The position numbers and the translations under genes are program-made. From Planctomycetota bacterium (GTDB lineage Bacteria > Planctomycetota > Planctomycetia > Pirellulales > Pirellulaceae): DNA of 64,000 nt. The DNA lies in NCBI GenBank assembly GCA_029259935.1, contig JAJDEH010000298.1, forward strand, positions 1-64,000, read 5' to 3'. Below are positions 1 to 64,000 of this stretch, in pieces. The notes under the pieces were generated by a model. It was not told the DNA's origin and did no database searches. It saw nothing but the letters and a program-made list of their open reading frames with translations. Positions within the stretch are counted from its first letter, which is position 1, and the number at the start of each line of letters is the position of its first letter.

Positions 1-420
1 GACGGTACTGCCACTGCGGCGAGCATCCCCTTTGCGGATTTTCGTTCCCTTGGGTGCCACCAGTTCGTACAACAAGGCCTCGTAGTCGTCGAACCGGCGA
101 TTCAGTTCTTTGTAGTAGGATTTGTCACCAATATGCACAGCGCCCAGCAGGTCGACTTGCAACGTCTTTCCGTCGCCGTCAACCTTTGTAAATTGAACAA
201 CGGCGGTTTCCAACGCGACCGGTTCGCCATCGTCGTCACGTCGAATACGGACGAACTTGCTCTTTTCCTTATCTTTATCCTTCTTCGCGCTCGGTTGTTG
301 GCTGCCTTCGGATTTTGGCTGATCTTGCGCGAATGCCTGATGCATCGTCAGCAGCATGACGGCTGACGCCAGAATGGACACCGTGCGTCGTTTCGTCGCG
401 AAGGGTTGGGATTGAATCAC
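1..420 (-). CDS. TraB/GumN-like secreted or anchored protein, N-terminal part only
   Basis: The gene runs off the left edge of the window, so only about 140 N-terminal residues are visible. Reading from the GTG at 418-420 (a second in-frame GTG lies at 421-423, with GAGG about 8 bases upstream), there is a basic start and a hydrophobic stretch ending in QAFAQ that fits a signal peptide, then a charged Lys-rich linker. Next comes a segment containing LLGAVHIGDKSYYKELN and YELVAP. The G-x-x-H block followed by a YELV block resembles the start of the TraB/PrgY/GumN fold; this is my reading from the motif alone. Family members are poorly characterised and often called putative metalloproteases. 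It lies downstream of, and in the same direction as, the kinase-Hsp70 gene, 128 bases away. Confidence 0.6.
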   Translation of the reverse strand, partial: MIQSQPFATKRRTVSILASAVMLLTMHQAFAQDQPKSEGSQQPSAKKDKDKEKSKFVRIRRDDDGEPVALETAVVQFTKVDGDGKTLQVDLLGAVHIGDKSYYKELNRRFDDYEALLYELVAPKGTKIRKGDARRSGSTV

Positions 421-548
421 CACCTGAAACCTCGCCAATCATTAAAGGCTTGAATCACCGCCCCGATTCATACGACCGAATCGAAGCCCAACGAAAGTAT
501 AGGACGCGCGCGAGAAAGCGGCAATCTGAGCGTTTCTCGCCGAAACGG

Positions 549-3395
549 CTAGACGGATGGTAAGTCTCCCGCTGAGTCGTTTTTTGACGAGGAGACACGC
601 GGAATAGGCGGCAATTTGGACACGTTTTCGCGCCATTCGTCGAGTTGTTCGGGCAGCAGGCTGTTCTCGCGTTTGATTTTGTGCAGAACGTATTTGCCGG
701 TGCCGCGCACCTTGACCCGAACCGTCAACCGGCCATCCTCTTTGTAATGGAAATGAACTTTGATGGGCGTTTCCTTGGGCAGATCAGGCGGTAGGTCTCG
801 CACGGCACACTGGCCTACCTGCGCGCATTCATCGGGTGATTCGCTTTCACCTTCCACGATCTGCACAAAGACGGAATGTTGCCCTTCCTTGTGGGTGTAA
901 AACGTTTGAACGGCGGTGGCGGGCAGGGCCGTGTTGCGGGGTATCAAGACCGCTGTTTGGCGACGCCCGGTCTTGCGGTCCGTGCCGACGATGCCCAAGT
1001 TGTGCGAGTTAACATTGGTAATCGTAAACCTGGGTGCCTTACCCTCTCTCCGCTCTAACAACAGTCCGGCATGCAGCGCGGCGCCATGGGCCACTGCTTC
1101 ATCTGGCGAAACACTTCGGTCCGGGTCTTGTCCCGAAATCTCGGCCAGCATTCTGGTAACCGCCGGCATGCGAGTCGAGCCGCCGACCAACAGTACCTTA
1201 TCAATCTCGCTCCAATTCAATCCCGACACCCTCAGTGTCTGCCGCGCCGTGAATTCGGTCCGCCCCAATAAGTCGGTGGTCATGTCCTCGAATTCATTGC
1301 GTGTCAGCTCCACCAGTGTCGCTAGGCCGCGATAGTCGCAATTGATGGTTGTTTTGTTCCTAACGGACAGGGTCCGCTTGGCATCTTCGCACGAGCGCCA
1401 CAGTCGTCCCAAGGAATTAGGCTCCTCGCGCGGGTCATGCCGATGCTCGGCCATGAACTTTTCCGCCACGAAATCAACTAGCCGGTCGTCCCAGTCGCGG
1501 CCGCCCAGCCGAACATCTCCATCGGTCGCCAGCGCCACGAAGTCTCGGCCGTCCGTTTCCATGACGGTGACATCAAAGGTGCCACCTCCCAAATCGTAGA
1601 CAAGAATACGTTTCTTCTCGCCGCCGTCGGGGTTCAGGAATCCCTTTTGAAAACCGTAGGCGATCGCGGCGGCCGTCGGTTCGTTGATAATGTCCAGCAC
1701 GTCAAAACCCGCGATGTAGCCGGCGTCTTGCGTGGCTTTGCGGCGGGTCTCGTCAAAGTAGGCCGGGACGGTAATCACAACTTTGGTAAAATCGCCCACC
1801 TGCCGCTGGGCGTCTTCTCGCAACTTATTGAGGATCCAGGCTTCCAAGACTTCCGGCGGGAATTGGTGCTTGCCGAAGACTTTATGGAACAGGCGTTGGC
1901 CGAGGTCGCGTTTGGCGCATTCGGCAATCATTGCCATGTCCGTCGCCATGGCCTTGACGGCTTCCTTGCCGACGACGACATCTTCATCGTCAAACAACAG
2001 CACGCTGGGTGTGGTCTTGTCTCCTTCGGCGTTTGCTAACGTCTGAGGCCGGCCGAGGTCATCCAGATAAGCAATCGCTGAATAGGTCGTTCCCAAATCG
2101 ATGCCCACCGCCGTGTGCGTCGGCCGGGACGCTGGTTCTTCGCCAGTGGGCGCGACCGGTACATCCGTGGTGAGCGCCCCGCCTTTTTGCGAATCGAGCG
2201 TAAGTTGCTCGGACGTGACGTTGACCGTCAAGTTGCTTCTTTCTTTGGGACTTTGATCAAATTCACCTTCGCCTAAATCCGCTTTGTCAAACATTCTCGT
2301 GGGCGCGGAACCGTCGACATGGCTTTCGCGGCGAGGGCTGGAGTCGGACAATTCGAAATCGGTTTCCTCCAGGCATTCTTGCAAGTCTTGAATTACCTCG
2401 GCCATCGATTCCTGGCGGTCTTCCGCCTTTTTCGCCACCATTCTTTCGAAAACCGCTTGCAGCTTCGTTGGGACCTCGCCGGAGGAATTGGACAGCGAAG
2501 GAATGGGATCGACACGATGCGCCAACAACTTCCTCACAACGGATCGGCCATCGTAGGGCGAATTTCCCGTCAACAGGCGGTACAAGGTGCAACCAAGACT
2601 GTAGATGTCCGAGCGAAAATCGACATGAGCGGAATCGTCGGCCTGTTCCGGCGACATGTAGTCGACCGTTCCGATGATTTGATTTTCGCGAGTCAGGCCG
2701 TCGTCGCGCGGCGTGTCGGTTTCAAAGTCGGCTTCGAATCGGGCCAGCCCCATGTCAAGAATTTTGACCACACCGGACGAGTCGAGCAGCAAGTTTTCGG
2801 GTTTGATATCGCGGTGAATGATGCCCCGGTCGTGCGCATACTGCAGTCCCCGAGCTGCCTGAAGAATACAGTCCACGGCCTTGTAAACTAGCAGCGGGCC
2901 GTCACGGTTAAGAAGCGTTCCCAGATCCAGGCCGTCAACGTATTCCATTACAAGGAAATAGACGCCATCTTCCTCATCGGCATCAAAGGCGGTGACGATG
3001 TTGGGATGCGAAAGCTGCGCGGCGGCTTCAACCTCGCGCTGAAATCGCTTTAGGTTGTACTCCAGCAGCGTCGCTCCCTCGGGCAAAACCTTGACGACCA
3101 CCGGACGCTTCATCACGCGGTGTTCCGCTCGAAACACCTCGCCCATGCCGCCTTCGCCAATTTTCTCTCGCAGTTCGTTCTTGCCCAGCACCAAGCCCCG
3201 ACTGCGGCCTTCGGCAATGCGCGTGGCCTGAAAGGGAGTCAGCCAACCCTGTTCGGTGACCTCCCGTTGCAAGTCCGCCACGGTCAATTCTTCCATGTCC
3301 CCAGGCAGCCGGTCGCGGAACTCCAGGATCTCCTCCGGCTTCATCAGCCGGCTGTCGACTAGGCCCTGTACGAATTGCTCTTTGGTGACTGCCAT
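549..3395 (-). CDS. Ser/Thr protein kinase fused to an Hsp70 (DnaK-like) chaperone
   Basis: A 948-residue protein with two complete enzymatic modules. Residues 1-70 are a helical N-terminal region. Residues about 75-345 are a Hanks-type kinase: glycine loop GEGGMGEVF at 80-88, catalytic Lys102, HRDIKPEN at 194-201, and DMG in place of DFG at 214-216. A polar linker of about 80 residues follows. From about residue 428 an Hsp70 begins: GIDLGTTYS (431-439), then [21 protein letters not shown] and [10 protein letters not shown] nucleotide-binding motifs. The beta-sandwich substrate domain appears present but the helical lid is largely missing at the C-terminus. No membrane segment is seen, so the protein should be cytosolic. 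The start is ATG, with weak Shine-Dalgarno. A plausible role is stress or folding-state signalling, with the chaperone part recruiting kinase substrates; that is inference. Confidence 0.93.
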
Positions 3396-3843
3396 CTTTG
3401 CTTCAACGTATCATCGTCGACCCACATGTCAGGCCGACGAAATTCTCGTTCCCTTATGAGTGCAAAGATCCACGCGGGTTCCGGGTGGGATGTCAAACCG
3501 CATCTACGGGAAGAACAGCAGGAATTGGATCAACATGAAGGTCGATCACACCGTAGTTTTTGATCTCATCACGACGGACATTTTACGCAAAAAACGTCCA
3601 CTCGGCAGCAGGCGAGATTGTCGATTACGACATTCCACTACGATTCAAGGCGATCCCCACCCCCGGAAAGAGTATGTCGTTTATCCAATAGAGGGGTATG
3701 TCTATCCCCTTTGGCTCACGATTCGGTATCGCAATATAGCCAAACTCGAAAACTGGGAATTGAGTTATCGAGTTTCGGCTCCGGCGGGCGTATTCCCTGT
3801 AGCTGTTGACGGGTATTTCCACCGTACTTAGGGGAATTCGAAA
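3396..3843. other. Intergenic stretch without a recognisable gene
   Basis: This 448-base region separates the minus-strand kinase-Hsp70 gene from the plus-strand small gene at 3844. Open frames across it on both strands lack family-like sequence, and I see no RNA gene. It must hold the promoters for both flanking units. A short imperfect inverted repeat (AGGGG/CCCCT, around 3692-3710) is visible but too weak to call. Confidence 0.5.
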
Positions 3844-4116
3844 ATGACGCTCACGCAATTCCAAATTGTATCCACGCTGGCGGTGGCCTCGCTGCCGGCG
3901 ATGGTCATGACCGCGATCTATTTGGCCGAGGGCGTGGTTCGGCTGTGGGAATCCTTCGGCAACTCCAACTCCGCGCCGGACCGTTCCACGCTGGTGGGCA
4001 AGGAGCTTTCGAGGTTTACGCCCTTGAACAGCGCGAACCGCGAACCCGTCACACCGAAATCCAAGCAAGCCGATGCCAAGACCCAACAAGTACCAACCGA
4101 GCAGCTTAGTAGCTGA
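3844..4116 (+). CDS. Small predicted membrane protein of unknown function
   Basis: A 90-residue frame beginning at an ATG with a good ribosome-binding site (AGGGGA about 8 bases upstream). The N-terminal third is hydrophobic (about residues 8-35, one membrane segment). The rest is polar, with Lys, Ser, Thr and Gln rich in the tail. I do not recognise a family. It is followed 62 bases later by another tiny gene with its own ribosome-binding site, and the two may be co-transcribed. An overlapping long minus-strand frame has no family-like content and a poor composition, so the plus strand is preferred. The main doubt is its short length. Confidence 0.5.
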   Translation: MTLTQFQIVSTLAVASLPAMVMTAIYLAEGVVRLWESFGNSNSAPDRSTLVGKELSRFTPLNSANREPVTPKSKQADAKTQQVPTEQLSS

Positions 4117-4178
4117 TTCGTTCGGCGCCATTGCGACCGCGCCAGCCATGCCAGTTTCCTTTGAGGGAGTAACAAGAA

Positions 4179-4379
4179 ATGAGCATTTCCAGCCTTTTTT
4201 CGGCAGTGGCCGCCCTGTTTCATCGACGTGTTGAGACGACCGAGGAAACGCCCCCAGAGCAGTCCGAGTCCGAGGCCCAATCCAAGATGGAACACGATGA
4301 GTCGCCAATTCCAAAGTCCCTTGGTAATCGGTCCAAGAGTCCGGACGATAGCGGCGATTGGTTTTTCCTGTCCGCCTAG
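4179..4379 (+). CDS. Tiny acidic/polar protein of unknown function
   Basis: A 66-residue frame with a GAGGGAG-type ribosome-binding site about 9 bases before the ATG. The N-terminus (SLFSAVAALFHRR) could form a short amphipathic or membrane-touching helix, and the remainder is rich in Glu, Ser and Pro. It follows the small membrane gene at 3844-4116 and precedes a terminator-like hairpin that faces the convergent gene. No family is recognised. It is kept because it has a credible start site and a consistent neighbour. It could still be a chance open frame. Confidence 0.42.
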   Translation: MSISSLFSAVAALFHRRVETTEETPPEQSESEAQSKMEHDESPIPKSLGNRSKSPDDSGDWFFLSA

Positions 4380-4443
4380 CGACTTGGGTTGGCCGTTTGG
4401 CAACGGTCTTCCCATAGGTCATCGAAAACGTGTCATCGAAAAC

Positions 4444-4485
4444 GAAAAAAGCCCGGCACCGACATGCACTGTCGACACCGGGCTT
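4444..4485 (-). terminator. Rho-independent terminator for the minus-strand gene at 4505-6100
   Basis: Arms AAGCCCGG (4449-4456) and CCGGGCTT (4478-4485) pair, with an inner GACA/TGTC pairing. Read on the minus strand the hairpin is followed by a run of T residues interrupted by CG. It sits about 20 bases past the stop of the low-complexity secreted protein gene. Confidence 0.75.
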
Positions 4486-4504
4486 GAAACGGGTCATGCC
4501 TTGA

Positions 4505-6100
4505 CTATGCGTCCAGGAACAGCTTGACGGCGTCCAGTGCCGAGGAATCTTCCACGGGGGCAACTCCAGCGTCATCGTCGATCTGAGCTTCGGCTTGCGG
4601 TTGGCCGGGCACAACGGTGATGTCCATCGAAATCAACTGCTCGCCAGCGGCGTTCAGCACGACCATTTGAACGACCGTGCTTACTTCCAATCCCATTTCG
4701 GGGATCACGGCCAAGCAGTAGTCGCTCTTCCACTCTTGCAGTTGGCATTCAATCGAAACGCCTTCTACTTTCAGCATCACTCGGCCGGGCTCGTCGCCCA
4801 TCGCCACGCCACCGAGGGAAGCCGAATCGCCTTCGGCAAACGTAGTCAATTCGGCGTCGGTAACCTCGGCTTCGGGCAGCACGACTGGCTTGCCGGGAAA
4901 GACTTCGACGTCCATGGCATAGGCCAGGCTGCCGTTGGCGTAGAGGACTCGCAATTCGGCGGCGACTGGGCTCTTCAGTTCCATGAACGGCACGATCATG
5001 GTGAACTGCTCGTCGTCCCAAGCCAGCAACTGGCAGCCCAACTTGATGGCACCGATTCGGAGCTGCACTTCGCCAACATCCGGGCCCAGGGCCTTGCCGC
5101 CGAGCGTGAGGATGTCGCCTTCCAGCATTTTGGGCAGCTCGATGATTTCTTCGACCACGGGTGCACATCCCGGCAGCCAGACGGTCACCGACGGGCAGGG
5201 AGCGTAACCACCGTTGCAGTGATACCATTGAGGCGGGCAGTGGTTGTGGTGATGGTGGTGGTGCGGATTGAAGTTCTTAAAGCATTTTTGGCTCTTGAAA
5301 ACGTTGAAGCACTTGAATTTCTTAGCGTTGTCCAGTTTTTTGAATTGGTTGAAGTTTCCAAATTTGTTGCCCAACAACGACTTGTTTAGCTTGTCGCCAA
5401 ACTTGTTGTTATTGAACTTGCCACCAAATTTATTCTGGTTCGACTTGTCGCCCAGCTTGTTCTGATTCAGCTTGTCGCCGAACTTATTCTTGAACTTGGA
5501 GAGCAGATTGTTGTTGTCAGGCTTGGCGATCTTGCCCAAGTTTTTCAAGCCATTGCTCTTCGAATCCTTGTTGGCGTTCAGGCCGCCAAGCTTGGAGTTC
5601 TTGTTCAACCGTTGAAAATTAAACTTGGAATTGGAACCCTTGTCCTTCGACGAATTTGTCAGCGAGCTCGGTCGCTTGATCAGAGAACTCGGCCGCTTGG
5701 TTAAAGAACTAGGTTGCTTGATCGAAGAGCTGGGCTTCTTCGTCAACGAGCTAGGTCGTCGGATTAGCGAGCTTTGCTTCGACAGCCGCGAATTCGAGGA
5801 ACTCGACGTCTTGCCAAATCGACTGCTCGAATTCGAGTTGCTCTTCAATTGCCGAGTAGAGGACGAACTGCCACGATTGGATTGGAATCGGTTGCTGCTT
5901 GAGCTGCCACGATTGCTTGAGGAGCTTCCACGATTGCCACCCGATTTGCCGCGGCTAAAGCCGCCACGGTTGGCGATCAGCGTCAGTTGGTGGTGTCCCT
6001 GGTCTAAAGAAATCGTTTCGCGAGCTGTCGGATTATGCGTCAGTACAATCGCGGCACAGGCGACTGTCAAAACCGTCAGGTAGGTTGCGTTGCGTAACAT
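4505..6100 (-). CDS. Secreted low-complexity repeat protein with His-rich block and two C-terminal beta domains
   Basis: A 531-residue protein starting at an ATG with a strong AAGGAG site 8 bases upstream. A signal peptide is visible (about residues 1-26). Then come three kinds of low-complexity repeat: SNRGSSSS units (about 55-85), KRPSSLIK/KKPSSSIK-type units (about 110-155), and NKFGDKLNQ-type units rich in Asn, Lys, Phe and Gly (about 190-260). A His-rich patch (HHHHHHNHC) follows, then two tandem copies of a domain of roughly 80 residues beginning LEGDILTLGG and FAEGDSASLGG, which look like small secreted beta-sandwich (IPT/TIG-like) units. The basic repeats could bind acidic polymer or nucleic acid in the envelope, and the His patch could bind metal; both are inference. 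A terminator follows. Repeats make the length of homologues likely to vary. Confidence 0.82.
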   Translation of the reverse strand: MLRNATYLTVLTVACAAIVLTHNPTARETISLDQGHHQLTLIANRGGFSRGKSGGNRGSSSSNRGSSSSNRFQSNRGSSSSTRQLKSNSNSSSRFGKTSSSSNSRLSKQSSLIRRPSSLTKKPSSSIKQPSSLTKRPSSLIKRPSSLTNSSKDKGSNSKFNFQRLNKNSKLGGLNANKDSKSNGLKNLGKIAKPDNNNLLSKFKNKFGDKLNQNKLGDKSNQNKFGGKFNNNKFGDKLNKSLLGNKFGNFNQFKKLDNAKKFKCFNVFKSQKCFKNFNPHHHHHHNHCPPQWYHCNGGYAPCPSVTVWLPGCAPVVEEIIELPKMLEGDILTLGGKALGPDVGEVQLRIGAIKLGCQLLAWDDEQFTMIVPFMELKSPVAAELRVLYANGSLAYAMDVEVFPGKPVVLPEAEVTDAELTTFAEGDSASLGGVAMGDEPGRVMLKVEGVSIECQLQEWKSDYCLAVIPEMGLEVSTVVQMVVLNAAGEQLISMDITVVPGQPQAEAQIDDDAGVAPVEDSSALDAVKLFLDA

Positions 6101-6472
6101 GGAATATCTCCTTGAAGGCCAGTTAGTTTTGAGAAAAGGCTTGGCGAGTCTGGCAAATTCTCGCTCCGCCGGTTTCGATCTACTCTTCCGAGCGAGAATC
6201 CCGGGCGGATGTTACAGCGAGCAGGGGGTATAAGCTGGGCGGGTGGCCGTAAGATATGGCCTGGAAGGGGGTTGCGTTATTTTCGCGCAGAAGCGGATTT
6301 GTGGCAAATCGCTCTCAAGCACATGTTGGACGTGGCAGCGAATCACCGCGACGGTACACCAATTGGCAAGCCTCGTGTCTGAGGCGGCACCTAAGAAAAT
6401 AAGGCGAAAAATGGCCCCGGGTGTTACGAGATAATTAAACGACACGCGCAAAGTGCCGCAGCCACGACGTTT
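6101..6472. other. Intergenic stretch without a recognisable gene
   Basis: A gap of 372 bases between two minus-strand genes. It carries the promoter and ribosome-binding site (AAGGAG just before 6100) of the repeat protein. A 79-codon minus-strand frame is present but has no family-like sequence and no good start site. No RNA gene or strong hairpin is seen. Confidence 0.5.
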
Positions 6473-7924
6473 TCACCGTTGTGGCGCCGCCTTCAAGTCG
6501 TTCATCAGTTTGAGCATCGTTTCGGTGATTCGGTCGGATGCGTCAAGCTGCACGCGGTTGGTTCCCATCCACGTTTCGTATCCGCCCAGTTCGTGCTGCC
6601 GCTGCGTGGGCAAGTAGCCGTAGTAACCGTTGGCCAGTTCGATGGTGAACGTGTCGTCGAACGGCCCCTTCTCCTTGATATCCAATCCGATTTCGACAAA
6701 CACTTCAAACGGGATGGCGGCAATGCCAAGGTCGCCGATCCTGATCGCTTGCAACATGATGTTGAACTCATCCGGGCCGTCTTTCAATCGCTGAACGCGC
6801 TGGGCATAATTCCGCTCGTATCGATGATGCAGTGGCGGCTGGTCTTCCGGCCGCTTCATGACTTTCGCGAAGTGTTTTTGCATCGGTTCATCGGGCTTGC
6901 GGATTTTCAATGCCAAGTCTTGACTGGCCGCGCCCAGCGGAACCCAGTCATGGAATTTGATGCGACTGTGCGCCTCTTGAACTCGACGCGCCACCAAATC
7001 CGCCACCTGCGTCATTTTCTCATAGGGCTTCCACCGCCGCCCGCCTCTTTGTCGGAAGTTGATATTGTTGATATCGCCGCTGGTGCCATTGGACAACATG
7101 CCAACAAACGGCGGCGCGTGCGGCTTGGCACCGATCAGCCCTCCGATCTGTTTGGAAAAAATTCCAAAATAGTCGGCCGACACTTCACCCCGCTTCACGC
7201 CGCCCACATAGTGCAGCGAGTAATTAGCCAGCAGCGCGATCGGCCGCCCGTCCGTGGATTGCACGCTGATGAACGAGATCTCCGGGTCGATCGGCCCGGC
7301 GGGCTTGACCAGCGCGGCATTGCCCCGCGGTGGATTCATGCGCACCTTGTCGACGCCGCCAAATGGATTTTGCAGCAGTTTCTCATCGGTGACGTACCAG
7401 CGGCGATTGAATACCTCGGACGGTTCATCGATCCCGCCCCAGCCAATCTTGGCCGGTTCCATATTGGCAATTGCCCGGCGAACCGCGTCGGCGATTCGCC
7501 GCGCGACAAAGCCCGGATACCAGTCGCCCGTGGCTCGCGTGGCCGAGTGCGTATGGGTGGCCGCCATCAGAACGTTTTCGGGCGGTATCTTGGTTTCATT
7601 GGCGATGAACAGCCGCGCTCGATCAAAAACTTCCCGCCCAATTCCCAAGTTGTCGCAAATCACGAAAGCGACTTGGGCTTGCCCGTTATCGAGCACCAGG
7701 CATCGTGCGTACAGTTCGTCATGGACATTGGTGGAGGGGAACGGCCTAAATCCGCCGATGATCTCCTCGCCCAGAGGCGGAGTGATATTGCTGGCCGCCG
7801 CGCCGGCTTGCACCGTTTGATTTTCATTTTTCCCGTCGGCACTTGCGGTCCCGGCCCCGCCAATCAGGCTGGCCATCAAGAGAAAACAGCCAAGCCCAAG
7901 CGATCGATTTAAGGAAGTCATCAT
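6473..7924 (-). CDS. Secreted neutral/alkaline ceramidase-like hydrolase
   Basis: From the ATG at 7922-7924 this is about 483 residues with a clear signal peptide (LGLGCFLLMASLIGGAG). A longer frame begins at 7984 but would overlap the upstream gene and bury the signal peptide, so the later start is preferred. The mature N-terminus carries QAGAAASNITPPLG, followed by a CDNLG segment and ATHTHSATR, the His-containing block typical of the N-terminal domain of neutral/alkaline non-lysosomal ceramidases. True ceramidases cleave N-acyl-sphingosine. Planctomycetes have many diverged members of this family with unknown substrates and without the usual C-terminal domain, so the substrate is not assigned. 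It lies directly downstream of a secreted protein gene in the same direction and may share its transcript. Confidence 0.82.
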   Translation of the reverse strand: MMTSLNRSLGLGCFLLMASLIGGAGTASADGKNENQTVQAGAAASNITPPLGEEIIGGFRPFPSTNVHDELYARCLVLDNGQAQVAFVICDNLGIGREVFDRARLFIANETKIPPENVLMAATHTHSATRATGDWYPGFVARRIADAVRRAIANMEPAKIGWGGIDEPSEVFNRRWYVTDEKLLQNPFGGVDKVRMNPPRGNAALVKPAGPIDPEISFISVQSTDGRPIALLANYSLHYVGGVKRGEVSADYFGIFSKQIGGLIGAKPHAPPFVGMLSNGTSGDINNINFRQRGGRRWKPYEKMTQVADLVARRVQEAHSRIKFHDWVPLGAASQDLALKIRKPDEPMQKHFAKVMKRPEDQPPLHHRYERNYAQRVQRLKDGPDEFNIMLQAIRIGDLGIAAIPFEVFVEIGLDIKEKGPFDDTFTIELANGYYGYLPTQRQHELGGYETWMGTNRVQLDASDRITETMLKLMNDLKAAPQR

Positions 7925-7976
7925 GCGTTGTTCGCTACTACCGAGAAGGTTTGAAGATCCGTTGGGCGTCGCCGCC

Positions 7977-9698
7977 TTATCCATCGCCGCGCACCGTTTG
8001 AATGTAACCGCCGATCGCCTTGAGCAACGAGGCAGGGACTACCAAGTCGACATCCAACTTCGACATTGACGAATTGGCCGAAATTCCAACCGGCGGAGTT
8101 TGCGGAAAGGCGGGAATCATTGCGGCCGGTCCGCCAGGCGCGAAGGTGGCCGCCATGTTGTTGGCGAATTCGATCGCGCCTTTCGGGCTAATAAAAATAA
8201 CCCACTGAGAATCGGCGGGCAGCATGGCCGCGGTTTTGGCAACGGAGGGATCAGCCGCCAAACCTGTCTTGGGCTTCTTCGCTGCCTTCATCACCTCGAT
8301 AAGAGCATCCTTGGAAACATACGCGACCGCGACCGTACGTTCGTCGACCGGCGCGAGGAAGAAATTCAGTTTGTCCTCACCGCCGAATAACTTCTTCAAC
8401 ATTTCCCGAGCTGCGGGATTTTCCCCCGCCGCTCCCAATGCGGCAGACATATCCATTGCAAATTGCATCCCCGTGGTATCGCCGATCTTAATCTGCTTGG
8501 GTTCGTCAAACTGATACAAGGGGAGCTTTGCCTCTTTGCCCCATTCGCTCATTTCGCGCAGCATCTTGGCGTAGTTTTTCATGTAGGTCTCGGCATTATC
8601 GACGTGCATCAGCAGGCTCATGCCGCGGTACAGCGATGCGCCCGGTTTACCCACGCCCATCACCATCGACATTCCTTGCAGGCCCTTCATCGATTGGGCC
8701 GACAGGCGAGTCAGTTCCGTGATTTGCTGATCCGTCAGGTCCTCTCCGCCAGGATACGTTTTGACCATCTGTACCGAGTACTTCAACATGGAATCCCAAT
8801 CGCCCCGCGGCAGGACGCCAGACAAGGCGAACACAAACGACTCGGCAGGTAGGCCGGCGAGTCCCCGCGGCTTGGGCGGGTCTTGTGCTTTAATCTCCGC
8901 CATTCCTGAATCGAACAGCACGCGGCTCGCCGCATGCACGTTCGAGTCCGCATCCACGCGAATCGAAAGACCGATGTGTGTCACATTCTCCTTCATGGCC
9001 GCGACCATGGCTTCATACATGGCGAGGCCGGCAACCGCCGCTTGGGCGTCCGGGCCCGCACGTTCGATCTCGGCCTTCATGATCGCGAGTCCCTCCAATG
9101 CCTTGGCCATGCTCAACTTGACGCCGGCGGTCGTCATCACGACACCGATGTCACTCTTCTTCAGGAACGGCCGCAGCGGTTCGACACTCTCGTTAACACT
9201 CTTCGAGGAATCGAGTACTTCCTTTAGGCGAGCCTGATGTTCCTCCGTTGTCAGAACGGCATAGCCTCCCTTCGTACCGACCACGAGTGGCAGCCCCGCG
9301 ATCCGCACCTTGTGGATGCCATCGCCGGCATCTTCCGGCTCGAATTGTTTGAGGAATGATTGGTAGTCCGTTGTCGGAACCAGCGTGACCGGCACCGGTA
9401 CGCCGCCGGGATCTTCGGACGCAAGAGCGAAAAGAGCCAGGCTGCCCATGGCATCGACTCCCTCTTTCGCGTTCGCTTGCAACTTGGCCAATTCCAAAAC
9501 ACTGGGCACGGGCAATTCCATCAACTTGGCCACTTCCGCCACTTTTTGGTCGGCTTCGCCAATTCGCTGGATCACCACGAAGCCGAGTGAGTTTTCTGGA
9601 ATGACCGACAGCACGTTGTCGGCGGCAAGTGCCGGCAGAGCGCACAATGCAAGGCAAAAACTTAGGCCGGAAGCCAATGGTCGCGAAGAGAAGAACAT
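7977..9698 (-). CDS. Secreted protein of unknown function (DUF3352-like)
   Basis: A 573-residue protein with an N-terminal signal peptide (about residues 1-25, ending ALAADN). The mature part opens with a VLSVIPENSLGFVVI block and alternates hydrophobic beta-type stretches with helices. No catalytic motif or metal site is seen. The style resembles planctomycete secreted proteins sometimes annotated DUF3352, and it is loosely similar in organisation to the secreted protein at 20369-22261 (a start motif about a pill-like VLLPSTTKGYVSV, then long alternating alpha/beta sequence). It precedes the ceramidase-like gene by about 50 bases, which suggests co-expression. Function unknown. Confidence 0.75.
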   Translation of the reverse strand: MFFSSRPLASGLSFCLALCALPALAADNVLSVIPENSLGFVVIQRIGEADQKVAEVAKLMELPVPSVLELAKLQANAKEGVDAMGSLALFALASEDPGGVPVPVTLVPTTDYQSFLKQFEPEDAGDGIHKVRIAGLPLVVGTKGGYAVLTTEEHQARLKEVLDSSKSVNESVEPLRPFLKKSDIGVVMTTAGVKLSMAKALEGLAIMKAEIERAGPDAQAAVAGLAMYEAMVAAMKENVTHIGLSIRVDADSNVHAASRVLFDSGMAEIKAQDPPKPRGLAGLPAESFVFALSGVLPRGDWDSMLKYSVQMVKTYPGGEDLTDQQITELTRLSAQSMKGLQGMSMVMGVGKPGASLYRGMSLLMHVDNAETYMKNYAKMLREMSEWGKEAKLPLYQFDEPKQIKIGDTTGMQFAMDMSAALGAAGENPAAREMLKKLFGGEDKLNFFLAPVDERTVAVAYVSKDALIEVMKAAKKPKTGLAADPSVAKTAAMLPADSQWVIFISPKGAIEFANNMAATFAPGGPAAMIPAFPQTPPVGISANSSMSKLDVDLVVPASLLKAIGGYIQTVRGDG

Positions 9699-9960
9699 GT
9701 CGAGCCCTCATGTAATGGGGTTGTTCCATCAACCGAGGTGCGGAATAAGGTGTTTCGTCAGACTAACGCGAGGCCTGTTGGTTATCAACCCGCCGTCCCG
9801 ACCGGCTTCCATCGGCACTTACCGGCTTTTTGCCCACAGCCAGTACCATATTCTCAGTTTCCGACTTGCCCTCGGGAACTCCCAATGTTATTCCTTCATC
9901 CAAGTGGGAAACGGAGTTGGTTGCAGAGTTCAACTTGAATAAAAAGTGGAGTGCTAAATT

Positions 9961-11379
9961 ATGGGCGATCTTCGATTTTCTACCAAGTTTATTGCTGCGG
10001 ATGTCCAGATTCGGCGTTGGACACTCTTGGCTGCCTTTTTGCCCTATTTGTTTGGCTATCTGCTTCCGCTGGCTGCCCAGTCTGACGTTCCGGCAGCGGT
10101 CAAGGAGAAGCTCACGGTCCAAGTTAAAGGCCAAGTTGTCGACGACGAAACCGGGAAGCCCGTTACGCAGATGATGATTCAGGCGGGGCGGGTCGATCCA
10201 AATGATCCCAAAAAGATTACTTGGGGATATAGTGAGCGACGCACCTCCTCCAAGACCGGCCGCTTTCGTTACGCGATCAGATGGTCGGAGGGATGGACAG
10301 CCCGGGTCGTGGTTGACGGCTATTTGCCGCAGCCAATCATGTTGAAGGCACCGAAAGCGGGCACCACGGAATTGAATTTGGTGCTGCGTTTGAAACGGGG
10401 CCAGCCGATTCGAGGGCGTGTCGTCGACCATGAAGGGAAGCCGGTCGCCGGTGCCAACGTGTTTGTGGTTGGCCCACGCGGCTTGAACCTATTCGCGGGG
10501 CAAGCCCACGATCGTTACATGGACAGAATCGACCCCCGGGCTAAAAGCGTGGCGACCGACAAAGAGGGGCGTTTCGAAACGCATGCCGGCGGCGCGGAAT
10601 TGCTGGCCGTTTCGACCGAGCGCTTCGACGTATGGACCGCCAAGATCAAAGTATGGACCGCCAAGATCAAACCCGAGCAAAAAGAGGAACTTGAAATCAA
10701 GCTGCCCGCGCCCACGAAGTTGAATATCACGGTCGATATACCCGGCGCGGACGAAGAGACTGAAATCTTCTACCAGTTGCTCACTCACACAATGGCCGAC
10801 TTCAAGAACGTGCAATCGACCAGAAAACTGAAACTCAAAAATGGTGAGTCGTTGGAAATCACGTCACTGCCACCCGGAAGGTACCAATTCTGTCGTTCGC
10901 GGATGCACCGCTACGAGAATATTGGCAACGGCGCGATGATCGACCGAACTTTCCTGGAACTGAAGCCTGGTGAAACGAAAGAACTGCGGTTCGTGCGTAA
11001 GAACGGGAATCGAATCTCGGGTGTGGTGAAGTGGCCCGAGGATGTTGAACTGGCCGGAGTGATTCTGAGAGTGGAATCGTTGGAGCCGATAACGGCGCCG
11101 TGGGATGAACGCGAATACACCACGACATTAGATTCGCGACTGGTCGCGGGCCGCGCGCAAGTCAAGGTGATTCCCGGGAGCAGCAAGGAATTCAAAACCG
11201 AGGCTCTCAAGCCGGGCAAGTATAAGATCAACGTGGTTGCCTACACCGCGATGACTCCCGACGAGATGCGATTTACCGGGATTCGTGCCCCCAACTTCAC
11301 GGCTTCCAAAGTTGTCACGGTCCCCGAAACCAGGGAACTCAACATGATCGTGCTCGAGTTGGAACGAGCCAAGCGTTAA
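9961..11379 (+). CDS. Secreted carboxypeptidase-regulatory-like (CNA-B/transthyretin-like) domain protein
   Basis: A 472-residue protein. The N-terminus contains a hydrophobic segment (about residues 20-40, LLAAFLPYLFGYLLPLAAQ) serving as signal peptide or anchor. Two beta-sandwich repeats are visible: VKGQVVDDETGKPV near residue 56 and IRGRVVDHEGKPVAGANVFV near 150, both with the G-x-V-x-D-x-x-G-K-P-V pattern of carboxypeptidase regulatory-like domains. The remainder is beta-rich, ending near a VTVPETRELN segment. These domains are non-catalytic and usually mediate binding or scaffolding at the cell surface. The gene stands alone, diverging from the secreted unknown to its left. A 21-base perfect tandem duplication lies inside the coding region and stays in frame. 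Confidence 0.82.
   Translation: MGDLRFSTKFIAADVQIRRWTLLAAFLPYLFGYLLPLAAQSDVPAAVKEKLTVQVKGQVVDDETGKPVTQMMIQAGRVDPNDPKKITWGYSERRTSSKTGRFRYAIRWSEGWTARVVVDGYLPQPIMLKAPKAGTTELNLVLRLKRGQPIRGRVVDHEGKPVAGANVFVVGPRGLNLFAGQAHDRYMDRIDPRAKSVATDKEGRFETHAGGAELLAVSTERFDVWTAKIKVWTAKIKPEQKEELEIKLPAPTKLNITVDIPGADEETEIFYQLLTHTMADFKNVQSTRKLKLKNGESLEITSLPPGRYQFCRSRMHRYENIGNGAMIDRTFLELKPGETKELRFVRKNGNRISGVVKWPEDVELAGVILRVESLEPITAPWDEREYTTTLDSRLVAGRAQVKVIPGSSKEFKTEALKPGKYKINVVAYTAMTPDEMRFTGIRAPNFTASKVVTVPETRELNMIVLELERAKR
10630..10671 (+). repeat. 21-base perfect tandem duplication inside a coding region
   Basis: The unit GTATGGACCGCCAAGATCAA plus one A occurs at 10630-10650 and again, identical, at 10651-10671. 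It duplicates seven residues (VWTAKIK twice) in frame in the regulatory-like domain protein. Perfect identity at every codon position suggests a recent slippage event or an assembly artefact. Confidence 0.9.
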
Positions 11380-11650
11380 GCGTCGGACCTCGAGCCAATT
11401 CCGAATTGCCGATCGAATGTGCCGTTCCGGTTCTTCAGAGCGAAAATGACTGTCGCGACGCACCGGACCGCTTTCGACAGGTAGGAAGGCCACGGCCCGT
11501 CCGTTCTCTTGGTGGGGCGCGCATGGAGGGGGATTGGATTTCCCATGCATTCTGGCCGCACCAGCATCCGTGTCCGCCGCTTTTGCGTTAACAGATGCTG
11601 GCCGATATAATCGGCTGGTGCACAGGAACCTATTCTCAAATGGACACAAT

Positions 11651-12919
11651 ATGATGCGCCGCATTCTGTTTGCCGTGTTGCTGCTGGCCCTGACAATTAG
11701 TTCCGGGACGGTGTGGGCTTGTTCGGTTCCGGTCTTTCGATACGCCTTGGAGCATTGGCCCGCTGATTCTTATAAACTTGTCGTGCTTTATCGGGGCGAA
11801 TTGTCGGATGAGGACCAAGCAAAATTGAAGGACCTTTTGGCCGATGAGTCGCCCGCCAGAAAGGCTAATGTGGTGCTTGAGTTGGCCGATTTGGACGATC
11901 CCTCGCAAAAACAGGCCCTTGAATTGTGGGAGTCGGCGAAGAAGCCCGAACTGCCGTGGATGGCGCTGCTGGCACCAAACAATCGGCAGAGCGCGGGGCG
12001 AGTTTGGTCGGGTCCGCTATCCCGAGAGTCGGTTAGCAACATGATCGATTCGCCGATGCGGCGCGCAATTTCCGATCGTATTCTCGATGGAGATTCGGCA
12101 GTCTGGGTGTTGCTCGAATGCGGCAACAAGGAGAAAGACGAAGCTGCTCACAAGATGCTCAAGGAGCAATTGGCTGTCTTGCAGAAGAAGCTAGAACTGC
12201 CCGAGGTCGACCAGCAGGACGTTGCCAGCGGCTTGCTTTCGATCGACCCTGACAGCTTGAAGCTTGCCTTTTCGACGATTCGCGTTTCGCGAGACGATCC
12301 GAAAGAACAGTTGTTCGTGGAATCCTTGTTGAGTGTCGAGGACGACTTACGCGACGAAGAGTTTCAGGGCGAGCCGATTGCGATTCCGGTATTTGGACGT
12401 GGGCGGGCATTGTACGCTTTGCTGGGCCGCGGCATCAATGAAAACGAAATCGCGCGGACGTGCGAGTTTCTGGTGGGAGCTTGCCAGTGTGAAGTGAAAG
12501 CTGAAAATCCAGGCGTCGACTTGCTGATGCAGACCGACTGGGAAAACCTTGTAGAAAAAATGCTGCCCGTCGACACCGACGTGCCTCCTCTGGTCGGCTT
12601 GATTGGATTTGAAAAGGACCCGGAGGACAATAGTGAAGAAAAAGTCGACGACGCGGACGCCGTGAAGGCAAGTGATCAGGATAAGGAACCAGCGAAGGAG
12701 GGCGATGATCCCAGCGTCGACCCGGAAGCCGGCAAGTCGGCGGCCAACGACGAGAGTTCAAAAGATTCGCCCGTGGCCTCACGTCAGACCGCCGCGAGTT
12801 CAAATAGCCCGAAAGAGCCTGCACCGGTCTCGATCGTATCCAGCGCCTTGTTGGCCTTCGGACTGTTGGGATTGGCGGCCGTGGCAATGTGCCTCTTGTT
12901 ATTCAAGCGCCGCCCCTAA
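11651..12919 (+). CDS. Envelope protein with N-terminal signal and C-terminal membrane anchor, partner of an FtsX/LolD-type exporter
   Basis: Start chosen at the ATG ATG at 11651 because it begins a classical signal peptide (MMRRILFAVLLLALTIS) ending VWACS; the longer upstream frame has no signal. About 422 residues. A Cys directly after the hydrophobic core could be lipidated. The central part (about residues 30-330) has no motif I recognise; it is followed by an acidic Glu/Asp/Lys/Ser-rich linker and a C-terminal membrane helix (ALLAFGLLGLAAVAMCLLLF) with a KRRP tail. It precedes, in the same direction, an FtsX-like permease and a LolD-like ATPase, so it is probably the periplasmic or substrate-handling component of that system. 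Function otherwise unknown. Confidence 0.8.
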   Translation: MMRRILFAVLLLALTISSGTVWACSVPVFRYALEHWPADSYKLVVLYRGELSDEDQAKLKDLLADESPARKANVVLELADLDDPSQKQALELWESAKKPELPWMALLAPNNRQSAGRVWSGPLSRESVSNMIDSPMRRAISDRILDGDSAVWVLLECGNKEKDEAAHKMLKEQLAVLQKKLELPEVDQQDVASGLLSIDPDSLKLAFSTIRVSRDDPKEQLFVESLLSVEDDLRDEEFQGEPIAIPVFGRGRALYALLGRGINENEIARTCEFLVGACQCEVKAENPGVDLLMQTDWENLVEKMLPVDTDVPPLVGLIGFEKDPEDNSEEKVDDADAVKASDQDKEPAKEGDDPSVDPEAGKSAANDESSKDSPVASRQTAASSNSPKEPAPVSIVSSALLAFGLLGLAAVAMCLLLFKRRP

Positions 12920-13029
12920 CGAGATTCCTGCCACGAACATGTGACGTAACTTGTGGTGCGGGCGTCCCGCCTGCCCTTGCAGCCCGGAGAGCCGCACTAC
13001 AATTCGGGAAAAACAGACGAGCCTTAATC

Positions 13030-14382
13030 ATGAATGTCTTCAGCCTGATCGTTCGCGAGATCCGCCACCGCAAACTGAATTTCCTGTTGGCCACCTGCTC
13101 GGTGTCAGTGGCGGTGGCTTGCTTGGTTAGCGCTCAGTCATTCTTGCAGATTGACACCCTTGTCACGGATCAAATCCTATCGGCCAAAGAAACGGAACTT
13201 GAACAATCGCTCGAGGAAAAGCACGCCGCAGCCGAACAGGCGGGCAAGGATCTCGAAGATACGATTCGAAAGCAAATGAAGGGGCTTGGCTTCAACGTTG
13301 TGATTCTGCCAGAAAAACAGGATCTTGCCGAATACAATCTTGATGGTCCCTCCGAAACCATGCCGGAAAGCTATGTCGACGACCTGGCCGAGTCAAAGAT
13401 CATGACGGTCAATCATCTGTTGCCGACTGTAGCCAAGAGAATTCACTGGGAGGAAAAGGAAACCGACATCATTCTGTACGGGACCCGCGGAGAAGTTCCA
13501 CTCCGACATCGGGCACTAAAGAAGCCGCTGCTGGATGCCGTGCCGGCGGGCACGATGGTGGTCGGTTTCAACGTACATACGAATCTTGAGCTGTCGCAGG
13601 ACGATAAGGTCACCTTGATGGGCAAGGAGTTCACGGTGGCCAAACTTCACTCGGAACGAGGTACTCCCGACGATGTTTCTGTCTGGATCAATTTGAAACA
13701 GGCTCAAGAACTGCTCGGCATGCAGAACCTCGTCAACGCCATCCTGGCTCTGGAGTGCGGCTGCACGGGCGACCGCATTACACAAATTCGGGCGGAGATT
13801 GCTGGTATTCTGCCGGGCACTCAGGTGATTGAACGTGAGTCCAAAGCGCTGGCCCGTGCTGAAGCCCGAGCGAAAGCGAAGCAGGTGGCGGAAGCTGCCG
13901 TCACGCGCGAGGAAGAGCACGGTAAGGCAACATTGGACGCCGAGAAGGAAGGACGGGAGGCGCTTGAGCAACAGCACGCGACACTTGCCTCAGTGCTGGT
14001 TCCGCTGGTGATCGTCGGTTGCGTGGTCTGGATCGGACTGCTGGCCGTCGCCAACGTGCGTCAGCGGCGCGAAGAGATTGGAATCCTGCGAGCCATCGGC
14101 CTCGGATCGAAACACATTTTGGTGATCTTTTTAGGGAAAGCTCTCGTGATTGGATTGCTGGGCGGAATGTTTGGTTGTGGGATCGGGTTGGCCGTCGGGA
14201 TTGTGTTTGCCACCGTTCCCTGGCAAAGCAGTTTGTCGCAAGAATTGTTGAGCTCGGACACTCTGTTAATAACGCTGTTGCTTTCCCCCATCATTGCCCC
14301 GTTGCTTGCCGCGATCGCCAGTTGGATTCCGGCGCTGATGGCGGCTCAACAGGATCCGGCGATTGTCTTGCAGGGCGATTGA
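13030..14382 (+). CDS. FtsX/MacB-family ABC transporter permease
   Basis: From the ATG at 13030 (a longer frame starting at 12889 reads through the intergenic region and lacks family sequence) the protein has about 450 residues. It shows the FtsX/MacB layout: one N-terminal membrane segment (NFLLATCSVSVAVACLVS), a large periplasmic domain, a helical Ala/Glu/Arg-rich region that probably forms a coiled coil (about residues 265-315), and three C-terminal membrane segments, with EEIGILRAIGLGS in the cytoplasmic loop that contacts the ATPase. Members couple ATP hydrolysis to mechanical work on lipoproteins or exported molecules instead of forming a channel. The ATPase gene follows 165 bases later. 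Confidence 0.88.
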   Translation: MNVFSLIVREIRHRKLNFLLATCSVSVAVACLVSAQSFLQIDTLVTDQILSAKETELEQSLEEKHAAAEQAGKDLEDTIRKQMKGLGFNVVILPEKQDLAEYNLDGPSETMPESYVDDLAESKIMTVNHLLPTVAKRIHWEEKETDIILYGTRGEVPLRHRALKKPLLDAVPAGTMVVGFNVHTNLELSQDDKVTLMGKEFTVAKLHSERGTPDDVSVWINLKQAQELLGMQNLVNAILALECGCTGDRITQIRAEIAGILPGTQVIERESKALARAEARAKAKQVAEAAVTREEEHGKATLDAEKEGREALEQQHATLASVLVPLVIVGCVVWIGLLAVANVRQRREEIGILRAIGLGSKHILVIFLGKALVIGLLGGMFGCGIGLAVGIVFATVPWQSSLSQELLSSDTLLITLLLSPIIAPLLAAIASWIPALMAAQQDPAIVLQGD

Positions 14383-14547
14383 CAGTGCGGCGGCGGTTTC
14401 AAAAACCGCATGGGCCGGGCCTGAGCCACAAAAAAGATCCAAAAAAACCAACCGACGGCGCTCTTTGACGGAATAAACTAGAACAGGCGTCTCCCTCCTC
14501 CCACCGACGTTCGCCCACCGCATATCCGATTTTCAGGATGGACCTAA

Positions 14548-15210
14548 ATGCTGCTCGAGATTCAGCAAATAAGTAAGATTTATCAAGGCGTCAGCGGAAA
14601 AGTAACCGCCTTGGACGACGTATCATTTTCCATGGATGGCGGCCAGTTCGTGGCGGTTCGGGGACCCAGCGGATGTGGCAAGACAACTTTATTGCTGATT
14701 GCCGGTGGATTGTTGTCACCCGACCAGGGTCAGATTTTGATCAACGGCGAGAACCCCTACCAGTTGCCGCCCGGCCAGCGGTCTCGGTTTCGTGGTCGCG
14801 AGATCGGGTTTGTCTTTCAGCAGTTTCATCTGGTGCCCTATCTCAGCGTCCTCGAAAACGTGATGTCACCGGCGATTGGCAACGACGTGCCCGATGCCGA
14901 AGAGCGAGCCCGCGAGCACATCCGTCACTTTGGGTTGGAGGATCGGATGCATCATGTGCCCGGCCAATTGAGCAGTGGCGAACGGCAGCGGACCGCACTG
15001 GCTCGCGCGTTTCTCAACCAGCCAAAAATCATTTTGGCGGATGAACCGACGGGCAATCTCGATAAAGAGAATGCCGATGCCGTACTGAAGTATTTGACTG
15101 AATTCGCGGAATCGGGCGGAGCCGTAATGCTAGTGACCCATGATGACGGCGCGGCGAAATATGCTCAACAGGTCATCAACATGAAAGCGGGAAACATCGT
15201 TGACCCGTGA
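14548..15210 (+). CDS. LolD/MacB-type ABC transporter ATP-binding protein
   Basis: A 220-residue ATPase, the usual length for LolD-like subunits. Walker A GPSGCGKTT (about residues 44-52), signature LSSGERQR, Walker B IILADEPTGNLD, and switch His in VTHD are all present. The Q-loop is in FVFQQFH. It should pair with the FtsX-like permease just upstream. The TGA stop is 10 bases before the ATG of the large propeller protein gene, so the transcript probably continues into that gene, which would link this exporter to an abundant secreted protein; the functional connection is inference. Confidence 0.93.
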   Translation: MLLEIQQISKIYQGVSGKVTALDDVSFSMDGGQFVAVRGPSGCGKTTLLLIAGGLLSPDQGQILINGENPYQLPPGQRSRFRGREIGFVFQQFHLVPYLSVLENVMSPAIGNDVPDAEERAREHIRHFGLEDRMHHVPGQLSSGERQRTALARAFLNQPKIILADEPTGNLDKENADAVLKYLTEFAESGGAVMLVTHDDGAAKYAQQVINMKAGNIVDP

Positions 15211-15220
15211 GGTGAAAAAC

Positions 15221-18200
15221 ATGCGAATTGTTAGAGTTGTCTTCCCGTTGATTCTGGCGGCGACGTGGTGCGTCGGACTCACCCATTGCCTGGCGAGCGA
15301 TTGGCCGATGTGGCGGCATGATGCCCAGCGGACGGCGGCCACCGAGGATTCTCTAGCCTCCGAATTGCACCTGCAATGGGTTCGTGAATTGCCCGCCTTG
15401 AAGCCCACGTGGCCTGATCAAGCATCGCTTGTTTCCGATGGCACGTATGAACCCATTGTGTTGGGACAGACGGTTTTCATCGCGTCGTCGCGCAACGACC
15501 GAATCACCGCCTACGACACGCGGACCGGCGAAGAAAACTGGCGATTCTACTCGGAAGGTCCGATCCGATTCGCTCCGGTGGCCTGGCGCGAGAGTGTTTA
15601 TTTCGCCAGCGACGACGGCCATTTGTATTGCCTAAATGCGATCAGCGGCAAACTTCGTTGGAAGTTTCGCGGCGGTCCGGCGGATCGGAATGTGTTGGGC
15701 AACGAGCGGTTGATCTCTATCTGGCCCGCGCGCGGCGCGCCGGTGTTGGCCGAGGGCAAGATTTATTTTTCCGCCAGCATTTGGCCGTTCATGGGGATTT
15801 TTGTCCACGCCTTGGACGCCGAAACGGGCGAGGTGGTTTGGACCAACGATCGCACGGGTTCCATGTACATCAAGCAGCCCCATAACAGCCCGGCGTTTGC
15901 CGGGCTGTCGCCGCAAGGCTATTTGGCGGTGGCCGGCGACAAGTTGTTCGTGGCCAATGGCCGCGCGGTGCCCGCTTGTCTGGATCGTCGGACCGGCAAG
16001 TTGCTCTACTTTCATCACGCCCGGCATTCTCGTTGTGGCGGTTACGATGTGGCGGCGGCGGGAAGTGTTTTCTTTTGCGGACGCAATATGTTCGACACCA
16101 CCACGGGCAAAGGCGTGGCCAAGCTGCAATCGATCAGGCCGCCGGTGATGTCGGACGGGGTTCTTTATGCCGGCGGCGGGCAGATTGAAGCCTACCACGG
16201 CGCGCCCACGCTCGAAGAGACAAAGGATCGTCGTGGGCGAACTCAACACGAACTAAAGCTGAAACGCCTGTGGAAAGCCGACGACACGGACGGCTTGGAA
16301 GTGTTCCTCAAAGCTGGAAGTCGACTTTACGCGGGCCGCAAGAACGAGATTCACGTTGTTGATCTGAAGAAGGACGGTAAGCCCGAAGACGGCTCGCGAT
16401 TGGCGAAAATCGAGGGCACGCCATCGTCCATGTTGGCGGCGGACGGCCGCTTGCTCGTCGTGTCCCGCGAAGGGCGTGTCTATTGTTTCGGTGCCGAGTC
16501 GCGAGCGCCGGTCGTTCACAAAGAAGCGAATCCGCGGGTGGCGGCTAACAACGGCGATGCGCGGGATTTGGCCGAGCAAATCTTGAATCATTCGCAAGTG
16601 AAGGCCGGTTACTGCGTCGTGTTCGGTTTGGAGCAGGATCGATTGGTCGACGAACTAGTTCAGCACTCTGAATTGCATGTCATCGCCATCGACGGTGCCG
16701 CCAATCGCGTCTCGGCGGCTCGACAAGATCTCGACAGCCGGCAACTTTATGGAACGCGCGCGGCAATCCGCCAGGCCGACCCGTTGCAAATTCCATTGCC
16801 GCCCTATTTGGCGAGTTTGTTGGTTTGCACAAGCGCTGAAAACTATACGAGCGACGACCTGGCCACTTTGGCTCGGCAAGCGTTCGGCGTTTTGCGCCCC
16901 TATGGCGGGGCGGCTTACTTGCGATTTTCGGACGCCAAGCATCAAGCTTTCAGCAAGGCCGTTGAGAAGGCCTCACTGGCCGGTGCCAAAGTGGCCCGCG
17001 CGGGACAATTCACCGTGTTGACACGCGAAGGCAAGGTGCCGGGCGCGGGCGATTGGACCCATCAGTACGGCGATGCCAGTAACACGTCGGTTTCCTCGGA
17101 TAAGTTGGTGAAAGCGCCGCTGGGGTTGCTGTGGTTTGGCGGTCCGGCGAACACGGATTTGTTGCCTCGCCACGGGCATGGGCCGTCGCAACAGGTGGTC
17201 GGCGGCCGGCTGATCATTGAAGGGCCCGATATGATTCGCGCCAATGATGTGTATACCGGACGGCTGCTGTGGCAAAAATCGCTGCCAGGAATCGGTGATG
17301 CGTTCAAAAACACGGGCCACCAGCCTGGCGCGAACGCGACGGGCAGCAACTATGTCTCGGTCGAGGACGGCGTGTATGTCAGCTATGGCGACAAGTTGCT
17401 CCGGCTCAATCCGGACGACGGCAACGTAGTCAGTACCTTTCATCCGCCGAAGATGGAAGGAGTTGCCGAGCCGAAATGGAGTTTCGTTGCCGTTTGGGAA
17501 GATTTGTTGGTTGCCGGGTGCCATGCTTTGGCCTATGAAGAAAAACCGATCGGATCATTTACGCAAGACGGCGCGTCCAGCAAACGCATCGTGGTCATGG
17601 ATCGCCACAGTGGCGAGGTGCTGTGGATCCGCGACGCCGCGTTCGGATTTCGTCACAACGCGATTTGCCTTGGCGGCGGAAAGCTGTTTTGCATCGATAT
17701 GCTGCCGGAATCGGTGCTGGAGAAAATGAAACGCCGGGGGATTCCCTGGAAAGGAGAGCCCAAATTGACGGCGGTCGACGCCCGCACTGGCAAGGACGCT
17801 TGGAGTACCACGGAAAATATCTTCGGCACTTGGTTGGGATATTCGGCCGAGTTCGACATTCTGATGCAGGCCGGACGTCCGGCCCGCGACATGTTAAACG
17901 GCGAGCCCAATGACCGGCTGATCACCTACGGCGGCGAAGACGGAACGGTGCGCTGGGATAAACCAGTCCGCTATGTCGGGCCCTGCATGCTGCATCACGA
18001 TACGATCATCACTCAAGGCGGCGCGGTCAGCCTGCTGACGGGCGAGACGAAAATGAGGACCAACTCGCTGACCGGCATGGATTCGCCGTGGAGTTTCACG
18101 CGCAACTATGGCTGCAATTCGGCCGTGGCCAGCGAATGCTTGTTGACATTTCGTTCGGCCGCCGCAGGTTACTTCGACCTGTCCGGGGACAGCGGCACGG

Positions 18201-18895
18201 GGAATCTGGGCGGATTTCGGTCCAGTTGCACGTCGAATCTCATAGTCGCCAATGGCGTGCTGAACGCTCCCGACTACACGCGTACTTGCAGTTGTGGTTA
18301 CCAAATTCAAACCTCTTTGGCGCTCATTCACATGCCCGACATCGAGATGTGGACATTCAACCAGATGAAACTGGATGCTCCAAAGATCGAGCGGATGGGA
18401 ATCAATTTTGGCGCTCCTGGAGATCGCAAAGCCGACACGGGAACTCTTTGGCTGGAGTATCCCGCATCGGGCGGACCGTCGCCCGCGATTCCGCTTTTTG
18501 TCCAACCGGCGAATCCGCCCTTGTTCCAACGCCATTCGTCCGCGATTCAGGGCGATGGTCCAAACTGGGTCGCCGCGTCGGGGGTCCGCGGAATTGAGCA
18601 ATTGACTCTAAGACTGAATCGCGAGAAAGAACCGCAATCCTACACTGTGCGGCTGCATTTTTCCGAGCCCGACTCGATCGCTTCCAAAGAGCGCGTCTTC
18701 ACGGTCGCGATTCAGGGAAAGGAAGTCCTGAAAGACCTTGACGTCGTACATGAAGCGGGCGGACCCCACCGCGCGATCGTGCGAGAGTTCAAGGGGATCA
18801 AGGTCGCGGACGATCTTCAGATTCAACTGACCGCTAATTCGAAAGCGCCGATTCAAGAACCCGTGCTGTCGGGACTGGAAGTCGTCGCCGAGTAG
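15221..18895 (+). CDS. Giant secreted PQQ-type beta-propeller protein with embedded methyltransferase-like and C-terminal malectin-like domains
   Basis: Start set at the ATG at 15221, preceded by GAGG 8 bases upstream; the frame also has an ATG at 15200 that overlaps the ATPase gene. About 1224 residues with a signal peptide (IVRVVFPLILAATWCVG). A first propeller with PQQ-like repeats (AYDTRTGEENW, LYCLNAISGKLRWKF, VHALDAETGEVVW) is followed by a Rossmann-like stretch of about 170 residues (VVFGLEQDRLVDELV ... VIAIDGAANRVSAAR ... GVLRPYGGAAYLRF) that looks like a class I methyltransferase with a degenerate SAM loop. A second propeller follows (VMDRHSGEVLWI, AVDARTGKDAW), and the C-terminus has a malectin-like carbohydrate-binding fold (LTLRLN ... 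YTVRLHFSE). Activity is not established; the likely place is the periplasm or cell surface, perhaps for polysaccharide handling. Confidence 0.85.
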   Translation: MRIVRVVFPLILAATWCVGLTHCLASDWPMWRHDAQRTAATEDSLASELHLQWVRELPALKPTWPDQASLVSDGTYEPIVLGQTVFIASSRNDRITAYDTRTGEENWRFYSEGPIRFAPVAWRESVYFASDDGHLYCLNAISGKLRWKFRGGPADRNVLGNERLISIWPARGAPVLAEGKIYFSASIWPFMGIFVHALDAETGEVVWTNDRTGSMYIKQPHNSPAFAGLSPQGYLAVAGDKLFVANGRAVPACLDRRTGKLLYFHHARHSRCGGYDVAAAGSVFFCGRNMFDTTTGKGVAKLQSIRPPVMSDGVLYAGGGQIEAYHGAPTLEETKDRRGRTQHELKLKRLWKADDTDGLEVFLKAGSRLYAGRKNEIHVVDLKKDGKPEDGSRLAKIEGTPSSMLAADGRLLVVSREGRVYCFGAESRAPVVHKEANPRVAANNGDARDLAEQILNHSQVKAGYCVVFGLEQDRLVDELVQHSELHVIAIDGAANRVSAARQDLDSRQLYGTRAAIRQADPLQIPLPPYLASLLVCTSAENYTSDDLATLARQAFGVLRPYGGAAYLRFSDAKHQAFSKAVEKASLAGAKVARAGQFTVLTREGKVPGAGDWTHQYGDASNTSVSSDKLVKAPLGLLWFGGPANTDLLPRHGHGPSQQVVGGRLIIEGPDMIRANDVYTGRLLWQKSLPGIGDAFKNTGHQPGANATGSNYVSVEDGVYVSYGDKLLRLNPDDGNVVSTFHPPKMEGVAEPKWSFVAVWEDLLVAGCHALAYEEKPIGSFTQDGASSKRIVVMDRHSGEVLWIRDAAFGFRHNAICLGGGKLFCIDMLPESVLEKMKRRGIPWKGEPKLTAVDARTGKDAWSTTENIFGTWLGYSAEFDILMQAGRPARDMLNGEPNDRLITYGGEDGTVRWDKPVRYVGPCMLHHDTIITQGGAVSLLTGETKMRTNSLTGMDSPWSFTRNYGCNSAVASECLLTFRSAAAGYFDLSGDSGTGNLGGFRSSCTSNLIVANGVLNAPDYTRTCSCGYQIQTSLALIHMPDIEMWTFNQMKLDAPKIERMGINFGAPGDRKADTGTLWLEYPASGGPSPAIPLFVQPANPPLFQRHSSAIQGDGPNWVAASGVRGIEQLTLRLNREKEPQSYTVRLHFSEPDSIASKERVFTVAIQGKEVLKDLDVVHEAGGPHRAIVREFKGIKVADDLQIQLTANSKAPIQEPVLSGLEVVAE

Positions 18896-19098
18896 AAAAC
18901 CGGCTGAGCTGCATCGGCCAGACAGGTGCAGTTAGTTGGGAGCCTGTTCGTTTCAAACAGCTTGTTCGCGTCGTCGTACTCTCCTTGAGGACTTCGCGCC
19001 CGCGCAACGATGTTCCGATCACTCCGGCAAGCAGCGCTTCGGTGACGGACCCGTCGGGCCACAGCCAATGGAATTTCCGTGCCGAACGCCGATTGAAT

Positions 19099-20205
19099 TT
19101 ACGGAGATTTGCGGTCGGCGTTCTCGCTTATCCTGCACTCTGGCAAAGATTTTTTGAGCGAGTCGATACCTTCAGCAGTTACGCCCGTATCATAGACTTC
19201 AATAAAATCCAACTTTGGCATCCTACTAAGATACGTTAGTCCGACGTCAGAAGTCGCTGTTCTTGTCAGCTCGATCGTCTGCAGAGAATGCAGCCTACCG
19301 ATCTTCGACAACGTGGCGTCGGTAATCGCTGTTCCGTTTAGATCAAGCCATTCTAAACTCGTGGTGCTCACTAATAGGTCTGCTGCCGAATCCGTAATGT
19401 CCGTATTCTCAAGAAACAAGTACCTAAGAGTGGGATGGGGCAATAGGTCTTTTAGGCCAGTTTCGGTAACGCTCGTATCCGATAAATTCAATTTTTCGAG
19501 TTTTGGCAATGACCGAATATGCGCGACAGCCGTGTCATTGATTGAGGATGAGCCAGTCAGATCCAGCGCCCATATCGCGTTATTTGCGGCGATATGCCGT
19601 AGGCCGTCCGAGCTAACGCTCGTCTCCCTCAGTTCAAGATAGTCCAAACGCGGCATCTTACCAATTTGGGCCATCCAATCATCAGAAACATTCGCTCCAT
19701 ACAGTGACAGTTGTTCAATGTTTGGAAGGCTCGGCAGGCCGGTAACTTCCACGTCTGACAACTCCATTTCGTCCAGAATCAACTCGGTCAGTCCCGATAA
19801 AGTGGCCAAACGGTCCACGACGCCGTCCTCGAAACGCAATTCCGTAAAAGATACTGCGTAGCAGTTCGGAAGTTGTCTCAATCGTTCGATTGTTGTGGTA
19901 GTTACTACTCCGCCGTCGAAGTCAATCCTCAGAGCTTCCGAGAGCATACTCTTGCCAACTAGCCAATCCCACGCGCTGAGCTCGGGCAGTTGCAATTCCC
20001 TAAACACAATCTGACCACCGGACCCCGAAATATCGTTGATCAATCGTTCTTCAAAGCGTTGTCGTTGCCACTGACGGCCCATCCACCCCAGAAGGCATAC
20101 AATGAGCGTGAAACCAACCAAAAAGAGTCGCAGGCTTACTCTAAACCGAAGCCTTGACAGAAACGACGTTCTTTTGGTGCTCACCACCGCACTCATGACC
20201 CTCAC
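19099..20205 (-). CDS. Membrane-anchored leucine-rich repeat protein
   Basis: A 368-residue protein. After a basic N-terminus there is a single membrane helix (RLFLVGFTLIVCLLGWMG, about residues 27-44), a charged helix (RQWQRQRFEERL), and then a run of leucine-rich repeats of roughly 23 residues, visible as LTELILDEMELSD, IEQLSLYGANVSD, LDYLELRETSVSS, LEKLNLSDTSVTE, LRYLFLENTDITD, LEWLDLNGTAITD and LQTIELTRTATSD. The repeat form is the bacterial or cysteine-free type common in planctomycetes. A shorter gene of the same class lies, interrupted, at 50467-50913. The start could be GTG 20205 or ATG 20196. It stands alone on its strand; its partner and role are unknown, although such repeats bind proteins. 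Confidence 0.85.
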   Translation of the reverse strand: MRVMSAVVSTKRTSFLSRLRFRVSLRLFLVGFTLIVCLLGWMGRQWQRQRFEERLINDISGSGGQIVFRELQLPELSAWDWLVGKSMLSEALRIDFDGGVVTTTTIERLRQLPNCYAVSFTELRFEDGVVDRLATLSGLTELILDEMELSDVEVTGLPSLPNIEQLSLYGANVSDDWMAQIGKMPRLDYLELRETSVSSDGLRHIAANNAIWALDLTGSSSINDTAVAHIRSLPKLEKLNLSDTSVTETGLKDLLPHPTLRYLFLENTDITDSAADLLVSTTSLEWLDLNGTAITDATLSKIGRLHSLQTIELTRTATSDVGLTYLSRMPKLDFIEVYDTGVTAEGIDSLKKSLPECRISENADRKSP

Positions 20206-20368
20206 TGCAAATCAGAAATCTCCGATGCTTTCAACTTCTCGACAAGAGATGCAAGTCGTTGCCGAGAATACAGCGTCCGGGATCCAATGACTCAATTCGA
20301 TAATCGCATGAGTCGATGGGATCGCCCCCGAGAGATCTAATCGATGCATCAGCGAGTCGCCGGAGCGA

Positions 20369-22261
20369 CTACTTTTTCTCTGGGTGAACTTTGGTCAACA
20401 CGCAGCCGGTGGCGAGCCAGCCATCGTCAGCGGTCCGCACGAAGATTCCCATCGGGCCCAGATAACGCCGCACGATTTGGTAGTCGGGCATCTTGGCACC
20501 ATCGATTTTCTGCTTTCTGACGACGCCCTCTTCTTCCGAGCCCAGCATGCCGTTGAGGATCTTGCCGATGATGGATTTAGATTCCGGCATTTTGTTTTGG
20601 CGAACCAATTCATACGTGGCCCGCAACGATTCGTCCAAGCGGCTGAAGATGCGGAAGCTGTCAGTGCCCGCGCCGATCTTCTTCAATTCGTAGTTCACAA
20701 TTTGATAATCCTCGGCCTCTCGCAATTGATCTTGCTCGTCGAGGGTCACCAAGAAGTCCCTCAGGTAGTCGACGTGAGAACCGATCAACAGATGGTTATT
20801 CGCGACCGTCACCGCCGAATTCGGCAGAGCGGCGTCCATGGCGTCTTCTTCCTCGTCGTCAAATCCGCCGCCGAGACCGGGAACGCCGTCAATGGTCGGT
20901 CCATCTAACTCGTCCTCGTCGTCCTCGTCGTTGATGATTTCCCAAATGACATGGCCGCCGAACTCGCGTTTCTTGGCTTGGGGGTCATGCTCCATCGCTC
21001 GATTGACCGTGTTCTGCACAATTCGCGGATTCGTCACCTCGATGGCTATCACGAATCGTTCGCTGTCGGTGGTGATCGGCAACCGGTTGTCCGTCATGAG
21101 AGTCGCGCGGTCGGAGAGGTAGGCTACCAGTTCCTTTCGCACATCGATCTTGGGGCCATTTGAATCGTTTTTGATACCGTGCAGGACGTCTTCAAAGATC
21201 GGATCTCCGGCGATCTCGTCCACGATCCACTTCGCGGAATTGAAAGCGTTTTTAAGGTCCCAACGAAAAGTCGCGTACAACGCTCCGTTTCGGGAAACCC
21301 AAGGCTGGGCCTCCAGGTCGTCGCTGTTGGGGAAGTCCAGCATCTTGGCCGCCTTCTCAAACTCGCCGGGTGCGTAGGCGAACGAATAATGCAGCACTTC
21401 GTGTTCGCCCGTCGACAGCATCACATGGCCGCCGCCGCCTTGGATGGCGCGGAAGCCGGTGTTCGACAAGACCTTCAGGAAATCAGGTCCCCGCTTCTTC
21501 GCGCTGCCCGATTCCGCGCGAGCGACTTCGATGAACCCAAACGGCTCGAGGAACCAGCGCAGATCGGGCTTTCGTTCGCCGGCGGCTTGTTTGCTTCGCT
21601 GCATCGAAACTCGATAGGCCTCGACGCTGGTCAAGGAATCCATCGGCTCGCCCTTGGTGCGCGATAAGATGCCCTTCAAGGTGTCCAGATGGTTGATGGA
21701 AATAAGCAAATCATTGTGAATCCCGATATAGACCGTCTCGCCAACCCGCTTTCCTTTTTTGGGGGGCAGAACGACCTTTTCCATTCTCGCCTCGCCCACC
21801 TTGACGGTCTTCTTCGTCGCTCCTTGCTCGGTTAGTTCCTTGATCAGCCGTGCAATGAGGGCCTTTGCATTCTCGCTCTGGCCGGCAACGTCGACTAGCA
21901 GCGCCGTTGCATGCTTCTTCTTGTCGCCTGCCGGCTGAATTTTTGCCAGGCTAACTTCCCCACCGGCGATGCTCTTTAGATCATCCAAGCTAAGTGAAAC
22001 TTGGATGTCGTCGCCACGGCCTTTTTTGAATTGCTTCCACAGATCATCCACGAATGGTTTCATGGCCGGATCTTCCAGCAACTGGCCCATTTGGGTTTCC
22101 AACCATTTGGTTTCCAGTTGTCGAATGTCGGGAACCGAGACATAGCCCTTGGTTGTGCTAGGAAGCAGAACATCGCTGGGGCGCGCCGCCTGGACCGACG
22201 GAGCCAAGGCAAAAGAATACGTGGCTGCAATCAGGAGTAAGGCATGGGAGAGACGTAGCAC
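20369..22261 (-). CDS. Large secreted protein of unknown function
   Basis: A 630-residue protein read from a GTG at 22259-22261 with GGAG 8 bases upstream. The N-terminus is a signal peptide (LSHALLLIAATYSFALAPS, cleaved near VQA-A). The sequence alternates beta and helix, with lysine-rich patches (KKTVKVGEARMEKVVLPPKKGK) and an acidic patch (NDEDDEDELDGP ... DDEEEDAMD, about residues 440-470). No catalytic motif is seen. The pattern after the signal peptide (RPSDVLLPSTTKGYVSVPD) resembles planctomycete secreted DUF-type proteins such as the one at 7977-9698. It is flanked by an intergenic inverted repeat and diverges from the HD phosphohydrolase gene. Confidence 0.78.
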   Translation of the reverse strand: MLRLSHALLLIAATYSFALAPSVQAARPSDVLLPSTTKGYVSVPDIRQLETKWLETQMGQLLEDPAMKPFVDDLWKQFKKGRGDDIQVSLSLDDLKSIAGGEVSLAKIQPAGDKKKHATALLVDVAGQSENAKALIARLIKELTEQGATKKTVKVGEARMEKVVLPPKKGKRVGETVYIGIHNDLLISINHLDTLKGILSRTKGEPMDSLTSVEAYRVSMQRSKQAAGERKPDLRWFLEPFGFIEVARAESGSAKKRGPDFLKVLSNTGFRAIQGGGGHVMLSTGEHEVLHYSFAYAPGEFEKAAKMLDFPNSDDLEAQPWVSRNGALYATFRWDLKNAFNSAKWIVDEIAGDPIFEDVLHGIKNDSNGPKIDVRKELVAYLSDRATLMTDNRLPITTDSERFVIAIEVTNPRIVQNTVNRAMEHDPQAKKREFGGHVIWEIINDEDDEDELDGPTIDGVPGLGGGFDDEEEDAMDAALPNSAVTVANNHLLIGSHVDYLRDFLVTLDEQDQLREAEDYQIVNYELKKIGAGTDSFRIFSRLDESLRATYELVRQNKMPESKSIIGKILNGMLGSEEEGVVRKQKIDGAKMPDYQIVRRYLGPMGIFVRTADDGWLATGCVLTKVHPEKK

Positions 22262-22388
22262 AGTGTTATCTCCGAGGTAGGAAAGACGCGCCGGGCAGAA
22301 GGGGGATTTAGGGTTATTGGATTATCGGCACTTTTGGTTATGGCCACCCAAAATGGAGTGAGGAGGGGTTATCGCAAGATTCACCCGC

Positions 22389-22466
22389 ACACCTCCCCCT
22401 TTCCGGCCAGATCATAACGGATTCTGTTGATTTAGTAAATCTAGGCGAATTGCAAGGGGGAGGTGT
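22389..22466. repeat. 13-base perfect inverted repeat with a long loop between divergent genes
   Basis: ACACCTCCCCCTT (22389-22401) and AAGGGGGAGGTGT (22454-22466) are exact reverse complements, 52 bases apart. The arms share the CTCCCCCTT/AAGGGGGAG core with the compact hairpins at 37501-37522 and, less exactly, 32605-32625, so this may be a member of an interspersed palindromic repeat family with material inserted between its arms. It lies between two divergent genes and could also be a promoter-region hairpin. Confidence 0.6.
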
Positions 22467-22529
22467 CCGCGGCAGGAGGCCAGTTGCCAATGGTGGACGG
22501 ACTTTTGCGAAGCGGCAATAATCCCGGTT

Positions 22530-23924
22530 ATGCAACCTTATCTAGGAGAGAGCCTCAGCCATGACCCCATTCACGGCTACATTCCGTTCGCTTCTGGCGG
22601 GGGGGAGGGCAAGGATGTCTCCGAACAACAGATCATCGATCACGCTTGGGTCCAGCGGCTGAGGCAGATTCATCAGTTGCAAACGGCCTGGTGGGTCTTC
22701 CCCACGGCTGAGCACACCCGCTTCCAACACGTCATCGGGGCAATGCATTTGGCGAGTAAGGTAATCGGCAAGCTATACGATGGCCTGGCGACGGTCTGCC
22801 GCGACGTTCCCAGTCGGGGCTATGTGGAATGCTTGTTGCGAATGGCCGGGCTGCTTCACGATGTGGGACACGGGCCGTTTGGCCATTTCTTTGATGCCCA
22901 TTATCTGAAGGATTACGGACTGACCCACGAGACCTTGGGCGCGAAGATCATTGTCGACGAACTGGGCGACATGATCCGCGGGCTGCGGCGAAATCCCAGT
23001 ACGCAACTTGCCAAGGACGAACAACTCGATCCCCGGCAGATTGCGTGGCTGATCCAACGTCCTTCTGCCGACGTGGATCGCGAACAGCCGCGCTGGCTTG
23101 GATTTCTACGCAGTCTGCTCAGTGGCATTTACACGATCGACAATATGGACTTCGTGCTGCGCGATGCCTATATGTCCGGTTACAGCCAACGGTCGTTCGA
23201 TCTGGATCGGCTGCTGCACTACACGTTCTTCAGTGAGTCCGGGCTGACGATTCACGATCGGGGAATCGAAGCCCTGGTCCGTTTCATGTCGGTGCGGGCC
23301 GAACTGTTTCGCTCTATTTATTTTCACCGCACCGTGCGAGCGATCGACTTGACGTTGCAGGATCTGTTCGCGGATAGCAAAGCGTTTCTGTTTCCCGGCA
23401 ATCCACTCGACCACTTGGACGAATACCAACGGTTCACGGAATCCTCGCTGCTGGTCGACGTCGCCCGCTGGGATCAGAGCGAAAATTCCCGGCAGCGAGA
23501 ACTAGGAACTCGTTGGCGCGAATTCCTTTCCAGGCAAATCGATTGGAAATTGGTATGCCAACGGAACGTGGTCTTCGCCGAACAAGACGCCGAACAGAGC
23601 AGCATCTTCAGCGACGCCGGCATGGTAAAGAATAAGCTGGCGGCAAGTGTCCCCGAGCAGTTTCATGACGATATCCGCGTCGATATCGCGCGGCACATTC
23701 ACCGGCCGCATACGCGGGGTCCGTCGAGCGGCCAGAACTTCTTGTACGATTCGGCCCGCGACCAAATTCGACCACTCAGCGCGCACCAACTTTACCGCCG
23801 CCTTCCCGTCAGCCACCGAATTTGTAGGATCTATGCCAGAAGGCGGGACCACGACGCCGAATTGACGGCCGCCTTGGACCAACTTGTCGGCGGCGTTGGC
23901 GAAGACGATTTGACCAACATGTGA
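22530..23924 (+). CDS. HD-domain phosphohydrolase (dNTPase/SAMHD1-like)
   Basis: A 464-residue protein opening with SHDPIHGYIPF, the entrance typical of the YdhJ/SAMHD1-like HD family. The metal motif is complete: H in TRFQHVIGAM, HD in GLLHDVGHGPFGH, and the late Asp in DNMDFVLRDAYMSG. These four residues coordinate a metal pair that hydrolyses phosphate esters, in this subfamily usually dNTPs to deoxynucleoside and triphosphate, or related nucleotides. No membrane segment, so cytosolic. The next gene, a sugar kinase, starts 7 bases after the stop, suggesting co-transcription although the chemistry is unrelated. Substrate is inferred from the family only. Confidence 0.88.
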   Translation: MQPYLGESLSHDPIHGYIPFASGGGEGKDVSEQQIIDHAWVQRLRQIHQLQTAWWVFPTAEHTRFQHVIGAMHLASKVIGKLYDGLATVCRDVPSRGYVECLLRMAGLLHDVGHGPFGHFFDAHYLKDYGLTHETLGAKIIVDELGDMIRGLRRNPSTQLAKDEQLDPRQIAWLIQRPSADVDREQPRWLGFLRSLLSGIYTIDNMDFVLRDAYMSGYSQRSFDLDRLLHYTFFSESGLTIHDRGIEALVRFMSVRAELFRSIYFHRTVRAIDLTLQDLFADSKAFLFPGNPLDHLDEYQRFTESSLLVDVARWDQSENSRQRELGTRWREFLSRQIDWKLVCQRNVVFAEQDAEQSSIFSDAGMVKNKLAASVPEQFHDDIRVDIARHIHRPHTRGPSSGQNFLYDSARDQIRPLSAHQLYRRLPVSHRICRIYARRRDHDAELTAALDQLVGGVGEDDLTNM

Positions 23925-23930
23925 TTCTAG

Positions 23931-25034
23931 ATGGGACAACCGAATATGTTTTTAGGCTTCGGAGAAATCATGGTGCGGATCGCTCCCCAGGACCGGCTGC
24001 GTTGGCGTCAAGCCGTGCCGGGACGAGTTGAAGTGACTTGGGGCGGCGGCGAAGCGAATGTGTGCGCGTCGCTGGCGATGTTTGGCGAGCAGGTTCGTTA
24101 TTCCACCGCTCTGCCACGTCACGCGATCTCGGAAACGTTGGCCGGTTCGCTGCGGTCAGTTGGCGTCGAAACCGATCATATTCTCTGGCGGAATGAAGGC
24201 CGGCTGGGCGTGTACTTCGTCGAAGTCGGCGCGAATCAACGGGGCTCGACCGTGCTGTACGATCGCGAGTACAGCGCCGTGAGCCTCGCCGCGCCGGACG
24301 AATACGATTGGGATTCCATCTTGGCGGGCGTTCACCATCTGCACATTACTGGGATCACGCCCGCCATCAGCGAGACCGCCTGCCAAGCGAATCTCGAGAT
24401 CGCTCGCCGCGCCAAACAGTCGGGCATCACCGTTTCTTGCGACTTGAACTTCCGCAAGAAGCTGTGGAATTGGCGGCCCGGCACCGCGCCGCGGGATCTG
24501 GCCCGCGAGTCGATGGCGCAAGTCTTGCCTTATGTCGACTTGATCATCGGCAACGAAGAAGACGCGGCCGATGTTCTCGACATTCATGCTTCGGGCACGG
24601 ATGTGGCGCAAGGGCAAATCAACGCGGCGGCGTACGAGCAAGTGGCCCGACAAATGGTTGAACGTTTTCCAAATGTCTCGCGCGTGGCGATCACTTTGCG
24701 GGAGAGTATTTCGGCCGACCACAATAACTGGGGCGCGATGCTGTTCGATGTCAAGTCGAACGCCTCCTACCTAGCGCCGCTGAACGCCGACGGCGAATAC
24801 CAGCCTTACGAAATCCGCGACATTGTCGACCGCGTGGGTGCCGGCGATTCGTTCGCGGCCGGGTTGCTGCACGCCTTGAACAGCGAAGACTACGCGGCCC
24901 CCGGCCGTGCCATCCAGTTCGCCGTCGCGGCCAGTTGCCTCAAGCATTCGATCAAGGGCGACTTCAATTACGTGACACATGACGAAGTCGCGGCACTCGC
25001 TTCGGGCAACGCGACTGGCCGAGTTCAACGCTGA
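23931..25034 (+). CDS. PfkB-family sugar kinase, probably 2-keto-3-deoxygluconate kinase
   Basis: A 367-residue ribokinase-fold enzyme. The N-terminal glycine-rich substrate segment is GRVEVTWGGGEANVCASLAM, and the C-terminal PfkB signature with catalytic Asp is DRVGAGDSFAAGLLHAL. The sequence SCDLNFRKKLW in the middle (the NxR-K element) and the opening FLGFGEIMVRIAP are characteristic of KdgK, which phosphorylates 2-keto-3-deoxygluconate to KDPG in uronate and Entner-Doudoroff catabolism. An alternative start at the ATG 23946 gives FLGFGEI directly. It follows the HD gene closely and converges on a DUF1080 gene, compatible with a glycan-degradation role. Specificity is inferred. Confidence 0.85.
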   Translation: MGQPNMFLGFGEIMVRIAPQDRLRWRQAVPGRVEVTWGGGEANVCASLAMFGEQVRYSTALPRHAISETLAGSLRSVGVETDHILWRNEGRLGVYFVEVGANQRGSTVLYDREYSAVSLAAPDEYDWDSILAGVHHLHITGITPAISETACQANLEIARRAKQSGITVSCDLNFRKKLWNWRPGTAPRDLARESMAQVLPYVDLIIGNEEDAADVLDIHASGTDVAQGQINAAAYEQVARQMVERFPNVSRVAITLRESISADHNNWGAMLFDVKSNASYLAPLNADGEYQPYEIRDIVDRVGAGDSFAAGLLHALNSEDYAAPGRAIQFAVAASCLKHSIKGDFNYVTHDEVAALASGNATGRVQR

Positions 25035-25069
25035 ATCTAGCAACATGAATCCGGCAGCGAACTCAATTG

Positions 25070-25705
25070 CTATTCGATTTCCCTGATTCGCAGATTCCGG
25101 AACTCTAGCGGGGCCCCTTCGGCTTGTAGGCCGATGTGGCCGTTGGGCGGCATGAGTCCGGTCCCCTTCCACGCAAGTTCGCCGTTACACCAAAACGTGA
25201 CTTGGTCGCCAACGACGAGAACGCGCCATTCATTCCACTCGCCGGACGCCTTCTGCAAATCCGGCACGGCCTTGCCACCGTTCAGCTTGCCGCCGATAAA
25301 CTTGCCCTCGCTGCCTTTGGCAAGGTTGAGCTGATTCCTTCCCAGGTTTTCGGGGCTGCGAATGAAGAAGCCGCTGTTGTACTTTTCACGCATCGCTCGC
25401 CATTGAAAACGCATTTCAAAATCGCCATATTCGCGAGCCGTACCCAGATGAGGGCTGCCGCCACCGGTGAGCTTGATCACCCCATCCTCGACGCTCCAGT
25501 TCGCTGGTACCTTGTCGGACTTCTTGCCGGTGAATCGCCAGCCGCTGAAATCGGTGCCGTTGAACATCGAGACGAACCCGGCGTCTTTTTCTTCCGGCGT
25601 GAGTTCATCGCCCATGGCGGAACTGGCCATACAGCAGGTGACGGCCAAAACAAACCCAATACGGACGGGGCGAAGCATGAACTGATACCTACAAAACAAT
25701 TTCAT
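25070..25705 (-). CDS. DUF1080 (3-keto-disaccharide hydrolase-like) secreted protein
   Basis: Start set at the ATG at 25703-25705, which gives a signal peptide (PVRIGFVLAVTCCMASSAMG) and has GAGG about 9 bases upstream; the frame opens earlier at 25762. About 211 residues. The mature part carries the family pattern FVSMFNGTDFSGW, then DFEMRFQWR, NSGFFIRSP and GHIGLQAEGAPLEFRNLRIREI at the end, a concanavalin A-like fold. DUF1080 members in other bacteria have been linked to hydrolysis of 3-keto glycosides. It lies 74 bases downstream of the giant propeller/methyltransferase-like gene, in the same direction, which points to joint extracellular carbohydrate processing. Confidence 0.9.
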   Translation of the reverse strand: MKLFCRYQFMLRPVRIGFVLAVTCCMASSAMGDELTPEEKDAGFVSMFNGTDFSGWRFTGKKSDKVPANWSVEDGVIKLTGGGSPHLGTAREYGDFEMRFQWRAMREKYNSGFFIRSPENLGRNQLNLAKGSEGKFIGGKLNGGKAVPDLQKASGEWNEWRVLVVGDQVTFWCNGELAWKGTGLMPPNGHIGLQAEGAPLEFRNLRIREIE

Positions 25706-25779
25706 CGTTTGTGACCTCACGTTAATAGACCGGTGTTTCCAAAGAGACGTTTCCAAAGACACGTTTCCGAAGGCATGCG

Positions 25780-28700
25780 TTATTTACTCTTGTCGCCAAA
25801 GCAGACCACATTGCCATCGGTCGTGGACAGGTAGAGCCTTCCATTAGCGACCGCCATGCTGTCCCACACGGGCAGGGCGTTAAGTGGAAGCTCGGACAGC
25901 GTCTTGCCGTCCTTTGCCGAAACCGCCATCAGCCGGCCTCCCAACTTTCCTTCCAGCGCGTAGTTCTGTTCATTCAACTCGGCCTGCACATCGGGATCAC
26001 GAGCCATCAGTTTTTTAAACGTTTCCTCTTCGTCAATCAGGTCGGGAGGGCCGGCAATAAAGAGCGTGTCGTTTGCCTTGACCATGGCCCGGGCCAACAG
26101 CGGAATATCCTCGTTCCACTTATGAGCAACAAACGAATTGCCCCCGCGGCCGGAACTCTTGCCGCGAAAACGCATCGCCAGGCGAACTTTTCCTTCCGTC
26201 TTGCGATTACCGTCCAGTTTGCCGTGGTTCTTGTTGCCCGACTGATCCATCGCCTTGCCGTCGTCGAACGAACAGGCGAGATTCAACGTCGCGTTCTTGG
26301 GCTTGGTGCCGCGACTTTCCGGATCGAGGCTGCTGAGCAATTCGATTTCGTCCGCGGTTAGCTCGCCATGATAAAGTCGAAATTCATCAATCGTCCCCAT
26401 GAACAAGTTGGGGCTGCGATAACCGCCGACCGCGCCGCCATCGTCGCCGCCGATTTCCAACGACTGGGCTGGATCGGAGGGGAGCAGTTTAGGCGCGTCG
26501 CCCGAGGCCGCCAGTTGGCCGTTCACGTAGAGCTGCAGCTTCTTGTCCTTGGTCAGCACGCCAGTCAGGTGCACCCAGTTGCCGACGATGCTCTTGCGGG
26601 CGCTGATCGAAGCCAGTTTTTCTTCCGACGTACGAACCATCCACTGCGGCTTCCCTTTGTTGACGACCAGCGCGTAGCCGACCGCCGGCCCGCCCCGCGC
26701 CGCGATGACGCCGTTGGGCTGTTCGGTGTTGACCCATGCCATGACAGCCAGCGGCGTCTTGGCCGGGTTAATGCTCTTTGTCTTTTCAAAGCGGATCATG
26801 TTCGACCCGGTTTGGCCGCGGCGCGCGGCTTTTTGTGTTTGCGCCGTTTCTCCGTCCGTGGCTTGTTCGGGCGGCGTCTTGCCGGACGAGAACAGTTGAT
26901 GCTCAATCGTGGTGGTCCACTTCAGATACTGAGCCTTGCGGCCGAAACCGTAAACGTTGGCTTCGTCGGCCACCAACATCCGGCCGGCCGGTGCATATTT
27001 CCCCGCCTGATAGTAACCGGAATGCCCGCCGGCGAAGCTGCGTCCGTAAACCCAGTAAGCACGATGAAAATAGGTGTCGTCCAGGAAGCCCATCGGCGCG
27101 AACAGATGCGCCGTCTTGCCTTTTTGTACGGAGCCTTGCTGAGCGGACTGGCCCGAGTGAGGCCCGATTCCAATACGATTGCCTTCAAAGTCGAACTGTT
27201 GCGACCGCATGTAGATCGACTCACCGTCGCTCGACAGGACATCGGGCAAACCGACCGGCATGTTGAGCACTTGCAGCCGGTCTTGCAGGTCAGCGCCCGT
27301 TTCCGGGTCGCGGTCGTCGATGATCGATTCAGAAAGCTTTTCACCCGTGTCGGCGTTGAGCCGGATGAAGCGGAGACCGCCATCGAGGAAATTGGAACGG
27401 CCGGCCACGAAATAGGCGATGTCGTTCTTCACGAGTATGTTGCCGTGCACGGGCCAGACGGATTCGACTTGTTCAAAGGCGGTCAGCCGCAGGTCGCGCG
27501 GTGCCGCGCGAAAGCGCCAAGCCAACTCGCCATCCGTCGCCCGCAGACAATAAACGCTGCCGTCGGCCGAACCGAAAACCACGCGGCCGCGGTCGACGGT
27601 GGGCGGCGAGTCGACCCGGCCGCCCGTGGTGAAACTCCACAGCACTTCACCGCTGGCGGAGTTCAATGCGTGGACGGTATGTTCATCGACTTGGGCCACG
27701 AACAAGCGGCCCTCGGCAATCACCACGCTGGAGAGCTTTCCTCCCAGCGGCGTTTGCCACGCGTGTTTCAGATCGGATGAAAGCTCCGCTGCCGTCGATC
27801 CGGTGCGGCCTGCGTCGTGGCGATAGGTGGGCCAGTCGCTCTTCGATGGTTTGCCGGCAGCGGCGATTTTTCCAAACGCGGGGCCCTTTTCCAAGCGATC
27901 TTCATCCGAGACCTCGGCTGGAACCGCTCGCGATTTGGAAGCCGGTGCCAACACGTTCATGCCGTACAGCTTGGCTTCCGGATAACAGGCACAGTTGTGC
28001 GGCGGCGCGTACACCAAGCCGTTGCAGGGCATGACTCCATACAAACATCCGCCCCGAACCCAATGATTGATATTCCAGTCCTTCTTTTCCATGTCGACGA
28101 ATTCGATGCCCGTCCGCGACGGCAGCAGGAACTTGTCGGTCGCCTTGGCAATGTAGCAGCGGTGATGAAACCAATAGGTGTTCACGTTGGGTGGAAATTC
28201 GACTTTGACTTCACCCGTTTTTGGATCGCGTCCCGTGAATACTCCGGTGTCTTGAGTTCGCGTTGTGGGGGCATTCCAGACCAGTCCGTTGGCCACCAAC
28301 AGATCCTCGGGCGACTGATAACCCGACTGGGCATGCGGAGCTGTCCAAAGTTCCTCGCCGGTCCCCTTGGCAAAGGCGTGCATCTTCCGATCGCCGCCCG
28401 CGAACAAGACTACGTTGTCGTACAAGACGAGCTTTGGTCCAAAATTCATGGTCGCGGGACGCCTGCGCCCCGACGCATCGGCCTTTTGAGTCGGAGGAGA
28501 TTTCCACTTCTGCTCGCCGGTTTGCTTGTCGAGGCAGACCACATTCTCGCCGTCGTGATACACGACGTTTTTCGCATCGGCGGTTAGCGACTGGGGCGCG
28601 ACTTTCGTCTCCCTTTTCCATCGCCGCTTTCCCGTTTCGGCGTCGAACGCCATGATCTGCCGTTCGACTTCGTTCCAGCGAAATTCTTGCGCGACGCGGC

Positions 28701-29736
28701 GCTGATCGCCAACATTGAATTTGGGTACGTAATCGTCCAACTCCGCCGGATTCTTGTTGACTAGCGCGATCACTTCGCCGTCGTGCACAATCACTTCCTC
28801 CGTCGCCGCGCTGTCGTCGAACGTATGGACGATTTCTCCGGTTGCCGCATCCAGGGCGGTTAGTGGCGCTTTGATTCCCAACGTCACATAAACGCGATCC
28901 CCGGTCGCCACCAACCGCCGGGCCAGTTGCGTGGGGCCGCTCTTCAGCGGCCAAAGGTGAGGGCTCCAAGTTTCTATCGGTTTCTTCCATAGGATGGTTC
29001 CATTAAAGGCATCCCGCGCGATCAGCATCCACTTGGGTGGCATTTGAATAGAAATGCGCGAGCCTTCGTCCATGATGTAAAAAATGCGGCCGCCGGCCGA
29101 CACCAGCGCGCTCATGCTGGCCATCCGGTCGTGATGCCGCGACCAGCGCGGACTGCCCAGCCATTGCAGATGTTTGGGCGGGCCAACGACATCATCATGA
29201 GCGACCGCGTTGCCGCTGGAGTCGTGCAAGAAGTGAGTCCACTCGTCGATATTCTTGGGACGCGGCTTGACCGTCTTCCGCCAAGAGCCTCCTTGTTTGA
29301 TGTAAGCGACGCCATTGGGAACCAGCACACGCATGACTTCCGACATGGCGATGCCGTCCAAGTCTTCCGCGACAACCAGGTTCACCAGTCCGTCGACGTA
29401 GGGCAGCCCGTTTCCGTTGAGCCGATCGATGGTGACCTCGCCATAAGACTGTTGCGATTTGACATACTCACGTGCTTGCTTGACGTTTTCCGCGTCGCGG
29501 TCGAGCCCTTGGACTTGAAAGCTGCTGCTGACCCGCAATGCCGCGGTGAGCCGGCCGTCGCCACAGCCGACGTGAACGACAAGGCCGCCACGGACTCCAG
29601 CGGCGTCGAGGATCTCGGAAGCCGACGGCGTGGCGCTTTTGTCGGCGGCACGCGCGACGTCTGCTTCCAGGATGGCCATCGCCGCCAGAAGACAGAACAT
29701 TAACGCGATAAACAGCGCCTTCGGTTTGAACTTCAT
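25780..29736 (-). CDS. Giant secreted protein: methyltransferase-like domain, PQQ beta-propellers and LamG domain
   Basis: About 1318 residues from the ATG at 29734-29736, chosen for its AAGGA site and the signal peptide that follows (PKALFIALMFCLLAAMAIL, ending ARA); the longer frame to 29847 adds 37 unlikely residues. Residues about 35-165 are a class I methyltransferase-like fold with an intact-looking SAM loop (VVHVGCGDGRLTAAL), acidic strand end GLDRD and a motif II-like VNLVVAED. Then PQQ-type propeller repeats (AFDAETGKRRW, ALNSASGEVLW, LRATDGELAWRF), a LamG/concanavalin-type domain around residues 1030-1190 (VMAWVNTEQPNG ... LYVNGQLAASGD ... GTIDEFRLYHGEL) and a final propeller strand region. 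A SAM-type domain on an exported protein is odd, since SAM is cytosolic, so it may have been recruited for another ligand. Confidence 0.85.
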   Translation of the reverse strand: MKFKPKALFIALMFCLLAAMAILEADVARAADKSATPSASEILDAAGVRGGLVVHVGCGDGRLTAALRVSSSFQVQGLDRDAENVKQAREYVKSQQSYGEVTIDRLNGNGLPYVDGLVNLVVAEDLDGIAMSEVMRVLVPNGVAYIKQGGSWRKTVKPRPKNIDEWTHFLHDSSGNAVAHDDVVGPPKHLQWLGSPRWSRHHDRMASMSALVSAGGRIFYIMDEGSRISIQMPPKWMLIARDAFNGTILWKKPIETWSPHLWPLKSGPTQLARRLVATGDRVYVTLGIKAPLTALDAATGEIVHTFDDSAATEEVIVHDGEVIALVNKNPAELDDYVPKFNVGDQRRVAQEFRWNEVERQIMAFDAETGKRRWKRETKVAPQSLTADAKNVVYHDGENVVCLDKQTGEQKWKSPPTQKADASGRRRPATMNFGPKLVLYDNVVLFAGGDRKMHAFAKGTGEELWTAPHAQSGYQSPEDLLVANGLVWNAPTTRTQDTGVFTGRDPKTGEVKVEFPPNVNTYWFHHRCYIAKATDKFLLPSRTGIEFVDMEKKDWNINHWVRGGCLYGVMPCNGLVYAPPHNCACYPEAKLYGMNVLAPASKSRAVPAEVSDEDRLEKGPAFGKIAAAGKPSKSDWPTYRHDAGRTGSTAAELSSDLKHAWQTPLGGKLSSVVIAEGRLFVAQVDEHTVHALNSASGEVLWSFTTGGRVDSPPTVDRGRVVFGSADGSVYCLRATDGELAWRFRAAPRDLRLTAFEQVESVWPVHGNILVKNDIAYFVAGRSNFLDGGLRFIRLNADTGEKLSESIIDDRDPETGADLQDRLQVLNMPVGLPDVLSSDGESIYMRSQQFDFEGNRIGIGPHSGQSAQQGSVQKGKTAHLFAPMGFLDDTYFHRAYWVYGRSFAGGHSGYYQAGKYAPAGRMLVADEANVYGFGRKAQYLKWTTTIEHQLFSSGKTPPEQATDGETAQTQKAARRGQTGSNMIRFEKTKSINPAKTPLAVMAWVNTEQPNGVIAARGGPAVGYALVVNKGKPQWMVRTSEEKLASISARKSIVGNWVHLTGVLTKDKKLQLYVNGQLAASGDAPKLLPSDPAQSLEIGGDDGGAVGGYRSPNLFMGTIDEFRLYHGELTADEIELLSSLDPESRGTKPKNATLNLACSFDDGKAMDQSGNKNHGKLDGNRKTEGKVRLAMRFRGKSSGRGGNSFVAHKWNEDIPLLARAMVKANDTLFIAGPPDLIDEEETFKKLMARDPDVQAELNEQNYALEGKLGGRLMAVSAKDGKTLSELPLNALPVWDSMAVANGRLYLSTTDGNVVCFGDKSK

Positions 29737-30029
29737 TGGTCGATTCCTTCGCATTTCCAGAGAGTTGGATTGTCGGGGCGGTTCGCGGAACAGCTTTAGC
29801 GCAAACGGCTTGCGCGCGGTTTTTGATCTTGCTGCAGCTTTTGACAACTATACATGAAGACAACAGGACAAGGGAACAAGTCGCCCAAAAAGTGTGTCAC
29901 AAAACTCCATGCCCACGCGGTTTAACGTCCGTCAAGGTGAGCCGAATTTGCACTGTCTTGAACTCGTGTTGTTGGTCGGTACCTGGGTGGGGTAGGTTAG
30001 ACGCATTGTCAGCAAAGGAGGCGACTACC

Positions 30030-31022
30030 ATGGCAACCACTTTGAACCCCGCGACGCCCAACTCGATTTGTCCGCGATGCGAAAATAGACTGGATGAGAT
30101 CACGCGTCTGAAGGCCGAATTGTCGGAGATGCGGTTGGCAAGGGATGGGGCGCGCTCTCGTGCCTGTTGGATGTTCGCGGCACTGGGAGTGTTTCTGCTG
30201 GCGACTCTTCCCCACGTCCCGCTGATCGGTTTGCGTTGGCTTGAAGAACGCGGAATCTATGACCAGTGGATTCTGTTTCCCCTTTTCGGTTTGCTTGTCG
30301 GATTGCCGTGGGCCCAATGGTCATTTATTGGCGTCGTGAGCATGCTTTATCAAAGCCGATTGTGGCAGCGAGTGCTGGTATGCATCGCCCTTTCCGCGAC
30401 CGCCGGCCTGACATTGGCAATCGTCGTCTCGGTGACCGATTCGGAACACTCCGAGATCCTAGCCATTGCCAATTTGGGACCCCTGCTGACGGTTGCTATT
30501 GCCATGCCGCCGTTCGTGGCACGCATGTTTCGGCGTTGGACGTTGGCTCCTCAATCAGTCCATGCCGCCGCCCGTCCCGTGTCGCTATGTAGCTATCTTG
30601 TCCTCATGGCGGTGGTCGGAATTGCGGTTGCCGTGCCGCGTTTCATCATCCAGGTTAGCAACATAGGACCGGCATGGGAGGACTTGGTGATCTACCTCGC
30701 GGTTTTTTCCGCTCCGCTGGTCGCCATGGGCTGCTTGCATGTGTTGTTGCTGCCGGCGATTCTAACGACTCAAACGCCGTGTTCAATTTCATGGAGACGG
30801 TGGCTCGGCCTCGCAGCGATCGTGGCGGTGAGTTGCGTCGCTTCGTCCGCGGCCTTTGCCGCGGTTCAAGGTTTCCGGGTGTGGGAGTTGTTGGTATTCA
30901 GCATGTTGCCATTAGTGCTGCTCGTTTGCGGTGGCACTTTTCTGGCGGCCGGCTTCTACTGGCTGCGGATGCTCGACCTTGAACTCGTGACACACCTAAC
31001 GAGCGAACCCAAGGCGGCGTAG
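30030..31022 (+). CDS. Polytopic inner-membrane protein of unknown function
   Basis: Start at the ATG 30030, preceded by AGGAGG about 7 bases upstream; a longer frame beginning at 29736 lacks this support. About 330 residues. The N-terminus has a possible small zinc knuckle (NSICPRCENRL; only two Cys, so uncertain) and a short coiled-coil segment (EITRLKAELSEMRLARD). Then six to eight hydrophobic segments run to the C-terminus, for example AALGVFLLATLPHVPLIG and LVLMAVVGIAVAVPRFI. No family is recognised. It diverges from the giant propeller gene at 29736 and converges on the metal permease gene at 31065. Confidence 0.8.
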   Translation: MATTLNPATPNSICPRCENRLDEITRLKAELSEMRLARDGARSRACWMFAALGVFLLATLPHVPLIGLRWLEERGIYDQWILFPLFGLLVGLPWAQWSFIGVVSMLYQSRLWQRVLVCIALSATAGLTLAIVVSVTDSEHSEILAIANLGPLLTVAIAMPPFVARMFRRWTLAPQSVHAAARPVSLCSYLVLMAVVGIAVAVPRFIIQVSNIGPAWEDLVIYLAVFSAPLVAMGCLHVLLLPAILTTQTPCSISWRRWLGLAAIVAVSCVASSAAFAAVQGFRVWELLVFSMLPLVLLVCGGTFLAAGFYWLRMLDLELVTHLTSEPKAA

Positions 31023-31064
31023 GCGGTCGGCGAAATCGGTGGTTCATGCTCCGAACGGCATGGG

Positions 31065-32591
31065 TTACGGACCTTCCAACCGAACGGTCACCTGGTCGGC
31101 CGTTTTGTGGTCCAAAAGGGCTTCGGATCCGTCGGGTAAGATGAATACCCATTGTTTGCCATCCGCTCGGCGGCGACCCGCGGAGATTCTCATGCCAACT
31201 TCTAGAGTCGTTTCGTGGGCCTCGTCGGAGAGCGCGGTGACGGTGGCCTGGTGCCCGTTTCTCAAAAGGCTGGCGTTGATCTCCGTACCGGGCACCAAGT
31301 GGACAATGTCTTCGGGAATCTCCGCGCCATGGGGGTCGGTCAGCGGGTGTCCCAGTTTGTCGTCCAAATAGTCGACGGCCGCTTCGTCGTGCACATGCTC
31401 CAACCGATGCGCCTGTTCATGCAGTTGCTCTTCCGGCATGCCGACATGTTGCAGATAGCTTTCCCACAGCCGATGCGCTCGCATCAGGCGTCGCGCCTCG
31501 CGGCGGCCGTCCGTTGTCAATGCGACTTGGTCGCCCTCAAGTGAAAGGTAGTTCTGCCGTTGAAGCGAACGCAGCGCCCGTTGGATGCGACCCAGCGGAG
31601 CTTGCACATAAGAGACTATCGTGGCCACGGGAACTTGTGGCTGCTTGGCTCTCAGAATGCTGCCCAGCACGTCTTCCACCAGTTGTTGGGGAATCGCTCG
31701 TTGACGTCGCAGCCAGTTGGCGATCAGGCCATATCGCGGCGCGACAACGAGAACCAATGCGAACTGCGCGGTACTGGCCACGACGATCGCCGGTCCTGGT
31801 GACGTGCCGAAAAAACCCGAGAGGAAGTAGCCGATTAAGAAACTCGCCACTCCGAACAAGGCCGACACCACGAGCATGCGGCTTAAGCGATCGCAAACGA
31901 GATAGGCGGTCGCGGCGGGTGTCACCAGCATGCCAACAACCAGAATCACGCCCACGATGTTGACGGCGCTGACCACCACCAAGGAAGTGCAGGCGGTAAG
32001 TAGATAGTCCAACAGTAACACGGGCACGCCAATCGACGCCGCCATCACTGGGTCGAAACTGGTCAGTTGCAGTTGCCGGAACAACAAAACGACAACCGCC
32101 AACACAAATGCAGTAACAAACGCCATCATCCATAATTGCGAATCGTCGACTGCCAAGACGGTGCCCACCACGAAGTGGTAAAGGTCGATGTGGACGCTGT
32201 CGCTAAAGAACGAAACCAACAACGCTCCGACGGCGAAGATTCCGGTATACATCGCGCCAATTGCGGTGTCTTCCTTGATTCGCGAAACCTTGGAAACAAA
32301 CGCGACCATGGCTACCGTGAGAAAACCGGCCAGGATCGATCCGACTAACATGCCCGCCGCGCTGACCGAGACTTCGAAGATCAACTTCATGATCAAGTAG
32401 CCGACGACCACGCCGGCCAGCATCGAGTGGGCGATGGCATCTCCAAGGAAGGCCATTCGTCGCAGAATGATGAAGCAACCGATCACCGCGCAGACGACCG
32501 AGACCAGCAGGCCCGCGATCATCGCTTTGATCAGATACGGGAATTGGCGATGAAAATCAACCAGCGCTTCGTAGATCCCGTCCATCGTCAA
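31065..32591 (-). CDS. Metal ABC permease (ABC-3 family) fused to a DtxR/MntR-type repressor
   Basis: A 508-residue protein. Residues about 1-290 are an ABC-3 (ZnuB/MntB) permease with eight to nine membrane helices and family elements such as RRMAFLGDAIAHSMLAG and VVSAVNIVGVILVVGMLVTPAATA. From about residue 300 a DtxR-like metalloregulator follows: winged helix (about 303-366), then dimer and metal-binding region (RAHRLWESYL, HEQAHRLEHVHDEA, LGHPLTDPHGAEIPED, 371-428) and an SH3-like end (437-505). This is the architecture of chlamydial YtgCR, where the repressor is released by cleavage. The start overlaps the ATPase stop by 4 bases (ATGA), so translation is coupled. I infer Mn2+ or Fe2+ import with built-in autorepression. 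Confidence 0.9.
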   Translation of the reverse strand: MTMDGIYEALVDFHRQFPYLIKAMIAGLLVSVVCAVIGCFIILRRMAFLGDAIAHSMLAGVVVGYLIMKLIFEVSVSAAGMLVGSILAGFLTVAMVAFVSKVSRIKEDTAIGAMYTGIFAVGALLVSFFSDSVHIDLYHFVVGTVLAVDDSQLWMMAFVTAFVLAVVVLLFRQLQLTSFDPVMAASIGVPVLLLDYLLTACTSLVVVSAVNIVGVILVVGMLVTPAATAYLVCDRLSRMLVVSALFGVASFLIGYFLSGFFGTSPGPAIVVASTAQFALVLVVAPRYGLIANWLRRQRAIPQQLVEDVLGSILRAKQPQVPVATIVSYVQAPLGRIQRALRSLQRQNYLSLEGDQVALTTDGRREARRLMRAHRLWESYLQHVGMPEEQLHEQAHRLEHVHDEAAVDYLDDKLGHPLTDPHGAEIPEDIVHLVPGTEINASLLRNGHQATVTALSDEAHETTLEVGMRISAGRRRADGKQWVFILPDGSEALLDHKTADQVTVRLEGP

Positions 32592-33475
32592 CTACTCCCT
32601 GGTTCTTCCCCTTGCCAAGGGGGAGTTACAGGGGGCCGACCGGGCTGAGCCAAGTTGGCGAATACGCGCAGCTTGCCCTCATACACTTCGCTCAACAGTT
32701 GTGGGTGCAGAACAGCTTCAGGCGGACCGTAGGCAAACAGCCGCTGCTTGAGCAAGATCAGAGTATCGAAGTATTCGGCGGCGGTTCCCAGATCATGATG
32801 CACGACCACCAACGTACGGCCGGTCGCCTTGGTTTGCTCCAACACGTCCAAGATCGCTCTTTCGGTGGCCGCATCGACGCCGGCGAACGGTTCGTCCAGC
32901 AATAAGATTTCCGCGCCTTGCGCCATCGCGCGAGCCATGAATACGCGTTGCTGTTGGCCGCCGGAAAGCTGGCCGATTTGCCGATCCTTGAGGTCCGACA
33001 TGCGTACCTTGTCCAGCGCCTCGTCGGCAATGCGAACGTCGTCCTTGCTGAGATCTCGCCACCAGGGTACTTCTCCGTACCGTCCCATCAGAACGACTTC
33101 GCGAACCGTTACTGGAAAATCCCAATCGACCGATCCGCGCTGGGGCACATAAGCAACACGCCCCTTCGCTTTGTCGGCTGCCTGGCCGAACAATCGCACC
33201 GTGCCGAAATCGGGTTTGATGAATCCAAGGATGGCTTTAATCAACGTCGACTTGCCTGAACCATTGGGTCCGATGACGCCGATTAGCTGGCCGGGCGGGA
33301 TCGCCAGCGAAACATCCAACAAGGCTGGAACCGGTCCATAGCTTACCGTAAGGTGTTCCACCTCTATTGCGAATTGGCCGACTTTCTTCCGACCATTCAG
33401 ATGGGGCGTGTCGGTCTTGACCGGTTCTTTGTTCATGCGAACGACCGTGATAGGGCGTAACTCATGCCATTCCAC
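32588..33475 (-). CDS. Metal ABC transporter ATP-binding protein (ZnuC/MntB/YtgB-like)
   Basis: A 295-residue ATPase. Walker A GPNGSGKST, signature LSGGQQQRVF, Walker B LLLDEPFAGVD and the switch His in VVVHHDLG are all present; the extension KAKGRVAYVPQRGSVDWDFP is typical of manganese/zinc/iron importers. The gene may start at ATG 33475 or 33436; the shared core begins VGQFAIEVEHLTVSYG. The last residues (RPPVTPPWQGEEPGSS) are encoded by an interspersed palindromic repeat (see 32605-32625), so the C-terminus has probably been extended by repeat invasion. Its stop overlaps the start of the permease-repressor gene, so the two products are made together. Confidence 0.92.
   Translation of the reverse strand: MEWHELRPITVVRMNKEPVKTDTPHLNGRKKVGQFAIEVEHLTVSYGPVPALLDVSLAIPPGQLIGVIGPNGSGKSTLIKAILGFIKPDFGTVRLFGQAADKAKGRVAYVPQRGSVDWDFPVTVREVVLMGRYGEVPWWRDLSKDDVRIADEALDKVRMSDLKDRQIGQLSGGQQQRVFMARAMAQGAEILLLDEPFAGVDAATERAILDVLEQTKATGRTLVVVHHDLGTAAEYFDTLILLKQRLFAYGPPEAVLHPQLLSEVYEGKLRVFANLAQPGRPPVTPPWQGEEPGSS
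32605..32625. repeat. Palindromic repeat inside the 3' end of the metal ATPase gene
   Basis: TTCCCC TTGCC AAGGGG-type palindrome with flanking GGGGG and GTTACAGGGGG. The encoded PPVTPPWQGEE is the usual translation of the widespread CCCCTnTAACTCCCCCTTGnCAAGGGGGAG type of interspersed repeat. The same core occurs at 37501-37522 and in split form at 22389-22466. Confidence 0.65.
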
Positions 33476-33533
33476 CAGGCCAAACCTAAATGGAGATGTC
33501 GCGGGTCGTCGCGTTCCCTGTCAGTGACGGTGT

Positions 33534-34094
33534 TCATTTTGAATCTGATCTTGGTTCATTTGGAATCTGATCTTGCGGTGGCACATCCACCAAAATTTGT
33601 TCGCTAAAGTTCCCGCCCGGAGGGGACCACTTCGTCGTTTCGGCAATTGTCTGTCCGTTGCGTCGCATTCGAATTCGAACGGCGCGCTCGGGAATGTAAA
33701 CCTCTTCGGAAGCGTCTTCCTTATCGGGATCCAAAGAAAAAGCGTCGGTGGTCGGAGCGGCGCCTTGCAGATTGATGTCGGGCACCACCACTTCGACGTT
33801 AAATTCGTTCAAGCCCTGTTTCACGTTCTCGATCGGAATGACGAAGGGTATGCCCGCTCGAATGGGCTCAGACGTGTGAAAGACGCTCTTTTCAAACTTG
33901 ACCTTGAGCGTTGTCGGTGTCGTGGTGAACGAATTGTCAACGGCGTCGAAGGTCAGCGTAATGTCGACCACAAACTCACCTTGGGCCGGTGAAAGCTGAA
34001 AGTCCACCGGGGGCAGCGAGTCAACAAAAACGCGATAGAGGGCCACACTGCCAAGGCTGACGACCACAACGATAAGGGCGAGCAGGGGACGCAT
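33534..34094 (-). CDS. Small membrane-anchored protein in the metal uptake operon, function unknown
   Basis: A 186-residue protein with an N-terminal hydrophobic anchor or signal (LLALIVVVVSLGSVALY). The rest is a beta-rich domain with no His/Cys metal cluster and ends in a Pro/Asp/Gln-rich tail (DVPPQDQIPNEPRSDSK). No family recognised. It lies between the binding-protein gene (11 bases away) and the ATPase gene, in the same direction, so it belongs to the operon and may serve as an accessory periplasmic factor; that role is inferred from position only. Confidence 0.72.
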   Translation of the reverse strand: MRPLLALIVVVVSLGSVALYRVFVDSLPPVDFQLSPAQGEFVVDITLTFDAVDNSFTTTPTTLKVKFEKSVFHTSEPIRAGIPFVIPIENVKQGLNEFNVEVVVPDINLQGAAPTTDAFSLDPDKEDASEEVYIPERAVRIRMRRNGQTIAETTKWSPPGGNFSEQILVDVPPQDQIPNEPRSDSK

Positions 34095-34105
34095 AACGGA
34101 GGCGA

Positions 34106-35029
34106 TTATTCAAGACCACGTACGATGTTTAATACGTTTTCACGCATCATACCAATATACGTAGCGCCCGCGGTGCCTGCCTTCCCCATCGAATCCGAAT
34201 ACAGTGGCGAACCGACTGCCACTCCGGCGTCGTTGGCGATCTGGCGAATCAGCCGATCATTGACGCTGGTCTCGACAAAGATCGACTTCACGCCGAACTT
34301 GCGAATGGAATCGATCGTCTGCTGCCGCTTTTCCGAGGTGACACCGGCCAGCTCTTCAGTCGACCAGCCCACGGGCGAAGCCGACTTGAAGCCGTATTGC
34401 TCACAAAAGTAGTTGAAGGCGTCGTGACTGGTAACCAAGACTCGCCTTCCGCGCGGGATCGCCGTGACCTGCTTGAAAATCCACGCATCCAACATCTGTA
34501 GTTGGCTGAGGTAGAGTTCCGCTCGGGCGGTGTACTCCGCGGCGTTTTCAGGGTCGATCTCGCTGACTCCGTGCAGCAGGTTTTTCACGTATTGGGCCGC
34601 GTTCTTGACGCGAAACCAGGCGTGAGGATCCTCAACCGTTCTGCCATCTTCTTCAAGCTGCAGAGGCTTAATGCCGTCGACACAGGTCACCAGCGGCTTT
34701 TGCGCGTCGGTGGCGAGTGTCTTCATCCAGTCTTTTCCCTCCAGATGCCAGCCATTGTGGGCACACAGATCGGCCTCGGCCACGAGCCGCGCGTCCGACG
34801 TCTTCACCGAATACAAATGTGGATCAGCCCCCGCACCCAGCACACTCGTGACTTCCCAGCGGTCGCCGACAATTTGACGAGCGAAATCGGCGATTTGAGT
34901 TGTGGAGCAGACTAATATCTTCTTTTTCTCTTCCCCCTCTTCGCTGGACTGCCCGAACAATTCGGTGCAACTCAACACCACGGTCAACAAGAACAACGAT
35001 TTGAGCAAGTTAGAAAAGAGAGATTTCAC
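34106..35029 (-). CDS. Periplasmic metal-binding protein of an ABC importer (ZnuA/MntA/YtgA-like)
   Basis: A 307-residue protein from a GTG at 35027-35029 with AAGGCG 6 bases upstream. A signal sequence is visible (LLKSLFLLTVVLSCTELFG); a Cys in it could be lipidated. The fold is cluster A-I: VCSTTQIADFARQIVGD opens it, ADPHLYSVK gives the first metal His, EDPHAWFRVKNAAQYV the second, with an Asp/Glu pair in IFVETSVN and SPLYSDSMG. Absence of the long His-rich loop argues for manganese or iron over zinc. It is the first gene of the unit binding protein - small protein - ATPase - permease/repressor, and a candidate operator precedes it. Confidence 0.92.
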   Translation of the reverse strand: MKSLFSNLLKSLFLLTVVLSCTELFGQSSEEGEEKKKILVCSTTQIADFARQIVGDRWEVTSVLGAGADPHLYSVKTSDARLVAEADLCAHNGWHLEGKDWMKTLATDAQKPLVTCVDGIKPLQLEEDGRTVEDPHAWFRVKNAAQYVKNLLHGVSEIDPENAAEYTARAELYLSQLQMLDAWIFKQVTAIPRGRRVLVTSHDAFNYFCEQYGFKSASPVGWSTEELAGVTSEKRQQTIDSIRKFGVKSIFVETSVNDRLIRQIANDAGVAVGSPLYSDSMGKAGTAGATYIGMMRENVLNIVRGLE

Positions 35030-35072
35030 GGTATTCGCCTTGATGAAAGGTCGTTTGATTACCCAGTTTATT

Positions 35073-35092
35073 GATTTTGGTCAATCAAAATC
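35073..35092. promoter_or_regulatory. Candidate MntR/DtxR-type operator upstream of the metal uptake operon
   Basis: GATTTTG (35073-35079) and CAAAATC (35086-35092) are perfect inverted arms around a 6-base centre, 20 bases in all, 43 bases before the GTG of the binding-protein gene. Size and AT-rich symmetry suit DtxR/MntR family operators, and the repressor domain is encoded in the same operon. This is inference from shape and position. Confidence 0.5.
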
Positions 35093-35351
35093 TATTGTAA
35101 GATACATGAAAAATGACGCTCGTCAAGTGGATTCTGCCTTATGAAGCGATAGCAAGCCGGCCAAATTCCGACAAATTCGGTTTTGACAAGATCGGCCCTC
35201 GTCGATATTCTCACGCCCGACCTGGATGGACTCGACATGGATGTCGTTTCAACCGGGATGACTGCATGGCCTACCGTCCGCACAGCCAGGGCAGACGAAT
35301 ATCCAACCTAACTCGGACAGCGGGATCCCGGTCGCACATGGAGGTGCATCG

Positions 35352-35723
35352 TTGATTTCAGAGTCTGCACGTGGCACTGAAAAAAGTGTCCTCATCGTTG
35401 ATCAGTCGGCAGAAAACCGCGAGGTTTTGAGTACGGCTTTGCGCCGGCGCGGGTTGCGGATTCTGGAGGCGGCCGGGCCGCGTGAAGGCGTCCAGCTTGC
35501 CCAGAAATTCCATCCCGAGGTAATCGTGCTGGATGTCGAGACCGGCGTCGAGCAGTCAATCCATGACCAATATGACACCGAAACACGAGAACAAAACTCA
35601 TCGATGGTCATCCTCGGCCGATATCCGACCACCAGCGAGTCCTCCACCCGGCACGAGGTCGTGCAGAAACCCTACCACTATGGCCCATTGATTCGTACAA
35701 TCGAAAAGTTGGCCGCTCAATAG
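35352..35723 (+). CDS. Stand-alone receiver-domain protein, partly degenerate
   Basis: A 123-residue protein from a TTG start that has a strong GGAGG about 7 bases upstream. It is a CheY-like fold without an output domain: VLIVDQS gives one Asp of the usual acidic pair (Asp17, with Gln18 instead of a second Asp), VLDVE gives the phosphoacceptor position (Asp61), and QKPYH gives the conserved Lys (106). The Thr/Ser normally after the fourth strand is replaced (ILGRY). So phosphorylation is possible but metal binding would be weakened. It precedes the FHA-GAF-histidine kinase gene by about 55 bases, which is the probable partner. Confidence 0.8.
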   Translation: MISESARGTEKSVLIVDQSAENREVLSTALRRRGLRILEAAGPREGVQLAQKFHPEVIVLDVETGVEQSIHDQYDTETREQNSSMVILGRYPTTSESSTRHEVVQKPYHYGPLIRTIEKLAAQ

Positions 35724-35778
35724 CCTCAACGGCTGTTGACGGGCACTTTTACCAGCTCAACTGTTGGCGAATCACACA

Positions 35779-37491
35779 ATGGGCCTTGGGTCGTCGCTGT
35801 ACGTGATCAAAGGGAAAGACCAAGGTAAACGCTTCGACCTGGAAGCGTCGATCCTCGGAATTGGGCGCGATAGCTCCAATCCTATCCAATTGCGCGACAC
35901 CGAGGTTTCGCGCCGGCACGCCGAAATTCGCCTTGAAGGCGATGCTCTTTCGCTGATCGATCTGAGCAGTTCCAACGGAACCTATGTCAACAGCGAACTG
36001 ATACAGCGGCATTCCCTGTGCAACGGCGACCGGGTGCAAATCGGTCGCACGATCATGATCTTCACGGGCCCCGAAAAGACCTCGTCGCATGCCGTCGAGA
36101 GCGAAGTGGATATCATCGAGCGGGGTCCAAGCAGTGCCAGTTCACGGATCGTCAAGACGATCGGCCCGGAAGAAGGTAGCAAGATCATCGGCGAAGGGAC
36201 CGACGCCGACAGTCCCTGGCTGGCGCGGGCCCGTAGCAATTTACAAATCATGTACCGCACGGCGCTCGCGGTCAGCCATACGCTGGACATCGATCAACTG
36301 CTGAACCGCATTTTGGAATTGATTTTCGAATGGGTTGAATCCGACCGCGGCTGCATCATGCTGGTCGATCCCGACTCGGACGATCTACAAGCCAAAGCCA
36401 CGAAAACGCGGGAAGGGATCGATCCGGCCGCTCATATCGAAATCAGCCGCACCATTCTCGATTACGTGTTGAATAACGAAGAGGGAGTGATGACCAGCGA
36501 TGCGCGCGAGGACGATCGCTGGGAAGCGGCTCGCAGCATCCTAAAAATCGGGGTACGTGAAGCTATTTGCGTCCCAATGCAAGGCCGCTATGGCATCGTC
36601 GGCGTCATCTATATCGACACGTTTACGCCACCCGGGCGCGTCATCCAGCAACGACTTACCAACAAGTTTTCCGAAGACCATTTGAAGTTGATGGTAGCGA
36701 TCGGACATCAGGCCGCGCTGGCCGTCGAAGACACTTCCTACTACTCCGGCATGGTGCAGGCCGAGCGTTTAGCCGCGATGGGACAAACCATCGCGACACT
36801 TTCCCATCACATCAAAAACATCCTGCAAGGCATCCGGGGTGGCAGTTACTTGATCGAGGAGGGACTGAAGTCGAGCGAAACCGACGTGGTGCAGCGCGGC
36901 TGGCGGATCGTCGAGAAGAACCAGGAGAAGATTTCCAACCTGGTCATGGACATGCTCACGTTCAGCAAGGAACGCCAGCCGGACATGGTTCCGTCGCACA
37001 TGAATCAAGTCGCGGGCGACGTCGTGGAACTGATGCAGGCCCGTGCCAAAGAGGCCGAAGTGCAACTTGATTGGAAGCCCGACGAGCGAATGCCCGAGTT
37101 GACGTTTGATCCCGATGCTTTGCATCGCGCGATCCTGAACGTGGTCACCAACGCCATTGACGCCTGTGCGAGCGAGGAAGCGGCGCGAGTCGCGGTAACG
37201 ACACTTTATTTGAAGACCAAGAGCGTCGTGCAAGTGGTCGTGGAAGACAACGGAGAAGGCATCGCGCCAGAGGACGTGCGAAAGGTTTTTTCGATGTTTG
37301 AATCAGGCAAGGGCAGTCGTGGAACCGGGCTGGGCCTGCCGGTGAGCCAAAAGATCCTTCGCGAGCATGACGGAGACATTCGGGTGGAAAGCGAAGTGGG
37401 CGTGGGCAGCAAGTTCATTCTCGAACTGCCGGCCATCACGCCGGGCTATGGCGGAACCGAAGACACGCTGACCGGAGACACGGAAGGATAA
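35779..37491 (+). CDS. Cytosolic sensor histidine kinase with FHA and GAF domains
   Basis: About 570 residues from the ATG at 35779; the frame also extends five residues to a TTG at 35764. Residues (numbered from 35764) about 12-100 are an FHA domain with GRDSSN, SRRHAEI and SSNGTYVN, which binds phosphothreonine. Residues about 170-323 are a GAF domain. The kinase core follows with H-box TLSHHIKNILQGI (His348 or 349 the acceptor), N-box NVVTNAIDAC, VEDNGEGIAPED, MFESGKGSRGTGLGLPVSQ and final GSKFILELP. No membrane segment. FHA binding suggests the kinase listens to Ser/Thr phosphorylation, which is abundant in this lineage. Its stop is 61 bases from the end of the convergent ubiquitin-like operon, so a functional tie is only positional. 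Confidence 0.9.
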   Translation: MGLGSSLYVIKGKDQGKRFDLEASILGIGRDSSNPIQLRDTEVSRRHAEIRLEGDALSLIDLSSSNGTYVNSELIQRHSLCNGDRVQIGRTIMIFTGPEKTSSHAVESEVDIIERGPSSASSRIVKTIGPEEGSKIIGEGTDADSPWLARARSNLQIMYRTALAVSHTLDIDQLLNRILELIFEWVESDRGCIMLVDPDSDDLQAKATKTREGIDPAAHIEISRTILDYVLNNEEGVMTSDAREDDRWEAARSILKIGVREAICVPMQGRYGIVGVIYIDTFTPPGRVIQQRLTNKFSEDHLKLMVAIGHQAALAVEDTSYYSGMVQAERLAAMGQTIATLSHHIKNILQGIRGGSYLIEEGLKSSETDVVQRGWRIVEKNQEKISNLVMDMLTFSKERQPDMVPSHMNQVAGDVVELMQARAKEAEVQLDWKPDERMPELTFDPDALHRAILNVVTNAIDACASEEAARVAVTTLYLKTKSVVQVVVEDNGEGIAPEDVRKVFSMFESGKGSRGTGLGLPVSQKILREHDGDIRVESEVGVGSKFILELPAITPGYGGTEDTLTGDTEG

Positions 37492-37500
37492 CGCGTGCTT

Positions 37501-37522
37501 CTCCCCCTTTACCAAGGGGGAG
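37501..37522. terminator. Hairpin between convergent operons
   Basis: CTCCCCCTT (37501-37509) and AAGGGGGAG (37514-37522) form a 9-bp stem with a 4-base loop, between the stop of the histidine kinase gene and the end of the RING-like gene. There is no clear T-run, so it may be a copy of the interspersed palindromic repeat that incidentally separates the units. Confidence 0.5.
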
Positions 37523-37552
37523 CTTCGAGCATGGATTGTTGTCAGTTGATTG

Positions 37553-38365
37553 CTACCTACTAAACTTGGTCTGGCCGCAACCGTAGGTAGAACACGCGCC
37601 ATAATACTCCCAACAATCCCCGTGATGCGGCGTTTTACAATTGCGGCATGTGACCAGGTCGGACGTGATCGAATCGCCGCAGATTTGGCAGATCATCTCG
37701 TTGATCACGAGCGGTTGGGATTGGTCGAGGAACTCAATGCCGTCGGCTTGAGTCGCCATCGCATGTTCGTAGAGTTCCAATCCCCGCTGGGTAAATCGTT
37801 TCAACTCCTCGTATTCGTGTAGCACACCCTGCACTTTCACCTGCAGTCTGCCGTTGCTCCACAAGACGTACAGATCGCGAACCGGCGACACCTCCCGCAA
37901 TCGATTAATGGCCTGCTGCACTTGTAGGCTGAGCAGGTTTCGGACCAGCGCCTGCGAGCCGCCACGAATGATGTATTCGTCGTCGAAGTGCTGGTGGCCG
38001 ATCTCGATATCCTGAGTGCCGAACAATTTGCCCAGGCGACGAAACAGCCGCTCGGGAAATATCTCGCACAGCAACCGGTCGTCAGGCCAAGTTATATGCA
38101 TGCGCGTAAAATAGCGGCGATAATCGCCACCCGTGGACTGCAAATCGACCAAAACCTCAACGCCATCTTGCACGAATCGCGCCGAGGGACCGCGCGTATC
38201 AAAAACTCCGCTGCTGCGATGAAAAGTGCCGTCAAGATCGTTGGCCAGTCGGCGAAATCCTGCATTCAAATTCAAATGTCGCGACCAGACAGTCCACAAC
38301 GAAACCCCGATCAGACCGACCGCGATGATGAGAATGATTGCGAAAACGGACCCGGGATTTGTCAC
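37553..38365 (-). CDS. Membrane-anchored protein with C-terminal RING-like zinc module (candidate E3)
   Basis: A 270-residue protein from a GTG start. One membrane helix at residues about 7-27, then a soluble domain (about 40-220) that shares the pattern MHI-x-WPD-x-RL and a following long helix with the paralogue at 38884. The C-terminus carries eight candidate zinc ligands in RING-like order: Cys226 and 229, Cys240 and 243, His247/248 and Cys251, Cys258 and 263. This spacing fits prokaryotic RING/treble-clef families described in planctomycetes. RINGs in eukaryotes present the E2-modifier thioester to substrates, so in this operon it is a candidate E3 placed at the membrane. It is the last gene of the cluster. 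Confidence 0.82.
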   Translation of the reverse strand: MTNPGSVFAIILIIAVGLIGVSLWTVWSRHLNLNAGFRRLANDLDGTFHRSSGVFDTRGPSARFVQDGVEVLVDLQSTGGDYRRYFTRMHITWPDDRLLCEIFPERLFRRLGKLFGTQDIEIGHQHFDDEYIIRGGSQALVRNLLSLQVQQAINRLREVSPVRDLYVLWSNGRLQVKVQGVLHEYEELKRFTQRGLELYEHAMATQADGIEFLDQSQPLVINEMICQICGDSITSDLVTCRNCKTPHHGDCWEYYGACSTYGCGQTKFSR

Positions 38366-38414
38366 CGTGAGTAGCCCCTACGAAAAGTACCGCCCAAGCA
38401 AGGACGTCCCAGCG

Positions 38415-38753
38415 TCAAATTACATAGAAAAAAATGATCCATATCATTATGGGGAAAGGTATCCAAAGAAAGGTTGCACACAACAGGCCCACCAACGCAC
38501 ACTCTTGCCGAAAGGGGAGTTGCAAATTGGAGAAGCCCCATGCCAGTACGATAACGAGCATCGTAAAGAACGGCGCAATCGAAGCGAACAAGAAGCAGCC
38601 ATGCACGGTCAACTCCGGACCAAGGAAATTGGTCAACTGACAAAGGTAATGGACCACAGCGAACAGCACACAACAAAACAAGATTGCCCAATTGAGCTTC
38701 TTGAACGAATACTGCCATCGTCGCTGTTGGGGATGGTGCTGCGATGTGGACAT
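38415..38753 (-). CDS. Small polytopic membrane protein inside the ubiquitin-like operon
   Basis: A 112-residue protein with a short polar N-terminus and three or four hydrophobic segments (AILFCCVLFAVVHYLC, CFLFASIAPFFTMLVIVLAW, ALVGLLCATFLW, PIMIWIIFFYVI). No family recognised. It lies between the two RING-like genes in the same direction, with gaps of 130 and 49 bases. A longer frame on another reading covers the area but lacks family sequence. Its position suggests a membrane partner for the RING-like proteins; evidence for function is only positional. Confidence 0.55.
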   Translation of the reverse strand: MSTSQHHPQQRRWQYSFKKLNWAILFCCVLFAVVHYLCQLTNFLGPELTVHGCFLFASIAPFFTMLVIVLAWGFSNLQLPFRQECALVGLLCATFLWIPFPIMIWIIFFYVI

Positions 38754-38883
38754 GACCTATAGGAGGCCAAGGCCTCAAACCCAATTCAAACGATCTTGTA
38801 GGTGGACTCCGCTGAGGCCAGATCAATGCGTCTTCGGCCTCTTCTAGAGTCCTTCCTCATGCCTTGCAATCGACGATCAAAAA

Positions 38884-39705
38884 TCAAGAGTCACCCGCCG
38901 GACCCGCAAGTTTGGGAACGACAAACCGCTGCTCCTGGCAGCCGTACACCGCGCAGCAACCGTAGTATTGCCAACAGTCCATGTGATGCGGCGTCTTGCA
39001 GCGGCGACAGAAAATCATGTCCGTGGTGATGTCGTCGCCGCAGATCTGACATGTTGCCGCGGAGATTACCTGCACCGTCTCGTCTTCCACGAACGAGATG
39101 CCAACCATCCGTGTGAGCATCGCCTGATCGTATAGCTCGAGCGAAAGCTGGGTGAATTCTTCTAATTCCGCAAATCGGCGAATGTAGGTCGGCTTCTTGA
39201 TCAGGATGCGGCCACGATGAATTGCGAAGTAGGCGTCGGGTATTCCCAAAAGATGACGCAACCGATCGATTTGCCAGCGCACGCCATCGCTGAGAAAAAT
39301 CAAGGCCGTATCCTCATGATTGGCGCGGATGGTGTAGGTTTTGTCAAAATCGGCGTCGCCTGAATCCATTTCGTGCATTCCGCGAAACGTTCGCGTGTTG
39401 GCGAATTGCCGTTGAGGGAACACCTCCAGGCGCAGCCGAGAATCGGGCCAATTGATGTGCATTTGGGTGAATTGCCCACCACCGCCCGCGTTGTAGGTGT
39501 TGAGCAGCACGCTTGTCGCCCCGTATTGGAAACGCACGCTCGGGTGACTGAGCCACCCCGCGGGCAGGCATACGCCCCCATAGCGCTGAGCCAGCGCCTG
39601 ATACGACTTGTTCCAGTTATCGGCGCGAGCTTGTGCCTTCGAAGCGAACGCCACCAACACGATGACGACCACCACAAGTACACCAAAGGCCAGAAAACAT
39701 TCCAC
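38884..39705 (-). CDS. Second membrane-anchored RING-like protein (candidate E3)
   Basis: Start chosen at the GTG at 39703-39705 because AAGGA stands 6 bases before it and the protein then begins directly with a membrane helix, as its paralogue does; a GTG at 39789 overlapping the upstream stop would add 28 residues. About 273 residues. The soluble domain has QMHINWPDSRLRLEVFPQR, matching the paralogue at 37553. The C-terminal module reads CQIC, then FCRRC, then HHMDCW and CCAVYGC, again a two-site RING-like arrangement, here with an extra Cys. The tail after it is short. Two paralogous, membrane-placed RING-like proteins imply either two target sets or a heterodimeric ligase, as inference. 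Confidence 0.82.
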   Translation of the reverse strand: MECFLAFGVLVVVVIVLVAFASKAQARADNWNKSYQALAQRYGGVCLPAGWLSHPSVRFQYGATSVLLNTYNAGGGGQFTQMHINWPDSRLRLEVFPQRQFANTRTFRGMHEMDSGDADFDKTYTIRANHEDTALIFLSDGVRWQIDRLRHLLGIPDAYFAIHRGRILIKKPTYIRRFAELEEFTQLSLELYDQAMLTRMVGISFVEDETVQVISAATCQICGDDITTDMIFCRRCKTPHHMDCWQYYGCCAVYGCQEQRFVVPKLAGPAGDS

Positions 39706-39788
39706 AGGAATTCCTTGGGAGAAACGACTATATTTGATCCCCAACCGCGGCTTGCGGCGAGGCTCATTTCCCCATTTTGCCGAATTCA

Positions 39789-40484
39789 CTACCCAATGTA
39801 CAGAATATCGTCGTCTTCATCGGGCTGGACCCGCCGGGGCGGAACTCGACGAGGCGGCAGACTGCCCCGGCCCTCGGCCGACTGGGGAATCGGTGTGTCT
39901 TCACCGATGTAGAACACGCCAGCATCTTCTTTGCCCGCAGGCAGGTTGATTTCCGTCTCGCCGCGCCGCTCGTACCGAATGACGTTGGACTTCGCGGGAG
40001 CCGATTTATCCCGCAACGGGCGGTGGTCCAGCGGCAGCCGTAGCGTATTTTCTTCCTCGAACCAATTTTTTGCCGTGTAATTCACCGCTTTGTCTTCGGT
40101 GACGTGGGCCATCCGCGCCAGATCCCACAATCGTTCGACGACCACATCCAAGGTGATGTCCTTTTCCCAGGGCAGGCCAATTTGCTTCAGGTTGATAAAG
40201 CCGCTGAACGAGATATTGGGGTGAAAAATCGGCGTCAGCCAACGAATGTCGGGACCCCGCTCGGGGTACGAATAGGGCAAGCGAATGTCGCAGCGGTGCA
40301 ATTCGATGATTTCGACTTCCTCGCCGGAGCTGCCGCGCGCCACTCCTTTGCCACGAAAGGTGACGGTATATCGTTCTGGCGGCTCGCCGGTGGTCTCGAA
40401 ATCGAACAGCGTGCTGGCCGCTTTTAGGGCTTGGATCGCTTCAAAGTCGGACTTTAACCGGTCCTGTCGATTTGGCTGAACCAC
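39789..40484 (-). CDS. Catalytically dead E2 (UEV-like) ubiquitin-conjugating-fold protein
   Basis: A 231-residue protein from a GTG. It is paralogous to the active E2 at 44377: an N-terminal helix block (QDRLKSDFEAIQALK), the strand YTVTFRGKG, then TPIFHPNISFSGFINL with the HPN tripeptide at 88-90. The residue at the catalytic Cys position is Asn98, so it cannot form a thioester. This is the situation of eukaryotic UEV proteins, which pair with an active E2 to orient the modifier. The protein continues with a basic/proline linker and ends DEDDDILYIG, closely resembling the C-terminal tail EDPDILFIE of the active E2. Stop codon overlaps the frame of the next gene by one base. Confidence 0.88.
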   Translation of the reverse strand: MVQPNRQDRLKSDFEAIQALKAASTLFDFETTGEPPERYTVTFRGKGVARGSSGEEVEIIELHRCDIRLPYSYPERGPDIRWLTPIFHPNISFSGFINLKQIGLPWEKDITLDVVVERLWDLARMAHVTEDKAVNYTAKNWFEEENTLRLPLDHRPLRDKSAPAKSNVIRYERRGETEINLPAGKEDAGVFYIGEDTPIPQSAEGRGSLPPRRVPPRRVQPDEDDDILYIG

Positions 40485-40585
40485 AATTGGATCCTCAATG
40501 TTTCAAGATTCACGGCAAACAGCCGTCGTTGGACCACGGCGGAAGGGCATCCCCATTTGGGTGGGATTCATTGGAGTCCACGCCG

Positions 40586-41998
40586 CTACTCCGAGTTGTT
40601 ATTCGTCTTGTCGTCACTTTCCTCGGAAGAATCTTTGTAATCTTCTTCCTCTTCTTCGTCCTCTTCCTTTCTCATGGCCACCGCGGCACCGATGCCGACT
40701 AGCGCCAGCACGACGACAATGACACCAACCGTGATATAGGCTAACCAGCTTTGCTCTTTGGGGGCGGTCTCCGAACCCTTCTTATCAGAGCCTATTCCTA
40801 GCTTTTCCTCCAGTTTTGCAATCTCGGTTTTTTTTGCTGTTAGGTCCTCTTTAGTTTTTCCTAAGTTCTTCTCAGCCGTCTTCCGCTTGTCTTCTTCCGT
40901 CTCGAAACGGTTCTGGAGCGTTTTCTTTTCCTGCTTCAAATCCGCAACTTGACTTTTGAGATCCATGGTGACCGCATTATGGCCCGCGTTGGCCGCCTTT
41001 GACTCACGCAGTTGTCCCTTGAGATCCTCAAAAGCATCGACTAGTCCGGGGCCTCCTTTCATTTCGGATGCAATACTTCGCAGCATCTCTCGCTGTGCGG
41101 ACAGCCGCGTTTCGTTGTAGTCGTCTCTCGTCAAAGCCTTGATCGACCGTTCCAGTTCGGCGATCTGCTTATTTTGCTTTTCGATCTCGGTCTGGTCTTC
41201 CGGCTTGGGAGCGATCAGTTGCCATGCAATGAGGCAGATCACCATGAACTGCATCGTCAGCATGCCCATAATCACCGGCCCTTGCCAAGGGTTTCTTGGC
41301 TCGGCAATGTTGACCACCGGAGGAGCGGACGGCCCGACTTGTCCCGCAATGAATCTAGGATCGGATGACATGGTTAGCTTGCCTTCGAGTTGACAGGTAA
41401 AGATTTCGAGTTCGTGGCGACGAAACCGAGACGCGATAAAGTAAAATCCGCCGGTCCGCCGAATACGTTGCTGCGGGTCACCGGTCCACATAAACATGCC
41501 CCGATCACGGCGGCAAGGGTCGATGACCAGCGCCAAATCGAGCGGCCGGTTGAAAAAATTGTCGCAGATGAACATGTCCATCCCAGACAGAAATACGCCC
41601 CAATCGGGATGCGTGTGATACCAACCGACCATCTGCAAGTCTTCGGGAAACTCGTCGCGCTCGCGCGAAATTTGTTCCCATGTATCATGAGTAAATTTGA
41701 AGCTGCCCTTGGTGGCCTCGTAATGTTGCGCACGTAGGCTGTCGGTGACGACCACGAACGGATGGCCGTCTTCATCCTCATATTGCCCGCCCAACAACAC
41801 CCCGCCCAATTCGACGCTAGTATCTTCCAATGCATGCGCCTCCATGTCGCGCATGACATCGAGATCCACGAAAATCGGTAAGTCTTCTTCGCGCGGCGCA
41901 GCATGGGGAACCACCGCATAATGCTTGTTTCGGTCCGGACGCAAATGGACCTCGGGACGAGCTTCCTCGACATCGCCGAATTGAATGTCTGCGTCCAT
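40586..41998 (-). CDS. Membrane-anchored JAMM isopeptidase with coiled-coil region
   Basis: A 470-residue protein. Residues about 40-200 form a JAB/MPN domain with the complete JAMM metal motif: Glu63 (VELGGVLLGG), His128 and His130, Ser138 and Asp141 in WYHTHPDWGVFLSGMD. This is the zinc site of deubiquitinases such as Rpn11 and AMSH and cleaves isopeptide bonds. A first membrane helix lies at about 241-263, a heptad-rich coiled coil at about 267-400 (with Lys/Glu runs), a second membrane helix at about 418-441, and a strongly acidic tail ends the protein (EEDEEEEED). The second JAMM gene of the operon encodes only the soluble enzyme, so this one may act as a membrane-bound remover or sensor of the modifier. 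Confidence 0.9.
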   Translation of the reverse strand: MDADIQFGDVEEARPEVHLRPDRNKHYAVVPHAAPREEDLPIFVDLDVMRDMEAHALEDTSVELGGVLLGGQYEDEDGHPFVVVTDSLRAQHYEATKGSFKFTHDTWEQISRERDEFPEDLQMVGWYHTHPDWGVFLSGMDMFICDNFFNRPLDLALVIDPCRRDRGMFMWTGDPQQRIRRTGGFYFIASRFRRHELEIFTCQLEGKLTMSSDPRFIAGQVGPSAPPVVNIAEPRNPWQGPVIMGMLTMQFMVICLIAWQLIAPKPEDQTEIEKQNKQIAELERSIKALTRDDYNETRLSAQREMLRSIASEMKGGPGLVDAFEDLKGQLRESKAANAGHNAVTMDLKSQVADLKQEKKTLQNRFETEEDKRKTAEKNLGKTKEDLTAKKTEIAKLEEKLGIGSDKKGSETAPKEQSWLAYITVGVIVVVLALVGIGAAVAMRKEEDEEEEEDYKDSSEESDDKTNNNSE

Positions 41999-42001
41999 TA
42001 A

Positions 42002-42568
42002 CTAACCAACCCGCTCGAGGCCCACGGCGGCATCTGGGTACTCTTTTAACAACTGGCGGTACGTTTCGACATGAGCCATTAGATTCTTGAGTACGGACGA
42101 ACGGCGAAGGTTGCCGACCGAAACGCGGCACCTGGGACAAAGCGTGATCGGCACCTTCAACACCGAGTCGCGGCCGTGGAGCTCCCCGGCGTCCCTCGAT
42201 TGGACAAAAATCCACATCCACAGTGGTGCAAACAAGAGCATGGGCAACAAACTCCAGACACTCGGTCCGCGGTTGCGGACCCACCGCCGTTCCAGTTCCA
42301 CGATACACACCACGGTGTCCTTGGTCGGCGACGAGCATTCGACGCAGATTTCCGTGGGTAACTCGCCGTTGGATATTTTCTTCAAGACCATCTCAGCGGC
42401 GTTCGTGACGAACGTGTCTTGCCCCGCGGATCGCTTCAATGCCGTTAGACGCGGAACATCGTTCACGTTTCCACAGCGACACTTCGCCTGGGTTCCGGCC
42501 ATCGTCGCCGATACCCCGATTCGCGCTCCGCATTCACAATCGATGTGGAATTCCACCTGCAAACCCAA
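42002..42568 (-). CDS. Zinc-ribbon membrane protein of the ubiquitin-like operon
   Basis: A 188-residue protein, 3 bases upstream of the membrane JAMM gene and 14 downstream of the E1-like gene, so clearly in the operon. Residues 11-32 form a Cys pair set (C11-x-C13 and C30-x-C32) that matches a zinc ribbon. A second set (Cys75, Cys78 ... Cys144, Cys147) brackets a membrane helix (about 106-122), so the halves of that ribbon flank the membrane or the helix is a hairpin. No enzyme motif. The N-terminal ribbon resembles the one at the C-terminus of the E1-like protein (Cys307/309/329/332), which may let them interact. Function not recognised. Confidence 0.75.
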   Translation of the reverse strand: MGLQVEFHIDCECGARIGVSATMAGTQAKCRCGNVNDVPRLTALKRSAGQDTFVTNAAEMVLKKISNGELPTEICVECSSPTKDTVVCIVELERRWVRNRGPSVWSLLPMLLFAPLWMWIFVQSRDAGELHGRDSVLKVPITLCPRCRVSVGNLRRSSVLKNLMAHVETYRQLLKEYPDAAVGLERVG

Positions 42569-42582
42569 TGTGTCCCGGTGAC

Positions 42583-43749
42583 TTAGAACTCAAAATTTGA
42601 GCGATCCGCCGCCAACTGAAAAAAGTGTTCATCCGAATCGCTCGCCACTCTGACAGTATCGTACGGGGGAACGCCAAGCGCGGCCAACTTTTCTTTCGCC
42701 AAATCCGAGTCGGCGGCAACGACATGTTCTATATTTGGACGCGCCGTTTCGCCGCACTGGGGGCACTTGGCGTCCGCCATGCCCACCAGTTGAGCAGGTT
42801 TCATGACGGATTCGCTACGACCGCATTGGCAGTCGAGCGAGACGATCAGATCGCGATCGAGCGCGAGCTTGAGCGGTGAGTCGTTTGGGAAGTGTTCACG
42901 GGCGAGATTGAACAAATCTTGGGCCGTGTTCTCTTGAGACGAAAGCGGCAGGTCGATCGCTTCGGGATACGTCTCGTGACTTAAACAATCTTCCTTGTGT
43001 GGATAATTCGTACTATAGAATTTGTTCGCGACGCCGTTGTAAACCAGGGCGGCTCCGGCGGCCACGTCCATGCCGTGAATTAGTTTCAGGGCTTCTTGGG
43101 TTTGCAATCCGCCGATCATCGACGCAATCGTGGGAGCCGTCGGCACCTTGCCAGCCAAAATATCTTCGTGTCGCAGCAGCGGGCAACTGTAGCGCAAGTT
43201 GATCAGCCGGTAGTCGTTTTCGGTCATCGCGCATTCATAGCACGCGCCGTCGGGCGGGACGAAAACCTTGGCCACGCCATTGATCTCTTGAATGCCGCCG
43301 TCGATCCAGGGCGTGGTCACTTTCCAGCAACACCGATTGACCCACAACCGCGCCTCGCGATTGTCCAGGCAGCCAATCACGACGTTGACATCGCGAAACA
43401 ACCCCAGCCCGACATCCGTGATAATGTTGGCGTCCATCGGGTGGACACGCGTGTCGGGGTTAAGATCATGGATCGCCTCGGCGGCAACTTCGGCCTTCGA
43501 CCGGCCTCGATCTCGCTGACGAAAAAGCACACTGCGGGTCAGGTTGGAATCTTCGATCTTGTCGAAATCGACGACGTAAACCTGGCCCACGCCAAGCAGC
43601 GCCAAGTTTTTGAGTACTTCGTTTCCCAGCGCGCCCGCGCCCACGACCAGAATTTTGGCTGCCGCCAACTTCTCCTGATCCCACCAAGCAATAAGACGAA
43701 GACGCGAATACCGATCGTCGTCGTCGATGACCAGAGGTTCGTCCGACAT
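42583..43749 (-). CDS. E1-like ubiquitin-activating (ThiF/MoeB fold) enzyme with C-terminal zinc ribbon
   Basis: A 388-residue protein. Nucleotide-binding Rossmann motif VVGAGALGNEV (36-46), acidic strand end YVVDFDKIEDSNLTRS with the Arg72 finger, then RGRSKAEVAAEAI and CLDNREAR typical of E1 and ThiF. CYEC at 170-173 sits where MoeB/ThiF have zinc ligands, and Cys189 in RYSCPLLRHED is a candidate catalytic Cys; TAPTIASMIGGLQTQEALKLI ends the adenylation domain, as in E1s. A C-terminal extension (about 290-388) has a zinc ribbon (Cys307, 309, 329, 332) and a helical tail. It should adenylate the C-terminal Gly of the ubiquitin-like protein and pass it to the E2. Clear in family, inferred in substrate. 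Confidence 0.92.
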   Translation of the reverse strand: MSDEPLVIDDDDRYSRLRLIAWWDQEKLAAAKILVVGAGALGNEVLKNLALLGVGQVYVVDFDKIEDSNLTRSVLFRQRDRGRSKAEVAAEAIHDLNPDTRVHPMDANIITDVGLGLFRDVNVVIGCLDNREARLWVNRCCWKVTTPWIDGGIQEINGVAKVFVPPDGACYECAMTENDYRLINLRYSCPLLRHEDILAGKVPTAPTIASMIGGLQTQEALKLIHGMDVAAGAALVYNGVANKFYSTNYPHKEDCLSHETYPEAIDLPLSSQENTAQDLFNLAREHFPNDSPLKLALDRDLIVSLDCQCGRSESVMKPAQLVGMADAKCPQCGETARPNIEHVVAADSDLAKEKLAALGVPPYDTVRVASDSDEHFFQLAADRSNFEF

Positions 43750-43766
43750 GAACTTTTTACTTTGAG

Positions 43767-44300
43767 CTACGCACTCGGCTTTTCAAACATGAAGAAAAAG
43801 CCACAGTCAACGACGTCGTTTTGGTGCCACTGAAAGAAGCCAAATTCCTTCGCCTTGGGATCGACAACCAAGGCGACATGCCACGGCGCGCTGAAATAGT
43901 TGCGGTGAATGAACAAATCATAAGCAGATAAGAATACACCAAATCCAGGGTGTGTGTGGTGCCATCCGACCACTTTATCGTCGGGAAATTGCTCTTCGAC
44001 CTGTCGATTCAGCTCAGACCACGTATCGTGCGTGAATGTTAGCGACGCGGCGCGAGACAAGGTATCGGTGGCGGGAAGGAAGTTGCGGATTTCCACATAC
44101 TCACGATCGGCTTCGTACGGTCCGCCAATCAGAAAGCCGCCGATCTCGCGTTTGGTATCCTGGTGCGAAAACTCGATAATTTCTTCAAAAACCGGTTCGT
44201 GAAACAGAATCGGCAGCGCTTCATCATGGATTTGCCCCAAGCGTCGCAGTGCGGTGTTGCCGCGATTCAGGGAAGCCGAATTGGGAATCGATGACGTCAT
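43767..44300 (-). CDS. Soluble JAMM/MPN metalloprotease (deubiquitinase-like)
   Basis: A 177-residue protein that is essentially a single JAB domain, close to the minimal length for the family. The JAMM metal site is complete: Glu52 (REIGGFLIGG), His115 and His117, Ser125 and Asp128 in WHHTHPGFGVFLSAYD. The fold is shared with the membrane JAMM at 40586, including LTFTHDTW/FKFTHDTW before the catalytic loop. No signal or membrane segment. It precedes the E1-like gene by 17 bases and follows the E2 gene. The probable reaction is removal of the ubiquitin-like protein from targets or processing of its precursor; since the modifier already ends in Gly, deconjugation is more likely. Confidence 0.92.
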   Translation of the reverse strand: MTSSIPNSASLNRGNTALRRLGQIHDEALPILFHEPVFEEIIEFSHQDTKREIGGFLIGGPYEADREYVEIRNFLPATDTLSRAASLTFTHDTWSELNRQVEEQFPDDKVVGWHHTHPGFGVFLSAYDLFIHRNYFSAPWHVALVVDPKAKEFGFFQWHQNDVVDCGFFFMFEKPSA

Positions 44301-44376
44301 CGGATCAATCTTGATTCATTTCGCAAATGAATGATGAGGGCCTGAAGGATGATGGCCGAATTTAAAGTCGCGACGC

Positions 44377-45030
44377 TTACTCGATAAACAATATGTCCGG
44401 ATCTTCCGGTCGTACGCCAACGGAAGCCTCAACAATCTCGGCTTCCACGATTTCCGGATCCAGGAAGGTCACGTCGGCCACATCGCCAAGCTTGGGAGCA
44501 GACGCAATCGGCGGTTTTCGATCCGCGAATTCCGGTGCCAAACCCGCCACGCGGTCGCGCATTGGACGATCGTCGATCGGCAATCTGAAGTCTGTCTGAG
44601 ATTTGGCCCAGGCGGCGGCCTCTCGATTGTACGGACTCTCGACATCAAAATTTTGATACCGAATCATGTCCCACAGCATGTGGCACAATTCGTCGAGATT
44701 GACGCTGGGCACCCAATAGGTTCCATAACCGCCCAGACAGACCACGCCGCTGGCCGATATGTTGGGATGGAATATGGGAGTCTTCCAGGCCAGTTCAGGT
44801 TGCATGCGCGGATAAGAAGCGCTCAAATCAACCTGGACGGTGTGCTGGTCCCGAACCAGCACATCATTGGTTTTGTCCGGCCGCCAAAAGCCGCGGCCTT
44901 GAAAGTGAAGCAAGTAGGACTCGGGCGGATTGCCATCGGCGACAAAATCGAGCACGCTGCTTTCGGCGCGAAGTTGCGAAATAGCCTTGTAATCAGATCG
45001 CAGCCGACGAAGCCGTGGCGATTCGCGCAT
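44377..45030 (-). CDS. Active E2 ubiquitin-conjugating-fold enzyme
   Basis: About 217 residues from the ATG at 45028-45030 (a TTG at 45033 is directly adjacent), with AAGGGAAGG upstream. It is a recognisable UBC fold: N-terminal helix SDYKAISQLRAE, strand SYLLHFQGRG, YPRMQPELAWKTPIFHPN (HPN 89-91 counting from 45033), then the active-site segment GVVCLGG with Cys99, and WVPSVNLDELCHMLWDMI with the Trp-x-Pro found after the catalytic Cys in eukaryotic E2s. This is unusually close to eukaryotic E2s for a bacterial protein. After the fold there is a Pro/Ala-rich linker and the tail EDPDILFIE, shared with the dead E2 at 39789. It receives the modifier from the E1-like protein by transthiolation, by family inference. 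Confidence 0.92.
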   Translation of the reverse strand: MRESPRLRRLRSDYKAISQLRAESSVLDFVADGNPPESYLLHFQGRGFWRPDKTNDVLVRDQHTVQVDLSASYPRMQPELAWKTPIFHPNISASGVVCLGGYGTYWVPSVNLDELCHMLWDMIRYQNFDVESPYNREAAAWAKSQTDFRLPIDDRPMRDRVAGLAPEFADRKPPIASAPKLGDVADVTFLDPEIVEAEIVEASVGVRPEDPDILFIE

Positions 45031-45088
45031 CAAACATCCTTCCCTTGCTAGAGCCGCATGGTGAATGGTCTCATCGAGAAAACCGGTT

Positions 45089-45370
45089 TCAACCGGCGAC
45101 GATCTCGGGGTAGACGATCAAATGATCGCCGTCCTTAACCTCGGCCTGCATAAGTGTTTGATCCTCGCGGAGACGCTTGCCGCCCTCTTTATGGTCAAGA
45201 CTGTAGCTCATTGGCTGACCGTCGGGACCCATGACGGGCAGGTTCATCTTCGTGATGATATTGGGCAAGATCCGCTTCACGCTTACGCTGTCGGCAATCA
45301 CCGCGTCCACCGATTTGGCACCGGTTTGGTCCAAAAAGGTGACACGTGTTCCTTGGCGTTCTTCTGCCAT
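45089..45370 (-). CDS. Ubiquitin-like modifier protein, first gene of the conjugation operon
   Basis: Start set at the ATG at 45368-45370 with GGAG 9 bases upstream; the frame opens at 45418 but those 16 residues look untranslated. About 93 residues. It has the ubiquitin/YukD-like beta-grasp pattern: TRVTFLDQTGAKSVDAVIA as first hairpin, a helix (VKRILPNIITKMNL), a GQPMSYSLDHKEGGKRLRED loop-strand, then DQTLMQAEVKDGDHLIVYPE. The last residues are PEIVAG, so the chain ends in a single exposed Gly and would need no processing for activation. YukD relatives in type VII secretion do not carry such an end and do not neighbour E1/E2. Here the adjacent E2, JAMM, and E1 genes point to a conjugated modifier. 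Confidence 0.87.
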   Translation of the reverse strand: MAEERQGTRVTFLDQTGAKSVDAVIADSVSVKRILPNIITKMNLPVMGPDGQPMSYSLDHKEGGKRLREDQTLMQAEVKDGDHLIVYPEIVAG

Positions 45371-45883
45371 CGTGGTACTCCGTGAGAAGTAGGTGCCAGT
45401 CAACCGATTGTTATACACGCGATACGGCCGGATGGTTCAGCATCCTCGCTCGCGAAGCCAATATTTTCCAACTAGGAAAAATCCTCTGTGGGCATACACG
45501 AGAGAGTATTCGTACCAACCCCCAATATCTTAGACAATTCCGCCCACGAATCCAAGCAGTTAGCGAAAGCCGCAAGTTACTAGCATGTCAGCGACTTACG
45601 CCGATTTGGAATCCTTGGGCTCCGTGGAATATCGACTAATCGAAAGGAGGGACACTCAGTCGAACGCTCGGTTCGCGTGTGCCGTGGCTCGCCTAAATCC
45701 GCTTATCGCTGAAAATTCGGAAAAACCTGGGTCGACGTTTTTAGCGACCATCGACCGCGGATTAGCGCTATATGGGATCCGTTGGTGGTCGGGGATGGAG
45801 TCAGCAACTCACCACCGCGCATGAAAAACGGCCGATGAAAATCGACCGCGATTGAGCGTTTTTTAATCTTCGGAGCCGAGAGG
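45371..45883. promoter_or_regulatory. Upstream region of the ubiquitin-like operon, no gene seen
   Basis: A 513-base gap before the modifier gene. A TATAAC-type -10 candidate on the minus strand lies at 45410-45415, about 40 bases before the start, but no convincing -35 accompanies it. The 79-codon plus-strand frame at 45585 has no family sequence. Two diverged direct repeats (ATCGACCGCGGATTAGCG near 45749 and ATCGACCGCGATTGAGCG near 45840) are visible. Confidence 0.4.
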
Positions 45884-46276
45884 CTACTCGGTCTTAACAC
45901 CGGCGATCTTGCCAGCTTTAAGGGCTTCACCGTAGGTGCCGCCATCAGGATGGTCCGTTTTTTCGATTTTCTGCAAGGCTTCGAGGAACTCTGCAGTGAC
46001 TTTGGCTGTCACGACCTTCTTCTGAGCGCCAGCACCTTTCAGTCGCGCGGTGATGTCCTTGCCTTCCAGCTCCTTGTCGAACAACTTACCGAAATCATTT
46101 CGCATCTTCTTCGGCTTGTTGCTGACATGGCAGGCGTTGCAAGAAATGGAAGAGCCTTTCTCCAATCCCAGATGTTTTTGCAACGCTTTCTTGAAGGCAC
46201 TTTGGGCGTAAACGCCGCTTGTGTTTAGCACGATCGCTGCAATTGCGAACCAGGCTGCCAATCGAAATTTCCTCAT
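45884..46276 (-). CDS. Small secreted protein with a single c-type heme motif
   Basis: A 130-residue protein with GGAGAAG just before its ATG. Signal peptide at residues about 1-24 (AAWFAIAAIVLNTSGVYA). The mature part has one heme c attachment site CNACH (about residues 46-50) and is otherwise basic (KKMRNDFGKLFDKELEGKD, KVVTAKVTAEFLEALQKIE). A distal Met ligand is not evident, although Met58 is near the heme site. The length and single CxxCH fit a small monoheme cytochrome or heme-bearing accessory protein of the periplasm. It lies upstream of the ubiquitin-like operon in the same direction, but the gap of over 500 bases argues for its own unit. Confidence 0.8.
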   Translation of the reverse strand: MRKFRLAAWFAIAAIVLNTSGVYAQSAFKKALQKHLGLEKGSSISCNACHVSNKPKKMRNDFGKLFDKELEGKDITARLKGAGAQKKVVTAKVTAEFLEALQKIEKTDHPDGGTYGEALKAGKIAGVKTE

Positions 46277-46668
46277 TTTCTTCTCCTAGTTTTCAAAAAG
46301 TCAAAAAAGCGTTGCAGCAAGATCGCCACGGAACGCGTCCAATTATAGTAGCTCGTTTTGAGCTGGCCAAACGTCTATCGGAATTCCAATAGCAAAATAC
46401 GACGACTGAAGTTGGAAGCCAAACAGACATCCGATTCGAGGGTAGTTTGGTGGGGTCCGGTCAGCAAAAATGCAACACCTGAGGTATTTGCGGTGGGTAT
46501 CCGTCCACTAACCGGAGCATATTTAGTAAAACTGGTGAAACTCCGCCTGTCAAGCGATTTACGCCGATTCTCGGGACGCGCTGCCTCGCCGCCAGCGTCG
46601 TGCTGCATCAATCGAGGAGGACATTTTCGGAAAACCGGCTGGACATCGTTCATAGCAACCCGTCCAAC
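46277..46668. other. Intergenic stretch without a recognisable gene
   Basis: A gap of 392 bases between the monoheme protein gene and the end of the peptide importer genes, all on the minus strand. It should hold the promoter of the heme protein. A plus-strand frame from 46358 overlaps the permease gene and has no family-like content. No terminator hairpin with T-run was recognised after the permease gene. Confidence 0.5.
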
Positions 46669-47604
46669 TCAGCCGTGCCCTTCCAATTTGGGGTCCAGCG
46701 CGTCTCGCAAGCCGTCTCCCAGAAGGTTGAAACCTAAGATCGTCACGGAAATCGCAACTCCCGGTCCCAGTACGGGCCAGAGCGTGCGATTTTCAAAAAA
46801 GGCTTTCGAGGCTTGATGCAGCATGCTACCCCATTCCGGCTCGGTGGGATCGCCGCTCACCCCTAGAAACGAAAGCCCGGCCACCTCCAAGATCGCCGCC
46901 CCCAATCCGAGCGTGGCCAGTACAATGACCGGACTGACAATTCCCGGCAGGATTGCCCGCACCAAAACTTGAAAATGAGTGGCCCCCAGTGCCCGGCTGG
47001 CGGCGACGAATTCCAGGTTCCGAATCGTCAGCACGGTGGCGCGAACTTGCCGCACGAATGTTGGCACATTGATCAACCCCACCGCAACAATGACCGCTTC
47101 CCACCCGCTGCGAAACGCCATCGCCACCAACAGTGCGATCATCAGGGCGGGAAACGCCAAGGCCACATCGACGGTCCGCATGATTGCGGCGTCTAGCCAG
47201 CCACCGCTGTACCCGGCAATCGCGCCGCTTGGCACGCCGATGGAAACGGCCAAAAGAATCGACAACACACCTGCGAGCAAGGAGAGTCGCGAACCGTGGA
47301 TCACCCGCGACAGGGTGTCCTTGGCGTTTTCGTCCGTTCCCAGCCAAAACTCCCTGGAGGGAGGTTGATCCTTGGCGAAGGTCGCGTCCGAGTTGTCCGG
47401 TTCACGCGCCTGACCTGGTTCGAGCCGATGAGAAATGTCGGGTGCATACGGGGCAACCCAGTCGGCGGACACCGCCATGAACGCAAACAGCCCCACGATG
47501 CTCGCGCCAATCCAAGCCGATGTGCTGCGACGAAAGCGCCGCCAGGCTCGCCCTTTGACACGAGTTTCGGGTGCGTTCCCAATTGAAGTGGAAGGTTCGC
47601 TCAT
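46669..47604 (-). CDS. Peptide ABC importer permease, DppC/OppC family
   Basis: A 311-residue protein with five to six membrane helices, starting with the N-terminal helix after FRRSTSAWIGASIVGLFAFMAVSADW. Between helices one and two is the family periplasmic loop including FWLGTDENAKDTLSRVIHGS. The inner-membrane coupling motif typical of binding-protein-dependent permeases is present (EFVAASRALGATHFQVLVRAILPG). It ends the operon binding protein - DppB - DppC, with 15 bases between it and DppB. No ATPase genes follow, so an ATPase from another locus must energise the importer. Confidence 0.92.
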   Translation of the reverse strand: MSEPSTSIGNAPETRVKGRAWRRFRRSTSAWIGASIVGLFAFMAVSADWVAPYAPDISHRLEPGQAREPDNSDATFAKDQPPSREFWLGTDENAKDTLSRVIHGSRLSLLAGVLSILLAVSIGVPSGAIAGYSGGWLDAAIMRTVDVALAFPALMIALLVAMAFRSGWEAVIVAVGLINVPTFVRQVRATVLTIRNLEFVAASRALGATHFQVLVRAILPGIVSPVIVLATLGLGAAILEVAGLSFLGVSGDPTEPEWGSMLHQASKAFFENRTLWPVLGPGVAISVTILGFNLLGDGLRDALDPKLEGHG

Positions 47605-47619
47605 GCCGTTGCGGTAGGG

Positions 47620-48618
47620 TTAACTAATTCGAATTCGTGGATCGAGCCAAACGTAGGCCACGTCCAGCAACAGGTTGGTAAACACAAAAATGCCAGCAAT
47701 GACGAGCGCGCCGCCCTGCACGATGGCATAATCGTTGGCTTTCACCGCCTCGACCATGTAACGCCCCATGCCCGGCCATTGGAAAACCGTTTCGGTCAAG
47801 GCGGCGCCCGAAAGCAGGAGCCCCAGTTGGAATCCGGCAATGTTCGTGATGGGAATCGAGGCGTTGGGGAACGCATGACGCCAAACAACGCGCCATGGTC
47901 GGCCGCCCTTCGAACGCGCGGTTCGCACGTAGTCCGACGACAACACCTCCAGCATGCTGCTGCGAGTGATGCGAGCGATGATCGCGGTCGGAATAGAACT
48001 GAGCGCCACGGCTGGCAGACACAAATGCGCGGCGGCGGACATCCAAGCGGATAGATCGCCCGCCAACAGCGCGTCGACCAGGAACAATCCCGTCACTGGT
48101 TCGATATCGAAGACAACGGACAGACGGCCCGAAGTCGGCATGCCAGTAAAAATCGCTCTTAGACAGACACCCAAAAAGAAAACGGGGATACTGACTCCCA
48201 GCAACGATCCGGTCATGCAGAGGTAATCCGGAAAACGATTTCGCCACGTCGCCGCCGCCACACCGGCGCAGATCCCCAAGGGTACGGCGATTAACATCGC
48301 GGCCAACGTCAATTCAATGGTCGCGGGAATTCGCCGCATCAACTCCGTTCTCACTTCGACATTGGGATTCACAAATGAATTCCCAAAGTCGCCCGCGATC
48401 ACCACCTTTTGCAGGTAGTCTCCAAGCTGTACCCAAACGGGTCGGTCCCAGCCTTCGCGCCGCCGCATTTCTTCGATCTGCTGAGGATCAACATGCTGTC
48501 CAAAACGGCTCAGCAGCGGGTTCCCGGGCATGACGCGCACCGCGACAAACACCAGCGACACCGCCAACAACATCGTGGCAGCGGCCTGTAACAGTCGGCG
48601 AGCTAGGAATGCCGTCAC
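47620..48618 (-). CDS. Peptide ABC importer permease, DppB/OppB family
   Basis: A 332-residue protein from a GTG start. The opening TAFLARRLLQAAATMLLAVSLVFVAVRVMPGNPL is diagnostic of DppB permeases. The coupling motif DYVRTARSKGGRPWRVVWRHAFPN is present about 90 residues before the end, and the end AYVWLDPRIRIS (with Asp-Pro-Arg) is typical. Six membrane helices are expected. The gene lies 39 bases after the binding-protein gene and 15 before the second permease gene, so the three are one transcription unit. Confidence 0.93.
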   Translation of the reverse strand: MTAFLARRLLQAAATMLLAVSLVFVAVRVMPGNPLLSRFGQHVDPQQIEEMRRREGWDRPVWVQLGDYLQKVVIAGDFGNSFVNPNVEVRTELMRRIPATIELTLAAMLIAVPLGICAGVAAATWRNRFPDYLCMTGSLLGVSIPVFFLGVCLRAIFTGMPTSGRLSVVFDIEPVTGLFLVDALLAGDLSAWMSAAAHLCLPAVALSSIPTAIIARITRSSMLEVLSSDYVRTARSKGGRPWRVVWRHAFPNASIPITNIAGFQLGLLLSGAALTETVFQWPGMGRYMVEAVKANDYAIVQGGALVIAGIFVFTNLLLDVAYVWLDPRIRIS

Positions 48619-48657
48619 GACGCAATCCGGACAGAAGAGAAGAATCGATCGGGTAAA

Positions 48658-50247
48658 TCAGTCAAAGCGAGAAAGACGCAGGCGCACCAGCGATGTTGGG
48701 TGCAATTTATATCCCTTGAGTTCCTTTCGAAGCACGATGCGAACATTCGTGTGCACCAATGGAATGACCGGCGCGTCGCGAAAGATTATCTCTTGAGCTT
48801 GATGGTAGAGCGTTTCTCGCTTCTCTTGGTCCATTTCGCGCTGGCCGTTGATCAGCAATTCGTGCAACTCTTCGTTGCGATACTTGCTCAGGTTGTTGCC
48901 ATGATCGCTGATGTTGTCCAAGTCGAGGAGCGTATACAAGAAATTGTCTGGATCGGTGTTGTCGCTCGACCAGCCCCCCAAACCCAGGTCGTAGTCGCCC
49001 TTTTGCAGCAGTTCGAAGTGTTCGTTGGCCTTCCGCGGTTCGACGGTCACTAGGATGCCGATTGGCTTGAGCGCGTCTTTTATGTAGGAAGCTACTTGAT
49101 TCGGTTTTTGCATATACGGCCGTTCGTCGGACATCACCGCCAACGTCAAACTCACCGGCACGGCAAATCCGTCTTCCGCTGCCGCCTGCTCCAGCATCTC
49201 GCGCGCCTTTTCAGGATCGTAGGGGCGGTCTTGGATGTCGTCGTTATGTCCCCACATCGTCGTCGGAACCATGTTGACCGCCGGCTGGGCCTGACCTGAA
49301 TAGGCTAATTCAATCAGGTCCGCCTTGCTAATCGCGTGGCCGATGGCAGTTCGCACCTTGGCGTTGTTCAGCGGCGGACGTTCGGTCTGCATGGTCAAAT
49401 AGCCAACATTCATGCCAGGCTGGCCCTGCGAGACTACGTTGGGGTCCTTAATCAACTCGTCAACTTCGTCGGGAGCCAAGTTGTCGGCGATATCAATTTC
49501 TCCCCGGCGAATCTTCTCGACCCGCGTCGCTCGCTCGGAAACGGGAACAAAGATGACCCGATCAACTTCCGGTCGGCCACGCCAGTGATCGTCGTTGGCG
49601 GCCAGCACCAATCGTTCGTAGCGCGACCACTTTTCGAATTTGAAGGGTCCCGTACCAACGGGGTTGTCGCCGAATTTTTGCCCTAGCTCCTTAAGCGCGG
49701 TGGGGCACACGATGCTGGCCGGAAACATTGCCAAGTTGCCCAGAAACACGGCACTGGGCTCCTTCAACGTGAACTGGACCTCCAGCGGCGCGGTGGCGGT
49801 CACTCTTTCAATCATCGTGAAGGCGGGGCGATAAGGCCTGGCAATATCATAAAGTTGTGGGTGTTCATCGAGAATGATGCGCTCGAAACTAAACACGACG
49901 GCGTCCGCGTTAAACGGAGTGCCGTCGTGGAACTTCACCTTCTCTCGCAACTTAAAGGTCCAAGTTCGCCCGTCTTCGCTTGTGGACCATTCCGTCGCCA
50001 GCGACGGGACCAGTTCGGTGGTTTCGTCGTGATAAGTCACCAGAGTGTCGAAAAGGTTGACCATCACCTTCACTGATTCGCCCACATCGGTATTGATTGG
50101 ATCCAGCGTCGCCGCGTCCTCGCCTCGACCGTAGATCACCGTGTTGGTCGTCGCGCCGATCGATACGGAACCACCTTGGCCGCCGTTGCAGCCGAGCATG
50201 GTCGTGCAGATCGCTCCAATCAACAGCAGTGAAAAAAGAGTTTTCAT
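48658..50247 (-). CDS. Peptide/oligopeptide ABC importer substrate-binding lipoprotein (family 5)
   Basis: A 529-residue protein. The N-terminus is a lipoprotein signal with the lipobox MLGC (Cys20). The mature protein shows the family 5 pattern: YGRGEDAATLDPINTDVGES near the start, LATEWSTSEDGRTWTFKLREKVKFHDGTPFNADAVVFSFER, then YSGQAQPAVNMVPTTMW and GWSSDNTDPDNFLYTLL toward the end. Members bind peptides, nickel or other solutes; the substrate cannot be assigned from sequence. First gene of the three-gene importer unit on the minus strand. Confidence 0.93.
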   Translation of the reverse strand: MKTLFSLLLIGAICTTMLGCNGGQGGSVSIGATTNTVIYGRGEDAATLDPINTDVGESVKVMVNLFDTLVTYHDETTELVPSLATEWSTSEDGRTWTFKLREKVKFHDGTPFNADAVVFSFERIILDEHPQLYDIARPYRPAFTMIERVTATAPLEVQFTLKEPSAVFLGNLAMFPASIVCPTALKELGQKFGDNPVGTGPFKFEKWSRYERLVLAANDDHWRGRPEVDRVIFVPVSERATRVEKIRRGEIDIADNLAPDEVDELIKDPNVVSQGQPGMNVGYLTMQTERPPLNNAKVRTAIGHAISKADLIELAYSGQAQPAVNMVPTTMWGHNDDIQDRPYDPEKAREMLEQAAAEDGFAVPVSLTLAVMSDERPYMQKPNQVASYIKDALKPIGILVTVEPRKANEHFELLQKGDYDLGLGGWSSDNTDPDNFLYTLLDLDNISDHGNNLSKYRNEELHELLINGQREMDQEKRETLYHQAQEIIFRDAPVIPLVHTNVRIVLRKELKGYKLHPTSLVRLRLSRFD

Positions 50248-50466
50248 TTCGCAGTTCCTCGTTCCTCGCGTGAGCCGACCCGCTGAGATTCGTCCGTTCG
50301 ACGCAGGCTATTCTACGAAGCGGAAACGGAACATAGTAGGCCATTCAGAAGAGAGGTTGTAGTTTGGCGGCCTGGGAGCAAGCGGCGGTTGTTTCAAACA
50401 GCGCCGGCGTGAGCCCAGACACGACGGCGACAGAGTCGAAGCGCGATCGCGATCGCCGAAGCTTGT

Positions 50467-50913
50467 TCACTGCTTTCGACATGCAATCTTGCGGGCCGTC
50501 AATTGTCGATTGATCGATTCGAGGCCTGTTTCCGTCACGTCAGTGTTAATCATTGAGATCGACTCTAGGCGGGAAAACTGAGGAATGAGGGCGAGTGCTT
50601 CGTCTCCGTAGCGTTTCCCGTGCAGTTCGATTTCCGTCACCCGGTCAAAGTAAGGCAGACCGAACCACTCGGCGGGCGACTCCAGAAAAACAGGGCCCCG
50701 ATACGCCACCGTCACGCGGCAGCTACTGCTCGGTGGTCAGAAAAAATTCGGAAGGGAATCTTGCTGAATCGCACTGAGTTCTTGGCGGATCTGCTGTTCC
50801 TTGTGGTAAGCCACAATAGGTCGACCGATCACCGCCAGTAACACGGCGACAAACGCCATCGCCAGGAACATTGAACGCAATCGGAATTTGAGCAAACGCG
50901 ACACGAGTTTCAT
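50467..50913 (-). pseudogene. Membrane-anchored LRR-type gene interrupted by an in-frame TGA
   Basis: Reading from the ATG at 50911-50913, a basic stretch and a membrane helix (RSMFLAMAFVAVLLAVIG) lead into HKEQQIRQELSAIQQ, the usual beginning of planctomycete short LRR proteins, then stop at a TGA (near 50737-50739). The same frame continues without any frameshift and then carries VTVAYRGPVFLESPAEWFGL, FDRVTEIELHGKRYGDEA and ISMINTDVTETGLESI, the usual LRR-type end. The two pieces have been read as separate short genes (50737-50913 and 50467-50715, the latter from GTG), but together they match one gene. A recent nonsense mutation is likely; recoding or a sequencing error are alternatives. 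Confidence 0.72.
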
Positions 50914-51458
50914 GCGAGTAATACGATGGAGGTCAAGGCTAGGTTCGCCGAGACGGTTGCTGATTGTTCCGAGATGGGTTTTAGCCAAAGCGGGGCAACG
51001 CACGAAGTGTAACATACGTTTCGTTGGCCAAACCCCGACATTCTCACGTGCGGGCCCTCTCCCTAAATCCAATCGCTGCAAGTGATAAACCCCGTTCCGG
51101 ACCATGTTACCGCCCCCTTTCGTCCTCTAGAAAACGTTTGCAATCCTGCAAACATTTCCTCAGCCCCAAAGCGCACGCCCCTCGGCAACAAGCCTTCGCG
51201 GCATGCTGATCGGTGCTTTCGTATTTTGCGAACTCCAAGACACCTGGCGGGAAAAGTGGCGGCGCAACGGAGTGTAAATCCATTCGCCTTCATCCAAATT
51301 GAGCCCCTGGCGAGTTACAGCAACTGGATTGTATCGCCCCGTTGCTTGGACCGCCGCGCCAAAGCTTGCCCCTCGATCCGCCCTACGTCAACGTTAATTA
51401 TACGCGGCACTGCGCAGTCCGGATAGCGCGCCGTTGGCACCCGTGGACGACACATTAG

Positions 51459-51586
51459 CAGTCCGTTGAAAAACCGAGCTGGGTGGCTGGGGTCGAACGA
51501 AAGTGAGCCCCCAGAACACGAATTGCAGGGAGTTCGCCCCGCACCATCGTAGCCACTCTTTCTAAGTTCGACTTTCCAACAGGCTG
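51459..51586. mobile_element. MITE-like element of about 130 bases
   Basis: Imperfect terminal inverted repeats: CAGTCCGTTGAAAAAC at the left (from 51459) and, on the other strand, CAGCCTGTTGGAAAG at the right (ending about 51586), agreeing at roughly 11 of 15 positions. The interior (GGTCGAACGAAAGTGAG, AACTCCCTGCAATTCGTG) has no coding frame. The ends resemble sequences I recall near planctomycete insertion elements. It lies in the 835-base region between the LRR pseudogene and the next gene, which also has a small palindrome GTTTGCA-ATCC-TGCAAAC at 51136-51153 and otherwise holds no gene that I can support. Confidence 0.55.
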
Positions 51587-51748
51587 TCCGAGGTCCGGCG
51601 ATCACTCCCTAGCCAGCCATCGCATGATGGCATGAGTCCGCGACCGCATCCAGGCGGCCACCTTTTTGGTGCCCAGATTGCGATTGTGGTAAGCTCAATG
51701 GTTCGCGGTTGGCGCGTGGGTTGATGCAATCCCTGACGGACACAAATC

Positions 51749-53092
51749 ATGAACATGACATCGAGTTTATTGAAATGGACGGCGCTGGCGGTTTGCTGCG
51801 CTCGATTGAGTTTTGCTGGAGATTTGCAAGAACGTCAGGCTGCCAACTGGCATCAGTGGCGCGGCCCGCAGGCCACGGGAGTCGCGCCGCTGGGTAAACC
51901 GCCGGTGACCTGGAGCGAAAGCGAAAACGTTCAGTGGAAAATCAAGCTCACGGGCCACGGCAGTTCCACACCGATTATCTGGGACGACAAAGTGTTCATG
52001 TTGACCACGATCGACACCGGAAAGGTCGATCCTAATCTGACACCTCCCAGCGAGCAGCCTAAACGGCCGTTCGGAATCACCTACCCCAACACCGTCCACC
52101 AATTCGTCGTGCTTTGTCTTGACCGGGCCAGCGGCAAGGAATTGTGGCGTCGCGTGGCGATTGAAAAAGTGCCCGACGAAGGACATCACGGCGATAACAG
52201 TTTTGCATCTTCTTCGCCGACGACCGATGGCGAGCGGCTTTATGTCTGGTTCGGCTCGGCGGGCCTGTATTGTTATGACCTCGACGGGAAACTCCTTTGG
52301 AAACGAGATTTGGGCAAAGTCAAAACTCGGCTCAGTTTCGGCGAAGCGGCATCGCCCGTGGTTCATGACGGCCGAGTCATTGTGATCCGCGATCAGGAAG
52401 AGCAGTCGTATATCGTTGTCATGGATGCACTGACGGGTAAAACCATTTGGCGGCAAGATCGAGATGAGCCGAGCGCCTGGGCCACGCCGTTGGTCATCGA
52501 ACGCGCGGGCCGAACCCAAGTCGTCACCAACGGCAAGATCCGGGTTCGCAGCTACGACTTTGGCGACGGTTCGCTGCTATGGGAGTGCGGCGGACAGGTC
52601 TCGAATGTCACGCCCTCCCCCGTGGCGACCGCCGACACCGTGTTTTGCATGAGCGGCTATCGAGGATCGGCATTGCTTGCCCTGCCACTGGAAGCCAAGG
52701 GGGATATCACTGAATCGGATCAGATCAAGTGGTCGAAGTCGCGCGGTACTCCGTATGTTCCATCACCACTGCTGTACGATGGCCTGCTGTATTTCAATCA
52801 GTCGAACAACGCCATTCTGTCCTGTGTCGATGCCAAGTCGGGGAAGGAATTGATAGAACGGACGCGCATGCCCGAAGTCCAGCGACTTTACGGCTCGCCG
52901 GTCGGTGCCGCGGGTCGCGTCTATTTCGCGGGCCGCAACGGCGGAACGTTGGTTCTCGAACGTGGCGACGAATTCAAAGTTCTGGCCACCAACAAACTGG
53001 ATGAAGGAACCGATGCGTCACCAGCGATTGCTGGCAACCAACTTTTCCTTCGAGGCCGGACGCATCTTTATTGCCTATCGAGCGGCGACTGA
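51749..53092 (+). CDS. Secreted PQQ-type beta-propeller protein (single propeller)
   Basis: A 447-residue protein with a signal peptide (LKWTALAVCCARLSFAG). The mature part begins NWHQWRGPQATGVAP, the usual WRG-P start of these planctomycete propellers, and has seven or eight repeats such as VLCLDRASGKELWR, YCYDLDGKLLWKRDL, VMDALTGKTIW, CVDAKSGKELIER and YLFLRGRTHLYCL-like end. The family was named for quinoprotein dehydrogenases but most such proteins lack catalytic residues and only the fold is shared. Unlike the two giant propeller genes in this window it carries no extra domain. Function unknown; expected in the periplasm or at the surface. Confidence 0.9.
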   Translation: MNMTSSLLKWTALAVCCARLSFAGDLQERQAANWHQWRGPQATGVAPLGKPPVTWSESENVQWKIKLTGHGSSTPIIWDDKVFMLTTIDTGKVDPNLTPPSEQPKRPFGITYPNTVHQFVVLCLDRASGKELWRRVAIEKVPDEGHHGDNSFASSSPTTDGERLYVWFGSAGLYCYDLDGKLLWKRDLGKVKTRLSFGEAASPVVHDGRVIVIRDQEEQSYIVVMDALTGKTIWRQDRDEPSAWATPLVIERAGRTQVVTNGKIRVRSYDFGDGSLLWECGGQVSNVTPSPVATADTVFCMSGYRGSALLALPLEAKGDITESDQIKWSKSRGTPYVPSPLLYDGLLYFNQSNNAILSCVDAKSGKELIERTRMPEVQRLYGSPVGAAGRVYFAGRNGGTLVLERGDEFKVLATNKLDEGTDASPAIAGNQLFLRGRTHLYCLSSGD

Positions 53093-53156
53093 GATCGCGG
53101 CAAGTGGCCTGCAGGACACGGGCAGAGATTACTACGGATAGGTTGGATTTCTCAGC

Positions 53157-53621
53157 ATGATTCATTACTACAACGGCCAAAGCCGGGCCGTGGCGGACAT
53201 TTTCCAATCCGCCGTCCATCAGACAGCCAGTTCATGCTACACCGTTCAACAGGTCAATGCCTGGGCCCCCAGTCCCATCGACTACGACCACTGGCGGGCC
53301 CGGTGCGAACTTAAACGCCCCTTCCTCTACGTGCGGGATGACACGATTTGCGGCTTCATTGAACTCGACAACGACGGACACATCGACTGCCACTATGTGC
53401 ACCCCGACTTCAACCGCTTGGGCATCGGATCGGCGTTGCTGAAGCATGTGATCCAGATCGCCGCCGATATGAATTTCCCAAAGCTGTATGTTGAAGCCAG
53501 CCATCTTGCCAAGGGCTTATACCTCAAGCATGGTTTCACAACGGTCCGGACCAATGAGGTGATCAGGGACGGCGTGGTGTTGGAAAATTGGATCCTGGAA
53601 CGACTCGATAGCGAACGTTAG
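53157..53621 (+). CDS. GNAT-family N-acetyltransferase
   Basis: A 154-residue protein, the usual length for stand-alone GNATs. Key elements are an N-terminal MIHYYNGQSRAVADIFQSAV, strand-and-turn DTICGFIELDNDGHID, the acetyl-CoA loop region CHYVHPDFNRLGIGSALLKHVIQIA (R-x-x-G-I-G-S type, matching R/Q-x-x-G-x-G/A), and LYVEASHLAKGLYLKHGF at the end. It should transfer acetyl from acetyl-CoA to an amine; the substrate is unknown. It opens a run of enzyme genes all on the plus strand. Confidence 0.87.
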   Translation: MIHYYNGQSRAVADIFQSAVHQTASSCYTVQQVNAWAPSPIDYDHWRARCELKRPFLYVRDDTICGFIELDNDGHIDCHYVHPDFNRLGIGSALLKHVIQIAADMNFPKLYVEASHLAKGLYLKHGFTTVRTNEVIRDGVVLENWILERLDSER

Positions 53622-53911
53622 CACGCCAAATTCACGAACATTAACCTGCGGATTGGCGGAATTTGAAATCATCGTCACGAACGAGTGCCTGGTAGAGTTG
53701 GACGTTCGCCGCGACATTCGCTGGCTTGTCGCCCGAAGGTAGTGCCAATCGACAAGTTCTGCCCCCTTGGCGTCCTCATGCGTTTTCTCCCGAACCATCG
53801 GCGCATAAGACTTGTCAGGAGATATCGGCACTCGCAATGTGGCATCCGATATTTTCCACGAAAGCAAGCCAGGTCCGTATGAACTCGCATCCACCCATTC
53901 AAGAAAACCGG

Positions 53912-54442
53912 ATGAACGTCAGGTTGGAGCCCGTTCTGCAAACCGACCTGAAACTGTTGCTCGAATGGATTCCTACTTACGAGCAGATGGTCCAATGGAG
54001 CGGACCTTGGAATTTCGTGTTTCCGCTGGATGAAGAACAACTCGCCCAATACTTCCTGGCGGACGTGACTCCAGACGGATTGCGAAGAATGCAGTTCAAA
54101 GCGGTGGACATCGAATCGGGGGCGATGGTCGGGCAGATCGGTTTTAGCCGCATCAGGGACAACACCCAGGCCGCGGATATGGGGCCGGTCATCGTCGCGC
54201 CAACGTCTAGGAATTCAGGAATTGGATTCCAGATGGTACGACAGCTACTTACGATCGGATTTGTAAAACAGCAGTTGCATCGCATTGAGTTGGTCGTGTT
54301 CACCTTCAACGACGCAGCCATTTCATGCTACGAAAAGGCTGGTTTTCAGAACGAGGGCGTGATGCGAGACGTCGTGCGCGTTGGTAACGACTATTGGCAC
54401 TGGAAAATTATGAGCATTCTCGAAGGCGAGTGGGAAGCATAA
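53912..54442 (+). CDS. GNAT-family N-acetyltransferase, RimJ/RimL-like
   Basis: Start set at the ATG at 53912, giving a standard start (MNVRLEPVLQTDLKLLLEW); another ATG at 53879 adds eleven residues, and the frame opens as far up as 53726. About 176 residues. Acetyl-CoA-loop PTSRNSGIGFQMVRQLL, preceded by PVIVAP, followed by HRIELVVFTFNDAAISCYEKAGFQNEGVMRD, which is the ending expected of RimJ/RimL-like GNATs that acetylate protein N-termini, antibiotics or small amines. Substrate not assigned. It is followed 30 bases later by a methyltransferase gene. Confidence 0.88.
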   Translation: MNVRLEPVLQTDLKLLLEWIPTYEQMVQWSGPWNFVFPLDEEQLAQYFLADVTPDGLRRMQFKAVDIESGAMVGQIGFSRIRDNTQAADMGPVIVAPTSRNSGIGFQMVRQLLTIGFVKQQLHRIELVVFTFNDAAISCYEKAGFQNEGVMRDVVRVGNDYWHWKIMSILEGEWEA

Positions 54443-54472
54443 AATGACTCGGAACGATCGTCGAACGGCACC

Positions 54473-55249
54473 ATGAGCGAATACATCTTTGCTGAACATC
54501 AGAATGACGACGAACTCCGTCGCTTGCGGATGATTGAACAGGCATTCGATCCCCTGACGATTGAACATCTTCAGCAAACAGAACTTCGCGCCGGCTGGCA
54601 ATGTCTGGAGCTTGGCGCCGGTGGCGGTTCAATATTGAAGTGGCTGGCGAATGTTGTTGGCGGTCGTGGGAAAGTTGTCGGAGTCGACAAAGATGTAAGC
54701 CACGTCCGCGATCTGGTCGAGCCGCCAATTGAGACTATTGAGGGCGACTTTCTCGATATCCCGCTGGATCACGCGTTCGACCTGGCCCATTGCCGGTATG
54801 TCCTAATTCACAATCGTGCCAGCGACGACATTTTGCGACGGATCGGTGAATTGCTGAAGCCGGGCGGGTGGCTGGTTGTCGAGGAACCAGACTTTACATC
54901 GGCAAGGCTTCTTAATCCGAACGTCGATGACGCTCACAGGCGTGTCCATGCCGCGATCTGCCGGATGTTTGAGCAAAAGGGTCTCGATCCGGGCTACGGG
55001 TTGTCGCTTCCGGGGAAAATCGCCGCCCAGGGATTTTCGATTGTCGATGTCGATTCACGCATCCACCTCGCTCAAGGCGACACTTGCATCGCCCGCATGA
55101 TGGGCGCGTCCACACAAGCACTTGCTGACAAATATATCGCTACTGGCGAAGCCACCGCGGCGGACATTGATGCCTACATTCGCAACACCAAGAATGAACA
55201 GTTTTGGTCGGTCTACTACGCGACCGTCTCGGTTATCGCCACGAAGTGA
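54473..55249 (+). CDS. SAM-dependent class I methyltransferase
   Basis: A 258-residue protein. SAM loop CLELGAGGGSILKWLAN, acidic strand end VVGVDKDVSHV, motif II-like GDFLDIPLDHAFDLAHCRYVLIH and LLKPGGWLVVEEPDF with the Pro-Gly-Gly turn are all in order. The substrate region after it (HRRVHAAICRMFEQKGL) has no diagnostic sequence, so the target is not known. No signal or membrane segment. The next gene's ATG is 7 bases after the TGA. Confidence 0.9.
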   Translation: MSEYIFAEHQNDDELRRLRMIEQAFDPLTIEHLQQTELRAGWQCLELGAGGGSILKWLANVVGGRGKVVGVDKDVSHVRDLVEPPIETIEGDFLDIPLDHAFDLAHCRYVLIHNRASDDILRRIGELLKPGGWLVVEEPDFTSARLLNPNVDDAHRRVHAAICRMFEQKGLDPGYGLSLPGKIAAQGFSIVDVDSRIHLAQGDTCIARMMGASTQALADKYIATGEATAADIDAYIRNTKNEQFWSVYYATVSVIATK

Positions 55250-55256
55250 AGTCGCA

Positions 55257-55850
55257 ATGTCCCCAGCACGCAGTCTCGCCATCCTGCTATTCGACGACGC
55301 GGAAGTTCTTGATTTCTGCGGTCCTTTTGAGGTCTTTTCTGTTGCCAGCAGGCAAGCCGATCCACCTTCCTTCAAGGTAATCACGGTGGCCGAGACGTCA
55401 GGTCCCATCATCGCTCGTAACGGTCTGTCGGTGAATCCTGATCATTCTTTGGCGGTTTGCCCCACGCCAGACATTCTGCTGGTGCCCGGCGGAATGGGCA
55501 CCCGCACGGAGATCAACAACGGGCCGCTGATCGACTGGATCAAGCGAACGGCTGCCAGCGCTGAACTCGTCCTGTCGGTTTGCACGGGCGCGCTGCTGCT
55601 TGGAAAAGCGGGGCTTCTAGATGGACTCGAAGCGACCACGCATCACGTAGGCTTCGATCTTCTGCGAGAAATCGTTCCCACCGCCACGGTCCATGAGGAT
55701 CGGCGTTTCGTGGACAACGGCAAGATCATTACATCGGCCGGCATCGCCGCCGGAATCGACATGAGCCTGCATGTTGTCGGACGACTGCTCGGACAGGAAG
55801 TGGCCGCGGCAACGGCAAGGCAAATGGAATACCCTTGGGAACAGCCATGA
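55257..55850 (+). CDS. DJ-1/PfpI-family protein (isonitrile hydratase/AraC-type domain-like)
   Basis: Start chosen at the ATG at 55257; an earlier frame start overlaps the methyltransferase gene and has no family sequence. About 197 residues. SLAILLFDDAEVLDFCGPFEVF opens the fold as in isonitrile hydratases and in the N-terminal part of GlxA-type AraC regulators, and the nucleophile elbow is LSVCTGALLLGKAGLLDG with Cys in the expected place, followed by a His in ATTHH. No DNA-binding domain is attached, so it is more probably an enzyme or a stress protein. It belongs to the run of enzyme genes here. Confidence 0.87.
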   Translation: MSPARSLAILLFDDAEVLDFCGPFEVFSVASRQADPPSFKVITVAETSGPIIARNGLSVNPDHSLAVCPTPDILLVPGGMGTRTEINNGPLIDWIKRTAASAELVLSVCTGALLLGKAGLLDGLEATTHHVGFDLLREIVPTATVHEDRRFVDNGKIITSAGIAAGIDMSLHVVGRLLGQEVAAATARQMEYPWEQP

Positions 55851-55930
55851 TCGCGGGGACGTCAGGGCTGCCCGTTCGTGGCGTCGTCATGTGAAAGCAA
55901 GTCATGTGAAAGCAAGTAGGGATCAAAGCT

Positions 55931-57088
55931 ATGCCAGTTTCACGCCTTGAACACATCACTAAGATTGGCGTCGAGCAAATGGGCGATCTTGCCGATCGAC
56001 TCGACGATCCCGATCTTTTGCGACTTGAGAATCTTGATACCGACTTGCGACCGCCGCAGTCCGCTCTCGAATTCACCAAGCAAGCAATCGACGACGATGC
56101 GGCCAACAGTTATCTTCCGTTTTTCGGTCTTGATGCGATGCGACAAGCCGCGAGTTCACTGGTCGGATGTCAATCGGGGCAGGAATACGATTGGAATACC
56201 GAATGCGTCATCAGCGCTGGAGGATTGTCCGGCATCCTGAACGTATTGCTGGCCACTCTGGAACCTGGTGACGAAGTCCTGATGACGGATCCGACGTACG
56301 TTGGGCTGATCAATCGAGTTCGTCTGGCCGGCGGAGTGCCTCGACTGGTGCCACTGAATCCAGAAGTCCAAGGTTGGAGGTTGGACTTGGAGAAATTGGC
56401 GCAAATCGATCCTCGGCCCGTGAAAGCGGCGCTTTTAATGAGTCCGTCCATGCCGACAGGGGCCGTAATCAATCGCGACGAATGGCAGGCGTTGGTTGAA
56501 TTCTGTCAGCACGCGAATTGCTGGTGCATCAACAATTCGGCGATGGAGCGGATTCTTTTCGATGATCGTGCCGTTATTCACCCCGCATCCTTTCCCGGTA
56601 TGCGGGAACGAGTTATCACGGTTGGTTCAGCTTCCAAGGAATATCGAATGATTGGTTGGCGCGTCGGCTGGGCAGTCGGACCCGCTAAGATACTCGCGGA
56701 TATTGCTCGTGTTAGTATCAGCAACGCTGTCTGCCAAACAGGAATTGCGATGGGTGCCGTCGCCACCGCCATCAACGATCCTAACGATGGCATTCAATCC
56801 TGCGTTGAAGAGTGGCAACGTCGTCGTAATTTTTTGCTTGCCGAGCTGCGCGACTTCAAGGTAATTCCACCCCACGGCGGATGGTCGTTTCTTGTGGACG
56901 TCTCCGAACTGGGGATGAATAGCCCGGCGGCGAGCAAACGTTTGTTGGAATCGGGTAAGATCGCGGCAACACCGATGGTCAATTGGGGAAGTGCCAACAG
57001 CGGTAAGTACATTCGCATCGTTTTTTCCAACGAGCCCATCCATCGACTCCAAGGAATCGGGAGGCGTTTTCGGGACGCTTTGGCATAA
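55931..57088 (+). CDS. PLP-dependent class I/II aminotransferase-fold protein with altered active-site residues
   Basis: A 385-residue protein of fold type I. The lysine expected to hold PLP is in SASKEYRMIGWRVGW (Lys236), and PLPY-type YLPFFGLDAMRQAAS plus SAGGLSGILN fit the cofactor cradle. Three usual contacts are changed: NPxNPTG reads SPSMPTG (Met174 for Asn), and the SDE-x-Y segment reads NNSAM, with Asn202 for the Asp that pairs with the pyridine nitrogen and Met205 for Tyr. The family is clear, but ordinary transamination would be impaired, so the reaction may be different or the protein may have a non-enzymatic role. It follows the DJ-1 gene by 80 bases. Confidence 0.85.
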   Translation: MPVSRLEHITKIGVEQMGDLADRLDDPDLLRLENLDTDLRPPQSALEFTKQAIDDDAANSYLPFFGLDAMRQAASSLVGCQSGQEYDWNTECVISAGGLSGILNVLLATLEPGDEVLMTDPTYVGLINRVRLAGGVPRLVPLNPEVQGWRLDLEKLAQIDPRPVKAALLMSPSMPTGAVINRDEWQALVEFCQHANCWCINNSAMERILFDDRAVIHPASFPGMRERVITVGSASKEYRMIGWRVGWAVGPAKILADIARVSISNAVCQTGIAMGAVATAINDPNDGIQSCVEEWQRRRNFLLAELRDFKVIPPHGGWSFLVDVSELGMNSPAASKRLLESGKIAATPMVNWGSANSGKYIRIVFSNEPIHRLQGIGRRFRDALA

Positions 57089-57227
57089 CGGACCGAATGA
57101 AGTTGCGACATGGGGCCGTCTTTCGGGTCTCCCCCTTCTTTTTCCCGACAACTGTTTCTTGTCGCTCTATTGCTCCAGATTGGCATTTCTCACTTTTTCA
57201 GATCAACCATGTTCTCGTCGAAGTCGA

Positions 57228-57982
57228 TTAACGTATGGGCGGCAGGCCGAACTGTCGGTCGTACTCCGCATCTAGGTGACACCGCATGCAACGGGCAACT
57301 CGGCCAACCGAGGTGACCGTCTTGCCATCCGCGGAAACCGTTCCGTAGACCCAGCCCTGATCCGTTCCCGGCGTATCGGCGTCATCTTGAACATGATGAA
57401 CAGTCCCTGTTTGTCACCCGCGTAGTAGAAATTCCCGTCCGCGCCGGCTTGGATCGTTTTCGGGTCGAGGGCACGATCTCTCGACCGTTCAAACTTGATG
57501 GGATGCCATGCTTCTTTCACAAGCACCTGCCCCAACGGCGCCGCTTTGTCCTCTGTACCCGGCATTGCTAAATCAAAACGATAGGGCCGACTCTTTCGAG
57601 CATACAGAAAGTAGAGTTTCCGGCCGTGCGTTTCCTGGGAATCGCTTTCGCTAATGCGTCCCAATCCTTCCGGCATCCTGGGCAAACCATAAAGCGAGCA
57701 ATCGAAGGGCGACCATCGCATGGTCTGGTCGACTCGCTCGTACTGCTTGTATTCGGTGGCAATCTCGAGTAGCCGGCCGGCAAAGATCTGGTTGGCCAAG
57801 TCCGACTCGGACTTACTCAATTCCGGCACGTTGACCGCGACTTCTTTGACGTCCATGGCAGTTCGACCCGCTTGTTCCGAATCCGATTCGTCAGGTTTCA
57901 AGCCCCAATAGATCGCCACGCAGACAGTCACGCCCAGAATCAAGCTGAGCCCAAAGGAAAGCGAATTGAATTTCTTCGACAT
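57228..57982 (-). pseudogene. Cytochrome P460-like gene with a frameshift
   Basis: The open frame runs from ATG 57982 (GAGGAG before it) to 57272 and encodes a membrane anchor (LSFGLSLILGVTVCVAIYWG) and a P460-like domain very close to the neighbouring gene, until GLFIMFKMTP. After that the frame diverges (IRRERIRAGSTERF), but shifting by one base near 57378 restores DTPGTDQGWVYGTVSADG and the heme-binding CMRCH, then DAEYDRQFGLPPIR and a stop at 57228. Compared with its paralogue, one C after ACGCC is missing. This is either a recent frameshift or a sequencing error; without the fix the protein would lack its heme site. Confidence 0.82.
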
Positions 57983-58093
57983 GGCCGCTCCTCACGGAAG
58001 CCCTATCAACTGGAATTCGCGTTAGTCCACAACCTCATTGCTCCACCAACGCCGGGACGCATTACCTTGCACTTCGAGTGTCTGTACGTCGAT

Positions 58094-58897
58094 TTAGTGA
58101 TCGAGTACCGCTATCGGAGGCAGACCGAACTGTCGGTCGTATTCCGCATCTTGGTGACATCGCATGCAACGGGCTATCCGGCCAACCGAGGTGACAGCCT
58201 GGCCATCTGCGGAAACCGTTCCGTAAACCCAGCCTTGATCGGTGCCTGGGGTATCGGGCGTCGTCTTAAACATGATGAAAAGGCCCTGCTTGTCCCCGCC
58301 GAAATACGTGTCTTCGCCCGACTTGGCATAGAGCGATTTCTTGTCCAGCGGAGGATCTTGCAATGGATCAAATTTAATTGGATGCCATGCCTCCTTCACA
58401 AGCACCTGTCCTAATGGGGCCGCTTTGCCCTCCTTGCCAGCGACTGCTACTTCATCACGATAGGACTCGCTCTTTCGAACAAAAAGCAAGTACAGTTTCA
58501 GGCCGTGGCCTTCAATGGACTTATTCTTGCTCAATCGCCCCATTCCATCCGGCAACTTGGGTGGATAGGGAAAATACGTGCAAGAGAAGGGTGACCAACG
58601 CATGTTTTGGTCGACTTGCTCGTATTGCCTGTATTCCGAAGCAATCTCGAGCAACCGGCTGGCAAAGATCTGGTTGCCCAAGTCGAAATTGGACTTGCCC
58701 AATTCCACCGGCACTTTGACCTTGCTCAATTCCGTCCGCTCGTTGACCGCGATTTCGCTGACGTCTGCAGCATTTCGACCCGCCTGCTCAGAATCCGATT
58801 CGTCAGCTTGCGAGCCCCGATAGATCGCCACGCAGACCGCGACGACGCCCAGAATCACGAAAAGACCGAGGGTTAGCGAATTGAATTTCTTCGACAT
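58094..58897 (-). CDS. Membrane-anchored cytochrome P460-like heme protein
   Basis: Start at the ATG 58895-58897, with GAGG 7 bases upstream, which gives a membrane anchor (LTLGLFVILGVVAVCVAIYRG); the frame opens earlier at 58960. About 267 residues. The P460-type pattern is seen: KLYLLFVRKSESY ... APLGQVLVKEAWHPIKFD ... GLFIMFKTTPDTPGTDQGWVYGTVS, and a heme c attachment motif CMRCH near the end. Cytochrome P460 in ammonia oxidisers oxidises hydroxylamine via a Lys-cross-linked heme; a shared Lys in KEAWHPIKF is notable but not enough to claim that activity. The tandem gene at 57228-57982 is frameshifted, so this is the intact copy. Confidence 0.85.
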   Translation of the reverse strand: MSKKFNSLTLGLFVILGVVAVCVAIYRGSQADESDSEQAGRNAADVSEIAVNERTELSKVKVPVELGKSNFDLGNQIFASRLLEIASEYRQYEQVDQNMRWSPFSCTYFPYPPKLPDGMGRLSKNKSIEGHGLKLYLLFVRKSESYRDEVAVAGKEGKAAPLGQVLVKEAWHPIKFDPLQDPPLDKKSLYAKSGEDTYFGGDKQGLFIMFKTTPDTPGTDQGWVYGTVSADGQAVTSVGRIARCMRCHQDAEYDRQFGLPPIAVLDH

Positions 58898-59213
58898 GGC
58901 CGTGCCTCGTTGTTGCCGAGTGCATTGAAAGAGGTCGAAACCGACACCCGAATGCGTCAACAGCCGTTCAGCCTTCCTGCCACGTTGGCAAGAATCTCAC
59001 GGATGATTAGATGCGCGTTTTCATTGTTGAATACGCAAGCAGGCAAGTCGAAGTTCAAGCAACGCCAACTTTTTCAATCGACTTGCCTCTTCTAGCGGTT
59101 CGAAGGGGTTGCAAACTCGCGTAGCATTTTGTCATGACAACGAGAGAATTCGACCCGCTCCGCGCTGGTCGGCTACTGCATTTTTTACGCCGTCGGAAGA
59201 GCGGCGTCGGCTT

Positions 59214-60371
59214 TCAGGTCTCCCCCTTCTCTTCCCGGACAACCTGTCCGCCGAGTACGGTGAGTTGGGGCTTCCAAATTGTGCCTTGACGGCTTGATTG
59301 GCGTGTGTCGATGAGCGTACCGGAATGCGCGCCGAGTACGGCTAGATCTGCTTTCGCGCCCGGTTTCAGAATCCCGGTTTCTTCGCCTCCAATCAGCAGC
59401 CGGGCGGGGGTGGATGTCACGGCGGCGAAGACGTCGCGGTCGGGCATGCCGGCAGCTTGCAGTTTTGACATGACCCATGGCAAGTCGTGTGGTGGCGTTT
59501 GTCCCATGTGACCGGATTGCAAGTCGGTGGAAATGGTGTCGGGTGGAAAACCGTCGGCGAGCGCCGCTTCCGCCACTTCGAACGAGAACGACCCCTTGCC
59601 ATGGCCGACGTCGAACCGGATCCCTCGCTCCCGCGCCCGTTTGACGCATGGCAACACACGGCGGCCCGCCACGATGCAATGCGGCCGGCGACGAAAACAA
59701 TAGGTGACGATATCGCTGCGTCGCAGCAGTTCCAGTTGCTGCTCGAGCGGCCAGTCTTCCGGACGACGCATGCCGTACAAGATCGGCAGACCGCATCGCT
59801 CGGCCACCTGCAAGCCTCTGTTCAAGATCTCGCGCGGGTCGCTTGTGCCGCAAGCGTGATGGCTGACGTTCACGGCGATGGCGGGGATATGCATTCGGTG
59901 TCGCTCGATGGCTGCGATGCACGATTCCACGTCGGCATGTTCAAGCTGCTCGAAGCAGCCTGCGTCGGTCGATTCTCCAACACGCGAAAGATTGATGGCC
60001 AGCCGGACTTGCGTCGACGAGGCATGAATCGTGTCTGCAATGTACTGGTCGATGTTCGCGGCTCCGGCATCGCCTTGAGACATCACCGTCGTGACACCGC
60101 GCTGCAACATGAACTTATCCGGATCGACTCCAAAGACTGAGCCGCTTTTGGCGGGATGAGCGTGCAGGTCGATCAAGCCGGGCAGCAGCACACCGTCGGG
60201 GAAATCAAGACACCGCGTCGCTGCAGTCTGGTCATTTTGCGACGGCACATCGACCGCGACAATTCGGTCGCCACGAATTGCCATGCAGCCGGGACCATCC
60301 AGACCAGAAGCAGGACAGACAACCCGTCCGGCGCGTATCAGCAAATCGAACTCGTGCGACGGCCGGCTCAT
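59214..60371 (-). CDS. Amidohydrolase (dihydroorotase/D-aminoacylase-like)
   Basis: A 385-residue protein of the amidohydrolase superfamily, starting at the ATG that overlaps the MFS stop by 4 bases. N-terminal small barrel (DLLIRAGRVVCPASG), then metal motif PGLIDLHAHPAKSG with the H-x-H pair, a GVTTVMSQGDAG step, and late HHACG, DVGHGKGSFSF and TISTDLQSG carrying further metal ligands (His, His, Asp). It resembles the amidohydrolase at 63097 in layout and in the ending IGGEETGILKPGAKADL. Substrate probably a cyclic amide or N-acylated amino sugar/acid taken up by the MFS transporter; inference from context. Confidence 0.88.
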   Translation of the reverse strand: MSRPSHEFDLLIRAGRVVCPASGLDGPGCMAIRGDRIVAVDVPSQNDQTAATRCLDFPDGVLLPGLIDLHAHPAKSGSVFGVDPDKFMLQRGVTTVMSQGDAGAANIDQYIADTIHASSTQVRLAINLSRVGESTDAGCFEQLEHADVESCIAAIERHRMHIPAIAVNVSHHACGTSDPREILNRGLQVAERCGLPILYGMRRPEDWPLEQQLELLRRSDIVTYCFRRRPHCIVAGRRVLPCVKRARERGIRFDVGHGKGSFSFEVAEAALADGFPPDTISTDLQSGHMGQTPPHDLPWVMSKLQAAGMPDRDVFAAVTSTPARLLIGGEETGILKPGAKADLAVLGAHSGTLIDTRQSSRQGTIWKPQLTVLGGQVVREEKGET

Positions 60372-61696
60372 TTATCTTTATCCGGAGGAGCATCTTCGGC
60401 AATCACCGGAATGCGGCAGTCGATCAACAGCCAACTGCAGGCACACAAGAAGTACGCGCCGGCGCCGGTCATGAAAACATACTTCCATTCAACGTCGGCG
60501 ATCGCTCCATACATTGCGGGTGCCAGGATCGCTCCAATCGTTCCCACGGCGTTGTTGAATGCAAACACCGAAGCGGTGGCTGGTCCACCGATGTCGGTCA
60601 CCACGCCCCAACTGGTGGTCAGGCTCCAATCGGAGAAGAATTTTACGAAGAACAACATCATGCAGAACTTGTAGGGATCGTCGTACCAATACAAGGCCAC
60701 CAACAGCATCACGGAGGCAAGTCCCTTGCCCGCAAATCCGACCGCCGTGCGACCCCAGCGACGATTGCCAAGTCGTCGAATGGTGATGTCGTTCAGATAA
60801 CCGCCAGCCATGCCGCCCAGTGCCCCGCCAATCAGGGGTAGCGAGGCATAAATACCCATTTCTTTGTACTTCAGTCCGTGGACCAAGATCAGAAACTGCG
60901 GAATCCACGCAGAATAGATGTTGTCGGCGACGTTGCTGAGAATCGACTGGACATTAAGGGAAAGCAGATTGAAGATTGACGCCGGACTCATTCGGCGAAA
61001 CATCTCGCGAAACGTCATTCGGCGTTCACCTTCGGATATTTCGGCTGGCTCGCCGTCGGCAATTAGTTTCGCCTCCTCTTCATTGACGGCCCCATGTTTG
61101 GTCGGCGAGTTCCGATAAAGAAGGTAGAACAGAATCGCGTGGACGATCCCGATGCCGGTCAGAACATAGACGGCCGTTCTCCATGGCACGTTCAACACCC
61201 CTAGCACCAGCGAGCCGATTATTAAGTTCGCGCAAACGCCTCCAGCACGGCCGAAGAAGACGCCAACCCAACCTTGCACGGTCGTGCGAACAATTGGTGG
61301 AAACCACTGCTTGGTCACGCGGCTGAGCGCGGCAAATACTCCCGCCTGACCCGTTCCAAGTGTGGCACGGGCTATGGAGAGACCTCCCATGGGGGGCAAT
61401 ACGTGAAAGGCAAGCCCCAGGCACCATAGCAAGATCATCCCCGTCAGCATCAGGTGAACGCCGAACGCGTCGACGCCAATACCCATCGGCACTTGAAACA
61501 CGGAGTAGCATAGGCTGAACGTGCTATCCAACAGCCCCAACTGGGTATTCGAAAGGTCATACTCTTCCATCAGCTTGGGTTTGATTAACCCAAACATATA
61601 GCGGTGCAAGTAAAGAAACCACGATGTGCCGCACGACAACGCGAAGATGATCCAGCGAAAATTCGTGGGGCGCTGGGACGATAGATTCTTAGACAT
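60368..61696 (-). CDS. MFS transporter, anion:cation symporter (hexuronate-like) type
   Basis: A 442-residue protein with about twelve membrane helices. The ACS-type opening FLYLHRYMFGLIKPKLMEEYDLSNTQLGLLDS, first loop FQVPMGIGVDAFG (the modified D-x-x-G-R motif), and RATLGTGQAGVFAALSRVTKQWFPP in the middle fit hexuronate, glucarate or sialate permeases. It lies between the SelA-like gene (49 bases) and the amidohydrolase gene (4-base overlap), in the same direction, so it is the uptake step of that pathway. Exact solute unknown. Confidence 0.9.
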   Translation of the reverse strand: MSKNLSSQRPTNFRWIIFALSCGTSWFLYLHRYMFGLIKPKLMEEYDLSNTQLGLLDSTFSLCYSVFQVPMGIGVDAFGVHLMLTGMILLWCLGLAFHVLPPMGGLSIARATLGTGQAGVFAALSRVTKQWFPPIVRTTVQGWVGVFFGRAGGVCANLIIGSLVLGVLNVPWRTAVYVLTGIGIVHAILFYLLYRNSPTKHGAVNEEEAKLIADGEPAEISEGERRMTFREMFRRMSPASIFNLLSLNVQSILSNVADNIYSAWIPQFLILVHGLKYKEMGIYASLPLIGGALGGMAGGYLNDITIRRLGNRRWGRTAVGFAGKGLASVMLLVALYWYDDPYKFCMMLFFVKFFSDWSLTTSWGVVTDIGGPATASVFAFNNAVGTIGAILAPAMYGAIADVEWKYVFMTGAGAYFLCACSWLLIDCRIPVIAEDAPPDKDK

Positions 61697-61745
61697 GCGT
61701 TGATCTCAAGTAATTGTCGTTGATCGCTCCGCGATCATTACGAAT

Positions 61746-62891
61746 TTATAGCGGAGCGATAAACGACAAACCCGATCGGGCGCGGGTCAAGTGTTTGCGA
61801 ATCGCGTCACAAGCGGTTTCTACCTCTTCGTTTGTCAGCTCGTTGGAATCGAGATTGAGATAACCTTCGTCCGCGTGGTGGGCCCGCATGATGATGGCCG
61901 GATCGCCCTCGGCCAAAGCGTCCCGCAGCGATGCGGCCGTATGTCCGGCAACTTGCGGATCGAGCGTCAGACGAGCCCGCGAGAATGGGCAGCCGTTCGG
62001 GTCGGGATCGACGCTCAATCCCAGGCCGTCGATCCCTTCGAGCCGCTTGAGGATCAAATTTACTTTCTGATCTTGTTCGGCGGTCCAGCCGGTGATGTCT
62101 TGATTCGAGCGATAGTCCAGCGCCGCGAGCGCCCCGACAACGGCTTCCTTACCCGCTTTCATGGGCCGGCCAATGCCGCGATTCTGTAGATAGACTGCAT
62201 CGACCAGAGCCTTTCGTCCGGCGACGATGCCTCCCGTTGTCGAACACAAATATTTGTGAGCGCTGGTCAGTACCAAATCCGCGCCGGTATTCACGAGTTC
62301 GCGCAGACGCAGATCCTGCGCCGCGCCGTCCACAATCACCGGCACGTCGAACTCGTGGGCGATTTCGACCACTTGCGGTAATTTGACCCAACCGTAACGC
62401 ACCGTGTGATGCGACTCGACGTGCAGAACGGCCGTAACGCCGCCTTTTTCCAATTCGTATCGAATTTCTTCCGGCTTGCAACTGTCGACCGTTCCCACCT
62501 CGACGGCCTCGGCACCCGACAAGCGGATCGCTTGCGTGATGGGTTGGCCATAGTTCACGCAGTGGCCTTTTTGAATCAGCACGCGCCGCTGCATGCCCTC
62601 GGTGTTCGGAAGTTGCAACACTCGTGGCAAACTGACTCCGGTCATGCTGGCCGCGATGCCCAGCGTGATGCCGGCGGAAGTACAGGCGGTGACACAACCG
62701 CTTTCCGCTCCCGAAGCTTCCGCGATCGCCTTGCCCGCCGCGGCTTGCAGTTCATCCAGAATGAAAAAATGGCCTAGCGATTGCGAGGCGGCCTCGGCAA
62801 TCTCCGGCAGAACAATCGCACCCGACAGGTGAGTCATCTTTCCGCAAGCATTGATGACTCGCCGCAGTCCGTACTTTTCAAATAGATCCAT
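61746..62891 (-). CDS. SelA-like PLP enzyme (D-glucosaminate-type lyase family)
   Basis: A 381-residue fold type I PLP enzyme. The catalytic lysine is Lys213 in TSAHKYLCSTTGG and the pyridine-contact Asp is Asp188 in IVDGAAQD. RVINACGKMTHLSGA and the early GCVTACTSAGITLGIAA block are hallmarks of the group of SelA-related enzymes of unknown substrate found beside amidohydrolases of the type encoded at 63097 and in D-glucosaminate degradation (DgaE-like). No tRNA-binding domain of true SelA is seen. It is the first gene of SelA-like - MFS - amidohydrolase and diverges from the partial amidohydrolase gene, forming a coherent catabolic locus, which suggests elimination or deamination of an amino acid or amino sugar acid. 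Confidence 0.85.
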   Translation of the reverse strand: MDLFEKYGLRRVINACGKMTHLSGAIVLPEIAEAASQSLGHFFILDELQAAAGKAIAEASGAESGCVTACTSAGITLGIAASMTGVSLPRVLQLPNTEGMQRRVLIQKGHCVNYGQPITQAIRLSGAEAVEVGTVDSCKPEEIRYELEKGGVTAVLHVESHHTVRYGWVKLPQVVEIAHEFDVPVIVDGAAQDLRLRELVNTGADLVLTSAHKYLCSTTGGIVAGRKALVDAVYLQNRGIGRPMKAGKEAVVGALAALDYRSNQDITGWTAEQDQKVNLILKRLEGIDGLGLSVDPDPNGCPFSRARLTLDPQVAGHTAASLRDALAEGDPAIIMRAHHADEGYLNLDSNELTNEEVETACDAIRKHLTRARSGLSFIAPL

Positions 62892-63096
62892 GGATTCGAA
62901 AACGCTCCGCTAGGTAGCTTGATGGATGAAGGTTGTTGTATTTGAGTAAGAGTCCAGCGACCAACGGGAGCGGCTCATCAAGTTCGAGCGATCGCTCGCA
63001 TTGGTCCGAGACACTGCCCCGCTAAGGTCCAGGTGTTGATTTATGCAGTCGTGTGTTGTACCACACTGGTCAGCACACAACACGCAGGGAGAGTTC

Positions 63097-64000
63097 ATGA
63101 GCTATGATATTCTGATCCGCCGCGGCCACGTGATCGATCCATCGCAACAGCTTAACGCCGTTTGCGATGTGGCCGTGAGCGACGGGAAGATCGCCGCGGT
63201 GCAAGAGCACATCGCCGCCGACGAGTCTCGTCATGTGATCGACGGGCGCGGGTTGCTCGTCGTTCCCGGGCTGATCGACATCCACGTTCATGTTTATCCC
63301 CATTCCCCCTACGGCCTCGCTCCCGATCCGCTTTGCCCGGCGGGTGGTGTCACCACGATGCTCGACGCGGGAACGGCCGGCTGCTACAACTTTGGCGCGT
63401 TTCGACGCGATATTATCGACCACGCGGAAACGCAGATTTTCAGCTTGGTCAATCTTTCCTGCATGGGGCTGATCGCGGCCAATCTGGGCGAACTGTGCGA
63501 CCGCCGCTATGCCGACGTCGACGGTTGCGTTGAAACGATTCGCCAACACCGCGATGTGGCCGTCGGCGTCAAAATCCGCGCCGGCAAGCATATCATTGGC
63601 GAAGGCCAGCAAGGCTGGGACAATCTGCGCGACGCAATTCGCGCGGCGCGTCAGTCCGAAACTTGGCTGATGGTGCACATTGGCGAATGTCCGATGTCGA
63701 TTCCCGAACTGGTCGATCAGCTAGAACCGGGCGACTGCATCACGCATTGTTTCAAAGGCGGCGGAACCCGAGTGCTGGACGATGCCAATCAAGTCCACGA
63801 CGCCGTGCGGGCGGCCGCCGAGCGGGGCGTGATCTTTGATATTGGGCACGGATTCGGCAGTTTTAATTGGGACGTGGCGGCCGCGGCGCTCGACCAGGGC
63901 TTTGAACCGACCACGATCAGCACCGATCTGCATGTCATGAATCTGCACGGACCGGTGTACGACATGCCGACGACGATGAGCAAGTTTCTGCTGCTTGGCA
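63097..64000 (+). CDS. Amidohydrolase (dihydroorotase-like), C-terminus cut by window end
   Basis: Starts at ATG 63097 with GGGAGAG before it and runs off the right edge after about 301 residues. MSYDILIRRGHVIDPSQQLN is the usual family start, PGLIDIHVHVYPHSP holds the metal H-x-H, GGVTTMLDAGTAG the next element, and VKIRAGKHIIG offers a lysine that could be carbamylated. Later ligands are in MVHIGECP, THCFKGGG, DIGHGFGSFNW and TISTDLHVM. The group of amidohydrolases adjacent to SelA-like enzymes fits well. It diverges from the SelA-like/MFS/amidohydrolase genes and resembles the amidohydrolase at 59214, so the locus carries two related enzymes. Confidence 0.87.
   Translation, partial: MSYDILIRRGHVIDPSQQLNAVCDVAVSDGKIAAVQEHIAADESRHVIDGRGLLVVPGLIDIHVHVYPHSPYGLAPDPLCPAGGVTTMLDAGTAGCYNFGAFRRDIIDHAETQIFSLVNLSCMGLIAANLGELCDRRYADVDGCVETIRQHRDVAVGVKIRAGKHIIGEGQQGWDNLRDAIRAARQSETWLMVHIGECPMSIPELVDQLEPGDCITHCFKGGGTRVLDDANQVHDAVRAAAERGVIFDIGHGFGSFNWDVAAAALDQGFEPTTISTDLHVMNLHGPVYDMPTTMSKFLLLG

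Follow-up and report, generated by a model that had tools for sequence, protein, structure and literature searches.

Gene content of the locus

The window, which is the whole 64,000-nucleotide stretch of DNA analysed here, carries on its minus strand (45370 to 37553) contiguous genes for a ubiquitin-like protein (Ubl), an E2, a soluble JAMM protein (JAMM1), an E1, a membrane JAMM protein (JAMM2), a pseudo-E2 and two RING-type proteins (Table 1). An ORF check bore out the positions and strand of all ORFs in the initial annotation. Pfam families were matched for 8 of the 10 operon proteins, and these matches support the conjugation-type set proposed there, with a modifier, an E1, an E2, a pseudo-E2, RING-type proteins and two JAMMs, as well as a parts list that exceeds the simple E1/E2/JAB defence loci. 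The membrane anchoring predicted for several of the proteins was likewise supported.

The start of the Ubl gene was corrected to an ATG preceded by GGAG. In the case of the first RING-type gene (RING1), the start is most likely the GTG at 39705 rather than 39789; it has AAGGA upstream and was placed there because several relatives begin with 'ME' at this position. Provided that this start is used, the intergenic gaps range from 3 to 130 bp.

Table 1. Features of the locus, in order of transcription
Feature	Position	Strand	Basis
Ubl, 93 aa, YukD family	45089..45370	-	PF08817, 1.6e-16
Val-Ala-Gly, predicted conjugation end of Ubl	45092..45100	-	C-terminal motif conservation
Active-type E2, 218 aa; HPN 89-91, Cys99	44377..45033	-	PF00179 (UQ_con), 6.5e-13
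SIM-like C-terminal peptide of E2, DPDILFIE	44380..44403	-	Strict pattern across loci
Soluble JAMM (JAMM1); H115-T-H117 ... S125 ... D128	43767..44300	-	PF01398 (JAB), 4.9e-10
E1-like enzyme, 388 aa	42583..43749	-	PF00899 (ThiF), 2.4e-56
Zinc-ribbon ORF with one TM, local insertion	42002..42568	-	No Pfam family
Membrane JAMM (JAMM2); N-terminal JAMM, coiled coil between two predicted TM segments	40586..41998	-	PF01398 (JAB), 2.7e-9
Pseudo-E2, 231 aa; HPN kept, catalytic Cys absent	39789..40484	-	PF00179 (UQ_con), 1.8e-9
RING-type membrane protein 1 (RING1), GTG start	38884..39705	-	PF14446 (Prok-RING_1), 7.3e-8; ORF extends to 39789
Small hydrophobic TM ORF, not conserved	38415..38753	-	No Pfam family
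RING-type membrane protein 2	37553..38365	-	PF14446 (Prok-RING_1), 1.3e-10

Related loci and their genomic setting

Using an E2 alignment as the query against genome contigs, where a single E2 sequence had retrieved none, we identified 80 related loci, nearly all from planctomycetes. The same gene set in the same order recurred in most of them, which rules out chance clustering. Among 21 loci, the Ubl evolved slowest (identity 0.85), followed by E1 (0.64), E2 and JAMM1 (0.55 each), JAMM2 (0.45) and the pseudo-E2 (0.41), while the RING proteins diverged most (0.31).

Two ORFs that had initially been counted as components, the zinc-ribbon and the small TM proteins, gave no phmmer match across the 80 loci, and we therefore regard them as local extras and not as conserved parts. 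The gap between E1 and JAMM2 is too small to hold the zinc-ribbon ORF in all measured loci except L069, and the small TM ORF is perhaps no gene at all. A reading of the zinc-ribbon protein as a LITAF-like membrane ribbon was dropped, as the gene is absent from relatives.

An E2 match was found in 35 of 393 genomes in a phylum search and in 29 of 296 in an order search, at which only 7-10 candidates were scored per genome; smaller repeat searches that scored most candidates per genome were preferred. In these, the order of Singulisphaera had a strong E2 match in 37 of 45 genomes (locus L052 is that of Singulisphaera acidiphila), and another order was patchy (2/43). On the other hand, no relative was found in phage records or on viral contigs, the latter scanned with both the single E2 and the E2 alignment, and plasmids yielded one distant E2. 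One upstream neighbour family was common to 36 of the 80 loci, and GlnD, PII, NUDIX and GNAT genes were further frequent neighbours; since the conserved-neighbour set includes antisense shadow ORFs, only named families were used.

These observations bear on the defence setting implied in the initial annotation, namely an antiphage operon of the Bil/Bub kind that would use the same enzymology to put its modifier on foreign targets, the structural proteins of phages. Bacterial Ubl pathways with an E1, an E2 and a protease are said, in the part of the source available, to act mainly against phages (PMC12687455), and patchiness in one order would suit such a role. PADLOC returned E1-E2, JAB, BilC (7.8e-4) and BilD (1.7e-9) type matches for the E1 and the JAMMs, plus weak coiled-coil matches, but none for the Ubl, the E2s or the RING proteins, at which neither a BilA-type Ubl nor a BilB was recognised. 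Among 10 flanking proteins, the only strong PADLOC matches were an ABC ATPase and a kinase about 34 kb away that matched PD-T4-6 (4.3e-94), though as a common kinase domain. Pfam detected no CD-NTase among the 10 operon proteins, and E1 and E2 are separate genes and not the Cap2-type E1-E2 fusion of CBASS, whose JAB is Cap3. Prevalence in the order of Singulisphaera, which we judged unusual for a defence cassette, the recurrent neighbours and the near absence of relatives on mobile elements all argue against defence, which we consider unlikely.

The putative modifier and its E1-like enzyme

The Ubl scored 61.3 bits against PF08817 (cut-off 27), which places it in the YukD family, and some sources label its relatives EsaB/YukD. 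One such relative is carried by Lignipirellula cremea. The protein ends in ...LIVYPEIVAG, with AG and not GG. The motif Y[P/A]E[I/V/M]VAG was reached in 75/75 stand-alone Ubl copies of the loci and in 120/120 homologues among the matches listed. Directly after it, with Gly as the last residue, 44 of the 75 copies end, and the other 31 carry unrelated tails of 1-21 aa; tails of 1-43 aa were also present in 42/120 homologues among the matches listed. The tailed forms resemble ubiquitin precursors, in that a conserved end is followed by unrelated residues. In L028, L035 and L040, which form one clade, Ubl and E2 make up a single in-frame fusion that retains VAG.

A YukD protein could also act non-covalently within a type VII secretion-like machine, with the enzymes incidental. 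The PF08817 match and the EsaB/YukD naming favour this reading. However, Pfam detected no type VII secretion genes in the 10 proteins of the operon or in 9 proteins flanking it, and the Ubl accompanies E1, E2 or JAMM in 78/80 loci, the remaining two having the E2 at the contig end. It is hardly credible here.

As for the E1, column counts point to Cys189 as the candidate catalytic residue. Candidate zinc ligands are C170, C173, C255 and H258, and a ribbon with C307, C309, C329 and C332 lies at the C-terminus; this C-terminal domain had no recognisable relative among solved structures, and the UFD-like role suggested in the literature is putative for it. Profiles of UBA7, UBA1, UBA6, UBA3 and UBA2 ranked ahead of ThiF/MoeB by a modest margin (UBA3 125.9 vs ThiF 115.8 bits, one stretch each), which is consistent with a eukaryote-like E1. 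JAMMs occur in sulfur pathways, and the ThiF/MoeB models do match the E1 domain, so that a sulfur-carrier pathway was also weighed, in which E1 and Ubl would hand sulfur to a metabolite and a JAMM would trim. However, these matches fall far under the curated cut-offs (TIGR02356: 140.6 bits, cut-off 275), eukaryotic E1s score higher, the AG terminus differs from the GG end of ThiS/MoaD, and such a pathway has no role for RING proteins or for a UBC E2 with its cysteine kept in every locus. We consider it very improbable.

E2 and pseudo-E2

The HPN motif and Cys99 noted initially were both confirmed; across the 80 loci the cysteine is kept in 80 and HPN in 79. Cys99 aligns with the cysteine of UBE2L3 that is presumably its catalytic one, and with the PF00179 match the protein has the features of an active UBC E2. 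The second E2, described at first as dead, indeed lacks the catalytic cysteine, as do 25/25 of its relatives, in which HPN is present in 22/25. The pseudo-E2s cluster together on the tree (support 72), and this conserved loss within the UBC family is UEV-like.

Both E2s tend toward a SIM-like C-terminal peptide; the tail of the pseudo-E2 ends in DEDDDILYIG. By a strict pattern it was found on the E2 in 73/80 loci, compared with a shuffled mean of 0.96 and maximum of 5, in 110/120 homologues among the matches listed (the window's own counted), and in just 17/25 pseudo-E2s. Its putative binding partner is the modifier. Moreover, the pseudo-E2 and JAMM1 occur together in 26 loci, one alone in 1 and neither in 35, with L011 having a pseudo-E2 without JAMM1; the number of independent changes behind this link is small (3 supported pairs; median p 0.25).

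JAMM and RING-type proteins

Both JAMMs carry the metal site of JAMM isopeptidases. It is intact in 28/28 copies of JAMM1, whose closest solved chain is the Rpn11-like 6fjv, with Rpn11, AMSH and CSN5, which are isopeptidases, nearest. In JAMM2, H-x-H ... S-x-x-D was found strictly in 68/74 copies and as HSHP in 3 more, while the 3 others are truncated or split; hydropathy gave two TM segments in 60/69 long relatives. JAMM1 as a dedicated Ubl-precursor protease was dropped, because most Ubls of the loci are already Gly-ended and tails occur both with JAMM1 (11/27) and without it (20/48).

RING genes were found in 58/80 loci, many of the remaining ones being on short contigs. They number 1-3 per locus and not 1-4, since L002, which gave four matches, has a smaller number of genes that are broken into fragments. 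Across 63 aligned rows, seven Cys ligands are present in 63/63 and the His in 62/63, with C-x-[IV]-C in 63/63, giving the eight-ligand layout of a RING; PHD fingers share this layout and a hydrophobic residue preceding the second Cys. By sequence, the nearest solved relatives are zinc domains of plant cellulose synthases (5e-4), which are not known as E3s. Owing to this likeness, the putative E3 activity is the weakest assignment of our model. Net charge C-terminal to the TM averages +2.38 and is positive in 56/63, and the RING domains are predicted to face the cytosol. A periplasmic RING1, suspected from its long N-terminus, was rejected, as both the GTG start and the charge pattern across the family indicate a location inside the cell.

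A membrane JAMM and membrane RING proteins would place attachment and removal at the membrane, and the Ubl has a single terminal Gly; thus, the modifier might be joined to a membrane lipid and not to protein, like ATG8 in autophagy. The E2s, however, are of the UBC type (PF00179) with HPN, which we take to set them apart from the ATG3/ATG10 type, and JAMM1 is nearest to Rpn11, AMSH and CSN5. Lipid conjugation is, in our view, improbable.

Proposed pathway

The locus probably encodes a Ubl conjugation and deconjugation pathway at the inner membrane, by which the modifier is put on proteins and removed again, with conjugation itself predicted from the gene set. Where a tail exists, a JAMM would trim the Ubl precursor to ...VAG; the C-terminal Gly would then be adenylated by E1, taken onto Cys189 and passed to Cys99 of the E2. 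The RING-type membrane proteins may use their RING domains to bring the charged E2 to membrane targets, E2 and pseudo-E2 may hold the modifier non-covalently through their SIM-like tails, and removal of the tag would fall to the membrane JAMM. An accessory pair could be made up of pseudo-E2 and soluble JAMM, in the simplest case with the former as a UEV-like subunit directing modifier-on-modifier chains and the latter as a protease editing them. Points weighed against this model were the AG terminus, the modest lead over ThiF and the cellulose-synthase likeness of the RING. A Gram-positive YukD protein was reported, in the accessible part of the source, not to be conjugated (PMC1779556).

Should the predicted cascade operate, one lineage of bacteria would be using, for its own cellular purposes, a ubiquitin system whose parts list is usually called eukaryotic, with membrane ligases, paired deconjugases and a pseudo-E2 among the parts. 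Cultured planctomycetes such as Lignipirellula cremea and Singulisphaera acidiphila would then allow tests of where chain control and SIM-type reading of a modifier originated and of what bacteria tag when not fighting phages. A bolder and rather doubtful extension is that the inner membrane hosts a two-tier ubiquitin system, in which the E2 conjugates a near-invariant modifier, the pseudo-E2 builds chains, the co-inherited soluble JAMM edits them, SIM-type peptides on both E2s read them and fast-diverging membrane RING ligases aim, all serving membrane-protein quality control in planctomycetes. In that case, three features regarded as eukaryotic, namely chains of a modifier, control by a UEV and SIM-like reading, would work in planctomycetes.

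Comparison with known systems

Eukaryotic UEVs (MMS2/UBE2V) have the UBC fold, lack the catalytic cysteine and work beside an active E2. The pseudo-E2 resembles them in the lost cysteine, whereas it mostly keeps HPN and a SIM-like tail; pairing with the E2 and control of linkage are putative.

Burroughs, Iyer and Aravind reportedly predicted, in 2011, YukD-Ubl/E1/E2/JAB/RING operons in Planctomycetes, Actinobacteria and Acidobacteria (doi 10.1039/c1mb05061c), and the locus family is also said to have been known in silico from Arcas 2013. With a YukD-like Ubl adjoining an E1, an E2, JAB proteins and prokaryotic RING proteins, the window's locus very probably belongs to this same family. The initial guess that the family was already known was right, as a review, in the portion available, places related operons in Planctomycetes (PMC4197634). 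No biochemistry on this operon family was found in the literature searched. Our comparison adds the conservation of the Ubl with its VAG end and the unrelated tails after it, the SIM-like E2 ends, the frequent pseudo-E2/JAMM1 co-occurrence and the divergence and varying number of the RING proteins.

Operon types 6a-6e of Iyer 2006 share E1, E2 and JAB, and 6d also a Ubl; however, as far as the available text goes, the 6d E2 is without the classical histidine, no RING is listed, and YukD is tied to ESAT-6 export and not to E1/E2 (PMC1779556). Bil/Bub operons likewise combine a bacterial Ubl, E1, E2 and protease, going by the part of the source available (PMC12687455), whereas the window adds RING proteins and a pseudo-E2, its Ubl and E2s are without PADLOC match, and the collections searched held no relatives of it from phages or plasmids, save the one distant plasmid E2. 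The operon of Caldiarchaeum subterraneum offers a precedent for a full E1/E2/RING cascade with JAMM maturation from a prokaryotic operon, its JAMM both removing a C-terminal propeptide and deconjugating (PMC5654768). Ubl, E1, E2, RING and an Rpn11-type JAMM stand together in both; the Ubl of that system ends in di-glycine and is accompanied by a single E2 and a RING protein of small size, whereas in the window the Ubl ends in AG, a pseudo-E2 and a second JAMM are present, and TM segments anchor RING and JAMM proteins.

Gene set and gene starts of the operon

The initial annotation had claimed a one-strand operon for ubiquitin-like conjugation, and a minus-strand run of ORFs in the window bears this out. 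Pfam likewise recovered the claimed YukD-family ubiquitin-like protein (Ubl), UBC-type E2, JAMM (JAMM1), ThiF-type E1, JAMM with membrane segments (JAMM2), second UBC protein (pseudo-E2) and two Prok-RING_1 proteins (RING1 and RING2). The zinc-ribbon protein did not hold as an operon part, as phmmer found no counterpart in related loci. The Ubl ends in Val-Ala-Gly-stop. The start of RING1 is most likely a GTG, since AAGGA precedes it and several relatives open with 'ME' at the matching position.

Features of the window and of related loci
Feature	Sequence	Position	Strand	Family
Operon, run of ORFs	window	45370-37553	-
Ubl start, ATG	window	45370	-
Zinc-ribbon ORF	window	42002-42568	-	no Pfam family
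RING1 start, GTG (most likely)	window	39705	-
Small hydrophobic ORF	window	38415-38753	-	no Pfam family
ABC-3 metal permease with C-terminal iron-dependent-repressor dimerisation domain	window	31065-32591	-	PF00950, PF02742
Ser/Thr kinase-HSP70 fusion, 948 residues	window	549-3395	-	PF00069 (3.8e-49), PF00012 (1.8e-119)
Upstream neighbour, ~240-260 residues	L009 (and 35 other loci)	6683-7411		no Pfam family
CAAX-protease-type M48 membrane peptidase, adjoining or overlapping the operon span	L058 (and 13 other loci)	13508-14959

Related loci and gene order

The protein searches gave 1355 matches for the E2 at E<=1e-3, with the window's own among the 120 listed, and 1064 for the Ubl, with a Lignipirellula cremea protein annotated EsaB/YukD among the 120 listed. 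Scanning genome contigs with the E2 alignment gave 96 relatives, and 80 loci (L001-L080) were retained. By their record labels all are planctomycete save three: L034 belongs to Abditibacteriales, and L005 and L007 are labelled just 'bacterium'. The synteny survey that the initial annotation had proposed, made with family models, revealed the order Ubl-E2-(JAMM1)-E1-JAMM2-(pseudo-E2)-RING in most of them; in one group, which includes Singulisphaera, the RING gene lies upstream. The apparent splitting or altered order of five loci (L042, L064, L068, L072 and L078) comes from scoring frames that were broken or were long and overlapping. The gap between E1 and JAMM2, measured with L072 left out, was at most 298 bp except in L069 (763 bp). 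RING genes were found in 58 of the 80 loci, many of the others being short contigs. When the RING alignment was searched against 22 genomes, 32 of the 35 matches were strong and three weak ones lay elsewhere; RING was apart from E1 in two genomes (those of L036 and L053). We regard the gene set and its conservation as established.

The Ubl stands alone in 75 loci, is fused in frame to E2 in three of a single clade, and was unseen in two, both with E2 at a contig edge. In the fusions (L028, L035 and L040) the Ubl is joined N-terminally to its own E2 and VAG is intact at the junction, an arrangement that resembles a ubiquitin fusion precursor.

Catalytic sites

The E2 active-site Cys is kept in 80/80 loci and HPN in 79/80 (75 by strict pattern, five read by eye), and this Cys shares an alignment column with a UBE2L3 cysteine that we take to be the catalytic one. 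In the pseudo-E2s, as read by eye, the active-site Cys is absent from all 25 relatives and HPN is retained in 22. A quick tree with long branches, built from 51 of the 80 E2s, a further 21 distant E2s, the two window proteins and the full set of 25 pseudo-E2s, placed the pseudo-E2s in a single group with a support of 72, and the E2 side had 92.

The E1 alignment (70 rows: the window and 69 of the 81 E1 matches) has five invariant residues of interest: C170, C173, C255 and H258, a candidate zinc site, and C189, a candidate thioester cysteine. Its profile scored UBA7, UBA1, UBA6, UBA3 and UBA2 over ThiF and MoeB, with a modest lead when single stretches are compared (UBA3 125.9 vs ThiF 115.8 bits). 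The JAMM1 motif is present in all 28 copies, and a 26-row profile found the Rpn11-like 6fjv as the closest solved chain, followed by Rpn11, AMSH and CSN5. For JAMM2, 68 of 74 copies have the motif, three more carry an HSHP variant, and the last three are truncated or split.

The Ubl as a putative modifier

The Ubl is the most conserved component, with mean identities in 21 complete loci of 0.85 (Ubl), 0.64 (E1), 0.55 (E2), 0.55 (JAMM1), 0.45 (JAMM2), 0.41 (pseudo-E2) and 0.31 (RING), and in 55 core-bearing loci of 0.76 (Ubl), 0.58 (E1), 0.53 (E2), 0.37 (JAMM2) and 0.27 (RING). The motif Y[P/A]E[I/V/M]VAG occurs in every one of the 75 stand-alone Ubls, terminal in 44 and followed by an unrelated tail of 1-21 residues in 31. 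The same motif was found in 120/120 listed homologues, 42 of which have tails of 1-43 residues, with gene ends as predicted by the source annotations. A conserved motif with unrelated tails is, judging by sequence, the pattern of a ubiquitin-like precursor; in Caldiarchaeum, the JAMM removes a propeptide of nine residues from pro-ubiquitin (PMC5654768). Tails occur both with JAMM1 (11/27) and without it (20/48), thus any trimming of the Ubl cannot rest on JAMM1 alone. YukD itself is linked to ESAT-6 export and reported as unconjugated in Iyer 2006 (PMC1779556). For the operon's Ubl, covalent conjugation is predicted and appears very likely.

SIM-like tails of the E2s

Past a poorly alignable linker, the E2s close with a hydrophobic peptide that has acidic flanks (DPDILFIE in the window's E2). 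Such peptides resemble SUMO-interacting motifs (SIMs). A strict SIM-like pattern, sought within the last six residues, fitted 73/80 E2s, and on inspection the other seven looked like variants of it; when the 60-residue tails were shuffled 1000 times, the mean was 0.96 matches and the maximum 5. It also fitted 17/25 pseudo-E2s and 110 of the 120 listed E2 homologues (of the remaining ten, nine have IIE, ILE or MFLE variants at the terminus and the last has a different end), and none of 75 Ubl, 28 JAMM1, 81 E1, 74 JAMM2 or 72 RING ORFs. As the sequences are related, these counts are not independent events. The tail was absent by eye from all inspected tails of the distant planctomycete E2s (L096-L116). 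Perhaps the E2 tails act as SIMs, and we infer that they would bind the Ubl.

In several distant E2s of L107-L116 the C-terminal place of this tail is taken by a zinc-ribbon-like segment (RVRCKKC, for example), and in L115 and L116 no Cys was seen at the active-site position.

RING proteins and membrane placement

The seven RING Cys are present in 63/63 alignment rows (RING1 and RING2 of the window plus 61 of the 72 RING ORFs) and His268 in 62/63. An E3 role may be proposed for the RING proteins; since cellulose synthases are their closest solved chains (5e-4), E3 activity should not be taken for granted. An N-terminal transmembrane segment was predicted in 63 of 67 RING ORFs, five weaker ones of the 72 having been left out. 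The net charge after it averages +2.38 (positive in 56, zero in 4, negative in 3), and so the RING domain is predicted to lie inside the cell. Hydropathy indicated two segments in 60 of 69 long JAMM2 copies and one in 9.

JAMM1 and pseudo-E2 as a putative accessory pair

Of the 81 rows of the E1 tree, the window among them, 62 were callable for this pair: 25 loci have both, one JAMM1 alone (L036), one pseudo-E2 alone (L011) and 35 neither. In the L036 genome a pseudo-E2 adjoins a RING gene on a different contig, which corrects the counts to 26, 0, 1 and 35; JAMM1 was not found elsewhere in the L011 genome. On the best tree the pseudo-E2 state changes 7 times (4 forced by well-supported branches) and JAMM1 8 times. 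A phylogenetic test on the uncorrected counts gave three supported independent pairs, with means of 2.7 concordant, 0.0 opposite and 0.3 without difference, and significance is out of reach with three pairs (median p 0.25). UEV proteins and K63-directed JAMMs provide the analogy models, by which the pair may serve chain editing and chain building.

Distribution and genomic setting

Within the order to which Singulisphaera acidiphila belongs, a match occurred in 38 of 45 genomes (37 strong). In the order of the L005 genome, probably also that of the window, the figures were 2 of 43 genomes and, in a limited-scoring search, 13 strong matches in 296. The phylum-wide search matched 11 of 59 genomes (three strong). 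Thus nearly every genome of one order has the locus, and in another order it is scattered, which argues for its repeated loss or transfer. No relative of the E2 was found in phages; the one match on plasmids was a distant E2 from Crinalium with 26.8% identity.

The divergent upstream neighbour family is common to 36/80 loci; other neighbours are GNAT (22 loci), NUDIX (19), GlnD (18), transglutaminase (18) and PII (17, assigned from sequence), and an M48 peptidase also occurs. The window matches none of the 43 neighbour families. On either side of its operon are genes for a zinc-uptake ABC system, an FHA-GAF histidine kinase and a peptide ABC transporter. The ABC-3 permease combines a transporter and a metal-sensor domain in one protein, and ZnuA- and ATPase-type genes adjoin it. 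Of ten flanking proteins, six had no PADLOC match; the others gave a strong PD-T4-6 match for the kinase domain of the kinase-HSP70 fusion, matches to ABC ATPases and a single weak match to a dGTPase.

Comparison with known systems

A second, distant planctomycete operon type (L098, L099 and L106) has E1, Ubl, E2 and JAB; its Ubl ends in ...STFVAG, in some copies followed by a short tail. We found no experimental work on the planctomycete Ubl/E1/E2/JAMM/RING system among the open-access papers searched. A 2014 review (PMC4197634), citing Burroughs 2011, places related operons in Actinobacteria, Planctomycetes and Acidobacteria; planctomycete E2s are the subject of Arcas 2013, and a 2025 review (PMC12687455) presents Bil and Bub operons as validated. 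The planctomycete locus is a variant of this already known kind of Ubl operon.
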